Shown here one piece after another: positions 1 to 36,383 of a DNA stretch of 36,383 nucleotides. The position numbers were made by a program, and so were the translations under genes. This DNA is from Sulfobacillus sp. (GTDB lineage: Bacteria > Bacillota > Sulfobacillia > Sulfobacillales > Sulfobacillaceae). The notes under the pieces are model-generated. The model was given only the letters and a program-made list of their open reading frames with translations, searched no databases and was not told the origin of the DNA. Location of the stretch: positions 1-36,383 of the forward strand of contig DAIDDL010000042.1 in the NCBI GenBank assembly GCA_027309085.1, in the 5' to 3' direction. Every line of letters begins with the position of its first letter. Positions within the stretch are counted from its first letter, which is position 1.

Positions 1-173
1 TCCAAGGCATCGATTACCGTTTCTGCTCGCGGGTTCAGCGGGCGGACGGGTATGGGTATTCGTGGACCCAGATAGCGCCGACAGAAAAGGAGGATGCGGG
101 AATGGGGCAGGCTACGCCTGCCGCGCTATCCCTCCCCGGCCTGAACGCCGGGGTTTCCCGCGCAATTAGATGA
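1..173 (+). CDS. iscB: IscB-family RNA-guided nuclease, C-terminal end only (cut by window edge)
   Basis: The plus-strand frame starting at base 3 is open to a TGA at 171–173. Its first residues, QGIDYRFCSRVQRADGYGYS, align directly with the C-terminus of the complete IscB in this window (QGISYKYCRVLQRQDGWQYE), so this is the tail of a second, diverged IscB. The catalytic domains lie left of the window. The reading frame continues about 30 residues past the conserved part, through the hairpin that marks the element's right end, and stops in an ATGA overlap with the next gene. The true stop may therefore be an accident of the insertion site. The assignment rests on about 20 conserved residues plus the matching right-end hairpin. 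Confidence 0.72.
   Translation, partial: QGIDYRFCSRVQRADGYGYSWTQIAPTEKEDAGMGQATPAALSLPGLNAGVSRAIR
131..162 (+). mobile_element. Right-end hairpin of the first IscB element
   Basis: CCCCGGC (134–140) pairs with GCCGGGG (147–153) around a CTGAAC loop, followed by TTTCCCGCGC. The arrangement CCCTCCCC–stem–TTTC/TTCTCGCG matches the sequence just after the stop of the complete iscB on the other strand. Such subterminal hairpins are typical right ends of IS200/IS605-superfamily elements. The exact boundary cannot be fixed without an empty site. Confidence 0.6.
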
Positions 174-1111
174 AAACTGCTATCGTCACCGGCGCTGCCG
201 GATTTATGGGAAGCCACTTAGTGGATAAATTGGTGGCGGAGGGGTACTTTGTCGCTGTAATCGACAACCTCGCCACGGGTACGTGGGACAATTTGAAGCA
301 GCACGGGCCGGACCAGGTCATGAAGCTCACCTGGGACATTACCGAATATCCCACAGAAGATGTGCTGCCTTTGTCAGCGGCCGACGTGGTCATCCACCTG
401 GCCTCTGCCGCCTCGCCCATCCACTACCGGCGTCTGGCGCTGGAAACCCTGCGGGTCAATTCCATTGGCACCGAAAATGCCCTGAAGCTTGCCAAGAAGT
501 ACCAGGCCCGCTTTGTCTTAGGGTCAACTTCGGAAGTGTACGGAGACCCGCAGATCTCTCCCCAAGTGGAATCGTACTGGGGCCATGTCAACCCGAACGG
601 GGTCCGCTCCTGTTACGACGAAGGCAAGCGCTACGGCGAAGCCATCGCCATGGAATACCACCGGCTGTACGGGCTGGATCTCAGGATCTTGCGGTTCTTC
701 AACTGCTACGGACCGCGGATGCAGTCCGAAGACGGCCGGGTCGTCCCGAATTTCGTGCGCCAGGCTCTAGAGGGCAAAGCTCTGACGGTCTATGGCGACG
801 GCATGCAGACCCGCAGCTTCTGCTATGTGTCTGACGAAGTCCGGGGCATTTATGAAGCCGCGACCCGCGAGGGACTGTCGGGAGAAGTCTTCAACATCGG
901 CAACCCTGAAGAGCGCACCATTATGAATTTTGCCGAAGCCGTGGCCAAGGCGGGAGGCGTGGACCTGCACACGGAATTTCTCCCCCTGCCCGCGGACGAC
1001 CCCACCAACCGCTGCCCTGACATCAGCAAGGCCCAGCGCATGCTCGGGTGGGCGCCCAAAGTCTCATTAGAAGAAGGGTTGGAGAAAACGTTCGCCTATT
1101 TCCGGGAATAA
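170..1111 (+). CDS. UDP-glucuronate decarboxylase-like extended SDR (NAD-dependent epimerase/dehydratase)
   Basis: This 313-residue extended short-chain dehydrogenase/reductase has the NAD-binding GAAGFMG at 8–14, the active-site segment STSEVYGDP (T120, E122), and YDEGK giving Y149/K153. The run RSCYDEGKRYGE followed by GPRMQSEDGRVVPNFV and VYGDGMQTRSFCYV is characteristic of UDP-glucuronate decarboxylase (UDP-xylose synthase), which converts UDP-GlcA to UDP-xylose for polysaccharide synthesis. The ATG at 170 gives the expected N-terminus, but no Shine-Dalgarno sequence precedes it: the upstream bases are the right end of an IscB element. Its start overlaps the IscB frame's stop (ATGA), so translation may depend on coupling. 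It would supply a sugar nucleotide to the exopolysaccharide glycosyltransferases further right. Other NDP-sugar epimerases are possible but fit less well. Confidence 0.85.
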   Translation: MKTAIVTGAAGFMGSHLVDKLVAEGYFVAVIDNLATGTWDNLKQHGPDQVMKLTWDITEYPTEDVLPLSAADVVIHLASAASPIHYRRLALETLRVNSIGTENALKLAKKYQARFVLGSTSEVYGDPQISPQVESYWGHVNPNGVRSCYDEGKRYGEAIAMEYHRLYGLDLRILRFFNCYGPRMQSEDGRVVPNFVRQALEGKALTVYGDGMQTRSFCYVSDEVRGIYEAATREGLSGEVFNIGNPEERTIMNFAEAVAKAGGVDLHTEFLPLPADDPTNRCPDISKAQRMLGWAPKVSLEEGLEKTFAYFRE

Positions 1112-1130
1112 AACCTGTCCCCTGCTGTAT

Positions 1131-1169
1131 AAAAAGGTCCGGAGAAAAATTAATTCTCCGGACCTTTTT
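1131..1169. terminator. Bidirectional rho-independent terminator
   Basis: A 16-bp perfect inverted repeat (AAAAAGGTCCGGAGAA … TTCTCCGGACCTTTTT) with a 7-nt AT-rich loop lies between two convergent genes. The A-run and T-run at its two ends give a U-tract on either strand, so it can serve both the decarboxylase-like gene and the arsR-type gene. Confidence 0.9.
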
Positions 1170-1177
1170 ATGCAACC

Positions 1178-1519
1178 CTAAGACGGGGCGGGAACCGTAC
1201 AGCTTGGAGACTCTGAGGCGGCCTGGGTGACGACCGGATCCGCCTCCCTAATCCGTGCCAGCGTCTCGCCCAGCCCTTGCCCGGGCCGGAACGGGTCACG
1301 GGTTAAGCTGTAAAAAATCCACTGCCCCTGCCTTTTTTCCTGAATCAGCCGGGCTTCTTTCAGGCGGGCCATGTGGCGGGAAATTGCTGGCTGGGAAATG
1401 CCGAAAATCACCACCAGCTCGCAATTGCAGTATTCCCGCAAACTTAAGAGCGCCAAGATGCGGAGCCGGGTCACGTCCCCCAGCGCTTTAAACTGGGCCC
1501 CTATCTCTTCCGTCGTCAT
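1178..1519 (-). CDS. ArsR/SmtB-family metal(loid)-responsive repressor
   Basis: This 113-residue winged-helix protein has ArsR-family features: FKALGDVTRLRILALL, then EYCNCEL (C31, C33) at the start of the third helix, a recognition helix SQPAISRHMARL, and a wing EKRQGQWIFYSL. The CxC in the alpha-3 segment corresponds to the ELCVCDL arsenite-binding site of classical ArsR. A further cysteine, C107, near the C-terminus could complete a three-thiol site. The ATG at 1519 is preceded by a GGAAGGTG ribosome site. No arsenite pump or reductase gene is adjacent, so the inducer and target are not revealed by context. Downstream is the bidirectional terminator; upstream, 73 bp away on the same strand, is the S53 peptidase gene. 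Confidence 0.85.
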   Translation of the reverse strand: MTTEEIGAQFKALGDVTRLRILALLSLREYCNCELVVIFGISQPAISRHMARLKEARLIQEKRQGQWIFYSLTRDPFRPGQGLGETLARIREADPVVTQAASESPSCTVPAPS

Positions 1520-1554
1520 TCCCGCACCTTCCCTCTGCCCCTAATCAGCTCAAG

Positions 1555-1571
1555 ATAATAATATGATTATA
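1555..1571 (-). promoter_or_regulatory. AT-rich dyad, possible arsR promoter/operator
   Basis: In a GC-rich setting, the gap between the peptidase and arsR-type genes holds ATAAT–6 nt–ATTAT, including TATAAT read on the minus strand at 1571–1566. ArsR proteins commonly bind AT-rich dyads over their own promoters. No good –35 is seen, so this is tentative. Confidence 0.35.
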
Positions 1572-1592
1572 GGACATCCGGGCCTTTCCTGG

Positions 1593-3179
1593 CTATTCTG
1601 GCCGGGACAGCAGTCCGTCTTCCAGTCTTTTCCCGTAGGGGCTCCCCCATCCCGTCACGGCGTTCCAGCCCGGGGTGCATTCATAGCCCACCACGCCCCC
1701 GTAGGAATTGTTGCCGGAGGTAATCGGGCGAAAGGCCGGAGTAGGCCCTAAATCATACAGTGCGGGATTAACATACCCCAGTACTTCCTGACTTAGACTA
1801 GCAGCCTTGCCGGCAATCCGGGCCAGCAAGGCCGCCCAGATCGGGGAGGAGCAAGACGTGCCGCCAACCACGGTCCAGGCGCCCTGGAAGAAGGCCGGAT
1901 ACCCCGTGTCCGGGTCCGCATTGAGCGCCACATCAGGCACTCCCCGGCCCGCGTGGTATCCGGCCTTGACGGGCAGTTCGATCCCCGCCTGATATGGGGG
2001 CACCGCAAATATCTGGCTGATACCGCCCCCGGATGCGCCGTTATTGTCCGTATCGGTCCATCCGGTCTCCAAAACGATCTGGTCCGCTGCATTCACAATC
2101 AGGTGGGTGCCTCCCACCGCAACCGCATGCGGGCAGTTCGCCGGCGCGTCCACATGGCAGATCAGGCGTCCGGGACCGTGCAGGCCATAGGCCCCCTCAT
2201 CACCGGAAGCCACAAAGACCGTCATGCCGATGGCTGCGCTGTTGCGGATGACACTGTCCCAAGCCCGCATGGTGGCCACAGGGAAGCGGGTCTCCCCGTC
2301 TCCGTAGCTGATGGACAAAATATCTGGACAATTCGTGGCATCCTGGTACGCGTAGTCGAGAGCCTTCAGCACAGACAGGCCAAAAGAGCTGTCCTGGCTC
2401 CCGGCACTGGCTTCATACACCACCAGGGAGGCCTCGGGCGCCACTGCCCCGCACCACTCCACATCCAAAGTGGCTTCCAGATCCCAGGGATTCACCCCGC
2501 CGTCATTGGATGTGCCGTCCACCGACACAAACGTCAGGCTGGGAGCGGGGATGGCAAACTGGTCCCAAAAGGCCTCTAGGTCTTTGGCATTATAGCCATT
2601 GGAAAACTCCAGCAGCCCTATCGTCAGCCCCGCGCCCAGTCCCTTTGGAAATTGGTACGCCCTCACAATGTCCGCCGGGAAAAAACCCTGCCCATTGTTG
2701 GCCAGCTGGTCCATCCGCTCCGGCGGGCGGTAGTGGGGATACAGCCTTGAGACATTTTCCAGCCCGACAAATCCGACAATGGCGGGGTGCAGCCAATCCG
2801 GAACCTGGGGCTCCTGGGCCATCATGAAATGGCCATCCTTTTCAACAAACCGCGTCCCCAAAGTCTGTTCAATTTGGTCCATCCGGCCTGCGAGCCACAA
2901 GATAAAGGGGCCGGTTTTGACCACCTGCAAACCGCCCTGCGTGAGCCACTTCCCCGCCCGCTCTTTGAGAGCCTGGTCCCAAGTGAATGCTTGCGCAAAG
3001 GCCTCCCGGCTCAGGGATGGCTTTCGGGCCAGCAGCCGTTCTTCAAGCGTATCGTCCTGCGGCGTTCTCCACACCAGGGCGAACTCTACCCGGCGGCTGG
3101 GATCTTGCCGCTCTCGGTACTGCGCCAGATCTTCTTCGGGCAGCAGATGGCCCCGCACTGCTTCCAGCTTTTCCGCCAT
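1593..3179 (-). CDS. S53 family serine-carboxyl peptidase (kumamolisin/sedolisin type)
   Basis: This 528-residue protein has an N-terminal pro-kumamolisin-like activation domain (about 1–150) and an S53 catalytic domain (about 165–525). Catalytic residues are visible: E235 and D239 in EATLD, oxyanion D327 in SGDEG, and S442 in GGTSCSSP. Further family segments are GRGVPDVALNADPDTGY (about 411–427) and the C-terminal GWNAVTGWGSP next to the calcium site. S53 enzymes are endopeptidases active at low pH. There is no recognisable signal peptide; kumamolisin precursors of related bacilli likewise begin with a charged propeptide, so export may be non-classical. The ATG at 3179 follows AAAGGAGG at good spacing. 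The gene lies downstream of a zinc-ribbon gene on the same strand. Confidence 0.92.
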   Translation of the reverse strand: MAEKLEAVRGHLLPEEDLAQYRERQDPSRRVEFALVWRTPQDDTLEERLLARKPSLSREAFAQAFTWDQALKERAGKWLTQGGLQVVKTGPFILWLAGRMDQIEQTLGTRFVEKDGHFMMAQEPQVPDWLHPAIVGFVGLENVSRLYPHYRPPERMDQLANNGQGFFPADIVRAYQFPKGLGAGLTIGLLEFSNGYNAKDLEAFWDQFAIPAPSLTFVSVDGTSNDGGVNPWDLEATLDVEWCGAVAPEASLVVYEASAGSQDSSFGLSVLKALDYAYQDATNCPDILSISYGDGETRFPVATMRAWDSVIRNSAAIGMTVFVASGDEGAYGLHGPGRLICHVDAPANCPHAVAVGGTHLIVNAADQIVLETGWTDTDNNGASGGGISQIFAVPPYQAGIELPVKAGYHAGRGVPDVALNADPDTGYPAFFQGAWTVVGGTSCSSPIWAALLARIAGKAASLSQEVLGYVNPALYDLGPTPAFRPITSGNNSYGGVVGYECTPGWNAVTGWGSPYGKRLEDGLLSRPE

Positions 3180-3215
3180 ACCAATCGTCCTCCTTTGGAT
3201 CCATCTTATGACATT

Positions 3216-3683
3216 TTAGCGGGAAATGCCCCAAGGTGTCAGGTGGTGGACGGTGGACAGCATGCAAGTTGGGCAGAGCACACTGACTTCGACCTCGCCC
3301 CGCGAATCCGGAGGCAGCGCATTGGCCAACCCTTCGAGCACCTCTCCTGCCGGGACCATCTGTCCACATGCACCGCACCGTCTGAGGGTCACGGGCCAAG
3401 GTTCGGCAGGATCCGGCCACGCACTGGGGATATCACCGGCTTCCACCACAACGGTGCCTTGCAGGTCGCCCCGGTCCCGGCGTTTGGCGATGGCGTCCCG
3501 CCCAATTTTCTCCATCAGGGTGATTTCAGCAGAAAACGGGTCCTGACGGGTGATCTGCACCCACAGCGACCGGGGAATCACCACGGACACCATAGCGGAG
3601 GTGTCGCCAAGGCGCACAGAAAATATGCTCCAGGGCCCCTCTGGCGCGTCTCCAATTACATGAAGCAGTTCAATGTCATCCAT
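3216..3683 (-). CDS. Conserved-looking zinc-ribbon protein of unknown function
   Basis: This 155-residue soluble protein has no family I recognise. Residues 1–95 look like a mixed alpha/beta domain. The C-terminal part has two CxxC pairs, CGAC (C103, C106) and CPTC (C137, C140), separated by 30 residues, consistent with one zinc ribbon. No membrane segment or signal peptide is seen. The ATG at 3683 is preceded by GGAAGGAG at normal spacing, which supports a real gene. It ends 36 bp before the S53 peptidase on the same strand, so the two may be co-transcribed. The right end of the complete IscB element lies about 50 bp upstream of its start. Function unknown. Confidence 0.7.
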   Translation of the reverse strand: MDDIELLHVIGDAPEGPWSIFSVRLGDTSAMVSVVIPRSLWVQITRQDPFSAEITLMEKIGRDAIAKRRDRGDLQGTVVVEAGDIPSAWPDPAEPWPVTLRRCGACGQMVPAGEVLEGLANALPPDSRGEVEVSVLCPTCMLSTVHHLTPWGISR

Positions 3684-3730
3684 TTCGGCACTCCTTCCCG
3701 CGCAGTCCCAGCCTGCCCTTCACCAAATGC

Positions 3731-3768
3731 CCGCGAGAATCCCCCGGCTTTAGCCGTGGGGAGGGAAG
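3731..3768 (-). mobile_element. Right-end hairpin of the complete IscB element
   Basis: Read on the minus strand just after the iscB stop, CCCTCCCC leads into CCCC-A-CGGC TAAA GCCG-GGGG (3761–3741, an 8-bp stem with a bulged A) and then ATTCTCGCGGG. This matches the right-end pattern of the first IscB element at 131–162. The 21 bases 3741–3761 recur identically at 5296–5316. Confidence 0.65.
3741..3761. repeat. 21-bp perfect direct repeat, copy 1 (iscB 3' side)
   Basis: The 21 bases here are identical, in the same orientation, to 5296–5316. The sequence is hairpin-forming (GGCTTTAGCC core). One copy lies after the iscB stop codon and the other in the upstream RNA region, so they bracket the locus. 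Confidence 0.9.
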
Positions 3769-3779
3769 CGGGCCGCCCG

Positions 3780-5003
3780 TTAGGCAGAAGTCATTTTAGC
3801 CTCGTACTGCCACCCATCCTGGCGTTGAAGTACACGACAATACTTGTACGAGATTCCCTGAGCCATGCGTTGACCATGGGCCGCAATGTCCAAACGCCCA
3901 CTAGCTCTGACCAAGATGCGCCCCACCCAGGTCCCAGCATACTTCCCTCGGAGCACTACCGCCTTGACAAGATCCCCGGTCTGGAAGCCAAAATGCATCT
4001 TCTTGCGAGACCGGTGAGCCACGGGAAAGCCATAGGCGTTCGTGCGACACATTTGACGAGTCCCACGCCCCTTGGCCGTCCAGACCTGCACCATTGGCAC
4101 AAGCGAAGCGAACTGATCGGGTGTGCTTTTGCCGACACAGAGGGCATCAAAATAATGTTCTTTGGGGAGCCCGCACGCGGTCCGTTGTTTCTTGGTGCGC
4201 CTCGCATTCATGAAGGCCGCATCTTGCAACGGCTTACGGGCCTGTGCTTGGATGTCGGGGTAGCCAAATTCTTCAGCGGTGCGGTTGTCTTTCGTGGCAT
4301 TGCACTCATGGCAAGCCATGGCGAGGTTGCTAATGCGGCTACTCCCTCGGCGATTTTTGGGCACAATGTGTTCCACTTCGAGAGGCACCTGCGTTTGCCC
4401 ACAATACGCACACGCCCGATGCCATTTTTCCAGCAGATATTCGCGGACTTCATAACCTAAGAGCGTCCCCTGTTGATACTCCACCCCGGAAATTTCGGGA
4501 TCCTGCATCTTTTGCGTGTCAAACGCCACGTGCTCCACGCTCAGAGCCGTAATCGGAGCCAGCCGGCACATCTTAGCGACGACATGCACGGTTTGATTGA
4601 CGCGGGCTGTCAGAGACGGAGGCAACCATCCTTCCGGGCGCCGGCGATTTTGAAATTGGGCAGGGCGGTACCGGGTCTGGCGCTGGCGACGCCCCCGCCG
4701 CACGGTCCGGCGGGCATCCAGTTTCGCCTTGATCCCCACCTTATGCACGATCTCCCCGAAGAAAATGGCTTTAGCACCGAGGGCTCCCTCCAACAGTAGG
4801 GCACTCCCGGTGGTCTTCGATCCGGGATCGAGTTTCAACCGCAAGGGTTGGAACACCGAATCCTCGGCGCGGCGATCTTTCAGCCGAATCGTGAAGGGAG
4901 CCATCTTATGCACGACCGCTCGATGACGTTTCAAAAGCAATCGTGCTCGTTTTTCAGTACACGGCATCAGGGGTTTCTTGTGCTGGTCTAAAACAAAAAC
5001 CAT
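3780..5003 (-). CDS. iscB: IscB, RNA-guided HNH/RuvC endonuclease (apparently complete)
   Basis: This 407-residue protein carries every IscB hallmark in order: the N-terminal PLMP motif at 11–14, RuvC-I LKLDPGSKTTG (D59), an arginine-rich bridge helix (about 97–122), RuvC-II SVEHVAFD (E157), and an HNH domain with C198/C201, LEVEH (H212), N226 and CHECN (C231/C234). RuvC-III KEHYFDALCVG (H283, D286) and a C-terminal TAM-interaction region (about 310–407) follow. IscB proteins are ancestors of Cas9 and cleave double-stranded DNA using an omega RNA encoded just upstream. The ATG at 5003 is preceded by AAAGGAG at good spacing. The frame stays open further upstream (about 68 codons), but that stretch is the structured RNA region and I do not consider it coding. 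No tnpA lies next to it, so mobilisation would need a TnpA in trans. No frameshift or missing catalytic residue is seen. Confidence 0.93.
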   Translation of the reverse strand: MVFVLDQHKKPLMPCTEKRARLLLKRHRAVVHKMAPFTIRLKDRRAEDSVFQPLRLKLDPGSKTTGSALLLEGALGAKAIFFGEIVHKVGIKAKLDARRTVRRGRRQRQTRYRPAQFQNRRRPEGWLPPSLTARVNQTVHVVAKMCRLAPITALSVEHVAFDTQKMQDPEISGVEYQQGTLLGYEVREYLLEKWHRACAYCGQTQVPLEVEHIVPKNRRGSSRISNLAMACHECNATKDNRTAEEFGYPDIQAQARKPLQDAAFMNARRTKKQRTACGLPKEHYFDALCVGKSTPDQFASLVPMVQVWTAKGRGTRQMCRTNAYGFPVAHRSRKKMHFGFQTGDLVKAVVLRGKYAGTWVGRILVRASGRLDIAAHGQRMAQGISYKYCRVLQRQDGWQYEAKMTSA

Positions 5004-5021
5004 GCTGGGATCTCCTTTCCC

Positions 5022-5350
5022 TCTTACGAAGGCTGGTGACGTTTCTTGCGAAATCTCTCCTCGTCCAGGTTGGAAGGGGTCGCGTCTTCTCTCCGCACGG
5101 CTGGCAACACCCCTGCTCGCGTTTAACGGAGAACCAGAGAGCTTGAGACTGGAGAAGCATCCCAAGGTCTGCACCCAACCAACGTAGCTTGCGCTCGGAC
5201 TGGTCATAGCGCCTAGAAGTCCCCGTTAGGGGGAAGACTTTGCCTCTGAGGCTTTCTCGTCTAATGCTAAAGGCTCAGGAAACAATCACTCCAAGCCCCC
5301 GGCTTTAGCCGTGGGGTCTATGACTCTCCCATGAGACTGCGCCGGCACTT
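5022..5350 (-). ncRNA. Candidate omega RNA (HEARO RNA) of the IscB locus
   Basis: The roughly 300 bases upstream of iscB on its own strand are too structured to be ordinary leader. From 5' to 3' they contain the CCCC-A-CGGC TAAA GCCGGGG stem (5316–5296), CCTGAGCCTTTAGC with a complementary CTCAGAGG further on (about 5280–5230), and an AAGT…CCCC TAAC GGGG ACTT hairpin (about 5243–5219). A long GC-rich tail then runs to the iscB ribosome site. HEARO/omega RNAs are known to sit exactly here, with the guide at the 5' end taken from DNA flanking the element. Both ends are estimates: 5350 from the promoter and 5022 from the ribosome site. No covariance model could be run. Confidence 0.65.
5296..5316. 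repeat. 21-bp perfect direct repeat, copy 2 (first stem of the omega RNA)
   Basis: Identical to 3741–3761. On the minus strand it forms the first stem of the putative omega RNA. The flanking bases differ between copies, so identity is limited to the hairpin. Confidence 0.9.
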
Positions 5351-5502
5351 TGTTGGATTATATCACTGACCTGCAGGCCAGAAAGCGCCTGCAGGCCAAC
5401 AACGGCACTCCGCACCGGAAATTTTTAGGGGCCTGTGCGCGTGAAGTCCCTATGGAACGACACAGAGCGGCGGAGAATAGTAAAACTGCCCACTTAGGAT
5501 GA
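5334..5502 (+). pseudogene. Possible transposase remnant next to the IscB left end
   Basis: A plus-strand frame is open from 5334 to TGA at 5500–5502, reading GTLLDYITDLQARKRLQAN and then a basic tail, with no start codon or ribosome site. It looks like the C-terminal scrap of a longer protein, and the style suggests a transposase, but I cannot name a family. Homology would be lost just where the IscB element's left end is expected (about 5318–5333), as if IscB had inserted there. The remaining bases to 5644 hold no gene I can support. Confidence 0.3.
5357..5365 (-). promoter_or_regulatory. Extended –10 promoter upstream of the omega RNA
   Basis: On the minus strand the sequence reads TGATATAAT: a perfect TATAAT with the TG of an extended –10. 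The –35 (TTTCTG at 16 bp) is poor, which extended –10 promoters tolerate. Transcription would start near 5350, about 30 nt before the conserved RNA stem. The same TGATATAAT occurs before the phosphoglycosyltransferase gene. Confidence 0.55.
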
Positions 5503-5644
5503 GCCGTGGCAAACGGGGCTCATGGCGAGGTGTCATTGGCCCCTTGCCCAATCGAATCCCTCAGCTATGGAGGCGCCACCGTGGGGGGGAGCGCCGGCTG
5601 GGATATCCGGTGCGCCCCGAAACGAAATACCTACGGGCCCCGTT

Positions 5645-6607
5645 TCACATGGTGAGTACCGCCCGGAACCGCACATTCGATGACATCATGCGGTCAAAGG
5701 CTCCGGCGGCTTGATCCAGCGGGAACGTCTCGATTAAGGGATGGATATTGGCCAGCTGGCTGAAGTTGAGAGTTCCCGCAAGGTCTGCCGGGTCCGTGCC
5801 GGTAAATCCGCGGACAGCGCGGCGTCCGGCCAGAAATTGTCCCGGGGCAAACTCCAAGTTTCCCCCCATGCCTGCGACAATAATCATCTCGCCGCCTTCT
5901 CCCAGCCCGTCAAAAATTCTGGTAATGGACGCGCTGTCCGGCGCCGTGGCCAAAATCACACGCGCCCCGCCCATGCCTTTGAGTATCTGGACCGGATCTT
6001 CCGATTGGGCGTCAATATACACATGGGCACCCAATTCGAGAGCCAAACCCTTCTTATCCCCGCCGCGCGAGACGGCTACGGTCCGGAATCCAGAATTTCT
6101 GGCATACTGCAGCGCCATGTGGCCGAGTCCGCCAATCCCGAGAATGGCTACGGTGTCCCCCGGGCCCGCAACGCTGTGCTTCAACGCCCCAAATGTAGTC
6201 ACTCCGGCGCACATCAAAGGTGAGGCTTCGGCCGAGGGCAGTCCCGCTGGAATCCTGGTCATGCGGGCCGCGAATCCGATCATGTATTCCGCATATCCCC
6301 CATCATAGGTAAGGCCCGTCACTTCGTGACCGCCGCCGGACCAGCCCACCCCCACACGGTCACCCACGCTCCACTCCCCCGCCAGGGGACCGAGCTTGTC
6401 AATCACCCCGATGACTTCATGCCCGGGGATTCTGGGGTACTGCATAAGCGGGTGGTGGCCTTCAATCGCCACCAGTTCGCCATGGCAGATCCCGCAGGAC
6501 TCCACCTTGATGCGGACCTGGCCCGGACCGGGTTCAGGAACCAAACGTTCCACTAATTCCAGTGGCCCGCCCCGCCGGGCAATCTGTACAGCCTTCATCG
6601 TTTTCAT
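5645..6607 (-). CDS. Zinc-type alcohol dehydrogenase (MDR superfamily) lacking the structural-zinc loop
   Basis: This 320-residue medium-chain dehydrogenase/reductase would oxidise alcohols or reduce aldehydes with NAD(P). Catalytic zinc ligands are apparent: C38 in SCGICHGE, H63/E64 in GHE, and C133 in LMCAGVTT. The Rossmann motif GIGGLGH is at 157–163. The usual four-cysteine structural-zinc segment between GDRVGVGW and the GxxYDGGYAEY motif is missing. Here GDRVGVGWSGGGHEVTGLTYDGGYAEY runs straight through, about 15–20 residues short, with the frame intact. The ATG at 6607 follows GGGGAGGA; an ATG 24 bases upstream has no ribosome site. It stands alone behind the terminator of the gene to its right. 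Confidence 0.88.
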   Translation of the reverse strand: MKTMKAVQIARRGGPLELVERLVPEPGPGQVRIKVESCGICHGELVAIEGHHPLMQYPRIPGHEVIGVIDKLGPLAGEWSVGDRVGVGWSGGGHEVTGLTYDGGYAEYMIGFAARMTRIPAGLPSAEASPLMCAGVTTFGALKHSVAGPGDTVAILGIGGLGHMALQYARNSGFRTVAVSRGGDKKGLALELGAHVYIDAQSEDPVQILKGMGGARVILATAPDSASITRIFDGLGEGGEMIIVAGMGGNLEFAPGQFLAGRRAVRGFTGTDPADLAGTLNFSQLANIHPLIETFPLDQAAGAFDRMMSSNVRFRAVLTM

Positions 6608-6634
6608 AAAAATCCTCCCCCTGCTGTGCACACT

Positions 6635-6662
6635 AAAAAGTCAGGCCGCATAGCGGCCTGAC
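6635..6662 (-). terminator. Rho-independent terminator after the phosphoglycosyltransferase gene
   Basis: Read on the minus strand, GTCAGGCCGC-TAT-GCGGCCTGAC is a perfect 10-bp stem followed directly by TTTTT. It separates the phosphoglycosyltransferase transcript from the downstream alcohol dehydrogenase. Confidence 0.9.
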
Positions 6663-6687
6663 GGATCTTCTTACTGATGAAACCCCA

Positions 6688-8097
6688 TCAGTGCGCGCCC
6701 CTTTGCTGCAGCACCGCAGGAATCGTCTTGAACAGGATCTTGAAGTCCAGACCCAGCGACCAGGAATCAATATATTCCATGTCGAGCTGCATCCACTGTT
6801 CGAAATCAATGTCATTGCGTCCTGAAATTTGCCACAAGCAGGTGATGCCGGGCCGGACTGACAGCCGCTTGCGGTAGTCCTCGCCGTAGCGCTCCACCTC
6901 CGCTGGCAAGGCCGGGCGCGGGCCCACCATGCTCATGTGGCCTGCGAGCACGTTGAACAGCTGCGGCAGCTCGTCCAGGCTGGCCTTGCGCAAAAGCTTG
7001 CCCATCCGGGTTACGCGCGGATCATCCGGCACTTTGAACACGGGGCCGCTCATCACATTCAGGTGTTCAATCTGGGCCCGCAACTCTTCCGCATTGGGCA
7101 CCATGGTGCGGAATTTATAGCAGGGAAATTCGCGGCCATTGAGGCCTACCCGGGGCTGCACAAAAAAAACGGGGCCGGCCGGGTCGTCCAGCTTAATCAG
7201 AAGAGCGATCAGCGCCATCACGGGCACCGCCACAATGATGCTGCCGGCAGACAGGATCATGTCCACCAGCCGTTTCGCGGCCCGGCGCGCGGACTGCTGG
7301 GAGCGGCTGGCATTCACAACCAGCACCGAGTTGCCATAAAAGTCGTACAGCGTGGACTTGTAGGCGAACGCCCCCACCTCATCAAGAATCATGCGCACTT
7401 CCTTGCCTTGGTTGCGGGCCATCCCCACCGCTTCCATCATCACATCGTCTGCCACCGGCAAGGCCAGCACCACCGTATCCACCACCGTGGAGTGCAGGAG
7501 CTGGCGCAATGTCGCAAGGGCCTTATGGCCCGCGTCCGACGAACCCAGAGGAATTTCCAGACGGTCCACCACCACCATGCCCGCTTCCGGAACGGTATCC
7601 ACGGTCTGGGAAAATATCCTGACCCGCTTGGGATAGCCGATGACGACCAGTCGGCGCAGATCTTTTTTACCCAGCCGCAGGCGGTTGGTGCCCACTTTGG
7701 TCACAATATGGATCCCTAGCTGAAGCGCCAGAGCCATCAACGGCATCAGCATGAAAATCAAGCGCGAAAACCAGGTGGCTTTCACAAAGAAAATAAGGAG
7801 AGCCATGGCCAGAGTGCTTTCCAGATTGGATACCACCAGCATTTTCATTTCGGATGGCAATTGATTCCACCGTCTGGAATATCCTTTGAAATTAAACTTC
7901 AATACCACCCAGTTCAGCGCCAGTAAAACGGGAGAAAACGAAAAATACAGGGTCACAAGCTGCACGGTCGCCACATAAGGGTTAATCCATGTCAGATACA
8001 CGTGCACCGCCAGCAGGTACGCGAGATAAGCCGCTCCGGTATCCACCAGCACCGCCAGCTCATCCCATCTATTGGTCCAGTGTTTGAACACATTCAC
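6688..8097 (-). CDS. Exopolysaccharide polyprenyl glycosyl-1-phosphate transferase (WbaP/CpsE type)
   Basis: This 469-residue membrane protein should transfer a sugar-1-phosphate from a nucleotide sugar to undecaprenyl phosphate, the first committed step in building a polysaccharide repeat unit. The N-terminal part has four to five hydrophobic segments (about 14–135). A central CoA-binding-like domain follows (about 145–260, starting RRLVVIGYPKR). The catalytic PGT domain begins after a membrane helix at about 278–302 and holds KFRTM (328–332), SLDELPQL (D375, E376), VGPRPALPAEVERY and PGITCLWQISGRN. The start is taken as GTG at 8097. An extended –10 promoter lies close upstream, giving a very short leader. 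Confidence 0.92.
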   Translation of the reverse strand: MNVFKHWTNRWDELAVLVDTGAAYLAYLLAVHVYLTWINPYVATVQLVTLYFSFSPVLLALNWVVLKFNFKGYSRRWNQLPSEMKMLVVSNLESTLAMALLIFFVKATWFSRLIFMLMPLMALALQLGIHIVTKVGTNRLRLGKKDLRRLVVIGYPKRVRIFSQTVDTVPEAGMVVVDRLEIPLGSSDAGHKALATLRQLLHSTVVDTVVLALPVADDVMMEAVGMARNQGKEVRMILDEVGAFAYKSTLYDFYGNSVLVVNASRSQQSARRAAKRLVDMILSAGSIIVAVPVMALIALLIKLDDPAGPVFFVQPRVGLNGREFPCYKFRTMVPNAEELRAQIEHLNVMSGPVFKVPDDPRVTRMGKLLRKASLDELPQLFNVLAGHMSMVGPRPALPAEVERYGEDYRKRLSVRPGITCLWQISGRNDIDFEQWMQLDMEYIDSWSLGLDFKILFKTIPAVLQQRGAH

Positions 8098-8117
8098 ACC
8101 CCATTTTCAATACCTTC

Positions 8118-8126
8118 ATTATATCA
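8118..8126 (-). promoter_or_regulatory. Extended –10 promoter of the phosphoglycosyltransferase gene
   Basis: The minus strand reads TGATATAAT, with TTTCAA 16 bp upstream as a weak –35. Predicted initiation near 8111 leaves only about 14 nt before the GTG start. Confidence 0.55.
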
Positions 8127-8168
8127 GGTACTGGCGCAATTGAAACCGGCGGATTATGGAACCACGGG

Positions 8169-9248
8169 CTACTGCATCTGCAGCTGAAAGGGATTCTGAG
8201 CCGAATGGGAATTGGGCACCACTTCAATCCATGTCTGGCCGGGAACAAAGCGCGCCGGCTGGCCATTGCTCAAATAATACTGGGTCGGCTGGCCCGAGCC
8301 GGCATTTTTCCATGTGCCCTGCTCGATCTTGTTGCCCAAAATCAGAGTGGCGCGGCCGCTGCCGTGCGTCTGGATTTGAATCCAGCCCGTGCCTGCCGGG
8401 TCCGGCAAGTGTTCCTCTTTGGTGTACTGAATCACAATATTGGACGCTACCACCGGTTTGCCGCTGTTCAGTCCCATCACCTGCGTATATTGGTTGCCGG
8501 AACACTCCGGACAGGAGACCCACCGGGTCCAGCCGCGCGCCGCCCCGTCCCAGCGCCACTGTTCCACGGTGTTATGGGTATTCCACGTCATGGTGATGGT
8601 CTGGTCTTGGGGAGCAGCGGATCCCGCTGGAGCGCCGAACAGCCAGTGGGGCGAAATCTTGGGGTTGCCCCAGTGGTCCTGAGCCATCAGAGCCGCCTGC
8701 GGGATGCGGACAAACAAATTGTGCGGCGCCGGCCGGGACGGCGACCGGTATCCCAAGCCGTAGGCATTGGCATCTACGTCCAGATTGTGGATGTGGTCCT
8801 GCTGAATGCTGACATATCCCGGATTAGAGGCTCCCGCGTGCACATAAGCCGCTCCCGGCCAGCCGTGCACCCAGCTGACAAAATAGGGCCGGGCGGAACG
8901 CACGGGCCCGACTTTATCCGGCTCATTGCCGTAATAAAGCAGCAGGAACCGGGAATAATAGAAGAATTCGGTATACGCTTCATAGACAACGTCGGCTGAC
9001 TCCAGCCCATACTGCGGCCGGCCGTATTCGGTGTTTTCCACCATGATTGCCACAAGCGGGCCATGATAGCGGCTAGACAGCCCCGTCAGGGGATCCGCAT
9101 TCTTCGCCAGGGCTGTCTTCGCCGCCTGAGGCGCCGCCGGTGTGGAGCGCTTGGGGTGCGCGGGGGCCGCCGCTTTATTGCTTCCGCACCCAGCCAGCAC
9201 GGTGGCGGTGCCCAGGACCAGAGCCGCCAATCCTAATATTTTCGCCAT
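8169..9248 (-). CDS. DUF3048 (YerB-like) lipoprotein
   Basis: This 359-residue exported lipoprotein has a signal peptide MAKILGLAALVLGTATVLAGC with the lipobox cysteine at 21, then an Ala/Pro/Lys linker and a globular domain starting DPLTGL. The segments PLVAIMVENTEYGRPQYGLESADVVYE, VGPVRSARPYF and AYVHAGASN are typical of DUF3048 proteins such as B. subtilis YerB, whose biochemical role is not established. The ATG at 9248 follows GGAGG; longer in-frame starts upstream would bury the lipobox and are rejected. It is divergent from the flavoprotein at 9415 and is followed by the phosphoglycosyltransferase gene, which has its own promoter. Confidence 0.87.
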   Translation of the reverse strand: MAKILGLAALVLGTATVLAGCGSNKAAAPAHPKRSTPAAPQAAKTALAKNADPLTGLSSRYHGPLVAIMVENTEYGRPQYGLESADVVYEAYTEFFYYSRFLLLYYGNEPDKVGPVRSARPYFVSWVHGWPGAAYVHAGASNPGYVSIQQDHIHNLDVDANAYGLGYRSPSRPAPHNLFVRIPQAALMAQDHWGNPKISPHWLFGAPAGSAAPQDQTITMTWNTHNTVEQWRWDGAARGWTRWVSCPECSGNQYTQVMGLNSGKPVVASNIVIQYTKEEHLPDPAGTGWIQIQTHGSGRATLILGNKIEQGTWKNAGSGQPTQYYLSNGQPARFVPGQTWIEVVPNSHSAQNPFQLQMQ

Positions 9249-9414
9249 CAGGTCATCCTCCATATCCAAAGTGCGCCTGCAACAGAATTTACCGCAAATT
9301 TTTTCCGGCCTTGGCCGTGACACCAGGAGCGCATCGCCCGCTCCCCCTTCCATGATACACTAAGGCTATTCAAGGAAATCGGGATCACGCGGTTTCCCCA
9401 CAGGGAGGTCATCC

Positions 9415-10557
9415 ATGGACGACGTCATTGTCATCGGCGCCGGACCCGCCGGCTCCACGGCGGCACGGCTTCTGGCCCGTCAGGGATTCCAGGTCCGCGT
9501 TCTCGAACAGTCTCAGTTCCCGCGCACCAAGCCGTGCGGCGGGGCCATTACGTCCCGGGCGCTTCCCCTGCTCCCCCCGGAATTTTCGGGACAGGTGCGG
9601 TCTGCCCCCACCCAGTGGACATTTCGCGGGCGCAAGGGCTCCCGCACAGTCACGACGGCCAGCCCCTACTGCTATACCGTGGAGCGGCGGTCCTTTGACT
9701 TGTGGCTGGCAGAGCAGGCCCAGGAGGCGGGAGCGGCCGTCTCCTTCCAGCAAAAGGTGGTCTCCCTGTCTTTCGACAATGCCGTCTACACTGCCGCAAC
9801 CCAGTCCGGGGAGCGCTTTCAGGCGCGGTGGCTCATCGGCGCCGACGGCGCCAAAGGAGTAACCAGCCGCCTGGTGGGTATTCCCCGGGCCCGCAACGGC
9901 GCCGCGGTGGAGACAGAAATTGCCGTTTCGTCCCAACACTTCGCCCAGTGGCAGGACCGTGTGGAGATCGACGTCACGCGCTACCCTTGGGGCTATGCCT
10001 GGGTGATTCCCAAAGGCGGCGCGCTCAATATTGGCGTCGGCTCGTTCAAAGCTGGGAAACTTCCTCCCCTGAAAGATCTGATGGCGGCCTATCTCCACCA
10101 GGTCCTGCCGGACTATTCCGCCCCCTTTGACATCCTAGCTCACCCCCTGCCTTACCGGACGCGCTATGCGCCTTTAGCGGCAGATCATGCGCTGCTCATT
10201 GGAGATGCGGCGGGACTGATGGACAGTTTTTCTGCCGAAGGCATCTATTCGGCCCTGTACAGCGCCCATGTCGCCGCGGAATCAGTAGGCCTGGCGCTGA
10301 CCGGCAAGACCCATGGCGTGCTGGGCTATGCTGGGGCCATTCATGAGCGTTTCTGGACCCAGCTCAAACCCGCGGTCAAAATGTCTCGCCTCTTCTATCC
10401 CTTGGCGGGATTTTGGGCCGACTGGTTCGTAGGGCACACTGACCTCTTGGAGGAGTATTTACAGGTCACACAGGGCCTGTCGTCCTATGACGTTCTACTG
10501 AGAAAAACAGAATCCGCACTCGCCCGCCAGCTGCACCTGCGCCCTTTAGCCCGTTAA
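9415..10557 (+). CDS. Geranylgeranyl-reductase-family FAD-dependent oxidoreductase
   Basis: This 380-residue flavoprotein has the dinucleotide-binding GAGPAG at 8–13 with the ribose-binding acid E31, the KPCGG motif at 39–43, PWGYAWVIPK at 191–200, and the second FAD motif LLIGDAAGL at 261–268. KPCGG and the YxWxxPK segment mark the geranylgeranyl reductase family, which reduces isoprenoid double bonds of lipids or quinone and chlorophyll side chains. The substrate cannot be read from the sequence. The ATG at 9415 follows AGGGAGG. It is the only plus-strand gene in an otherwise minus-strand polysaccharide region, and its last 12 bases overlap the end of the convergent glycosyltransferase gene. 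A link to polyprenyl carrier lipids is possible but is only inference. Confidence 0.87.
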   Translation: MDDVIVIGAGPAGSTAARLLARQGFQVRVLEQSQFPRTKPCGGAITSRALPLLPPEFSGQVRSAPTQWTFRGRKGSRTVTTASPYCYTVERRSFDLWLAEQAQEAGAAVSFQQKVVSLSFDNAVYTAATQSGERFQARWLIGADGAKGVTSRLVGIPRARNGAAVETEIAVSSQHFAQWQDRVEIDVTRYPWGYAWVIPKGGALNIGVGSFKAGKLPPLKDLMAAYLHQVLPDYSAPFDILAHPLPYRTRYAPLAADHALLIGDAAGLMDSFSAEGIYSALYSAHVAAESVGLALTGKTHGVLGYAGAIHERFWTQLKPAVKMSRLFYPLAGFWADWFVGHTDLLEEYLQVTQGLSSYDVLLRKTESALARQLHLRPLAR

Positions 10558-11613
10558 GGCGCTGAGCCAGGCCGCGTTCCCGTTCTGTCTCCCGGCCTGG
10601 TCGCGGGCCATGTCTGCGTGATAGAGGCGGTCTCGGGGATCTGTCACCCACTTTTCTAAGGCTCCGGCCATTCCCATGGTGTCCCCGGCACCGACCGTGA
10701 CTCCCCACGGCTTGCTGCCGGTGCCGCTGTCTTTCACCATGATCACCGGAAGTCCGCACCTAGCGGCCAGTTCCCCGTCCCACCCCGCGCCATCCAGAGA
10801 CTGCGGGGCCACAAAGATATCGGCCGCTCTCAGCCACGTTTCGGGATATTGCACCCATCCCGGCACAGTCGCCTCCACGCCCAGTGAGCGGGCCAGCCGC
10901 AACACTGAGATTCTCGACGGCCCGTCTCCCAGAAGCAGCAGCCGCAAGGGGGCCCCGCACTGGTCCTGGGCGACTTTTACGGCGTTGACCAGCACCTCCC
11001 CGCTTTTGAGCGCGTCGAGGGAGCCCATCGCCGCGATTAACGGGCGGCCCGGATCTTTCAGTCCCGGAGGCGGGGGGATTTCGGACTGCAAGGGGGGACA
11101 TGGCAGCGGCACAGCCACGGTGTGGGTGCGGGGCACCCCGTAGCGCGCAATCAAATCTTCCCGCACCTTGTCTGACACCGTGACGATCCGGCCGAGACGG
11201 GGGTAGAGACTGCCAATGCGTTCCCGGAGCGCTCCTGCGCCATCCTTCCGCACGGAGAGATAGGGGGTGAGGGGAATGTGCGCGACCAGCACCGCCCGCG
11301 CGGCCATGTTCTGCTTTCCCGAAGCCACCACCGCTTTGAACTCCATGTCGAGGTCCTGGTCCAGAATAATGCGGTCATAAAATCCGTAAAGACGTTTGAA
11401 GAGACTTCCCACATGTTTGCCAAAGTTGAGCCGCGCATTCACGGGGATATCCAGAATATCCGTGCCCGGAGTGAAAACATAGGGATAGTCCGTACGCGCC
11501 AGCGGCAAAATGTCTACCTGGTGCCCTGCTTGCTGCAAAAGAGGGCACACCCACGAAGCCAGCACAGTGCCCTCCCCGCCGGACAGCGAAGGGAGCACCC
11601 ACAGCAGGCGCAT
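10546..11613 (-). CDS. GT-B fold glycosyltransferase (GT4-like, divergent)
   Basis: This 355-residue protein has the two-Rossmann plan of GT-B glycosyltransferases: an N-terminal MRLLWVLPSLSGGEGT, then after about residue 190 a donor-binding half with PLIAAMGSLDALKSGEVL, LRLLLLGDGPSR and VPGWVQYPETWLRAADIFVAPQ. The usual GT4 E-x7-E region is degenerate (SLDGAGWDGELAARCGLPVI). The ATG at 11613 shares a base with the TAA of the upstream epimerase (TAATG), implying translational coupling; the frame extends 12 codons further upstream, but inside the epimerase. It is the last gene of the polysaccharide operon and overlaps the convergent flavoprotein gene by 12 bp. Confidence 0.8.
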   Translation of the reverse strand: MRLLWVLPSLSGGEGTVLASWVCPLLQQAGHQVDILPLARTDYPYVFTPGTDILDIPVNARLNFGKHVGSLFKRLYGFYDRIILDQDLDMEFKAVVASGKQNMAARAVLVAHIPLTPYLSVRKDGAGALRERIGSLYPRLGRIVTVSDKVREDLIARYGVPRTHTVAVPLPCPPLQSEIPPPPGLKDPGRPLIAAMGSLDALKSGEVLVNAVKVAQDQCGAPLRLLLLGDGPSRISVLRLARSLGVEATVPGWVQYPETWLRAADIFVAPQSLDGAGWDGELAARCGLPVIMVKDSGTGSKPWGVTVGAGDTMGMAGALEKWVTDPRDRLYHADMARDQAGRQNGNAAWLSALTG

Positions 11614-12539
11614 TACAGCCCGCGCTCCTTGTTGCGGAAATATTCCCACGTGGCCTGCAGTCCGCTGGCCAGGGAAGTTTCCGGCTCAAATCCCCATGCC
11701 CGGGCTTTCTGCCGCGACAACACACTGTCAGTGATGTCCCCCGGCCTCTCTGGAGCGGAGCGGTAGCCGTCATAGGGTGCCCCCGCCGCCTTCGCCAGGG
11801 CCGTGAACAAGTCGCGCACGGAGGTGCGGCTCTCCGTGCTGATGTTGTACAGCCCGGCGGGTCCAGGATTCTCCAGCCGGTGCAGGAATGCGCGGGCGAC
11901 ATCGCCCACATAGACAAAATCACGGGTTTGCCGGCCATCCCCGTGAATTTCCGGGACTTCCCCTAAAGCCAGCGCCTCGCAGAAAACCGCCACCACCCCG
12001 CCTTCTCCCTGGGTCCGCTGGCGCGGTCCGTACACATTGGCCAGGCGGAGCACTACCGCCGCCATCTTGTGCATTTGCGCAAAATGGCGCACATACTGTT
12101 CCGCCGTATATTTCGACCAGCCATAAAAACCAATCGGAAGGGCAGGGCCGTCTTCCCGCAAGGGCAGCTCGCTCACGTTGCCATAGACGGCGGCCGAGGA
12201 CGCCGTTCGGAATTGGGCAGCCCCGAGACGCTCCGCGGTCAGCAGCATGCGCAGTGTGCCTTCAAGATTCAGCTTCAGATCTGTCAGCGGGTCGGCCTCT
12301 GCGACGGGGACGCTAATCTGCGCGGCCAGGTGGATCACCGCATCGACTGGCCCGACCTGGGCCGTCCAGGCGTCTGGCTCCAGCACATCCCCATAGACAA
12401 ACCGGACTCCTGCCGGGACATTTTCACGGGTGCCGTGGCTCAGATTGTCGACGACGACCACCTCATGTCCCAGAGCCAGGGCCTGAACATTGATATGGGA
12501 GCCGATAAACCCCGCCCCCCCGCTCACTAATATCTTCAC
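11613..12539 (-). CDS. GalE-like NAD-dependent sugar-nucleotide epimerase
   Basis: This extended SDR of 308 residues has GGAGFIG at 7–13, D31 in VVVVDNLSHG, SSAAVYG (S114/S115) and a YxxxK pair Y139/K143 in FYGWSKYTAEQ. RLANVYGPRQ and HGDGRQTRDFVYVGDVARA are typical of UDP-glucose 4-epimerase and related enzymes. It would interconvert UDP-glucose and UDP-galactose, or N-acetyl or uronic forms, to feed the adjacent glycosyltransferases. The start is taken as GTG at 12539, with GGAGAGGA upstream and the N-terminus beginning directly at the nucleotide-binding strand. An ATG 36 bases upstream has no ribosome site. It is translationally coupled to the next glycosyltransferase. Confidence 0.87.
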   Translation of the reverse strand: MKILVSGGAGFIGSHINVQALALGHEVVVVDNLSHGTRENVPAGVRFVYGDVLEPDAWTAQVGPVDAVIHLAAQISVPVAEADPLTDLKLNLEGTLRMLLTAERLGAAQFRTASSAAVYGNVSELPLREDGPALPIGFYGWSKYTAEQYVRHFAQMHKMAAVVLRLANVYGPRQRTQGEGGVVAVFCEALALGEVPEIHGDGRQTRDFVYVGDVARAFLHRLENPGPAGLYNISTESRTSVRDLFTALAKAAGAPYDGYRSAPERPGDITDSVLSRQKARAWGFEPETSLASGLQATWEYFRNKERGL

Positions 12540-12580
12540 GCCATCCTCTCCTCTATGTGGTGCTGGTTGGCGCACCCCCC

Positions 12581-13681
12581 TCAGCGGGCGATGCGCTGGT
12601 AGAGCTTGTCATATTGCCGGGCAATGGTGTCCCAGTTGAAATCTTCGGCACGGGCGCGGCCCCTCGCCGCCATTTTCTGGGCGAGAGCCGGAGTGTCCAG
12701 CACTTTATTGATGGTTTGCACCCAGGCGTCCACATTCACGGGCGGCACCAAGAGCCCCGAGTCCCCCACCACTTCCGAGACGGCCGGGGTATCCCCGGCC
12801 ACCACCGGGATACCCACGGCCAGCGCCTGGGCCGGAGGCAGTCCAAATCCCTCATACGTGGAGGGAAACACAAACAGGTCCGCCGTCTGGTACAGCGCCA
12901 CCACTTCATGGCGGGTGAGATAGGGTGTCGCGAGCACATGGTCTTCAAGACCCAGTTCGGCCACTTGGCGCCCGACCCCCGAATTATTCTGGGCACCCAC
13001 CAGCACCAATTCCCCTCCGGGCCGGCGCGCGAACACTTCCCGGCATGCCTCGAGCAGAGTCGGGACATTCTTGCGCGCGTCATATCCCCCCACGTAAAGC
13101 AGCCGGGGCCGGCGGACCAACCGGTAGCGGGACGCCAGGCGCTCCATCTCCTCTACCGCCACGGGCCGGAAAAACTCCGGGTGCACCCCGTTGGGAATGA
13201 CGGTGACGTGCGCGCTGAGCTGAGGGAACAAATCCGCAATGTCATCAGCGGTGGCCTGGGAGATCGCCACGATCTTGCTGGCGTGGGGCAGGTATTTGCG
13301 GATCTGACCGAAATATATGCGCTCCCGCAGCCGTGCGTGATAGGATTGCAGACGGTACGGGATAAAGTCATGCACCGTGACCACCGTCGGTATGGAAAGT
13401 GTCAGGGGAGGGTACATCATGTACGGGATGTGCAGCAGGGAAACATCCGCCGGCGTCTTCAGAATGCCAATGTTTTCCCACCACCACTTTTGCCACAGCG
13501 CGCGTTTAGGACGGGTCTCGAGCCCTAGGCACGGCTGGTCCGGGAGCAGGGCCTGCCCGCTCCGCCCCATCCCCACCACTCCCGTGCCCAGGCGGCTCAG
13601 ACCCCAGACAAGTCCTTCCACATATTCTTCGGTGCCCGTCCCGCACTGCTCGATAATGGACACATCCATCGCAATCTTCAT
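12581..13681 (-). CDS. GT4 family glycosyltransferase
   Basis: This 366-residue GT-B enzyme has an N-terminal acceptor half with TVVTVHDFIPY and VAISQATADDIADLFP. The donor half has RPRLLYVGGYDARKNVPTLL, ELVLVGAQNN and the GT4 signature FPSTYEGFGLPPAQALAVGIPVVA, in which the glutamates or their equivalents hold the nucleotide sugar. This pattern is common in mannosyl- and rhamnosyltransferases of capsule loci, but the sugar cannot be deduced. Its ATG is 21 bp after the preceding glycosyltransferase, with a weak AGGGGAA upstream, consistent with one operon. Confidence 0.9.
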   Translation of the reverse strand: MKIAMDVSIIEQCGTGTEEYVEGLVWGLSRLGTGVVGMGRSGQALLPDQPCLGLETRPKRALWQKWWWENIGILKTPADVSLLHIPYMMYPPLTLSIPTVVTVHDFIPYRLQSYHARLRERIYFGQIRKYLPHASKIVAISQATADDIADLFPQLSAHVTVIPNGVHPEFFRPVAVEEMERLASRYRLVRRPRLLYVGGYDARKNVPTLLEACREVFARRPGGELVLVGAQNNSGVGRQVAELGLEDHVLATPYLTRHEVVALYQTADLFVFPSTYEGFGLPPAQALAVGIPVVAGDTPAVSEVVGDSGLLVPPVNVDAWVQTINKVLDTPALAQKMAARGRARAEDFNWDTIARQYDKLYQRIAR

Positions 13682-13702
13682 GCCGATCGCAAAAATTCCC
13701 CT

Positions 13703-14842
13703 CTACTCATCGTTTGCGCTATCATACCGCATCGCGGCCCCGGTGGGTACTGTGCCTCCCGGGGAGAGCGCTTCGCGCACAATGCGGGTCATGCGCTCTT
13801 CAAACACCGCCGGCCGGAACTGCTCCGTGTGCCGCCGGATCTCCTCCCCATTCCAGGCAATGGCCTCGGCCCGCTGGATAGCCTCTATCAGGGACGGGGT
13901 TTCCTGCCGGTCAAAGAGCACCCCTGTCGTGCCGTCGCGCACGGTATCGAGCACCCCGCCCCGGCCATAGGCTATTACGGGGCGGCCCGCAGCCTGCATT
14001 TCGACAGGGACAATGCCGAAGTCCTCTTCTCCCGGGAAGATGAGCGCCTTGGCTCCCGCCATCAGAGAAGCCGCTGCCTGGTCATTGACCGGTCCTGCAA
14101 ACTCCACATGGCGCCCTGCCAGGCGGGCCAGACGAGATTTTTCCGGGCCATCCCCGGCCACGACCAGTTTGATGCCCAGCTCATTGGCGGCTGCCACCGC
14201 CAGATCCACCCGCTTGTAGGACACGAGCCGCGACAGGACAAGATAATAGGAACCGGGCTGATCCTGGGGATGGAAGCGGTCAATGTCGACGGGGGGGAAG
14301 ACCACCGTGGACGGACGCCGGTAATGCTTCCAGATGCGCCTTGCCACGGTGGTGGAGTTGGCCACCAAAACGTCGGCCCGGTCGGCTGACAGCCTGTCCC
14401 ACATCCGGACGTAGTGAAATACCGGGCCCATCAGCCTGCGGGTGAGACCCTTGGCTTCCCGGTTCCGGTACTCGTGGTACAAATCCCAGGCATAGCGCAT
14501 CGGGGTATGAATATAGGAGACATGCACGGTCTCGGCCCGGGTCAACACCCCTTTGGCCAGGGCAGCGGAGGACGAAATCACCAGGTCATAGTCGGAGAGG
14601 TCGAACTGCTCGAATCCGTAGATCATAAACGGCAGGTACCGGTTGTACCAGCGCACCGCGTTGGGCAGTTTCTGCACGAAGGTGGGATAAATCGTCCGCT
14701 GCTGCAAATACGGCGACAGGCGGGAGCGGTCAACGACCCCGGTGAAAATCGGCGCGTCCGGATACATGCGGGCGAGAGCCTCCAGCACCCGTTCCGCCCC
14801 TCCCATCGTCACAAGCCAGTCATGCACGAGAGCGACTTTCAT
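13703..14842 (-). CDS. GT4 family glycosyltransferase (WbaZ-like)
   Basis: This 379-residue GT-B enzyme begins MKVALVHDWLVTMGGAERVLEAL. The acceptor half contains SYIHTPMRYAWDLYHEY and VLVANSTTVARRIWKHYRRP, a combination seen in WbaZ-like mannosyltransferases. The donor half has YYLVLSRLVSYKRVDLAV, KLVVAGDGPEK and FPGEEDFGIVPVEMQAAGRPVIAY. It probably adds a mannose-like sugar to the lipid-linked repeat unit on the cytoplasmic face. Only 3 bp separate its start from the stop of the polymerase gene, so it is in the same operon. Confidence 0.9.
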   Translation of the reverse strand: MKVALVHDWLVTMGGAERVLEALARMYPDAPIFTGVVDRSRLSPYLQQRTIYPTFVQKLPNAVRWYNRYLPFMIYGFEQFDLSDYDLVISSSAALAKGVLTRAETVHVSYIHTPMRYAWDLYHEYRNREAKGLTRRLMGPVFHYVRMWDRLSADRADVLVANSTTVARRIWKHYRRPSTVVFPPVDIDRFHPQDQPGSYYLVLSRLVSYKRVDLAVAAANELGIKLVVAGDGPEKSRLARLAGRHVEFAGPVNDQAAASLMAGAKALIFPGEEDFGIVPVEMQAAGRPVIAYGRGGVLDTVRDGTTGVLFDRQETPSLIEAIQRAEAIAWNGEEIRRHTEQFRPAVFEERMTRIVREALSPGGTVPTGAAMRYDSANDE

Positions 14843-14845
14843 TGA

Positions 14846-16300
14846 TTAAGCCTTTCTGTATCTGTCCCAGGCTGCGCTGACCAGCGCCAGGGCAAGAAGC
14901 AGGGGCAGGACGACCCCTTGGTCGATGAGAAAATCCACCCAGTTGTGGATGACAAAAGCGGTCAGGGTGCCGAAAGATCCGACCAGCACAGCATACCAGT
15001 AAGCAGGCAGCTTGGCTGCCTGCTCCCGCACCAGCCGCACCGCCGATGCCAGCCAGGTCCACTCCAGCCACAATCCGGCGATGATGCCGCCAATGCCCAA
15101 ATCCGCTCCCCATTCCAGGTACAGATCGTGGGCCATGGGCGGGATCCCGGCCAGGCCTTTAGGCGGGTGGTGCTGAATAAAGAGGTGGAAGTTGCCGAGT
15201 CCCACCCCCAAAAGAGGATGCTGGCGTATGGCTGAAATGGCCGACTTCCAGATCAGAAGCCGCTGGTCGGTGTCAAAGTGGCCCGAGGGATTGATGATCG
15301 CGGTAACGGTTGTCTTAAGGCGCTCCAGGGTGTTCTTGTGAGCTCCCACGTACAGTGAGGTATGACTCAGGTCCACCTTGCCCAGGAAAAACACCAGCAC
15401 GAACATGGCGACCGGAATGAGAATGCTGTACGCCGCAAAGTTCTTCACCTGTCCCCATCCCCTGGTCACCCCAATCAGGATGCCCATAAAGAAGACCGCT
15501 CCCGCATCGGCTACCCAAGAGCCGCGCGAATAGGAAATAACCACCCCCAGGGCGACGAGGGTCAAGGCGATTTTCAGCCACCCTTTTCTTAGAGTCGCCG
15601 GCCCCAGCACCACCAGCGCCGCCAGCATGGGAAAAGTCTGGTCGCTGAATCCGCCGAAAACATTGGGCTGCCCAAAGAATCCCGTGGCGCGGACATGATG
15701 CACATCGACGATATTATAGACGGGCCCTAATTGCAGCATGAACTGGTACACGCCGTAAAGGGTGACGGCGCCCACCACTGCAAACAGCGCCCCCAGATAC
15801 CAATTCCAGATGGTCTCGTCGGTGCCGTGTTCCCGGAATACCGCCACCATCACCACAAAAAATTCGATATACTCCAGAATTTTAATCACCGTGCCGAAGT
15901 GGCTGATGCTGGTGGCGAGAGACAGCACGGAGAGCACCAGAAGAAACAGCAGGGGCCAGCGGAAAGGCCGTGGAAAAAATGTCCGCGCCAGGCCGGAAAC
16001 CCCTTCTGCCCAGTGATCTCTGGCCAGTTTGAGGGCCATCACCAACGCCATAAAATCCGCCGCATAGAATTTATGGTGGTGCAGCACCATGCCCAAAGGA
16101 AAGGGGGCGGCTAAAATGTAGAGCACGGCGGCGGCTGGCAACGATACCCAAGCCAGCCAGATGTAGCCAGCAAAAAAGAGCACGGCGCCCACAGCGCCAA
16201 ACCGGATAGCGACCAGTGCGCCTATTCCCGCTAAAGCTAAGGGCTGAATGACCTGCTTGGATAACATAGGATGCTGACTTGACAGTGATTCGGCTTGCAT
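14846..16300 (-). CDS. O-antigen ligase/polymerase-like membrane protein (Wzy/WaaL family)
   Basis: This 484-residue protein is dominated by hydrophobic segments, about ten to twelve membrane helices. A long extracytoplasmic loop (about 325–400) contains LLIWKSAISAIRQHPLLGVGLGNFHLFIQHHPP, the signature region of Wzy_C/O-antigen ligase proteins. It would join lipid-linked repeat units on the outer face of the membrane. The ATG at 16300 follows GGGGGAGGAAG at proper spacing. It sits between two glycosyltransferase genes. No Wzx flippase or Wzz/Wze regulator is in the window, so the export system must be encoded elsewhere. Confidence 0.87.
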   Translation of the reverse strand: MQAESLSSQHPMLSKQVIQPLALAGIGALVAIRFGAVGAVLFFAGYIWLAWVSLPAAAVLYILAAPFPLGMVLHHHKFYAADFMALVMALKLARDHWAEGVSGLARTFFPRPFRWPLLFLLVLSVLSLATSISHFGTVIKILEYIEFFVVMVAVFREHGTDETIWNWYLGALFAVVGAVTLYGVYQFMLQLGPVYNIVDVHHVRATGFFGQPNVFGGFSDQTFPMLAALVVLGPATLRKGWLKIALTLVALGVVISYSRGSWVADAGAVFFMGILIGVTRGWGQVKNFAAYSILIPVAMFVLVFFLGKVDLSHTSLYVGAHKNTLERLKTTVTAIINPSGHFDTDQRLLIWKSAISAIRQHPLLGVGLGNFHLFIQHHPPKGLAGIPPMAHDLYLEWGADLGIGGIIAGLWLEWTWLASAVRLVREQAAKLPAYWYAVLVGSFGTLTAFVIHNWVDFLIDQGVVLPLLLALALVSAAWDRYRKA

Positions 16301-16330
16301 TGGTGCTTCCTCCCCCGTCTTATGCGCCGG

Positions 16331-17416
16331 TTATTGTCCCGCGGCCCGCAGGTACACTGCCCGCGTCTGTTTGGCTGCGCGGCTCCACGTGTAGTTCCCG
16401 ACATTCTCCCGGCCCCGGGCCGCCCAGACGGCACGCAGGTCAGGGTTTCCCCACAACTGCCCCATATTCTCCGCAATCTCGTCAATGCTCAGCGGGTCCA
16501 CGATCACCGCCGCATTTTTAGCCACTTCCGCCAGGGCCCCCCGGTTGGAACAAATGACAGGAGCGCCCCACCCCATCGCCTCCAGCACGGGCAGGCCAAA
16601 TCCTTCATACAGGCTTGGGTAGACCAAGGCAAGACTGTGCCGGTACAAAGACGCCAGCTCGTTGTCCGACACATACTCCAGAAAACGGACCTGGGACGCA
16701 ATGCCGAGACGGCTAGGAGCTTCCAGCACAGGCTCGTAGAGCCACCCTTTCCTGCCGGCAATCAGCAGGTCGACAGCCCCTTCCAGATGCTGGGCGCGGA
16801 CAAGCCGCGCAAAAGCTTCAATCACCCGGGTAAAATTCTTGCGGGGCTCCAACGTGCCCACCGCGACGAAATAGGGACGGGGATTGGGGGGCGCAGACGA
16901 TGGGACGCCGCGGAGAATGACCCCGTGCGGCACCACCGTGATTTTCGCCTCCGGCACCTTCAAAATGTCGTGGAGGTCCCGAGCCGTGGCCTGGCTGGGC
17001 ACAATGATGTGGCCGGCCGCCCGCACTGAAAGCGCCATCAGACGTCTTTTAACCAACGCCTGCGCTGGCGGGAACATGTCCGGGTACTTGTACGCCACCA
17101 GATCGTGCACCGTGCTGACACTGTTCCGGACGCGGCGCAAAACCGGCACCTGATAGTCGGGGAAATGCACGACATCATAAGCCTTCCCGGACAGCAGGCC
17201 CTGAAGCCGCCACTGTTCAAAAAACATGCGTCTGCGGCTTTGGCTGAGCGGCCCGGGCGGGTAGATCATCGCAGCGCCGCCAATGGCCTGACCTCTGAGA
17301 GCAATCGCCTCAACAGTGTCCGCCGCCCCAAATTCCGCGAGGTAAGCGTCAAATAGGGAGAATATATATCGGCCAATACCGGCCGATTGAGGATGGTATA
17401 GCAAGGCGTCGACCAC
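16331..17416 (-). CDS. GT4 family glycosyltransferase, first gene of the polysaccharide operon
   Basis: This 361-residue GT-B enzyme starts MVDALLYHPQSAGIGRYIFSLF. It has STVHDLVAYKYPDMFP and IIVPSQATARDLHDIL in the acceptor half, then PYFVAVGTLEPRKNFTRVIEAF and YPSLYEGFGLPVLEAMGWGAPVICS in the donor half. The EPRKN and YEGFGLP motifs place it in GT4, near mannosyltransferases. The start is a GTG at 17416, preceded by GGGGGGAGAC; the spacing is slightly long. A plausible promoter lies 50–75 bp upstream. It heads the six-gene minus-strand run to 10546. Confidence 0.9.
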   Translation of the reverse strand: MVDALLYHPQSAGIGRYIFSLFDAYLAEFGAADTVEAIALRGQAIGGAAMIYPPGPLSQSRRRMFFEQWRLQGLLSGKAYDVVHFPDYQVPVLRRVRNSVSTVHDLVAYKYPDMFPPAQALVKRRLMALSVRAAGHIIVPSQATARDLHDILKVPEAKITVVPHGVILRGVPSSAPPNPRPYFVAVGTLEPRKNFTRVIEAFARLVRAQHLEGAVDLLIAGRKGWLYEPVLEAPSRLGIASQVRFLEYVSDNELASLYRHSLALVYPSLYEGFGLPVLEAMGWGAPVICSNRGALAEVAKNAAVIVDPLSIDEIAENMGQLWGNPDLRAVWAARGRENVGNYTWSRAAKQTRAVYLRAAGQ

Positions 17417-17464
17417 AACTCGCAGCCTGTCTCCCCCCAGTCGTCGAAATCCACACTATTTCTT

Positions 17465-17493
17465 ATCATACGCCAAGTCCATGAGTTTGTCTT
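17465..17493 (-). promoter_or_regulatory. Sigma-A-type promoter of the polysaccharide operon
   Basis: On the minus strand AAGACA (17493–17488) is followed after exactly 17 bp by TATGAT (17470–17465), placing initiation about 40 bp before the GTG start of the first glycosyltransferase gene. The match is moderate (four and five of six). The rest of the 17417–17685 gap holds no other clear element apart from the AGGAGG ribosome site of the next gene. Confidence 0.5.
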
Positions 17494-17685
17494 AAATCGC
17501 AGGCGGCCAAGTTTTTCCACGCACAACATTTTTCGACAGGCAGCCCATTTCTCAGACAAGACGTGAAACGCCTGGAAAAATAGAGGAGATTGAGTGGGAT
17601 ACGCCGTATAGAATAAGTGATGAGTATTGACGCTGTCGGTTTATGCGAAATCCCGCATCCATCATTTTAGGAGGCCTTTGCCGCT

Positions 17686-20600
17686 ATGAGACAAACCCGG
17701 GCCCGGCGATATCGCCACTCCCTATTTTTTCGTCACCATGCCACTCACCGGAGCGCAGGACCAAAACTGGCCTTGATCTCTTCCGCCTTCCTACTAGCGG
17801 CATTTCCCGCCGCCGCTTTCGCCCAGAGCCCCGTGACGCTTTCAGGCTACACATTGGGCCAAGGGGACTCCACTATGACCTTGAGCGGGCAGGATTTTGG
17901 CTCCGTGGCCGCCACCGTCACCATTGACGGCCAGAATGCCTCCGTCACCAGCTGGAGCCCTTCATCCATTACTCTCGATATACCCGCCGGGGCCGGCCCC
18001 GGAGCAATTCAGGTCAGCACCGCCCAAGGCCTCGTGTCCAACACCGTGCCTTTTTCCGGAATCAGCCGCGGTGCGTATGCCCTGTCCTCCAACGGCACGG
18101 TCACGACCTCCGGCAATGCGCCTTTTTATGGAGATCTGTCAACAGTCGGGGCCTCTACGTCTTCACCAGCCGTGCAGCTAATCCCCACCCCCAACTATCA
18201 GGGTTACTGGATTCTGACGCAAAGCGGCCAGGTTTATGCTTTTGGCAATGCCACCAGCTTTTCCTCCCAAATTCCGTCTTCATCGCAGGCCGTAGCCATG
18301 GCCGCCATGCCATCGGGCCAGGGCGCCTTTGTCCTCACCCAAAACGGCACGGTCTATGCGCTGGGCTCCGCACAAGTTTACGGCAGCGCCTCGGGGCCGT
18401 CGCCTGTCAGCATTGCCAGCACTCCGAACGGCCTCGGCTACTGGATTGTCACCGCGTCCGGCGTTGTTGAAGCGTTCGGGGACGCTGCGAATTACGGGAG
18501 CCTCCCCCAATCCGCCGTGCCCCAAGTCTCCACTTCCTCGTACGCGGATGGCACCTTGCTGCAGCAAACTGGCACACCGGCTGTGTGGGTGGTGGAGAAC
18601 GGCGCCCTCCACCACATTCCAGATTCCGCCATTATGGACGCCATGGGACTGTCATGGAGTCATATCCAGCAGGTCTCCTCCCTGGCTGGGATGAGTGTGG
18701 GGCAGCCCCTGGTCACCCCTTACCCGTCGGGCACTTTGCTGCAGCAAACCGGCCAGAGCGCGATTTATTTGGTCATGAACGGCGTGATGCGCCATGTGGC
18801 CAACGGAGCCGTATTCTCCCAAATGGGACTGTCGTATGGCTCTGTGGTGCAGGTCAGCCAAATCAATCCCAACTGGCCCCAAGGCCCTGCCCTGACCGCT
18901 CCCGCCGCCTACTATCCGTCCGGCACTCTCCTGCGGGCTCAGAACTCCCCCGCCGTCTACATGGTGAATGATGGCACCATGGAACATATTCTCTCGGGGG
19001 CCGTGCTCTCGGGCATGGGTTACCAGTGGAGCCAGATCCGCATCGTTTCCAACCTGCCCCCGTTGCCGTATGGACCCGCTCTCGCCTCCCCGGCCCGGGC
19101 CTACCCGACAGGCACATTAGTGCGGCAGGCGGGACAGCCAGCCGTGTACCTGGTGCAAAATGGCGCTCTCCGGCACATACTCAGTCCCCAGGCCCTCTAC
19201 GCTCTAGGTTTCAGCTTTAACCAGGTCGTGGCAGCGCCGTCTCTGCAGGGGATGAAGATGGGCGCAGCCCTTGACAGCACCGGAGTTCCCGCTGGCTCCT
19301 CCTCCTCCTCCTCCAGCACCAGCGGCCAAGTTGCCGACCCCCCTGCGGTCGTGGACTTTGCGGCCACAGCCAGCGGCCAAGGGTACTGGATTCTCCAGGC
19401 TAACGGGGTCGTGACAGCCTTTGGCAACGCCCAGACCTTCGGGGAACCCCCGGCTGGCACGCAGGCCGCAAAGCTTGTCGTCAGTTTCGACCAGAAAGGC
19501 TACGACGTGATTACGAAACAGGGACAAGTTCTGACGTTTGGCGACGGCCCCTCTCTGAGTGTGCCCCCGGCGCCGGTATCCGTGGTGGACACCCCGGTTT
19601 CCACAGTGGCCGCCGTGTCTCCGTCCACCCCGGCCACTCCAGTGTCCCCGGCCCCCTCCTCTCCCGTCGTCGCGCCTTCCGGATTTCTGTCGATGGGCTA
19701 CGGGTTCTTCGTCGACAACTTCCCCAACGGCTCCAGCAACTCGTCCTACGAAGATCTCCTGCAGCATGGGACCGCACTCTCTGCCATCAATCCCGCATGG
19801 TTCAATCTGAACCAGAATCCCGGTGGATCGTGGCAGATCACCAGCTGGTCCACATCGGGTCCCGACGCCGCCCCCGCCATCAACGGCCTCAACAATATCC
19901 AGACCGTGACCGCCCAGGCCCACCAGGAAGGCGTCATGGTGCTGCCATCCATTGGCAACTATTACAATCCCGGCAGTGGCCCCATCACCACACCCGCTGA
20001 GGATGCCAGCCTAGTCCAGCAGATCGTGTCGCTGGTCACCCAGGACGGGTTCGACGGCATCACTGTGGACTTTGAAAACAATGGGGATGGCGGTTTGAGC
20101 TTGGCTCAGGCCTCGGCGCAATACACCAACTTCATCCAGCAGCTCGGCACGGCGTTGCACGCCGCCAACAAACTGCTCATGATCGCGGTCTACCCGTCGT
20201 CCTATCCGAATACTTTGTACAACTACGCAGCTCTAGCCCCTTATGTGAACTACATCAACATGATGACGTACCCCGAGGACAATGCCAGCACCTGGCCCGG
20301 CCCGACGGCTGGGTATCCCTGGGTGCAGTCTTTAGTCCAATCGGCCCTCGCCGACGGGGTCAGTCCCCAGCAGATTATCTTGGGCGTCGCCCCCTATGGA
20401 CACGAATGGACCGTCACCAACCAGGGCGTTACCGGTGACAGCGCCGTCAGCAATCGGGCCGTGCAGAGTCTCTTGCAGCAGCAGGGGATCACCCCCCTAT
20501 GGGACCCTGTGCAGCAAGAAATCGTCTTTACCGCCGGACCTCTGGCCCAGCTTCCACCCGCCGGACTGTCCATCCAGGACGACAGCAAGTCTTTGCCCCA

Positions 20601-20994
20601 AGTCGCCAACTTGCAGAACCTCCTGAATTTTACCCTGCTGGAGTACGCCATTCAGAACAACCAGACACCGCCGGCCCTGCTTCCCACCGACGGCTATTAC
20701 GGCCCGCTGACCACAGCCGCCGTCACCGCCTTCCAGCAGGACTTCAATGTCAGCGGGGCAACCCCGGGGAACTATGATGCCGCCACAGCGCAGGAACTGC
20801 AGCAGCTGATCAACCAGTGGAATATCGGTCAGAACATCTACTGGGATGAGACGTCCCAGTCCACATCCGACCGCATGCAGCTCGCCCTGCAGAATTCTCT
20901 TGGCGGCATCGCCGCTTGGCGCCTGCCTTTTGAAACCAATGGATACTGGACCGATTTGAGCCAATTGACTCCCATCGCCCATATGCAGCCATAA
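17686..20994 (+). CDS. Secreted multidomain GH18 protein with nested repeat and peptidoglycan-binding domains
   Basis: This 1,102-residue protein has a signal peptide (hydrophobic core about 28–46) with a long basic N-region, then an IPT/TIG-like immunoglobulin domain (about 48–124). Blade-like repeats of the form GYWxxxxxGxVxxFGxAxxYG follow at about 128, 172, 213 and 250, and again at 565 and 604. Between the fourth and fifth blades are four copies of a roughly 62-residue repeat, GTLxxQxGxPAVYxVxNGxxRHI, starting near 288, 348, 412 and 475. After Ser- and Pro-rich linkers comes a GH18 barrel (about 666–1095) with DGITVDFE (D790, D795, catalytic E797), as in YaaH-like spore-cortex hydrolases. 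A peptidoglycan-binding-like domain (about 970–1040, DGYYGPLTTAAVTAFQQDF) lies inside the barrel, before its last strand (LGGIAAWRLPFE). It probably binds or cleaves cell wall or polysaccharide. AGGAGG precedes the ATG. Confidence 0.85.
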   Translation: MRQTRARRYRHSLFFRHHATHRSAGPKLALISSAFLLAAFPAAAFAQSPVTLSGYTLGQGDSTMTLSGQDFGSVAATVTIDGQNASVTSWSPSSITLDIPAGAGPGAIQVSTAQGLVSNTVPFSGISRGAYALSSNGTVTTSGNAPFYGDLSTVGASTSSPAVQLIPTPNYQGYWILTQSGQVYAFGNATSFSSQIPSSSQAVAMAAMPSGQGAFVLTQNGTVYALGSAQVYGSASGPSPVSIASTPNGLGYWIVTASGVVEAFGDAANYGSLPQSAVPQVSTSSYADGTLLQQTGTPAVWVVENGALHHIPDSAIMDAMGLSWSHIQQVSSLAGMSVGQPLVTPYPSGTLLQQTGQSAIYLVMNGVMRHVANGAVFSQMGLSYGSVVQVSQINPNWPQGPALTAPAAYYPSGTLLRAQNSPAVYMVNDGTMEHILSGAVLSGMGYQWSQIRIVSNLPPLPYGPALASPARAYPTGTLVRQAGQPAVYLVQNGALRHILSPQALYALGFSFNQVVAAPSLQGMKMGAALDSTGVPAGSSSSSSSTSGQVADPPAVVDFAATASGQGYWILQANGVVTAFGNAQTFGEPPAGTQAAKLVVSFDQKGYDVITKQGQVLTFGDGPSLSVPPAPVSVVDTPVSTVAAVSPSTPATPVSPAPSSPVVAPSGFLSMGYGFFVDNFPNGSSNSSYEDLLQHGTALSAINPAWFNLNQNPGGSWQITSWSTSGPDAAPAINGLNNIQTVTAQAHQEGVMVLPSIGNYYNPGSGPITTPAEDASLVQQIVSLVTQDGFDGITVDFENNGDGGLSLAQASAQYTNFIQQLGTALHAANKLLMIAVYPSSYPNTLYNYAALAPYVNYINMMTYPEDNASTWPGPTAGYPWVQSLVQSALADGVSPQQIILGVAPYGHEWTVTNQGVTGDSAVSNRAVQSLLQQQGITPLWDPVQQEIVFTAGPLAQLPPAGLSIQDDSKSLPQVANLQNLLNFTLLEYAIQNNQTPPALLPTDGYYGPLTTAAVTAFQQDFNVSGATPGNYDAATAQELQQLINQWNIGQNIYWDETSQSTSDRMQLALQNSLGGIAAWRLPFETNGYWTDLSQLTPIAHMQP

Positions 20995-21047
20995 TTCCGC
21001 AGCCGTGTATGACCAATCCGGAGATCTGGAAGGAAAGGTGCCGTAAC

Positions 21048-21722
21048 ATGATTAACGTCCCGAGAACCCTCAAATCGATCGCACTCCTATCGGGTGCTCT
21101 GACCCTGGCAGGGTGCGGCTTCCATCAGGCGGCCGCTCCCCGCCCCGCGGACACTCCGCACCACCACGGCTCCGTGTCTTCCACGGCTCCGTCGCCATCG
21201 CCCAGCCCCTCCCCTTCGCTGCAGGGAAGCAGCCCGTCTGCATCGTCGTCACCAGCCCCGTCCCTCTCCCAGTCGTCCCCCGCCCCGGCCGAGCAGTCTG
21301 TGGCGGCACCGCCGCCCCCGGGAGCGGGATCATACACCAGCCTGAAGGTGTCTGTGCTCGGGGCAACCCCCGAAGGAGAATCCTCGGCATCCGGGCACCT
21401 GCTGAGCGTCTACCGTCTGACACTCCAGGTGGAAAACCCCACATCCGGCATGATCGGACTGGCCCTCAACGATTTCAGTGTGCAGAGCGGCCACTCCGCT
21501 TATGCTTGGAATGACTATGCGGCCAAGGGGCTGACGGCGGGTAATTCTCTGTTTGCCTTTCCGCTGACGCCGCAGAGCCCGGCATCGGATGTGACCCAAA
21601 TCATTCCCGGCCGCCCTCTAACCGCAGACATTACCGTCCAGGTGCCGGCTGCTGCCGCCTACCAGCTTGACTGGAACGGCACCTCAGACGCCGTAGGCCC
21701 GCAAGCCCGCTTCAATTCCTGA
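21048..21722 (+). CDS. Lipoprotein with Ser/Pro-rich linker and immunoglobulin-like domain
   Basis: This 224-residue lipoprotein has a signal sequence ending TLAGC, so C23 would be lipidated. It is followed by a low-complexity linker rich in Ser, Pro and Ala (about 30–95), typical of a surface spacer. The C-terminal domain (about 97–224: YTSLKVSVLGATPEG, LTLQVENPTSGMIGLALNDFSVQSG, LTADITVQVP) resembles the beta-sandwich of DUF4352-type lipoproteins. No catalytic motif is seen. The start is the ATG at 21048, preceded by GGAAAGG; an ATG 13 codons earlier would displace the signal peptide. It follows the GH18 gene by 53 bp on the same strand, so the two are probably co-transcribed. Confidence 0.8.
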   Translation: MINVPRTLKSIALLSGALTLAGCGFHQAAAPRPADTPHHHGSVSSTAPSPSPSPSPSLQGSSPSASSSPAPSLSQSSPAPAEQSVAAPPPPGAGSYTSLKVSVLGATPEGESSASGHLLSVYRLTLQVENPTSGMIGLALNDFSVQSGHSAYAWNDYAAKGLTAGNSLFAFPLTPQSPASDVTQIIPGRPLTADITVQVPAAAAYQLDWNGTSDAVGPQARFNS

Positions 21723-21805
21723 CCACATAACCTTTGCCCCACCAGCCGGCTGAAAAAGAGCCGGGTGCCTGGACAAATCCAATCAGACAGCAAGGAGCCT
21801 TGTGA

Positions 21806-22726
21806 ATGGAACAGCGCATTTTGGGAAATACCAGGGAATCCGTCTCCCTCATCGGCCTGGGCGCTTTAGAGATCGGCCGCGACTGGGGAATAGGCAGCCA
21901 TGGCGATACGGCCCGCCCCACTGAAGCGCAGGCCGCTCTAGTGCTGCGCCGCGCCCTGGATTTGGGCATCACCATGATTGACACGGCCTCCGCGTACCAT
22001 GCCAGCGAATCCCGCATTGGGCAGGCCCTCGCAGGACGCCGGGACCAGTACTTCCTGGCCAGCAAGTGCGGGGAGCACAATAGGGAGCCCGGGACCTATT
22101 ACGATTTTAGCGAAGCGGCTATCCGGGATTCCATCGAGCGCTCGCTCGAGCGGCTCGGGACCCCAGTGATTGACCTGATGCAGATTCACTTTGGGCCCGA
22201 ACCCCGGCGCGTGCTGGCGGAAGGGGACACAGTCAGGGCCATGCGCAAAGCGCGCGAGAAAGGACAGGTCCGCTTTCTCGGCGCATCCTGTGATGCCGAT
22301 ATGGTCCCTGACATCATCGCCCTAAAGGACTTTGACGTGGTGCAACTGACATACAATCTTTTGGACCGAAAAGCAGAGGACGCCATCAGGCTGGCGGCTG
22401 ACCACGGTCTTGGGGTGACGGTCCGCTTTCCCCTGGCGATGGGCTGGCTCACCCCGAAAGGTCAGGGCCTGCGTCCAGATTCCCCGCAGATGGCCGCAGC
22501 TCTCGACCAGTCTCTGGCCTTAGTGGACAACAACTTTGGGCAGCTCATGGCCCTGGCCCTGCAGTTCATCGCGCGGATGCCGGAAGTCCAGTGCATTCTG
22601 GTCGGCACCAAAAATCCCATGCATCTTGAGCAAGCCGTCCGTGCTGCGGAACTTCCCCTGCCGGATGGGCTCATAGCCGAAGCCGCGCGCCTCACTGGCG
22701 ATACGTGGCCCTCCACAGCGCCCTAA
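21806..22726 (+). CDS. Aldo/keto reductase
   Basis: This 306-residue TIM-barrel oxidoreductase has the aldo/keto reductase tetrad D59 (MIDTASAYH), Y64, K87 (LASKCGE) and H128 (LMQIHFG). ILVGTKNPMHLEQAV near the C-terminus is the NADPH phosphate-binding segment. It would reduce a sugar or other carbonyl, or oxidise a sugar alcohol, with NADP(H). The ATG at 21806 follows AAGGAG. Its 3' end overlaps the convergent PfkB kinase gene by 35 bp. Position next to a sugar kinase and transporter suggests a sugar-related role, but the substrate is not evident. Confidence 0.88.
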   Translation: MEQRILGNTRESVSLIGLGALEIGRDWGIGSHGDTARPTEAQAALVLRRALDLGITMIDTASAYHASESRIGQALAGRRDQYFLASKCGEHNREPGTYYDFSEAAIRDSIERSLERLGTPVIDLMQIHFGPEPRRVLAEGDTVRAMRKAREKGQVRFLGASCDADMVPDIIALKDFDVVQLTYNLLDRKAEDAIRLAADHGLGVTVRFPLAMGWLTPKGQGLRPDSPQMAAALDQSLALVDNNFGQLMALALQFIARMPEVQCILVGTKNPMHLEQAVRAAELPLPDGLIAEAARLTGDTWPSTAP

Positions 22727-23615
22727 TCGCTTCCCGCGGGGCCAGGCTCTTGGCTGAGCCGGCGGCTGTCGCCGCCAAGGCGCCCGCGCAGCAGCCGAGA
22801 GTGCAGGCATCCAGAGGGTTTGAGCCCGACGCCAGCGCCGCAACCAGCGCGCCGTTGAACGCATCCCCGGCGGCCGTGGGATCCACCGCCTCCACGGCTG
22901 GCGGGGGAATCTGCTGCCCGGGCTTGCCGCGCTCCTGAAACCATACCCCCTGAGCCCCCAGGGTGACGATCAGCATGGACAGGCTCGGATACGCCTCCCA
23001 CACCCTTTCCACCTGCTCTCTCAGTCCCCCGCCGTCCACGCCGCTCAGAACGCGCAGCTCTTCCGCATTGGGAGTGAGCACGTCAGCTTGGCGCAGCAAC
23101 TCCGGGGTCATGCTCCCTGCGGGCGCCGGGTCGCAAATCACCGTGCCATGCTGCTGGTGCATCAGCTCGGCTGCCCTTGCCGAGGCCTCCGCAGGAATTT
23201 CGCCCTGCACCAGAAGCCACCGGGAGTCTTTCCATAAGGGATGGCTTGCGGCGATATCAGCGGCGGTGACCTGCGCATTGGCCCCGGGCACATGCAGGAT
23301 ATATTGGTTCGAGGCTTCGATAATCGGCACGGCGCACGACGTCGGCGCGTCCGCCGTACCCACCCCTGAGGCGCTGAAATGGAAGCGGGCGAGCTCTGCG
23401 CGCGCCCAGTCGCCCAGGGCATCCTGGCCAACCTTCCCCACCAATGCCGGCTGGGCGCCGCACAGCAATGCCTGCAGCCCCTGATTGACCGCCTTGCCCC
23501 CCAAGTTAAGTCCGGGTGAGTGCACTTTCAGCGTTTCTCCGGAAATGGCCGGACGCGGCAAAATCAGCGGCAGGTCGACGACAATGCTTCCGATGACGGC
23601 GATGACTGGTGTCAT
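22692..23615 (-). CDS. PfkB-family carbohydrate kinase (ribokinase/fructokinase type)
   Basis: This 307-residue sugar kinase has the N-terminal GSIVVDLPL strand and sugar-binding LNLGGKAVNQ (GG at 39–40), as in ribokinase. TPNAEELRVLSG (181–192) and the C-terminal anion hole with catalytic base VDPTAAGDAFNG (D251) follow. The family usually has DTTGAGD here; the Pro after the first Asp is a small deviation. It would phosphorylate an imported or hydrolysed sugar with ATP. Divergent from the propeller hydrolase-like gene at 23701 (85 bp apart) and next to a sugar ABC transporter, fructose or ribose is the natural guess. AGGAGAAAGAAG lies upstream of the ATG. Confidence 0.88.
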   Translation of the reverse strand: MTPVIAVIGSIVVDLPLILPRPAISGETLKVHSPGLNLGGKAVNQGLQALLCGAQPALVGKVGQDALGDWARAELARFHFSASGVGTADAPTSCAVPIIEASNQYILHVPGANAQVTAADIAASHPLWKDSRWLLVQGEIPAEASARAAELMHQQHGTVICDPAPAGSMTPELLRQADVLTPNAEELRVLSGVDGGGLREQVERVWEAYPSLSMLIVTLGAQGVWFQERGKPGQQIPPPAVEAVDPTAAGDAFNGALVAALASGSNPLDACTLGCCAGALAATAAGSAKSLAPREAIRALWRATYRQ

Positions 23616-23700
23616 GGCTTCGCTCTTCTTTCTCCTAGGTATTTCGTCCTGCCGCCTGCCACGGTATCATAGACCATAGATGTCAAGGAGGCTTAGAACG

Positions 23701-24639
23701 TTGCTGTATAGTCAACAGTATCGAATCTGGGATTTTTGGGCAACCAGCGCGGGTCCCACCCATCACCTGTTCTATCTCAAAGCCCCGCGCACGGGCCCAG
23801 CTCAATCCCGCCACAACATGGCGGTGATCGGCCATGCGGTCTCGGACGAATGGGAGCACTGGGAAATACAGGCGGATGCCCTGCACCCGAGCCTTTCCCC
23901 TGCTTGGGACGACCTGTCTTTGTGGACAGGCAGCGTGATCCGTTTCGGCCCAGACTGGCTGATGTTCTATACTGGCCGGGACCAGCTTACCCGTACCCAA
24001 AATCTGGGGGTAGCGCTATCCCATGACTTATTTTCCTGGCAGCGTTTGACATCCCAGCCCATTGCGCAGCCGGACGCACAGTGGTATGTCACAGCGCCCG
24101 AAGAAGAGCCCGACACCTTTACCTGGCGCGACCCTTATGCACTGCAGGATCCGGCCAGCGGTTTGTACTATTTATTCATCTCGGCCCATGACCGCCGCCA
24201 GCCTTCCGGATATTCCGGAGCCATTGCGGCCGCCGTGTCCCCTGACTTGCGGCACTGGTCCGTACTGCCCCCGGTGCTGAGTCCCGGGTGGTTCCGCGAC
24301 ATGGAAGTGCCCACGGTCATTCACCGCCAGGGCCAGTGGTACCTGTACTGTTCCGTGAAGTCGGACTGGTACAGTCCAGATGCTCCTTATACGGAGCGCC
24401 GCACGACCATCTTGTGCTTCCAGTCACCCCATCTTCTCGGCCCCTACCAGCCGGTGTGGCAGCCGGAGGAATGCTCTCCGGCTCTGTGGTACGCGGCGCG
24501 CCCTGTCTATGACGAAGTCCGGGGTTTTCTCCTAATGGGGTGGCGAATGGGCTCTGAAGAAGGGCATGGGGAGAGCCCCTCTCCCTACGGCATTGATAAC
24601 CCTGTGCCTTTGTGCCTGCCTCCCGGCACAAAAGGATAG
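23701..24639 (+). CDS. Five-bladed beta-propeller glycoside hydrolase-like protein (GH32/GH43 type)
   Basis: This 312-residue cytoplasmic-looking protein, without signal peptide, has three spaced acids in the GH32/GH43/GH68 pattern: D11 in RIWDFWAT, D144 in TWRDPYAL and E202 in RDMEVPTV. Between them lie blades such as LWTGSVIRFGPDWLMFYTG, LGVALSHDLFSWQRL and AAVSPDLRHWSVLP. These enzymes cleave fructosides or arabino-/xylosides; here a fructosidase acting on an imported oligosaccharide would suit the kinase and transporter, but the substrate is not proven. I chose the TTG at 23701 because AAGGAGG ends 10 bp before it. The ATG at 23680 lies upstream of that site and has none of its own. Its stop lies inside a perfect palindrome. 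Confidence 0.75.
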   Translation: MLYSQQYRIWDFWATSAGPTHHLFYLKAPRTGPAQSRHNMAVIGHAVSDEWEHWEIQADALHPSLSPAWDDLSLWTGSVIRFGPDWLMFYTGRDQLTRTQNLGVALSHDLFSWQRLTSQPIAQPDAQWYVTAPEEEPDTFTWRDPYALQDPASGLYYLFISAHDRRQPSGYSGAIAAAVSPDLRHWSVLPPVLSPGWFRDMEVPTVIHRQGQWYLYCSVKSDWYSPDAPYTERRTTILCFQSPHLLGPYQPVWQPEECSPALWYAARPVYDEVRGFLLMGWRMGSEEGHGESPSPYGIDNPVPLCLPPGTKG

Positions 24640-24658
24640 CGCTATCCTTTTGTGCCGG
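24623..24658. terminator. 36-bp perfect palindrome containing both stop codons of convergent genes
   Basis: The two 18-base halves 24623–24640 and 24641–24658 are exact reverse complements with no spacer, centred on TAGC|GCTA. The plus-strand gene stops at 24637–24639 and the minus-strand gene at 24644–24642, so both proteins end in GTKG. As RNA it would form a long hairpin on either strand. A T4 run lies in the 3' arm, so it may act as a bidirectional terminator or 3' stabiliser, but it lacks a proper U-tract after the stem. Confidence 0.75.
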
Positions 24659-25508
24659 TGGTGGCAATCCCTTCAATAATAGCCCGCTGACCCATCAGAT
24701 ACAGAACAAACACGGGAATGCTGATGAACACGGTGGCTGCCATCAGCAAATTATAAACCGTGGCAAACTCTCCCTGAAAAGCTACCAGACCCAGCTGCAC
24801 CGTGTACATAGACTTGGTTTCAGTGAAAAGAAAGGGCAGGTAAAAGGAATTCCACTCCGCAATGAATGTGAGCAGACTCAAAGTCACCGTAGCAGGTTTC
24901 GCGAGGGGCCAGTACACCCTCCACAGAACCTGCCAGGGATTGGCGCCGTCCAGCATGGCCGCCTCCTCAAACGATTCGGGGATAGTGAGAAAGAACTGCC
25001 GGTAAAGAAAGATTCCAAAAGCATTGACCGCAGTGGGCACGATCAGAGCCCCAAAGGTATTAATCCAGTGCAGATTGGCCATCAGCACAAAGATCGGCAG
25101 GGCAATCACCTGAAAAGGAATGATCAGGGTCGCGACAAACCCAATAAACAGGGCCTGGCGGCCCGGAAACCGCATTCTGGCCAGCGCAAATCCTGCCATG
25201 GATGAGGTGATGACCTGACTGGCGGTGACGGCCACCGCCATAATCAGCGTATTGAGCACCTGCCGGGCAAAATTGGTGTAAGCCCAGGCATCGCGGTAGT
25301 TGGCCCAGCGCGGATGCAAGGGAAACAGCGGAATCGATCCCGTAGCAATCGCCGTATTAGAGCTGAGTGACCCCACAATTATCCAGTAAAAGGGGAACCC
25401 GAACACCACAATCGCAATCACCATATACGGCACGTACCGCCAGAATCCGGCATGCCGCCTTCTTTTTGGGGAAATCGGTGCCTTGGGAGCCGGGGTGGCT
25501 TCAACCAT
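24642..25508 (-). CDS. Sugar ABC transporter permease (MalG/CUT1 type)
   Basis: This 288-residue inner-membrane permease has about six hydrophobic helices and the cytoplasmic EAA loop FEEAAMLDGANPWQVLWRVYWPLAKPA that docks the ATPase. Length and layout fit the second permease of CUT1 (oligosaccharide) importers. A basic, Pro-rich N-terminus precedes the first helix. GGAGGGAA stands before the ATG. It is the last gene of the lacI–binding protein–permease–permease operon, 38 bp after the other permease. No ATPase is encoded; CUT1 systems often share an MsmK/MalK-type ATPase encoded elsewhere. Its stop lies in the 36-bp palindrome. Confidence 0.93.
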   Translation of the reverse strand: MVEATPAPKAPISPKRRRHAGFWRYVPYMVIAIVVFGFPFYWIIVGSLSSNTAIATGSIPLFPLHPRWANYRDAWAYTNFARQVLNTLIMAVAVTASQVITSSMAGFALARMRFPGRQALFIGFVATLIIPFQVIALPIFVLMANLHWINTFGALIVPTAVNAFGIFLYRQFFLTIPESFEEAAMLDGANPWQVLWRVYWPLAKPATVTLSLLTFIAEWNSFYLPFLFTETKSMYTVQLGLVAFQGEFATVYNLLMAATVFISIPVFVLYLMGQRAIIEGIATTGTKG

Positions 25509-25546
25509 CGTTTTGATTCCCTCCCATTATGTCTGTGCAAGCCAGG

Positions 25547-26428
25547 TTATGAAGCCCTGAACGACTCTTTCGTAAAGTAGCGCACCATTCCAATGGTCAA
25601 GGCCAGCACGACAATGAGCAGCAAGGCCGAAGCGGCAGCTGCCTGGCCCCAGGAATTCTGCACAAAAGCCAGATTCCAGATATAGTACACCAGCGTCGTC
25701 GTGGAGTTGACAGGCCCTCCATTGGTCATGACATAGATCGCGGAAAATGCACGGAAGCTGAAGATCAGATTGATTATCACCACGAAGAACGTGCTCTCCG
25801 CCAGCAGGGGCCACGTAATCGTCCGGAACTGGGTCCATCCGTCCTGCAGGCCGTCGATAGCGCCCGCTTCATAAATCTCACGGGGAATCGTCTGCAGCCC
25901 GGCCAGGTACAGCACCATATTGTAGCCGGCCATTTTCCAGGTATACATGGCGATAACATAGGGCAGGGCATAAGAGGGATTGTCCACCAGGTTTCCCGGG
26001 TGAAAACCCAAAAATCCCATAAGGTGGTCGAACAGTCCCCCTGAACTGCCCATCCAGACCCATGCCAGGCCTGCCGAGACAAACGACACCAGATAGGGGG
26101 CGAAACTGACACCCCGCAGAAAACTGCGGAATGGCAGGCGCCGATTTGCCAGCAGGGCCAGTCCCAGACCAATCGTGATGCTCGGCACCACCGTGCCCAC
26201 GACAAAAATTACGGTGTTGCGGATTACCAGTCCGAAAATGGGCTGTTGAAACAGATGCCGGAACTCGGCCAGCCCCGTGAAAGGTTTCACGGGGGACAGA
26301 CCGTTCCAATGATGCATGCTGAGCCACAGGATATATGCCATCGGATAATAAAAGAACACAGCCGTGAGAATGACCGCGGGCGCCAAAAACAGCGCAGCCC
26401 ACCACCGCAGCCGGCGCTGGCCTACCAT
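25547..26428 (-). CDS. Sugar ABC transporter permease (MalF/UgpA type)
   Basis: This 293-residue inner-membrane permease has six hydrophobic helices, starting with WAALFLAPAVILTAVFFYYPM. The EAA loop IYEAGAIDGLQDGWTQFRTITWPLLA lies in the second half. It pairs with the neighbouring MalG-type permease to form the translocation pore of a CUT1 sugar importer. The ATG at 26428 is preceded by GGAGGAGG. It lies 43 bp after the binding-protein gene in the same operon. Confidence 0.93.
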   Translation of the reverse strand: MVGQRRLRWWAALFLAPAVILTAVFFYYPMAYILWLSMHHWNGLSPVKPFTGLAEFRHLFQQPIFGLVIRNTVIFVVGTVVPSITIGLGLALLANRRLPFRSFLRGVSFAPYLVSFVSAGLAWVWMGSSGGLFDHLMGFLGFHPGNLVDNPSYALPYVIAMYTWKMAGYNMVLYLAGLQTIPREIYEAGAIDGLQDGWTQFRTITWPLLAESTFFVVIINLIFSFRAFSAIYVMTNGGPVNSTTTLVYYIWNLAFVQNSWGQAAAASALLLIVVLALTIGMVRYFTKESFRAS

Positions 26429-26471
26429 GCTCTCCCGACCTCCTCCTCAATGGCCATCTCAGCTGACTGGA

Positions 26472-27758
26472 TCATGAGCTTGCATCCAGAGCCTGCTGGG
26501 CCTGGACGGAAGCCTGGTGCAGCGCAGCGGTGGCGCTCATGCGGCCATAGAGAGTATTTTCGATGGCGTTGCCTATGTCAGCGGAAATTTGCGGGTAGGC
26601 TGGGATAGGCGGACGCGCCTTGCCTACTGCCATCGCCTTGACAAAGACGTTGATGAAAGGATTCTTTTTTAAATAGGCCTGGTACTGCGCAGAATCCTGG
26701 GCGGTCTTGGACACTGGCAGATAGCCGCTGCCAGTGTCATATCCGATCTGAAAGGCGGGGGTGGTGACATATTTGGCAAACAGAAAGGCGGCTTTGTCCT
26801 GGGCTGGCGTGGTATTGAAAATAAATAAGCTCTCCCCGCCAATGTTTGTCGCCGCAATTTTGTCTTTGGGCAGCGGGAAGGCGCCGTAGCTGACGGCATG
26901 CTGCTGCTGCAGTGCGGCCACATTCCACGGACCGTTGATGGTCATGGCCACTTTTCCGGACTCGAACGCTCCGAGCTGGTAGGAATCATTGAGTGGCCCA
27001 AAGGTGGCGACGTGGTCCTTCATGAGCGTATTCCAGAACTCAAGAGCTTTGATGCCGGCAGGACTGTCAAATGCGACCTTGGTCTGCGAAGAATTGAGCA
27101 GGTGGCCTCCGGCTTGCCAGAGCAGAGTCTCCCAAATCCAGACAGTCCATTCCTGGTTGCCTATCGGCATTTCAAAGCCGTAGGTTCCGTTGCTGGTCAG
27201 CTTCTTGGCATCTGCCAGAAACTGGGTCCATGTCGCGGGAGGCGTGGTGATTCCCGCCTTGGCAAAAAGTTTTTTGTTGTAGTAAACTCCCAGGTCATTG
27301 GCATCAAAGGGCATCGTCCAGACCTTGCCCTGGTATTCGCCCGTCTGCAATAGTCCCGAAAAGATGCTGGATGCTTGGAAGTTTGTGCTCTTGAAGTACT
27401 TCTGCGCTTCCACAATGGCGTCTGACGAGGCAAACTGCCCTGTGTAGGCGGGAGCAATCCACAAAAGATTCGGCGGGTCATGCGCGGCCACAGCGCTTTC
27501 CAGCTTAGGAAGCTCGGAATCTGCGGCCCCATAATTCTGCATGGAGATGTGGATGCCCGGATGGGACTTTTCGAAGGCCGCGATCTGTTTTTGCAGGTAG
27601 GTCTGCGTCTGGGGAGACTGGACCCCTTCCTCGAACGTCAAAGATACCGGACCTGTGCTGCTTTTGGCTGCAGCCTGGCTTGTGCCGCAACCCGCTAAAA
27701 CCATCGAGCCCAGAGAAGCCAGGGCGATAGGCGCAAACCAGCGCGTTCGTTGTGTCAT
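26472..27758 (-). CDS. Sugar ABC transporter substrate-binding lipoprotein (CUT1)
   Basis: This 428-residue extracellular solute-binding protein (family 1) has a signal peptide with lipobox VLAGC (C24), then VSLTFEEGVQSPQTQTYLQKQIAAFEKSHPGIHISMQ, VWTMPFDANDLGVYYNKKLFAKAGI and AMTINGPWNVAAL, all usual landmarks. It captures the sugar outside the cell and delivers it to the two permeases downstream. AAAGGAGGGG precedes the ATG. It is 24 bp behind the LacI-type regulator, so the whole operon shares the promoter before the regulator. The sugar is not identifiable, though the cluster context points to an oligosaccharide. Confidence 0.93.
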   Translation of the reverse strand: MTQRTRWFAPIALASLGSMVLAGCGTSQAAAKSSTGPVSLTFEEGVQSPQTQTYLQKQIAAFEKSHPGIHISMQNYGAADSELPKLESAVAAHDPPNLLWIAPAYTGQFASSDAIVEAQKYFKSTNFQASSIFSGLLQTGEYQGKVWTMPFDANDLGVYYNKKLFAKAGITTPPATWTQFLADAKKLTSNGTYGFEMPIGNQEWTVWIWETLLWQAGGHLLNSSQTKVAFDSPAGIKALEFWNTLMKDHVATFGPLNDSYQLGAFESGKVAMTINGPWNVAALQQQHAVSYGAFPLPKDKIAATNIGGESLFIFNTTPAQDKAAFLFAKYVTTPAFQIGYDTGSGYLPVSKTAQDSAQYQAYLKKNPFINVFVKAMAVGKARPPIPAYPQISADIGNAIENTLYGRMSATAALHQASVQAQQALDASS

Positions 27759-27782
27759 CTTGTATTACCCCTCCTTTAGGAT

Positions 27783-28802
27783 TTAGGATGCAGGGCCGGA
27801 CTCGTAGTCCGGCAACGGGTGACTGACTGTGACTGGGTCACTGCGTGCCACAAAGCGGCAGGGCAGAGTGGTCAGCAGCGGAACTTCGGCGTGGTGAATC
27901 CGCTGGAGGAGAAGGTCTGCTGCCGTGACACCAATTTCGTGGGTGGGCTGAACAATAACCGAGAGCGGAGGCCGCACAAATGATGTCCAGGGTTCCTCGT
28001 CAATAGTGATCAGGACCGTCGAAGACAAGATCTCGGGATAGTGCTCCTGCAGTGTGACGACCAGCCCCATGGCCATAAGATTGTTGCCCACCAGCACGAC
28101 GGACGGGCGCACCGGCTGCTCACTGAGCCAGCGAGCGGCATGAACTCCTCCTTCATAGCGGGAATCTCCGTAAAATACCCAGTGCCTGTGCGGGTTGGCT
28201 GCCTGTTCGAATCCCTGCCCTCTCTCCAATGTAGTCGACAGTCCCTGCTTTCCGGCAATCAGGGCAAAGCGCTCATGCCCCCGGGCTTTAAAGAAATTAA
28301 TGGCCTCACCGACAGCATCCTGACTATTCGTCACCACTGAGGGAATATTCACAGCGCTGAGGCGGCGGTCATAGCTGACAATGGGGACGGAAAATTCTGT
28401 GTAAAATTCCGCATCATCCGGACCGGACCGCACTGGGGCGAGCAGAATGCCGTCGACTCCTTTGGCGATAAGGTTTTGAATGGCTTCGGATTCGTGGCCG
28501 ACATCTTCATCGGAGTGGCTGACAATGACGGTATAATTGGATTCGCGTGCCCGGCTCTCCACCCCTCGGAATACGTGGGCAAAAAACGAATTGGTCAGGT
28601 CCGCTGCAACAAATCCAATGGTTTTAAGGCTATTGGTGCGCAACCCGCGTCCTAAGGCCGAAGGCACAAAATTTAGATCCTTCATAGCCTGCACGACGAG
28701 CAGCCGCGTCTGTCCAGACACAGCACGCGTGCCATTAATCACATGAGACACCGTCGCCGTGGACACTCCCGCCCGTTTCGCCACATCACGAATTGTCGAC
28801 AA
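27783..28802 (-). CDS. LacI-family transcriptional repressor of the sugar operon
   Basis: This 339-residue regulator has the N-terminal LacI helix-turn-helix (TIRDVAKRAGVSTATVSHVING, about 3–24), the hinge-helix region SALGRGLRTNS and a periplasmic-binding-protein-like effector domain (about 60–325, IGFVAADLTNSFFAHVFRGVE). The start is the TTG at 28802, with AGGAGG about 7 bp upstream and the conserved N-terminus immediately after. It is the first gene of its own operon, and a 26-bp palindromic operator with the typical central CG lies 15–41 bp upstream, just after the –10. This predicts autoregulation and control of the transporter genes, released by the imported sugar. Confidence 0.93.
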   Translation of the reverse strand: MSTIRDVAKRAGVSTATVSHVINGTRAVSGQTRLLVVQAMKDLNFVPSALGRGLRTNSLKTIGFVAADLTNSFFAHVFRGVESRARESNYTVIVSHSDEDVGHESEAIQNLIAKGVDGILLAPVRSGPDDAEFYTEFSVPIVSYDRRLSAVNIPSVVTNSQDAVGEAINFFKARGHERFALIAGKQGLSTTLERGQGFEQAANPHRHWVFYGDSRYEGGVHAARWLSEQPVRPSVVLVGNNLMAMGLVVTLQEHYPEILSSTVLITIDEEPWTSFVRPPLSVIVQPTHEIGVTAADLLLQRIHHAEVPLLTTLPCRFVARSDPVTVSHPLPDYESGPAS

Positions 28803-28817
28803 TACTCTTCCTCCTAG

Positions 28818-28843
28818 GTAATCGTTTACGCGTAAACGATTAC
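28818..28843. promoter_or_regulatory. LacI-type operator, 26-bp perfect palindrome
   Basis: GTAATCGTTTACG and its exact reverse complement CGTAAACGATTAC adjoin at 28830/28831. The central CG and the CGTTTACGCGTAAACG core are typical of LacI/PurR-family sites. It lies 4 bp downstream of the –10, over the transcription start. Confidence 0.9.
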
Positions 28844-28847
28844 TGTT

Positions 28848-28876
28848 AGAATATAAGTAATAAACCGGACAGTCAA
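28848..28876 (-). promoter_or_regulatory. Promoter of the lacI–ABC transporter operon
   Basis: On the minus strand TTGACT (28876–28871) and TATTCT (28853–28848) are separated by exactly 17 bp. Initiation would fall inside the palindromic operator, so bound repressor would block it. Confidence 0.8.
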
Positions 28877-28993
28877 GAACTTTTAGGAGACATCACGGGC
28901 AATTTTTTGGTGAGCGCGGAACCACAGTGGAGAGCTCAAGGCTCGTGCGCGCCGGCGGCTGGAACCGCAAACCCCATTGGGGGCATGATCAAA

Positions 28994-29016
28994 CCCGGCC
29001 GCCAGAACAGGCCGGG
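28994..29016 (-). terminator. Probable hairpin terminator after the 29–31 kb glycosyltransferase pair
   Basis: CCCGGCC and GGCCGGG pair across a 9-nt loop, followed on the minus strand by TTTGAT. The U-tract is short. The rest of 28877–29072 shows no gene or other element. Confidence 0.4.
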
Positions 29017-29072
29017 CTCTTCGCAGCGCACTTCCCCATTTCCGTGTGGAGCCACTTCTAGCGCACATTCCC

Positions 29073-30119
29073 TTACATCTTCCCTGCCAGATCCTCCAGC
29101 AGTGTCAGCGCCCTGTGGTCCCAGCTGTGGCCCGTCTGCACAGCGGCCGCAGCATTGACTTGGCACTGCCGGCGCGCGGGTTCCGAATCCAGAAGCTGTG
29201 TCAGGCCCCGGGCCAGGGCTTGGGCGTCATAGGGGGTGCGCAGGCCAATCTGGTAGCGTTCGACAAACTGGGCGGCCTCCGACTGGTCCGTGACCACGAC
29301 GGGGATCCCGTAAGACAGGTAGTCCATGAGCTTCAGCGGCCAGGCCAGGCGGGTATACGCCGTGTCGGGCCGGGGAATGACTGCCACATCAGCCCGCTGG
29401 TACCAGGGCACCAAGTCCGGACCCGACGCCTCAGTCAGCTGAATATAGGCAGGCAGCGTGCCCTGCGGCCACTCCTGCCGCCGCATCACCAGCGCCAGTC
29501 TGGCATTGGGCAATGTCTGGTGCACAATCCGCATCGCGTCGATCAGCAAGGCCACCCCGTCATACGCACCTCCCGCACCCACGTACAGGATCCAGGGGTT
29601 CTGTCCTCTCCCCACCGCATCGGGCCGGGAAATACAGTGGGCCCCAGGCGGCAGCAGCCGCACCTCCCGGCGGGGCAGCAATTCTCCGAGTCCCATGGTG
29701 GGCACGTACAAAATGTCGGCGCAGCCCGCATAAGCCCGCAGGGTGACCCCGTAGAGCACTTTCAGGGCATGTCCTCCGGGGCCCTTGATGGGATACAGGT
29801 CAGGAAACTTCTGGTAATAATCCCGCACAAAAATGGCCAGGGGCAAGCCCGCGCGCTTTACCCTCCACAAAAACCGCAGGTCAGCCCACGTAGCCGTGGA
29901 ACTCGCGCTCTCTACGTAGACCGCGTCCACTTGCTTTAGCAGCCCGCGCTTCCATGCTTCTTGCAGCACGGGTCGCCTCTGGCGGCGCGTCCCGGTAATC
30001 AGGGTCACCGTCGCATGCCGGGCCAAGGCCTCCGCCATCCGGTACGTCCGGACTTTCGGGGCCCTGTCGAGGGAGTCAATCGGGTACTGCCCCAAAACCA
30101 AAATGTGTTTCACCGTCAT
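29073..30119 (-). CDS. GT-B fold glycosyltransferase (GT4-like)
   Basis: This 348-residue protein has a GT-B plan: HILVLGQYPIDSLDRAPKVRTYRMAEAL at the N-terminus, and in the donor half NPWILYVGAGGAYDGVALLIDAM, LVPWYQRADVAVIPRPDTAYTRLAWPLKLMDYLSYGIPVVVTD. The K-x-MDY-x-SYG-IPVV segment replaces the classical GT4 EGFG signature. The ATG at 30119 overlaps the stop of the upstream glycosyltransferase (ATGA), so the pair is translationally coupled. It is the last gene of this two-gene unit. A role in surface polysaccharide assembly is inferred from family and context. Confidence 0.83.
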   Translation of the reverse strand: MTVKHILVLGQYPIDSLDRAPKVRTYRMAEALARHATVTLITGTRRQRRPVLQEAWKRGLLKQVDAVYVESASSTATWADLRFLWRVKRAGLPLAIFVRDYYQKFPDLYPIKGPGGHALKVLYGVTLRAYAGCADILYVPTMGLGELLPRREVRLLPPGAHCISRPDAVGRGQNPWILYVGAGGAYDGVALLIDAMRIVHQTLPNARLALVMRRQEWPQGTLPAYIQLTEASGPDLVPWYQRADVAVIPRPDTAYTRLAWPLKLMDYLSYGIPVVVTDQSEAAQFVERYQIGLRTPYDAQALARGLTQLLDSEPARRQCQVNAAAAVQTGHSWDHRALTLLEDLAGKM

Positions 30120-31357
30120 CCTTCTGAGTGCGGCTGGAAACTTTTGAGCCACTCCTCCGCGATGCGCTGCCATGTGTAGTGGTCCTGGACAAAGTTCCGG
30201 CCCGCCTGTCCCATAGCCGCCCACAACGCATCATCCATGTCGGCCATCTGGACAACGGCCCCGGCCAGCCCTGCGCCATCTTCAGGCTCCACCACCGTCC
30301 CGCCTCCCGCGGTTAGAATCAGCTCAGCCATCTCACCCTCGCCCACATAAATCACAGGCACCTGCGCCGACCAGGCCGGGAAGACCTTGGACGGCCGGGC
30401 CCCTTTAAATAAGGGGTGCTTGCGCAGCGGCACCACCACACCCCTGGCGATTCCAAAATACTCGGGCATGTTCTCTACGGGCTGCAGTGCGTCAAACCAC
30501 ACGTTATCCAGCCCGGCTTCACGGACCTGGCGCGTGAGTTCCGCCTTCACCGGCCCTTCCCCCACCAGGAGAAAGGCGATATCCGTGCGGTCTTGGAGGC
30601 GTTTGGCCGCCTCTACGACAACCTCCAGCCCCTGGGCATATCCCATCGTGCCAGGGTAGAGAAAAACCTTCTTGTGATGCGCGCCGAACCGGTTGAGCAG
30701 AGCTTCGCCCGGGGCGACCCGGGGAAATTTGGCGAGGTCCACGCCGTTGGGAAAGAACAGCACCTTCTCCGGAGCAATCCGGCCGGTATCCCTCACGGCT
30801 TGCTGAATCCCCTCGGTCACCGTGGACACATAGCCAGCGTGGGCATACAGAGACAATTCCAAATTCTTAGTGAGCCCTACCAGGAGGGGATTCGTCACCA
30901 AACCCAATGCCACCGCAGATTCTGGCCAGAGGTCGGACACTGACAGAATATAGGGCACATGAAACAAGCGGGAGTATAATCTTCCGGTGATCCCCAAAAA
31001 CAGGGGGGGCGACTCAATTAAGAGGTAATCGGGATGCGGCAGCTTGCGCAGTCCCGAAAAACTTGTCACCACGAAGGAAAAATAGTTCAGCAGGCGCCAC
31101 CAAAACCGCCGGTTGGGCGGGACACGCCAGATCCATGTGCGGATCACGGGAATGCCGCGGACAACCTCCTCCACCTGCATTCCCCGCCCCTGGCGGGACG
31201 ACGCGCCCAAGTGGTGGGACATCGCGGCGACGACCGAGACCCGGTGGCCCTTGCGTGTGAGTTCTTGAGCCATGGCTTCCAATCTGAGTGAGGCGGCGCC
31301 GGGCTCAGGCGGGTAGTACTGCGTTAAGAACACAAAGTGCAATGCGCGCTCTGCCAA
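30116..31357 (-). CDS. GT4 family glycosyltransferase (WcaI/WbuB-like)
   Basis: This GT-B enzyme of about 413 residues begins LHFVFLTQYYPPEPGAASLRLEAMAQEL and has IESPPLFLGITG, VSDLWPESAVALG, KVLFFPNGVDLAKF, KVFLYPGTMGYAQGLEVVV and PSKVFPAWSAQVPVIYVG, a set typical of WcaI/WbuB-like transferases for exopolysaccharide or O-antigen. I place the start at the TTG at 31357, which follows GGGGGAG by 8 bp. A longer frame to 31465 has no ribosome site and would run into the terminator hairpin of the upstream operon. It is coupled to the next gene by an ATGA overlap. Confidence 0.85.
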   Translation of the reverse strand: MAERALHFVFLTQYYPPEPGAASLRLEAMAQELTRKGHRVSVVAAMSHHLGASSRQGRGMQVEEVVRGIPVIRTWIWRVPPNRRFWWRLLNYFSFVVTSFSGLRKLPHPDYLLIESPPLFLGITGRLYSRLFHVPYILSVSDLWPESAVALGLVTNPLLVGLTKNLELSLYAHAGYVSTVTEGIQQAVRDTGRIAPEKVLFFPNGVDLAKFPRVAPGEALLNRFGAHHKKVFLYPGTMGYAQGLEVVVEAAKRLQDRTDIAFLLVGEGPVKAELTRQVREAGLDNVWFDALQPVENMPEYFGIARGVVVPLRKHPLFKGARPSKVFPAWSAQVPVIYVGEGEMAELILTAGGGTVVEPEDGAGLAGAVVQMADMDDALWAAMGQAGRNFVQDHYTWQRIAEEWLKSFQPHSEG

Positions 31358-31459
31358 AACGATATCTCCCCCGCCCTCTAATTTGCTCTGTCCATCATAC
31401 CTGATCAGAACCCATTCTCCCATTAAAGCATGCCAGCCTGAAAATTCCATGAGAACGCA

Positions 31460-31500
31460 AAACACCCAACAACTGGGTTCTGCCCTGCTGTTGGGTGTTT
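31460..31500 (-). terminator. Rho-independent terminator of the yhbH–spoVR–prkA operon
   Basis: A 12-bp perfect inverted repeat, AAACACCCAACA (31460–31471) and TGTTGGGTGTTT (31489–31500), encloses a 17-nt loop. On the minus strand the 3' arm ends in TTTTG. It lies about 80 bp after the prkA stop. Confidence 0.85.
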
Positions 31501-31580
31501 CGCACCGGCAAGAAACTGGCTGGAAGCCTTATCGCCCTCGATGACTTGGTGCGCGCCCCGGGGCGCGCGGGTTCTCTAGG

Positions 31581-33482
31581 TTACTTGGTCAGAAGATATC
31601 CCACATAATCCAGCAGTTCCTGAGCGCAGTGGTCACAGTAGTCCATATCCTCGACCAAGCGGCGCTTGACCTCCATCACCCGGTTTTTCTGCTGGTCGTT
31701 CAGCACCTTGGTGGAGGTCGTCACCTTCACCAGGTTGGCCACGTCGGCAAACAATTTCTTCTCGATCGCCTCTTTCATCTTGGGATGGGAATCCCAGCTC
31801 AGAGACTGGCCTCGCCGGGCCATAGCTCCAGACTTGTTGACCATTTCCTGACGGAAGGCGGTCGCTGCCGCGTCGCTGATTCCCAGCGCCTTTTCCAAGT
31901 CCTGCAGCGTCTTTTCATTGGGCTCCACCTCGTCGCCGGTCACTGGGTCTTTGACGGTGGTGTGCATGATCCGCGCTTCCGCATGTTCCAGGTAGTTGTC
32001 ATAAAGGAGCTGGGCCGCATCCTGAAAAGAATCCACAAACGCCCGCTGGATCTCGTTTTTCGCCGCCTCATCGTAAAGCTCGTGAGTGGCCTTGAGCGCT
32101 TCTAGCAGCTCCTGGTTCTTCATCTGGGTAATGTGCTGCTCGAAGCTCTCCCGTATGGCCCGCAGCATCGCCGTAGGAGTCACACAGACATCCTTGTCGC
32201 TCGCCATCGCATAGGACAGTGCGTCGAGAATATGGCGGGGGGAGATGCCCTGAAATCCTTCTCCCTGTTTGCGGGCAAGCTCGCGCACCCGGTTAATCTC
32301 CCGCTGCTGCACATCAGGCAGTTCCTTGCCGTCGTAAAGGGTCAGCTTTTCCTTCACGGAGAATTTGGCATCCTTGCCCAGACGGGTGCCTACGCCGAAC
32401 ATAGCGGCCACTTTCAGCGTGTTGGGGGCAATATGCTTCCCCAGGTCCGAACCCGTCAGGTTCATCATCTTCTGGTAGGTGCGGACTTCCTGACTCACCG
32501 TCAGATTGTATGGCACTTTAATCAACAGCACCCGGTTGTGCAGGGCCTCATAGGCCTTGTTGCTGACAAACCGCTCGAACTCATTTTCGTTGGTATGGGC
32601 GATAATCGCCTCGTCCGCATCGAACAGGCCGAATCGGCCGACCTTGATCTTGCGCTCCTGAGCCAGCGTCAACAGCCCGTGCAGGAAATCCGGCTGGGCT
32701 TTGAGCATTTCAATAAACTCCATAATGCCCCGGTTGGCAGCATTGAACGCCCCGTCAAACCGGTATGCCCGGGGATCGGACTCGGATCCGTAGCGGGAGA
32801 TGGTGGACAGGTCCATGGACCCCACCAGTTCGCTGATATCCTGCACCTTGCTGTCAGAGGGGGCAAAGGTACCGATGCCAACCCGGCGGGATTCGGAAAT
32901 CAGGACGCGCTTTACGGGCATCTCCTGCAGCCGCCCCTGATATTCGTGGTCCACCACCCACTGGCAGTAAGGGCACAGATCTCCTTCAATGCTGACACCC
33001 GTAGCCTGCATAAACTCCCGGCGGGCGGATTCTGGCAGCAGGTGCAGGGGCTCCTCTTGCTGGGGGCAGAAGCTCACCGCGAACAGCGCCCCCTCATCGG
33101 TCCGCGAGTATTCTTCCATGCCTTTTTTGAGAATAGCGGTGATGGTGGACTTGCCGGTGCCAGGGCTTCCCATCATCAGGAGAATCCGCCGGCGAATGTC
33201 CATGCCCCGGGCCGCCGCCGCAAAATACTCTACAATTTCGCTGAGGGTCTCGTCGATCCCAAACAGTTCCTGGCTGAAGAACAGATACCGCGGTATTTCC
33301 TGATTCTCCAGTTTTTCGGTTCCGTGGGACATAATCATGCGGTAAATGCGGGCATGAGCCAGATCAGCGATGGAAGGGGTTTCTTGAACCTTTTGAAGGT
33401 AATCGGCAAAGGTCCCTTCCCAGGTCCAAGCACCTGCTGGAGGCTGGTGCAGGCTGAGCCAGCCGGTATCAAATTGTGCCAC
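31581..33482 (-). CDS. prkA: PrkA serine protein kinase / AAA-type ATPase
   Basis: This 633-residue protein has the PrkA AAA-like N-terminal domain with Walker A GSPGTGKS at 105–112, ELFGIDETLSEIVEYFAAAARG before it, and SMDLSTISRYGSESDPRAYRFDGAFNAANRGIMEFIEMLK as the conserved core. A CPYC pair lies in the middle, a PrkA C-terminal domain follows, and a CDHC pair is near the end (MDYCDHCAQELLDYVGYLL), suggesting metal binding. PrkA (YeaG in E. coli) acts in sporulation or stress response in the cytoplasm. The start is GTG at 33482, after AAGGAGG. It is 1 bp from the spoVR stop, so it is in one operon with spoVR and yhbH, a pairing seen in many bacteria. Confidence 0.95.
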   Translation of the reverse strand: MAQFDTGWLSLHQPPAGAWTWEGTFADYLQKVQETPSIADLAHARIYRMIMSHGTEKLENQEIPRYLFFSQELFGIDETLSEIVEYFAAAARGMDIRRRILLMMGSPGTGKSTITAILKKGMEEYSRTDEGALFAVSFCPQQEEPLHLLPESARREFMQATGVSIEGDLCPYCQWVVDHEYQGRLQEMPVKRVLISESRRVGIGTFAPSDSKVQDISELVGSMDLSTISRYGSESDPRAYRFDGAFNAANRGIMEFIEMLKAQPDFLHGLLTLAQERKIKVGRFGLFDADEAIIAHTNENEFERFVSNKAYEALHNRVLLIKVPYNLTVSQEVRTYQKMMNLTGSDLGKHIAPNTLKVAAMFGVGTRLGKDAKFSVKEKLTLYDGKELPDVQQREINRVRELARKQGEGFQGISPRHILDALSYAMASDKDVCVTPTAMLRAIRESFEQHITQMKNQELLEALKATHELYDEAAKNEIQRAFVDSFQDAAQLLYDNYLEHAEARIMHTTVKDPVTGDEVEPNEKTLQDLEKALGISDAAATAFRQEMVNKSGAMARRGQSLSWDSHPKMKEAIEKKLFADVANLVKVTTSTKVLNDQQKNRVMEVKRRLVEDMDYCDHCAQELLDYVGYLLTK

Positions 33483-33483
33483 G

Positions 33484-34827
33484 TCAGTCCCTCCTTCTCC
33501 AATCCGCTTCGTTGCCGTACCAGATTTTGTGCACGCTGGTCAGCATCACATCCCCACCCCACAGATAGGCAATGGCATTGAGCACGTCCTGGGTATACTC
33601 TTTGTGCAGCGCCTTCTCTCCGTGGTAAATCAGGTCCATCCGGTGATTTTGGGCATCAATCTGCTCCACGTAGATTTCTGGGCTGTCGGGCATGAAAGCC
33701 TTCTGCACATCGTGCACCAAGTCCTCCGCAGGGTAGTACTCCATGCCCTTGGAAGGGTCGTTGGCGTCACGCGGCCGCTCCAGCGGCCAGACATTGCGGT
33801 TCTGAGCGAGGCGCGCCAACTCCGGCGTGATCCACTGGCTCACCCACTGCTGGTCGTTCAGATCCTCCACAATCTCAAAGCACGTCTCCATTCCGTGCAT
33901 TTCCGCGATAAGCTCCCACAAGGTCCACCCGAAATAATAGGGATTAAAGAAATGATGGCTCTGGGTGACCATGGCGTGCATGCGCATAGCCTCAATGTGG
34001 TCCTGGTCATCCCATAAAGAAAATTCCCGAGTCAGCCTCACATGCCAGAAAGTGGCCCAGCCTTCGTTCATGTACTTTGTCTGGGCCTGCGGCTGGAAAT
34101 AGAGCATTTCCTCCCGCATCATGCGCAAGGCCATGCGCTCCTCATCGCCGAGATGGCCATAATCCGCCACAATCGCCAGCACATCGCGGGTCCATGGCCA
34201 CATTTTGTAGCGCGGGCTGTAGCTGCTGTCATCCTCCGAGTCTGATGAAGGCGAGTCGTACAGCTCCCGGACCCACTCAAACGATTGCCGGAGGTCCTTG
34301 GGCGGCTCCGGAGCCGTCAGCAGCTCGGGGGCCCGGTAATAGGGGTCCACCAACTGGCTCAGTGTATGGGCCGCATCCATCAATTTCTCGACCCGCGAAA
34401 AACTGCGCTGCCGGTGCAGTTTTTCCAACCACTCCGCGTGCTCCCGGAACCAGATCCCGATATTGGGGCGCCGGACCGCACTGAGATAGCGGTTGCGGGC
34501 GAAAAAGTCCGTGTGTCCCAGCACATGGCCGATGACGAGCACGTTATAGGCATCAGCATTTTTGTCCAGCAGGTAAGCCAGAGCCGGATCTCCATTCACC
34601 ACCAGTTCGTAAATCCGGCCCATCCCCTGCTCATCACGCTGCTTGGCAATCCAGTAGCGCTCGCCGTGGGTCCAATGGCGGTAGCGGCCCGGCACAAAAT
34701 ATGAGGACAAGGTGTAAATGTCTTCGTCGGACACCATGTGAAATTCGGTCGCAAGAGGCTGAAGCCCGTGCGCGTGCACCAGCTGATCCATCTCTCTGAC
34801 CCAGTCTTCAAGGGTTCCGTGGACCAT
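33484..34827 (-). CDS. spoVR: SpoVR family protein
   Basis: This 447-residue SpoVR-like protein carries the family landmarks MVSDEDIYTLSSYFVPGRYRHWTHGERYWIAK, YNVLVIGHVLGHTDFF, QTKYMNEGWATFWHVRLTRE and NPYYFGWTLWELIAEMHG. SpoVR is needed for proper spore cortex formation in B. subtilis; the molecular role is unknown. The histidine- and glutamate-rich core recalls metalloenzymes, but no activity is established. The ATG at 34827 is used because GGAGGTGA precedes it. A GTG three codons earlier overlaps that site and is rejected. It lies between yhbH and prkA. Confidence 0.95.
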   Translation of the reverse strand: MVHGTLEDWVREMDQLVHAHGLQPLATEFHMVSDEDIYTLSSYFVPGRYRHWTHGERYWIAKQRDEQGMGRIYELVVNGDPALAYLLDKNADAYNVLVIGHVLGHTDFFARNRYLSAVRRPNIGIWFREHAEWLEKLHRQRSFSRVEKLMDAAHTLSQLVDPYYRAPELLTAPEPPKDLRQSFEWVRELYDSPSSDSEDDSSYSPRYKMWPWTRDVLAIVADYGHLGDEERMALRMMREEMLYFQPQAQTKYMNEGWATFWHVRLTREFSLWDDQDHIEAMRMHAMVTQSHHFFNPYYFGWTLWELIAEMHGMETCFEIVEDLNDQQWVSQWITPELARLAQNRNVWPLERPRDANDPSKGMEYYPAEDLVHDVQKAFMPDSPEIYVEQIDAQNHRMDLIYHGEKALHKEYTQDVLNAIAYLWGGDVMLTSVHKIWYGNEADWRRRD

Positions 34828-34868
34828 TGAAATCACCTCCAGGTCCTGCAGACGGTAACAGAAGCGCC

Positions 34869-35915
34869 TTATTGCAGCCGATTTTGCTCATCAATCACAG
34901 TGCGGATAGCCGGGAGAATGTGGTCCTTGTTGTCGATTTTGGCCATTCTCATGGCTGGGTGAAAGTGTCCCTGAAATTCTGCGCTCTTACGGAACAGAGA
35001 CCACAGGGGAGAGACCCCTTTATGGCCTTCCACCTCAAAGTAACCCAGAATCGAGGACGTCGACAAAATGGCCTGGATGGTATCAATCAGGTCACGGCCG
35101 TAATCGGACCAGATGTCGCCATCAGAGAAGTGAAGGAGGTACCGGTTCCAGTCTTGATGCGGAAATTCATCGTCCCACAACTGCAAAATAGTCTGGTAGG
35201 TTGAGAGAATGGCGGTGCCACCGGTAATTTCCCGGTTGAAAAAGTCCTTTTCGTCCACGGCGACGGGCGTCGTCGTATGCAAAAAATACCGGATCTCGGC
35301 ATGCTGGTATTGCCTGCGTATCCACTGCACCAGCCACCAGGCTGCCGACTTGGACAGGTAGCGCTTCGATTCATCCATAGACCCTGAGGCGTCTCGAACC
35401 AGGGTCACGACTGCCGAGGTGATTGGCTTGGGATAGGTTTTCCAGCTGCGGTAGCGCAGGTCGTCTTCTTTGAGGTAGTCACGCCCCGCTTTAGCGGCCT
35501 CATAGAGGCTCCGGCGCTTGTCGATATTGGACCACGGTCCATGCGTGGACAGATCGTCGTAGCGGTCCTCCTCCCCATGCAGCAGACCCCGCGGCTTGTC
35601 TTCCAGTCGCGGCAACTTGAGGTCATCCAGCAGCATATCCATAATTTCTTCCGTCGTCAGTTCAATCCAGACCACATCGTCCCCGCCATCATCACCAGGC
35701 CCCATTCCCTTGCCCTGGCCTGAGTCCTTCGGTGGCTGGTAGCGAAAATCCGGCTCTTCAAGTTTTCTGACCGCAATACGGATACGCTGTTCGGGAGCGC
35801 TGCCCATGACCGCCTCTTGCGTGATCAACTCCGGCAACTTGGCCTTGATAGCCTGATTGAGCTTGCGTAAATACCACTGGCGATCCAGTTCGCCTTTCTG
35901 ATCATAAAGATTCAT
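34869..35915 (-). CDS. yhbH: YhbH/YeaH family sporulation protein with VWA-like domain (DUF444)
   Basis: This 348-residue protein has the DUF444 N-terminal segment, a Gly/Asp-rich linker (about 66–80) and a von Willebrand A-like domain with the metal-binding DASGSM at 175–180 and a late HFSDGDIWSD. The family (YhbH in Bacillus, YeaH in E. coli) accompanies PrkA and SpoVR; in B. subtilis it is a sporulation gene of the mother-cell regulon. I start it at the ATG at 35915, with GGAGGG ending 6 bp upstream. Longer frames to 35975 lack a ribosome site. It is the first gene of the yhbH–spoVR–prkA operon. Confidence 0.93.
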   Translation of the reverse strand: MNLYDQKGELDRQWYLRKLNQAIKAKLPELITQEAVMGSAPEQRIRIAVRKLEEPDFRYQPPKDSGQGKGMGPGDDGGDDVVWIELTTEEIMDMLLDDLKLPRLEDKPRGLLHGEEDRYDDLSTHGPWSNIDKRRSLYEAAKAGRDYLKEDDLRYRSWKTYPKPITSAVVTLVRDASGSMDESKRYLSKSAAWWLVQWIRRQYQHAEIRYFLHTTTPVAVDEKDFFNREITGGTAILSTYQTILQLWDDEFPHQDWNRYLLHFSDGDIWSDYGRDLIDTIQAILSTSSILGYFEVEGHKGVSPLWSLFRKSAEFQGHFHPAMRMAKIDNKDHILPAIRTVIDEQNRLQ

Positions 35916-36006
35916 GGTCATCCCTCCGTTCACGAGAACAGAAACAGAGACCGGCAGAGTAGTGGATAGAGGCAATCGTTGAGGGAAGGTGCTACAGGTT
36001 GCTTTC

Positions 36007-36012
36007 AGTATA
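36007..36012 (-). promoter_or_regulatory. Possible –10 of the yhbH operon promoter
   Basis: The minus strand reads GGTATACTGA about 90 bp before the yhbH start, in an AT-rich stretch. TATACT fits a sigma-A –10 without a good –35; the surroundings also loosely recall sigma-E –10 sequences. Tentative. Confidence 0.35.
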
Positions 36013-36299
36013 CCATACTATTAATAATTCCGACAGTTCGAATCCTCGCAATTCAGCGCCCAGCCCAAAGATTGATTCTCACCGCCGTGGCTAGCATCTG
36101 CCGTGCCTGCGGATTGCACCCCTCTGTTCAATATATCCGACCCCGGGCTTGTATTAGAATGCTCCTCCCCATGATAAATCCCGGACTATTTTCGACACAG
36201 ACCGGCCTCAAAAAGGCACATCCGCAGGGCGCGGTGCCTACGGTGCTCTAGGACTCAGCCTGAGAGCGGCAGTCCACTTGAACATAAAGCCCGCGCATT

Positions 36300-36327
36300 C
36301 CCCTTCCCAGGCGAAGCCGGGAGGGGG
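36300..36327 (-). mobile_element. Hairpin resembling an IscB/TnpB-type right end
   Basis: CCCCTTCCC-A-GGC GAA GCC-GGG-AG-GGG forms a hairpin flanked by GCCCGCGCATT on the left and AAGCGGG on the right. The complete IscB element's right end has GCCCGCGAGAAT, a hairpin and AAGCGGG in the same order. If it is such an end, the gene would lie right of the window on the minus strand. Between 35916 and here I see no convincing gene, only smaller stems. Confidence 0.35.
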
Positions 36328-36337
36328 TCAAGCGGGT

Positions 36338-36372
36338 GGCGGCCATTTGGGCCGCCCGATCTTTTTTCTTTT
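36338..36372 (+). terminator. Hairpin followed by T-run (plus-strand terminator candidate)
   Basis: GGCGGCC-ATTTG-GGCCGCC (36338–36356) is a perfect 7-bp stem, followed after 5 bases by TTTTTTCTTTT. No plus-strand gene is recognisable upstream, so it could end an unannotated RNA or be a leader attenuator for a gene beyond the window. Confidence 0.5.
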
Positions 36373-36383
36373 CGTTCGCATAT

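Follow-up and report, generated by a model that had tools for sequence, protein, structure and literature searches.

Placement of HEARO/IscB elements in Sulfobacillaceae: sense orientation behind host genes and, in one subtype, frequent docking at start codons

Introduction

The closest described relative of the element considered here is the HEARO RNA (RF02033)/IscB (OMEGA) system, with which it shares the RNA fold, the nuclease family and the position of the RNA upstream of the open reading frame, and from which a guide taken from the left flank is expected. The HEARO target motif is of the ATGA/GTGA type, the same as in the family studied here. In itself the element is no different from known HEARO/IscB elements; what is added concerns the placement of the copies, which lie in sense within host transcription units and, in the subtype called type B below, often at start codons. 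TnpB (IS200/IS605) is likewise mobile and RNA-guided and also uses flanking DNA as its guide. The TnpB guide is located at the 3' end, so no promoter outside the element is needed.

IsrB nickases use a HEARO-like omega RNA and form a guide-target duplex of 20 nt, and their TAMs, measured in vitro, are NTGA, NTG and NTGG (PMC9581776). These TAMs coincide with the letters of start codons, and the term "start codon" has 0 occurrences in that paper. The window protein features an HNH domain, which IsrB lacks. No account of start-codon docking or of a sense bias of IscB/HEARO was found among titles, abstract openings and passages of PMC9581776 and PMC9755519, and the same portions of the literature do not address the transcription of 5' IscB guides. 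A dependence of HEARO/IscB on host promoters is apparently undescribed.

Materials and Methods

The window is a stretch of 36,383 nucleotides of Sulfobacillus sp., contig C109 of a 4.49-Mb genome. Across the 34 family genomes, RF02033 has 149 matches, spread over 25 genomes; the window's genome accounts for 12 of these matches. The best 100 of the 149 matches were sampled, and copies with shared flanks (L143, L163, L161, L164), uncertain starts (L190, L198, L171) or fewer than 560 bases of upstream flank (L133, L159) were left out, which gave 91 unique upstream flanks for motif counts. Type A, the window's subtype, starts with GTCATAGA and comprises 25 of these copies, while the sister subtype, type B, starts with GTCAAC and comprises 66. 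The right end could be placed in 50 copies (49 unique), mostly by eye. A set from other Bacillota, scored on its upstream flanks, held 40 copies, of which L266 was omitted as a duplicate of L265, leaving 39.

A -10 box was counted when at least 5 of 6 positions matched and the box started 26-65 nt before the element; the Shine-Dalgarno test used 5-mers 9-17 nt before the element. Host strand was called by background-corrected codon usage with a margin of at least 10, a procedure that was correct on 33/33 segments of window genes. It required 360 bases of flank, a length available to the left of 25 copies of type A and 67 of type B, and it replaced an earlier caller with a fixed threshold that left most flanks undecided. 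The TnpB control consisted of 40 elements chosen from the match list in the same genomes. Control counts of RTGA sites come from the window only; a pooled control of the window and L025-L053, with 807 "intergenic" sites, was set aside, as too few genes are recognised on short loci by the crude gene caller. Transcription starts were placed 7-9 nt after the -10 hexamer.

Results

The Element and Its Host Site

The window carries an ordinary HEARO/IscB unit of a known kind, which occupies positions 5324..3724 of the minus strand (1601 bp) and lies 5' of GTGA. The omega RNA scaffold, at 5050..5324 (-), matches the full RF02033 model (93.9 bits against a cut-off of 83, E 4e-18) and lies directly upstream of the iscB reading frame. 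GTCA at 5324 opens the outer stem at position 1 of the Rfam HEARO model and forms the left end of the element. The original prediction had placed the first conserved RNA stem at 5316, where an inner hairpin is found instead. The iscB gene at 3780..5003 (-) encodes 407 amino acids with RRXRR (PF14239, 3.1e-66) and HNH (PF01844, 6.4e-11) domains, scores 377.7 bits against the NCBIfam guided_IscB model NF040563 (cut-off 175), and is preceded, within the element, by the Shine-Dalgarno sequence AAGGAG at 5012..5017 (-), read from the sequence. The right end is a hairpin with a tail closing in GCGGGCATTTG (3724..3763, minus strand, 40 nt), and the GTGA target motif, the presumed TAM, follows directly at 3720..3723 (-). 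The copy has the sharp ends, unrelated flanks and fixed target motif (GTGA) of a mobile element. It has no tnpA of its own; five PF01797 matches elsewhere in the genome make Y1 transposase available, which may mobilise it.

The start codon of ORF155 (3216..3683, minus strand) follows the element at a distance of 40 nt. This unnamed host gene has no match in Pfam and NCBIfam searches and is conserved in the family, with matches in 32 of 34 genomes, although identity outside its own genome is only 49-64%. The ORF155 Shine-Dalgarno sequence AAGGAG (3696-3691) is intact between element and start codon. On the other side, a zinc-type alcohol dehydrogenase gene (5645..6598, minus strand) and, further upstream, a sugar-transferase gene share the strand of the element. 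The roughly 320 nt between dehydrogenase and element are non-coding and include a weak terminator-like hairpin at 5504-5488 (-), of a sort as frequent in shuffled sequence. In five genomes of the same genus (G002, G003, G004, G005 and G007) ORF155 comes straight after the sugar-transferase gene, with neither dehydrogenase nor IscB in between, and in three of them (G002, G003 and G005) a -35/-10-like pair, TTGCAT and TATGAT or TAAAAT at a spacing of 17 nt, was seen by eye ahead of ORF155. Compared with these pairs, the window -10 lacks TTGCAT and is further from ORF155, and orthology is not demonstrable.

No empty site was found for the window copy, whose upstream flank has no same-genus match among 101 genomes. 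For L132 (G003) an empty-site comparison was partly successful: the homologous gene in G007 is free of the element and has GAGGTGA shortly before its start codon. At the same start codon as L132, an apparent IscB element tail was noticed by eye in another species (L240, G002:C2 near 330377), which looks like a deleted remnant of a decayed insertion common to the two species.

An Extended -10 Motif in the Host Flank

The sequence TGATATAAT, an extended -10 motif of the sigma-70 form TGnTATAAT, is present on the iscB strand at 5365-5357 (hexamer 5362-5357), as originally described, and it lies outside the element. That it belongs to host DNA, as had also been claimed, is borne out by the 25 type A copies, in which conservation begins abruptly at 5324: the first element base carries 1.91 bits, while each of the 45 bases upstream carries -0.08 to 0.25 bits. 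When the copies were checked for a shared motif, TGATATAAT was not conserved among these 25. A promoter as a component of the element is thus ruled out, since the 25 type A copies have no conserved base upstream of 5324.

A consensus scan of 3000-9000 gave no -35/-10 pair at TGATATAAT, so the motif is possible only as an extended -10 type. Two copies of the pattern TGNTATAAT are present in the window, where 0.20 would be expected, and 1 of 100 shuffles reached this count. Genome-wide there are 118 matches and 58 with a reversed-pattern control, an approximately twofold excess, so that chance would account for roughly half of these sites. The second occurrence of TGATATAAT in the window, at 8118-8126 (-), precedes the sugar-transferase gene, which starts with GTG at 8097, by about 20 nt.

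From the spacing to the hexamer, transcription would start at 5350-5348, and the predicted leader, the putative guide, would cover up to 5325..5350 (-), with the 26 nt form arising from a start at the 7th nt. A leader of about 30 nt of mostly flanking DNA had been foreseen; the predicted 24-26 nt are indeed guide-sized, next to the 20 nt of the duplex in the IsrB structure (PMC9581776), but all rather than most of them are flanking host DNA. The 18 nt adjoining the element, together with RTGA, match the genome at their own locus alone when up to 3 mismatches are allowed. Folding of the leader with the scaffold RNA was uninformative (z 0.18).

Directly upstream of the -10 lie two CCTGCAGG palindromes (5370-5377 and 5388-5395), 18 bp apart. 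Searched post hoc, CCTGCAGG-N5..30-TATAAT has only two occurrences genome-wide, both directly upstream of HEARO copies (the window and G000:C126), with 71 and 70 nt, respectively, from the CCTGCAGG start to the element. GGCCTGCAGGC alone is found in 12 places, mostly not promoter-like by eye.

Orientation Relative to Host Genes

Copies of the element lie overwhelmingly in sense with the host DNA around them. Upstream flanks are sense to antisense 19:1 for type A and 31:3 for type B (50:4 for the family), and right flanks 5:0 and 32:0, respectively (37:0 in total). The window copy is the one left-flank exception in type A; its scored segment is intergenic, and its nearest upstream gene is sense. 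The upstream flanks of the 39 copies from other Bacillota families are likewise sense (25:1). Against an assumed 75% co-orientation of genes, 37/37 has p 2e-5 and 50/54 has p 9e-4. RTGA is just slightly commoner on the sense than on the antisense strand of window genes (229:189), so the frequency of the motif is no explanation of the bias.

TnpB, which has matches in 33 of the 34 family genomes, differs in this respect: its right flanks are merely 18:9 sense, unlike the 37:0 of HEARO (Fisher p 1.7e-4), where the stretches compared are 250-550 nt past the stop for TnpB and 0-300 nt from the junction for IscB. The TnpB left-flank control was not used because it falls inside the element, as near-identical scores in the G004 copies indicate, and probably reads tnpA. 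The complete genome G004, which has no HEARO match, holds at least 16 equal-score TnpB matches on C1 (L325-L329 and others).

Promoter and Shine-Dalgarno Motifs Upstream of Copies

Of the 91 family copies, 20 have a -10 box ahead of the element, where 11 control windows average 6.45 (p 5e-6) and shuffles give 7.1; a Shine-Dalgarno sequence precedes 17, against 2.62 expected (p 1e-9). Exact TATAAT at 26-65 nt is found in 5/91 copies, and 11 equally sized control windows together hold 3. In the copies with a -10 box the predicted leader measures 15-51 nt, and in 15 of the 20 it is at most 36 nt. The source of both enrichments is type B alone, with Shine-Dalgarno sequences in 16/66 (1.94 expected) and -10 boxes in 18/66 (4.82 expected). 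Type A shows no enrichment of either (-10 box 2/25 against 1.64 expected, Shine-Dalgarno 1/25 against 0.68), and since its -10 count is at chance level, type A as a whole is not characterised by a promoter close to the element. The 39 other-Bacillota copies show none either (Shine-Dalgarno 2 against 1.80, -10 motifs 7 against 6.73), which suggests that docking may be limited to a single lineage.

Start-Codon Docking

The 49 unique resolved copies are followed by ATGA (32), GTGA (11), ATGG (4), GTGG (1) or GTAA (1). In 23 of the 49, the RTG at the junction opens a frame of at least 100 codons, and 20 of these 23 frames have a Pfam match that begins no more than 39 residues in, with the leading domain entered within the first 13 profile positions; the junction frames of L136, L141 and L210 gave no Pfam match. 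The start codon of a Pfam-recognised gene thus lies exactly at the junction in 18 of 38 type B and 2 of 11 type A copies, and at these type B junctions the target motif ATGA/ATGG is itself the start codon. Many type B copies are lodged exactly between the ribosome-binding site of a gene and its start codon. The docked genes include those for CoxG, universal stress protein, EtfB, FdhD, pyrroline-5-carboxylate reductase and prephenate dehydrogenase.

Within the window, start codons make up 13 of all 469 RTGA sites and 13 of the 51 outside gene interiors, and 18/38 exceeds both (p 2e-18 and p 0.003, respectively). A joint test for a Shine-Dalgarno sequence and a frame of at least 60 codons was positive in 18/49 copies, against 7.2% of 1006 control sites. 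Six of the nine resolved copies in the window's genome are among those docked at start codons. The window copy is not: the GTG at 3723 opens only 15 codons, and the start of ORF155 comes 40 nt further downstream.

Five short HEARO elements of 413-731 bp with intact ends (L124, L126, L146, L185 and L214, from G000, G021, G029 and G019) have no room for a full iscB, and start-codon docking is seen in some. These copies may represent guide-only elements that are served in trans.

Discussion

The general property that emerges is sense placement behind host transcription, which in type B is sharpened to the start codon. The position of the guide offers a reason. A guide that lies 5' of the scaffold means that the element cannot carry its own guide promoter and needs host transcription from the left, and copies would therefore persist in sense behind host genes, with selection for expression as the putative cause. 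Where the ATGA or ATGG of a type B target is a real start codon, as it often is, the host promoter and 5' UTR would become the guide promoter and the guide, and it is these docked copies that show the stronger arrangement, in which a resident promoter with its 5' UTR would supply the guide. We tentatively propose, as an idea that may well prove wrong, that HEARO/IscB guides depend on host promoters and that a Sulfobacillaceae-like lineage docks at start codons, where the TAM (ATGA/ATGG, GTGA) would amount to start-codon recognition, insertion would capture the promoter, the 5' UTR would serve as guide, and the nuclease would patrol the junction of Shine-Dalgarno sequence and start codon.

A serious rival for the docking pattern is survivorship. 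It is possible, if somewhat less so than this proposal, that survivorship alone gives both docking and sense orientation, copies in coding DNA having been lost and a fair share of non-coding ATGA sites being start codons. The 13 of 51 window RTGA sites outside gene interiors that are start codons speak for it, since on that basis about 25% of survivors would lie at starts in any case. The 18/38 of type B nevertheless exceeds this share and far exceeds 13/469, and a copy lodged between a Shine-Dalgarno sequence and its start codon would be expected to harm that gene. Nor does survivorship by itself predict a 37:0 sense ratio, given the 18:9 of TnpB in the same genomes.

For the window copy, the simplest interpretation places IscB within the ORF155 leader, downstream of the promoter of ORF155. 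The motif at 5365-5357 is, judged from sequence, most likely a resident host promoter, and probably the one serving ORF155; that it drives the window's system is plausible, somewhat more likely than not. The HEARO/IscB element would have entered the ORF155 leader region at a site 5' of GTGA, in sense orientation, and transcription from about 5350-5348 would then give one RNA with a host leader of 24-26 nt as guide, the omega RNA scaffold, iscB and then ORF155, on which iscB would be translated from its own Shine-Dalgarno sequence. The original prediction that a resident promoter both expresses the system and sets the guide agrees with the host origin, orientation and spacing of the motif, but as a general rule it does not extend to type A, where -10 boxes are unenriched.

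Alternatively, the dehydrogenase/sugar-transferase unit could transcribe the element by read-through, with IscB or host RNases trimming the RNA to a guide and TGATATAAT being incidental. Both upstream genes share the element's strand. Type A copies lie in sense with host DNA (19:1) while lacking a -10 close by, so a promoter within 65 nt cannot be what most of them use. For the window copy this account is nonetheless less likely, considering the non-coding gap with its weak terminator-like hairpin between dehydrogenase and element and the full extended -10 at the right place. Least probable is that TGATATAAT is no working promoter and the copy silent or weakly transcribed: the chance expectation for such sites (58 of 118), the missing -35 in the consensus scan and the unenriched type A would fit, but the position and strand of the motif, and the exact TATAAT in 5/91 family copies against 3 over all 11 control windows, argue against it.

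Taken together, orientation bias and start-codon docking lead to a simple and testable answer, namely that host promoters transcribe IscB guides. Such a dependence would explain why the TAMs of the HEARO/IscB group spell start codons, and it predicts which genomic copies are active.

Follow-up and report, generated by a model that had tools for sequence, protein, structure and literature searches.

The window, a stretch of 36,383 nucleotides from Sulfobacillus sp., encodes a modular GH18 protein whose layout is real, unusual and conserved across the family. Twice in this protein one domain is set inside another: four copies of a repeat of about 62 residues interrupt a propeller, and a PG_binding_1 domain interrupts the GH18 barrel. 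Such nesting had been proposed in an earlier note made from the sequence, and both cases are confirmed by AlphaFold2 and by insert-free relatives, the one in the barrel also by Pfam. We accept both nestings because natural relatives exist without each insertion, and we regard them, the domain order and the conservation of the catalytic residues as established.

Domain layout of the GH18 protein

The start codon of the reading frame at 17686 is directly preceded by an AGGAGG ribosome site. The signal peptide was recognized by eye, with predicted cleavage at about the junction of AFA and QS, and the AlphaFold2 model places a helix at residues 26-38. The protein continues with an IPT/TIG domain, blades 1-4, the four repeats, blades 5-6, the first part of GH18, PG_binding_1 and the second part of GH18. 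The model of the whole protein was built from a shallow alignment of 25 orthologous sequences and has a mean pLDDT of 80.8; its pTM of 0.46 (0.46-0.49 over the models made) makes the placement of the domains relative to each other, and the distances between them, unreliable. All features are listed in Table 1.

Table 1. Features of the GH18 gene and its surroundings, in positions of the window.
Feature	Position	Strand	Evidence or remark
Exopolysaccharide locus: Bac_transf, DUF3048 protein, glycosyltransferases, epimerase, Wzy	6688..17416	-	
GH18 reading frame, 1102 aa	17686-20994	+	Coordinates checked as right
Start, Arg-rich n-region and signal peptide (residues 1-46)	17686..17823	+	Sequence; signal by eye
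IPT/TIG (residues 59-124)	17860..18057	+	Pfam PF01833, E 7e-7, 29.5 bits (cutoff 20.9)
Propeller blades 1-4, RCC1-like GYW..G.V..FG units (residues 128-275)	18067..18510	+	
62-aa repeat 1	18544..18726	+	Profile match 6.5e-28
62-aa repeat 2	18724..18906	+	Profile match 2.2e-25
62-aa repeat 3	18916..19098	+	Profile match 7.3e-28
62-aa repeat 4	19105..19284	+	Profile match 4.7e-25
Propeller blades 5-6 and closing strand 632-636 (residues 554-640)	19345..19605	+	
Disordered Pro/Ser/Ala linker (residues 641-663)	19606..19674	+	pLDDT <50 across 642-660
GH18 part 1, strands 1-7 and start of CID-like sheet (residues 664-955)	19675..20550	+	
PG_binding_1 domain (residues 958-1046)	20557..20823	+	Pfam PF01471
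GH18 part 2 (residues 1047-1096): strand 1048-1054, helix 1057-1069, barrel strand 8 1074-1077	20824..20973	+	
Partner lipoprotein, lipobox LAGC	21048..21722	+	Start conserved in relatives
Two more glycosyltransferases of the exopolysaccharide locus	29073..31465	-	Directly past the lipoprotein in most relatives

A six-bladed propeller split by four repeats

The six GYW…FG blades had been described as split after the fourth by the four 62-residue repeats, and this reading is borne out by AlphaFold2 and VIA-align, with four blades before the four-repeat domain and two after it. Three-stranded blades were modelled at residues 162-187, 202-227, 240-265, 555-580 and 594-619. Blade 1 has two strands only (129-143), and the C-terminal strand 632-636 would supply its third. 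In the AlphaFold2 model the blades thus make up a single closed six-bladed propeller, whose termini exchange strands 129-143 with 632-636. Modelled alone (residues 126-642), the propeller part reached a mean pLDDT of 83.1. It matched the six-bladed Pizza design with a Z of 17.2 and an rmsd of 3.2 over 218 of 251 residues (VIA-align 2); since this match covers the model range 3..512, the alignment jumps the repeat insert. The six-bladed propellers of LRP6 and LDLR gave a Z of about 16 (VIA-align). Comparison of blade with blade resulted in scores 2-14 SD above shuffles, the lowest, near chance, being that of blade 1 with blade 6. A profile search of the genome found the blades nowhere else.

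With RCC1-like propellers the window protein appears to share the blade motif, as indicated by HERC1 and RCC1 matches and by an RCC1_2 Pfam score of 23.5 bits (cutoff 22), which holds for the whole protein, no individual stretch reaching the cutoff. The six-bladed fold is likewise shared with RCC1-like/GYW six-bladed propellers; RCC1 itself has seven blades. Unlike RCC1-like propellers, that of the window protein has about 270 residues inserted between its blades 4 and 5. A viral structure library returned only RCC1/WD40-like propellers and phage proteins without clear relevance.

The four repeats are alike throughout, all pairs scoring 17-24 SD above shuffled controls, and their strand anchors in the AlphaFold2 model lie at residues 291, 351, 415 and 478, at a spacing of 60-64. 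Within the genome, a profile search detected them in the window protein and one paralogue only. No convincing match was obtained in Pfam, NCBIfam or PDB sequences, including a search of PDB with the repeat profile. A hemopexin-like four-bladed propeller had been considered from sequence, and no hemopexin was among the structure matches listed. Foldseek paired the repeats with EccB1 and EccB5 (E 3.3e-6, prob 1.00), yet the overall TM was 0.12-0.15 and many propellers score alike. The EccB sequence profile did not match the window's own repeats; it did match the repeat region of a relative (L108; 6.6e-7 / 8.3e-6), at 28.5 bits far under the curated cutoff of 154. EccB1 carries four such repeats, and these are similar to PlyCB, a phage protein that binds the wall (PMC4769845). 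The number of four is thus common to the periplasmic repeats of EccB, a type VII secretion protein, and to the window protein, whereas the latter is a secreted enzyme in which no EccB core domain was found. The 62-residue repeats may be distant kin of the EccB repeats, which we take as a lead and not as membership. If they are, a wider wall-binding role is suggested for the EccB repeat.

Secreted proteins ending in the 62-residue repeats were also seen among the relatives (L110:2130-3677, L111:1476-3086 and, in part, L108:2234-3805). By eye, these proteins resemble CAP proteins in their N-terminal parts; those of L108 and L110 had no Pfam match.

A peptidoglycan-binding domain inside the GH18 barrel

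The GH18 Pfam match runs in one stretch over residues 696-1080 (E 2.2e-25, 90.5 bits, cutoff 29.6) and encloses the PG_binding_1 match at 971-1037 (29 bits, cutoff 23). In the AlphaFold2 model, barrel strand 7 (897-901) is followed by a small CID-like sheet (904-911, 914-922, 945-953, 1048-1054), the helices of the PG-binding domain (971-990, 1007-1019, 1032-1044) lie between the hairpin strands 945-953 and 1048-1054, and barrel strand 8 (1074-1077) comes after them. The barrel is therefore still open at residue 960, and Pfam and the model agree with the claim that a PG-binding-like domain at about 970-1040 splits it before its last strand. Superposition on chitinase 5jh8 gave a Z of 34.2 with an rmsd of 2.4 over 302 of 317 residues, the model range 666..1096 reaching across the PG-binding domain (VIA-align 2).

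In GH18 proteins of subfamily A a CID follows strand 7 and precedes helix 7; it walls the substrate cleft on one side and deepens it (PMC2805709). The PG-binding domain extends this already known insertion site: the insertion after barrel strand 7 is common to subfamily A chitinases and the window protein, but the latter sets a second domain, PG_binding_1, into a hairpin of the insertion region. The earlier statement that GH18 enzymes carry binding domains at their ends and not inside the barrel is consequently right for an ordinary GH18 protein of the same genome with N-terminal PG-binding domains (L005), and wrong in that subfamily A already carries an insertion in the same region. The mean pairwise identity of the PG_binding_1 domain is 57%, compared with 54-55% for the surrounding barrel. 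Not every PG_binding_1 domain is a proven peptidoglycan binder.

That the insertions may position substrate at the active site, as had been suggested, is plausible by analogy with the CID. Because the CID lines the cleft, contact with the substrate would be open to a PG-binding domain that has grown out of it. The propeller and the repeats are tethered to the barrel via the disordered linker (642-660), and so the model does not place them near the active site.

Catalytic residues and structural neighbours

The closest structures are chitinases and the spore cortex enzyme SleL (Z 33.8, VIA-align), and chitinase-like lectins such as Ym1 also share the fold; by sequence, the closest are 4wiw, 4q6t and YdhD. 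Across 25 sequences there is no change at D795, E797 (codon at 20074-20076 on the + strand), Y862, Y904 or W908, and W1078 is found in all 24 that extend to it. Since these residues are invariant, we consider from sequence that the window GH18 is probably an active enzyme. The catalytic Asp and Glu of DxxDxDxE are kept, with Thr at the place of ChiB D140, as in YdhD, and the Asp usual after MxY (the D215 equivalent) is replaced by Pro or Gly.

The window protein resembles SleL, YaaH and YdhD in the GH18 barrel and in a DxxxxDFE motif with a non-Asp residue at the ChiB D140 place. It differs from them in having no LysM (no Pfam match at E up to 1), in carrying the PG-binding domain within the barrel, in the IPT domain, propeller and repeats in front of GH18, and in a gene context of exopolysaccharide and not spore genes.

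Relatives and distribution

Relatives were scored with module profiles. Six contiguous blades without repeats occur together with a nested GH18 in L100 (genome G041) and after an IPT domain in L112 (G025). A basal nested GH18 protein (L097, G015; 1642-5211) has IPT followed by six uninterrupted blades, read by eye, and ends in three CWB2 wall-binding repeats. Conversely, four repeats and a nested GH18 without blades are found in L032 and in the genome's own paralogue (L002, contig C102; L081:8739-11574), and a nested GH18 with neither blades nor repeats in L105, L106 and L113. Five other GH18 genes of the genome have no barrel insert. The bacterial enzyme thus combines two independent domain-in-domain insertions, each backed by natural relatives that are free of it.

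In a tree built by a quick method on the barrel without its insert, with some long branches, the nested GH18 enzymes all fall on the same side of a branch with good support (SH-aLRT 97, one change). The base of this clade is where the blade-only proteins split off, and the repeat-in-propeller form arises within it. Likely, the barrel insert came first, the uninterrupted propeller was present early and the repeats entered the propeller later.

Of 34 family genomes, 25 encode the full layout, and a neighbouring family adds one more genome (G037). The relatives with a species name are Sulfobacillus thermotolerans Kr1, at 75-76% identity, and S. benefaciens AMDSBA4. GH18 with the insert is one clade, confined among the searched sets to the order Sulfobacillales, and a search of genome contigs returned Sulfobacillus-group loci only. 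Two limited samples were also searched. In 299 genomes of the phylum (145 with GH18 matches, at most five candidates scored each) no match from outside the family extended across the insert, all stopping by profile position 284 of 429, and among 72,556 plasmid records none of the 27 GH18 matches crossed it. A literature search for a GH18 enzyme with an inserted PG-binding domain found none.

The exopolysaccharide locus and a partner lipoprotein

The GH18 gene is divergent from the Wzy/glycosyltransferase cluster. Its position beside an exopolysaccharide locus, pointed out earlier, proved to be conserved: Wzy lies within about 10 kb of it in 16 of the 22 genomes where this could be decided and away from it in six, three further genomes having contig ends there. 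Of the 34 family genomes, 33 have Wzy, among them genomes without the GH18 protein, and thus the polysaccharide is independent of the GH18 gene.

The lipoprotein gene that follows accompanies the GH18 protein in 24 of the 25 genomes that have it and was found in none of the nine without it (Fisher p 2e-7, with no correction for relatedness). Its conserved start is residue 14 of a longer reading frame from 21009. Downstream of the blade-less paralogue on contig C102 lies a lipoprotein gene of this kind too, with no exopolysaccharide locus nearby. The hydrolase and lipoprotein are thereby a conserved pair tied to the polysaccharide locus in bioleaching bacteria that form biofilms. The Sulfobacillus group is acid-loving and mineral-leaching, and to our knowledge the matrix genetics of such bacteria is hardly known.

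Two further observations concern the locus itself. A protein of 229 aa within it (9409-10098, - strand) has no Pfam or NCBIfam match. Between the lipoprotein and the distal glycosyltransferases, positions 21806-28802 hold an aldo/keto reductase, a PfkB kinase, a GH32-like protein, an ABC sugar transporter and a LacI regulator. The fetched relatives do not have these genes here, except for the reductase in S. thermotolerans, and they are seemingly a sugar-uptake cassette inserted into the locus.

Possible function

We tentatively favour, at somewhat less than an even chance, a secreted GH18 enzyme held at the cell surface as part of the envelope and exopolysaccharide assembly kit of the Sulfobacillus family, where it would cut a GlcNAc-containing envelope polymer. 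The PG-binding domain and the four repeats would tether the enzyme to the wall, the propeller would be a docking platform for carbohydrate or protein, and the partner lipoprotein would hold the enzyme at the membrane, so placed that it could cut beta-linked GlcNAc in polymer within reach. The GH18 fold, the invariant catalytic residues, the conserved PG_binding_1 domain, the adjacency to Wzy, the co-occurring lipoprotein (also at the blade-less paralogue) and the CWB2 repeats of L097 support this. Counted against it are the Thr at the ChiB D140 place, the Pro or Gly after MxY, the six genomes with the gene elsewhere, Wzy without the gene, and PG_binding_1 domains that are not all proven binders. 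GH18 catalysis normally requires an N-acetyl group on the cleaved sugar. The polysaccharide secreted by S. acidophilus is built mainly from mannose and glucose and contains only some glucosamine (PMC13226494). As such a polymer suits main-chain cleavage by GH18 poorly, peptidoglycan or a glycan linked to it, in places where polysaccharide is exported or anchored, is slightly more likely as the substrate than the main chain of the exopolysaccharide.

The composition of that polymer also weighs against a hydrolase that trims the product of the neighbouring locus and, like PelA for Pel, sets the length and the release of its chains, which we consider possible and on balance unlikely. The gene's conserved place in the locus speaks for trimming, and hydrolases of exopolysaccharide loci act in this way elsewhere (PelA, PMC9894940; PgaB, PMC5933820). 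In addition, the S. acidophilus biofilm is bound by the lectins WGA and ECA and the polymer contains glucosamine. The gene lies elsewhere in six genomes, however, and its binding modules are of wall type. PelA and PgaB, too, are glycoside hydrolases encoded with polysaccharide machinery, but in Gram-negative systems without a known nested wall-binding domain; both belong to GH families other than GH18.

A more specific version of the surface-held enzyme seems doubtful. Here the four-repeat domain would be a mobile, EccB-related envelope-binding module outside type VII secretion, used in secreted hydrolases and other surface proteins, and the nested PG-binding domain would make wall contact part of the GH18 cleft, restricting cleavage to places where wall meets nascent exopolysaccharide.

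A role as non-catalytic scaffold or lectin, with barrel, propeller and repeats binding glycans of the envelope, is very unlikely: the many binding modules, the departures at the D140 and D215 equivalents and the fold of lectins such as Ym1 would fit it, but D795 and E797 are invariant in the 25 sequences and YdhD carries the same Thr. Equally improbable in our view is a nutritional chitinase for fungal or other foreign chitin, which the fold, its chitinase neighbours and the one comment on Sulfobacillus GH18 found in print, suggesting the S. thermosulfidooxidans genes as chitinases for fungal lysates (PMC5418355), would favour, against the PG-binding domain, the lipoprotein partner, the position in the exopolysaccharide locus and Pfam matches among which there is no chitin-binding family.

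Other elements of the window

An IscB RNA-guided nuclease gene lies at 3780-5207 on the - strand (NCBIfam, 376.9 bits, cutoff 175). Its upstream end is overlapped by a HEARO/omega RNA at 5050-5324 on the same strand (Rfam RF02033, 93.9 bits).
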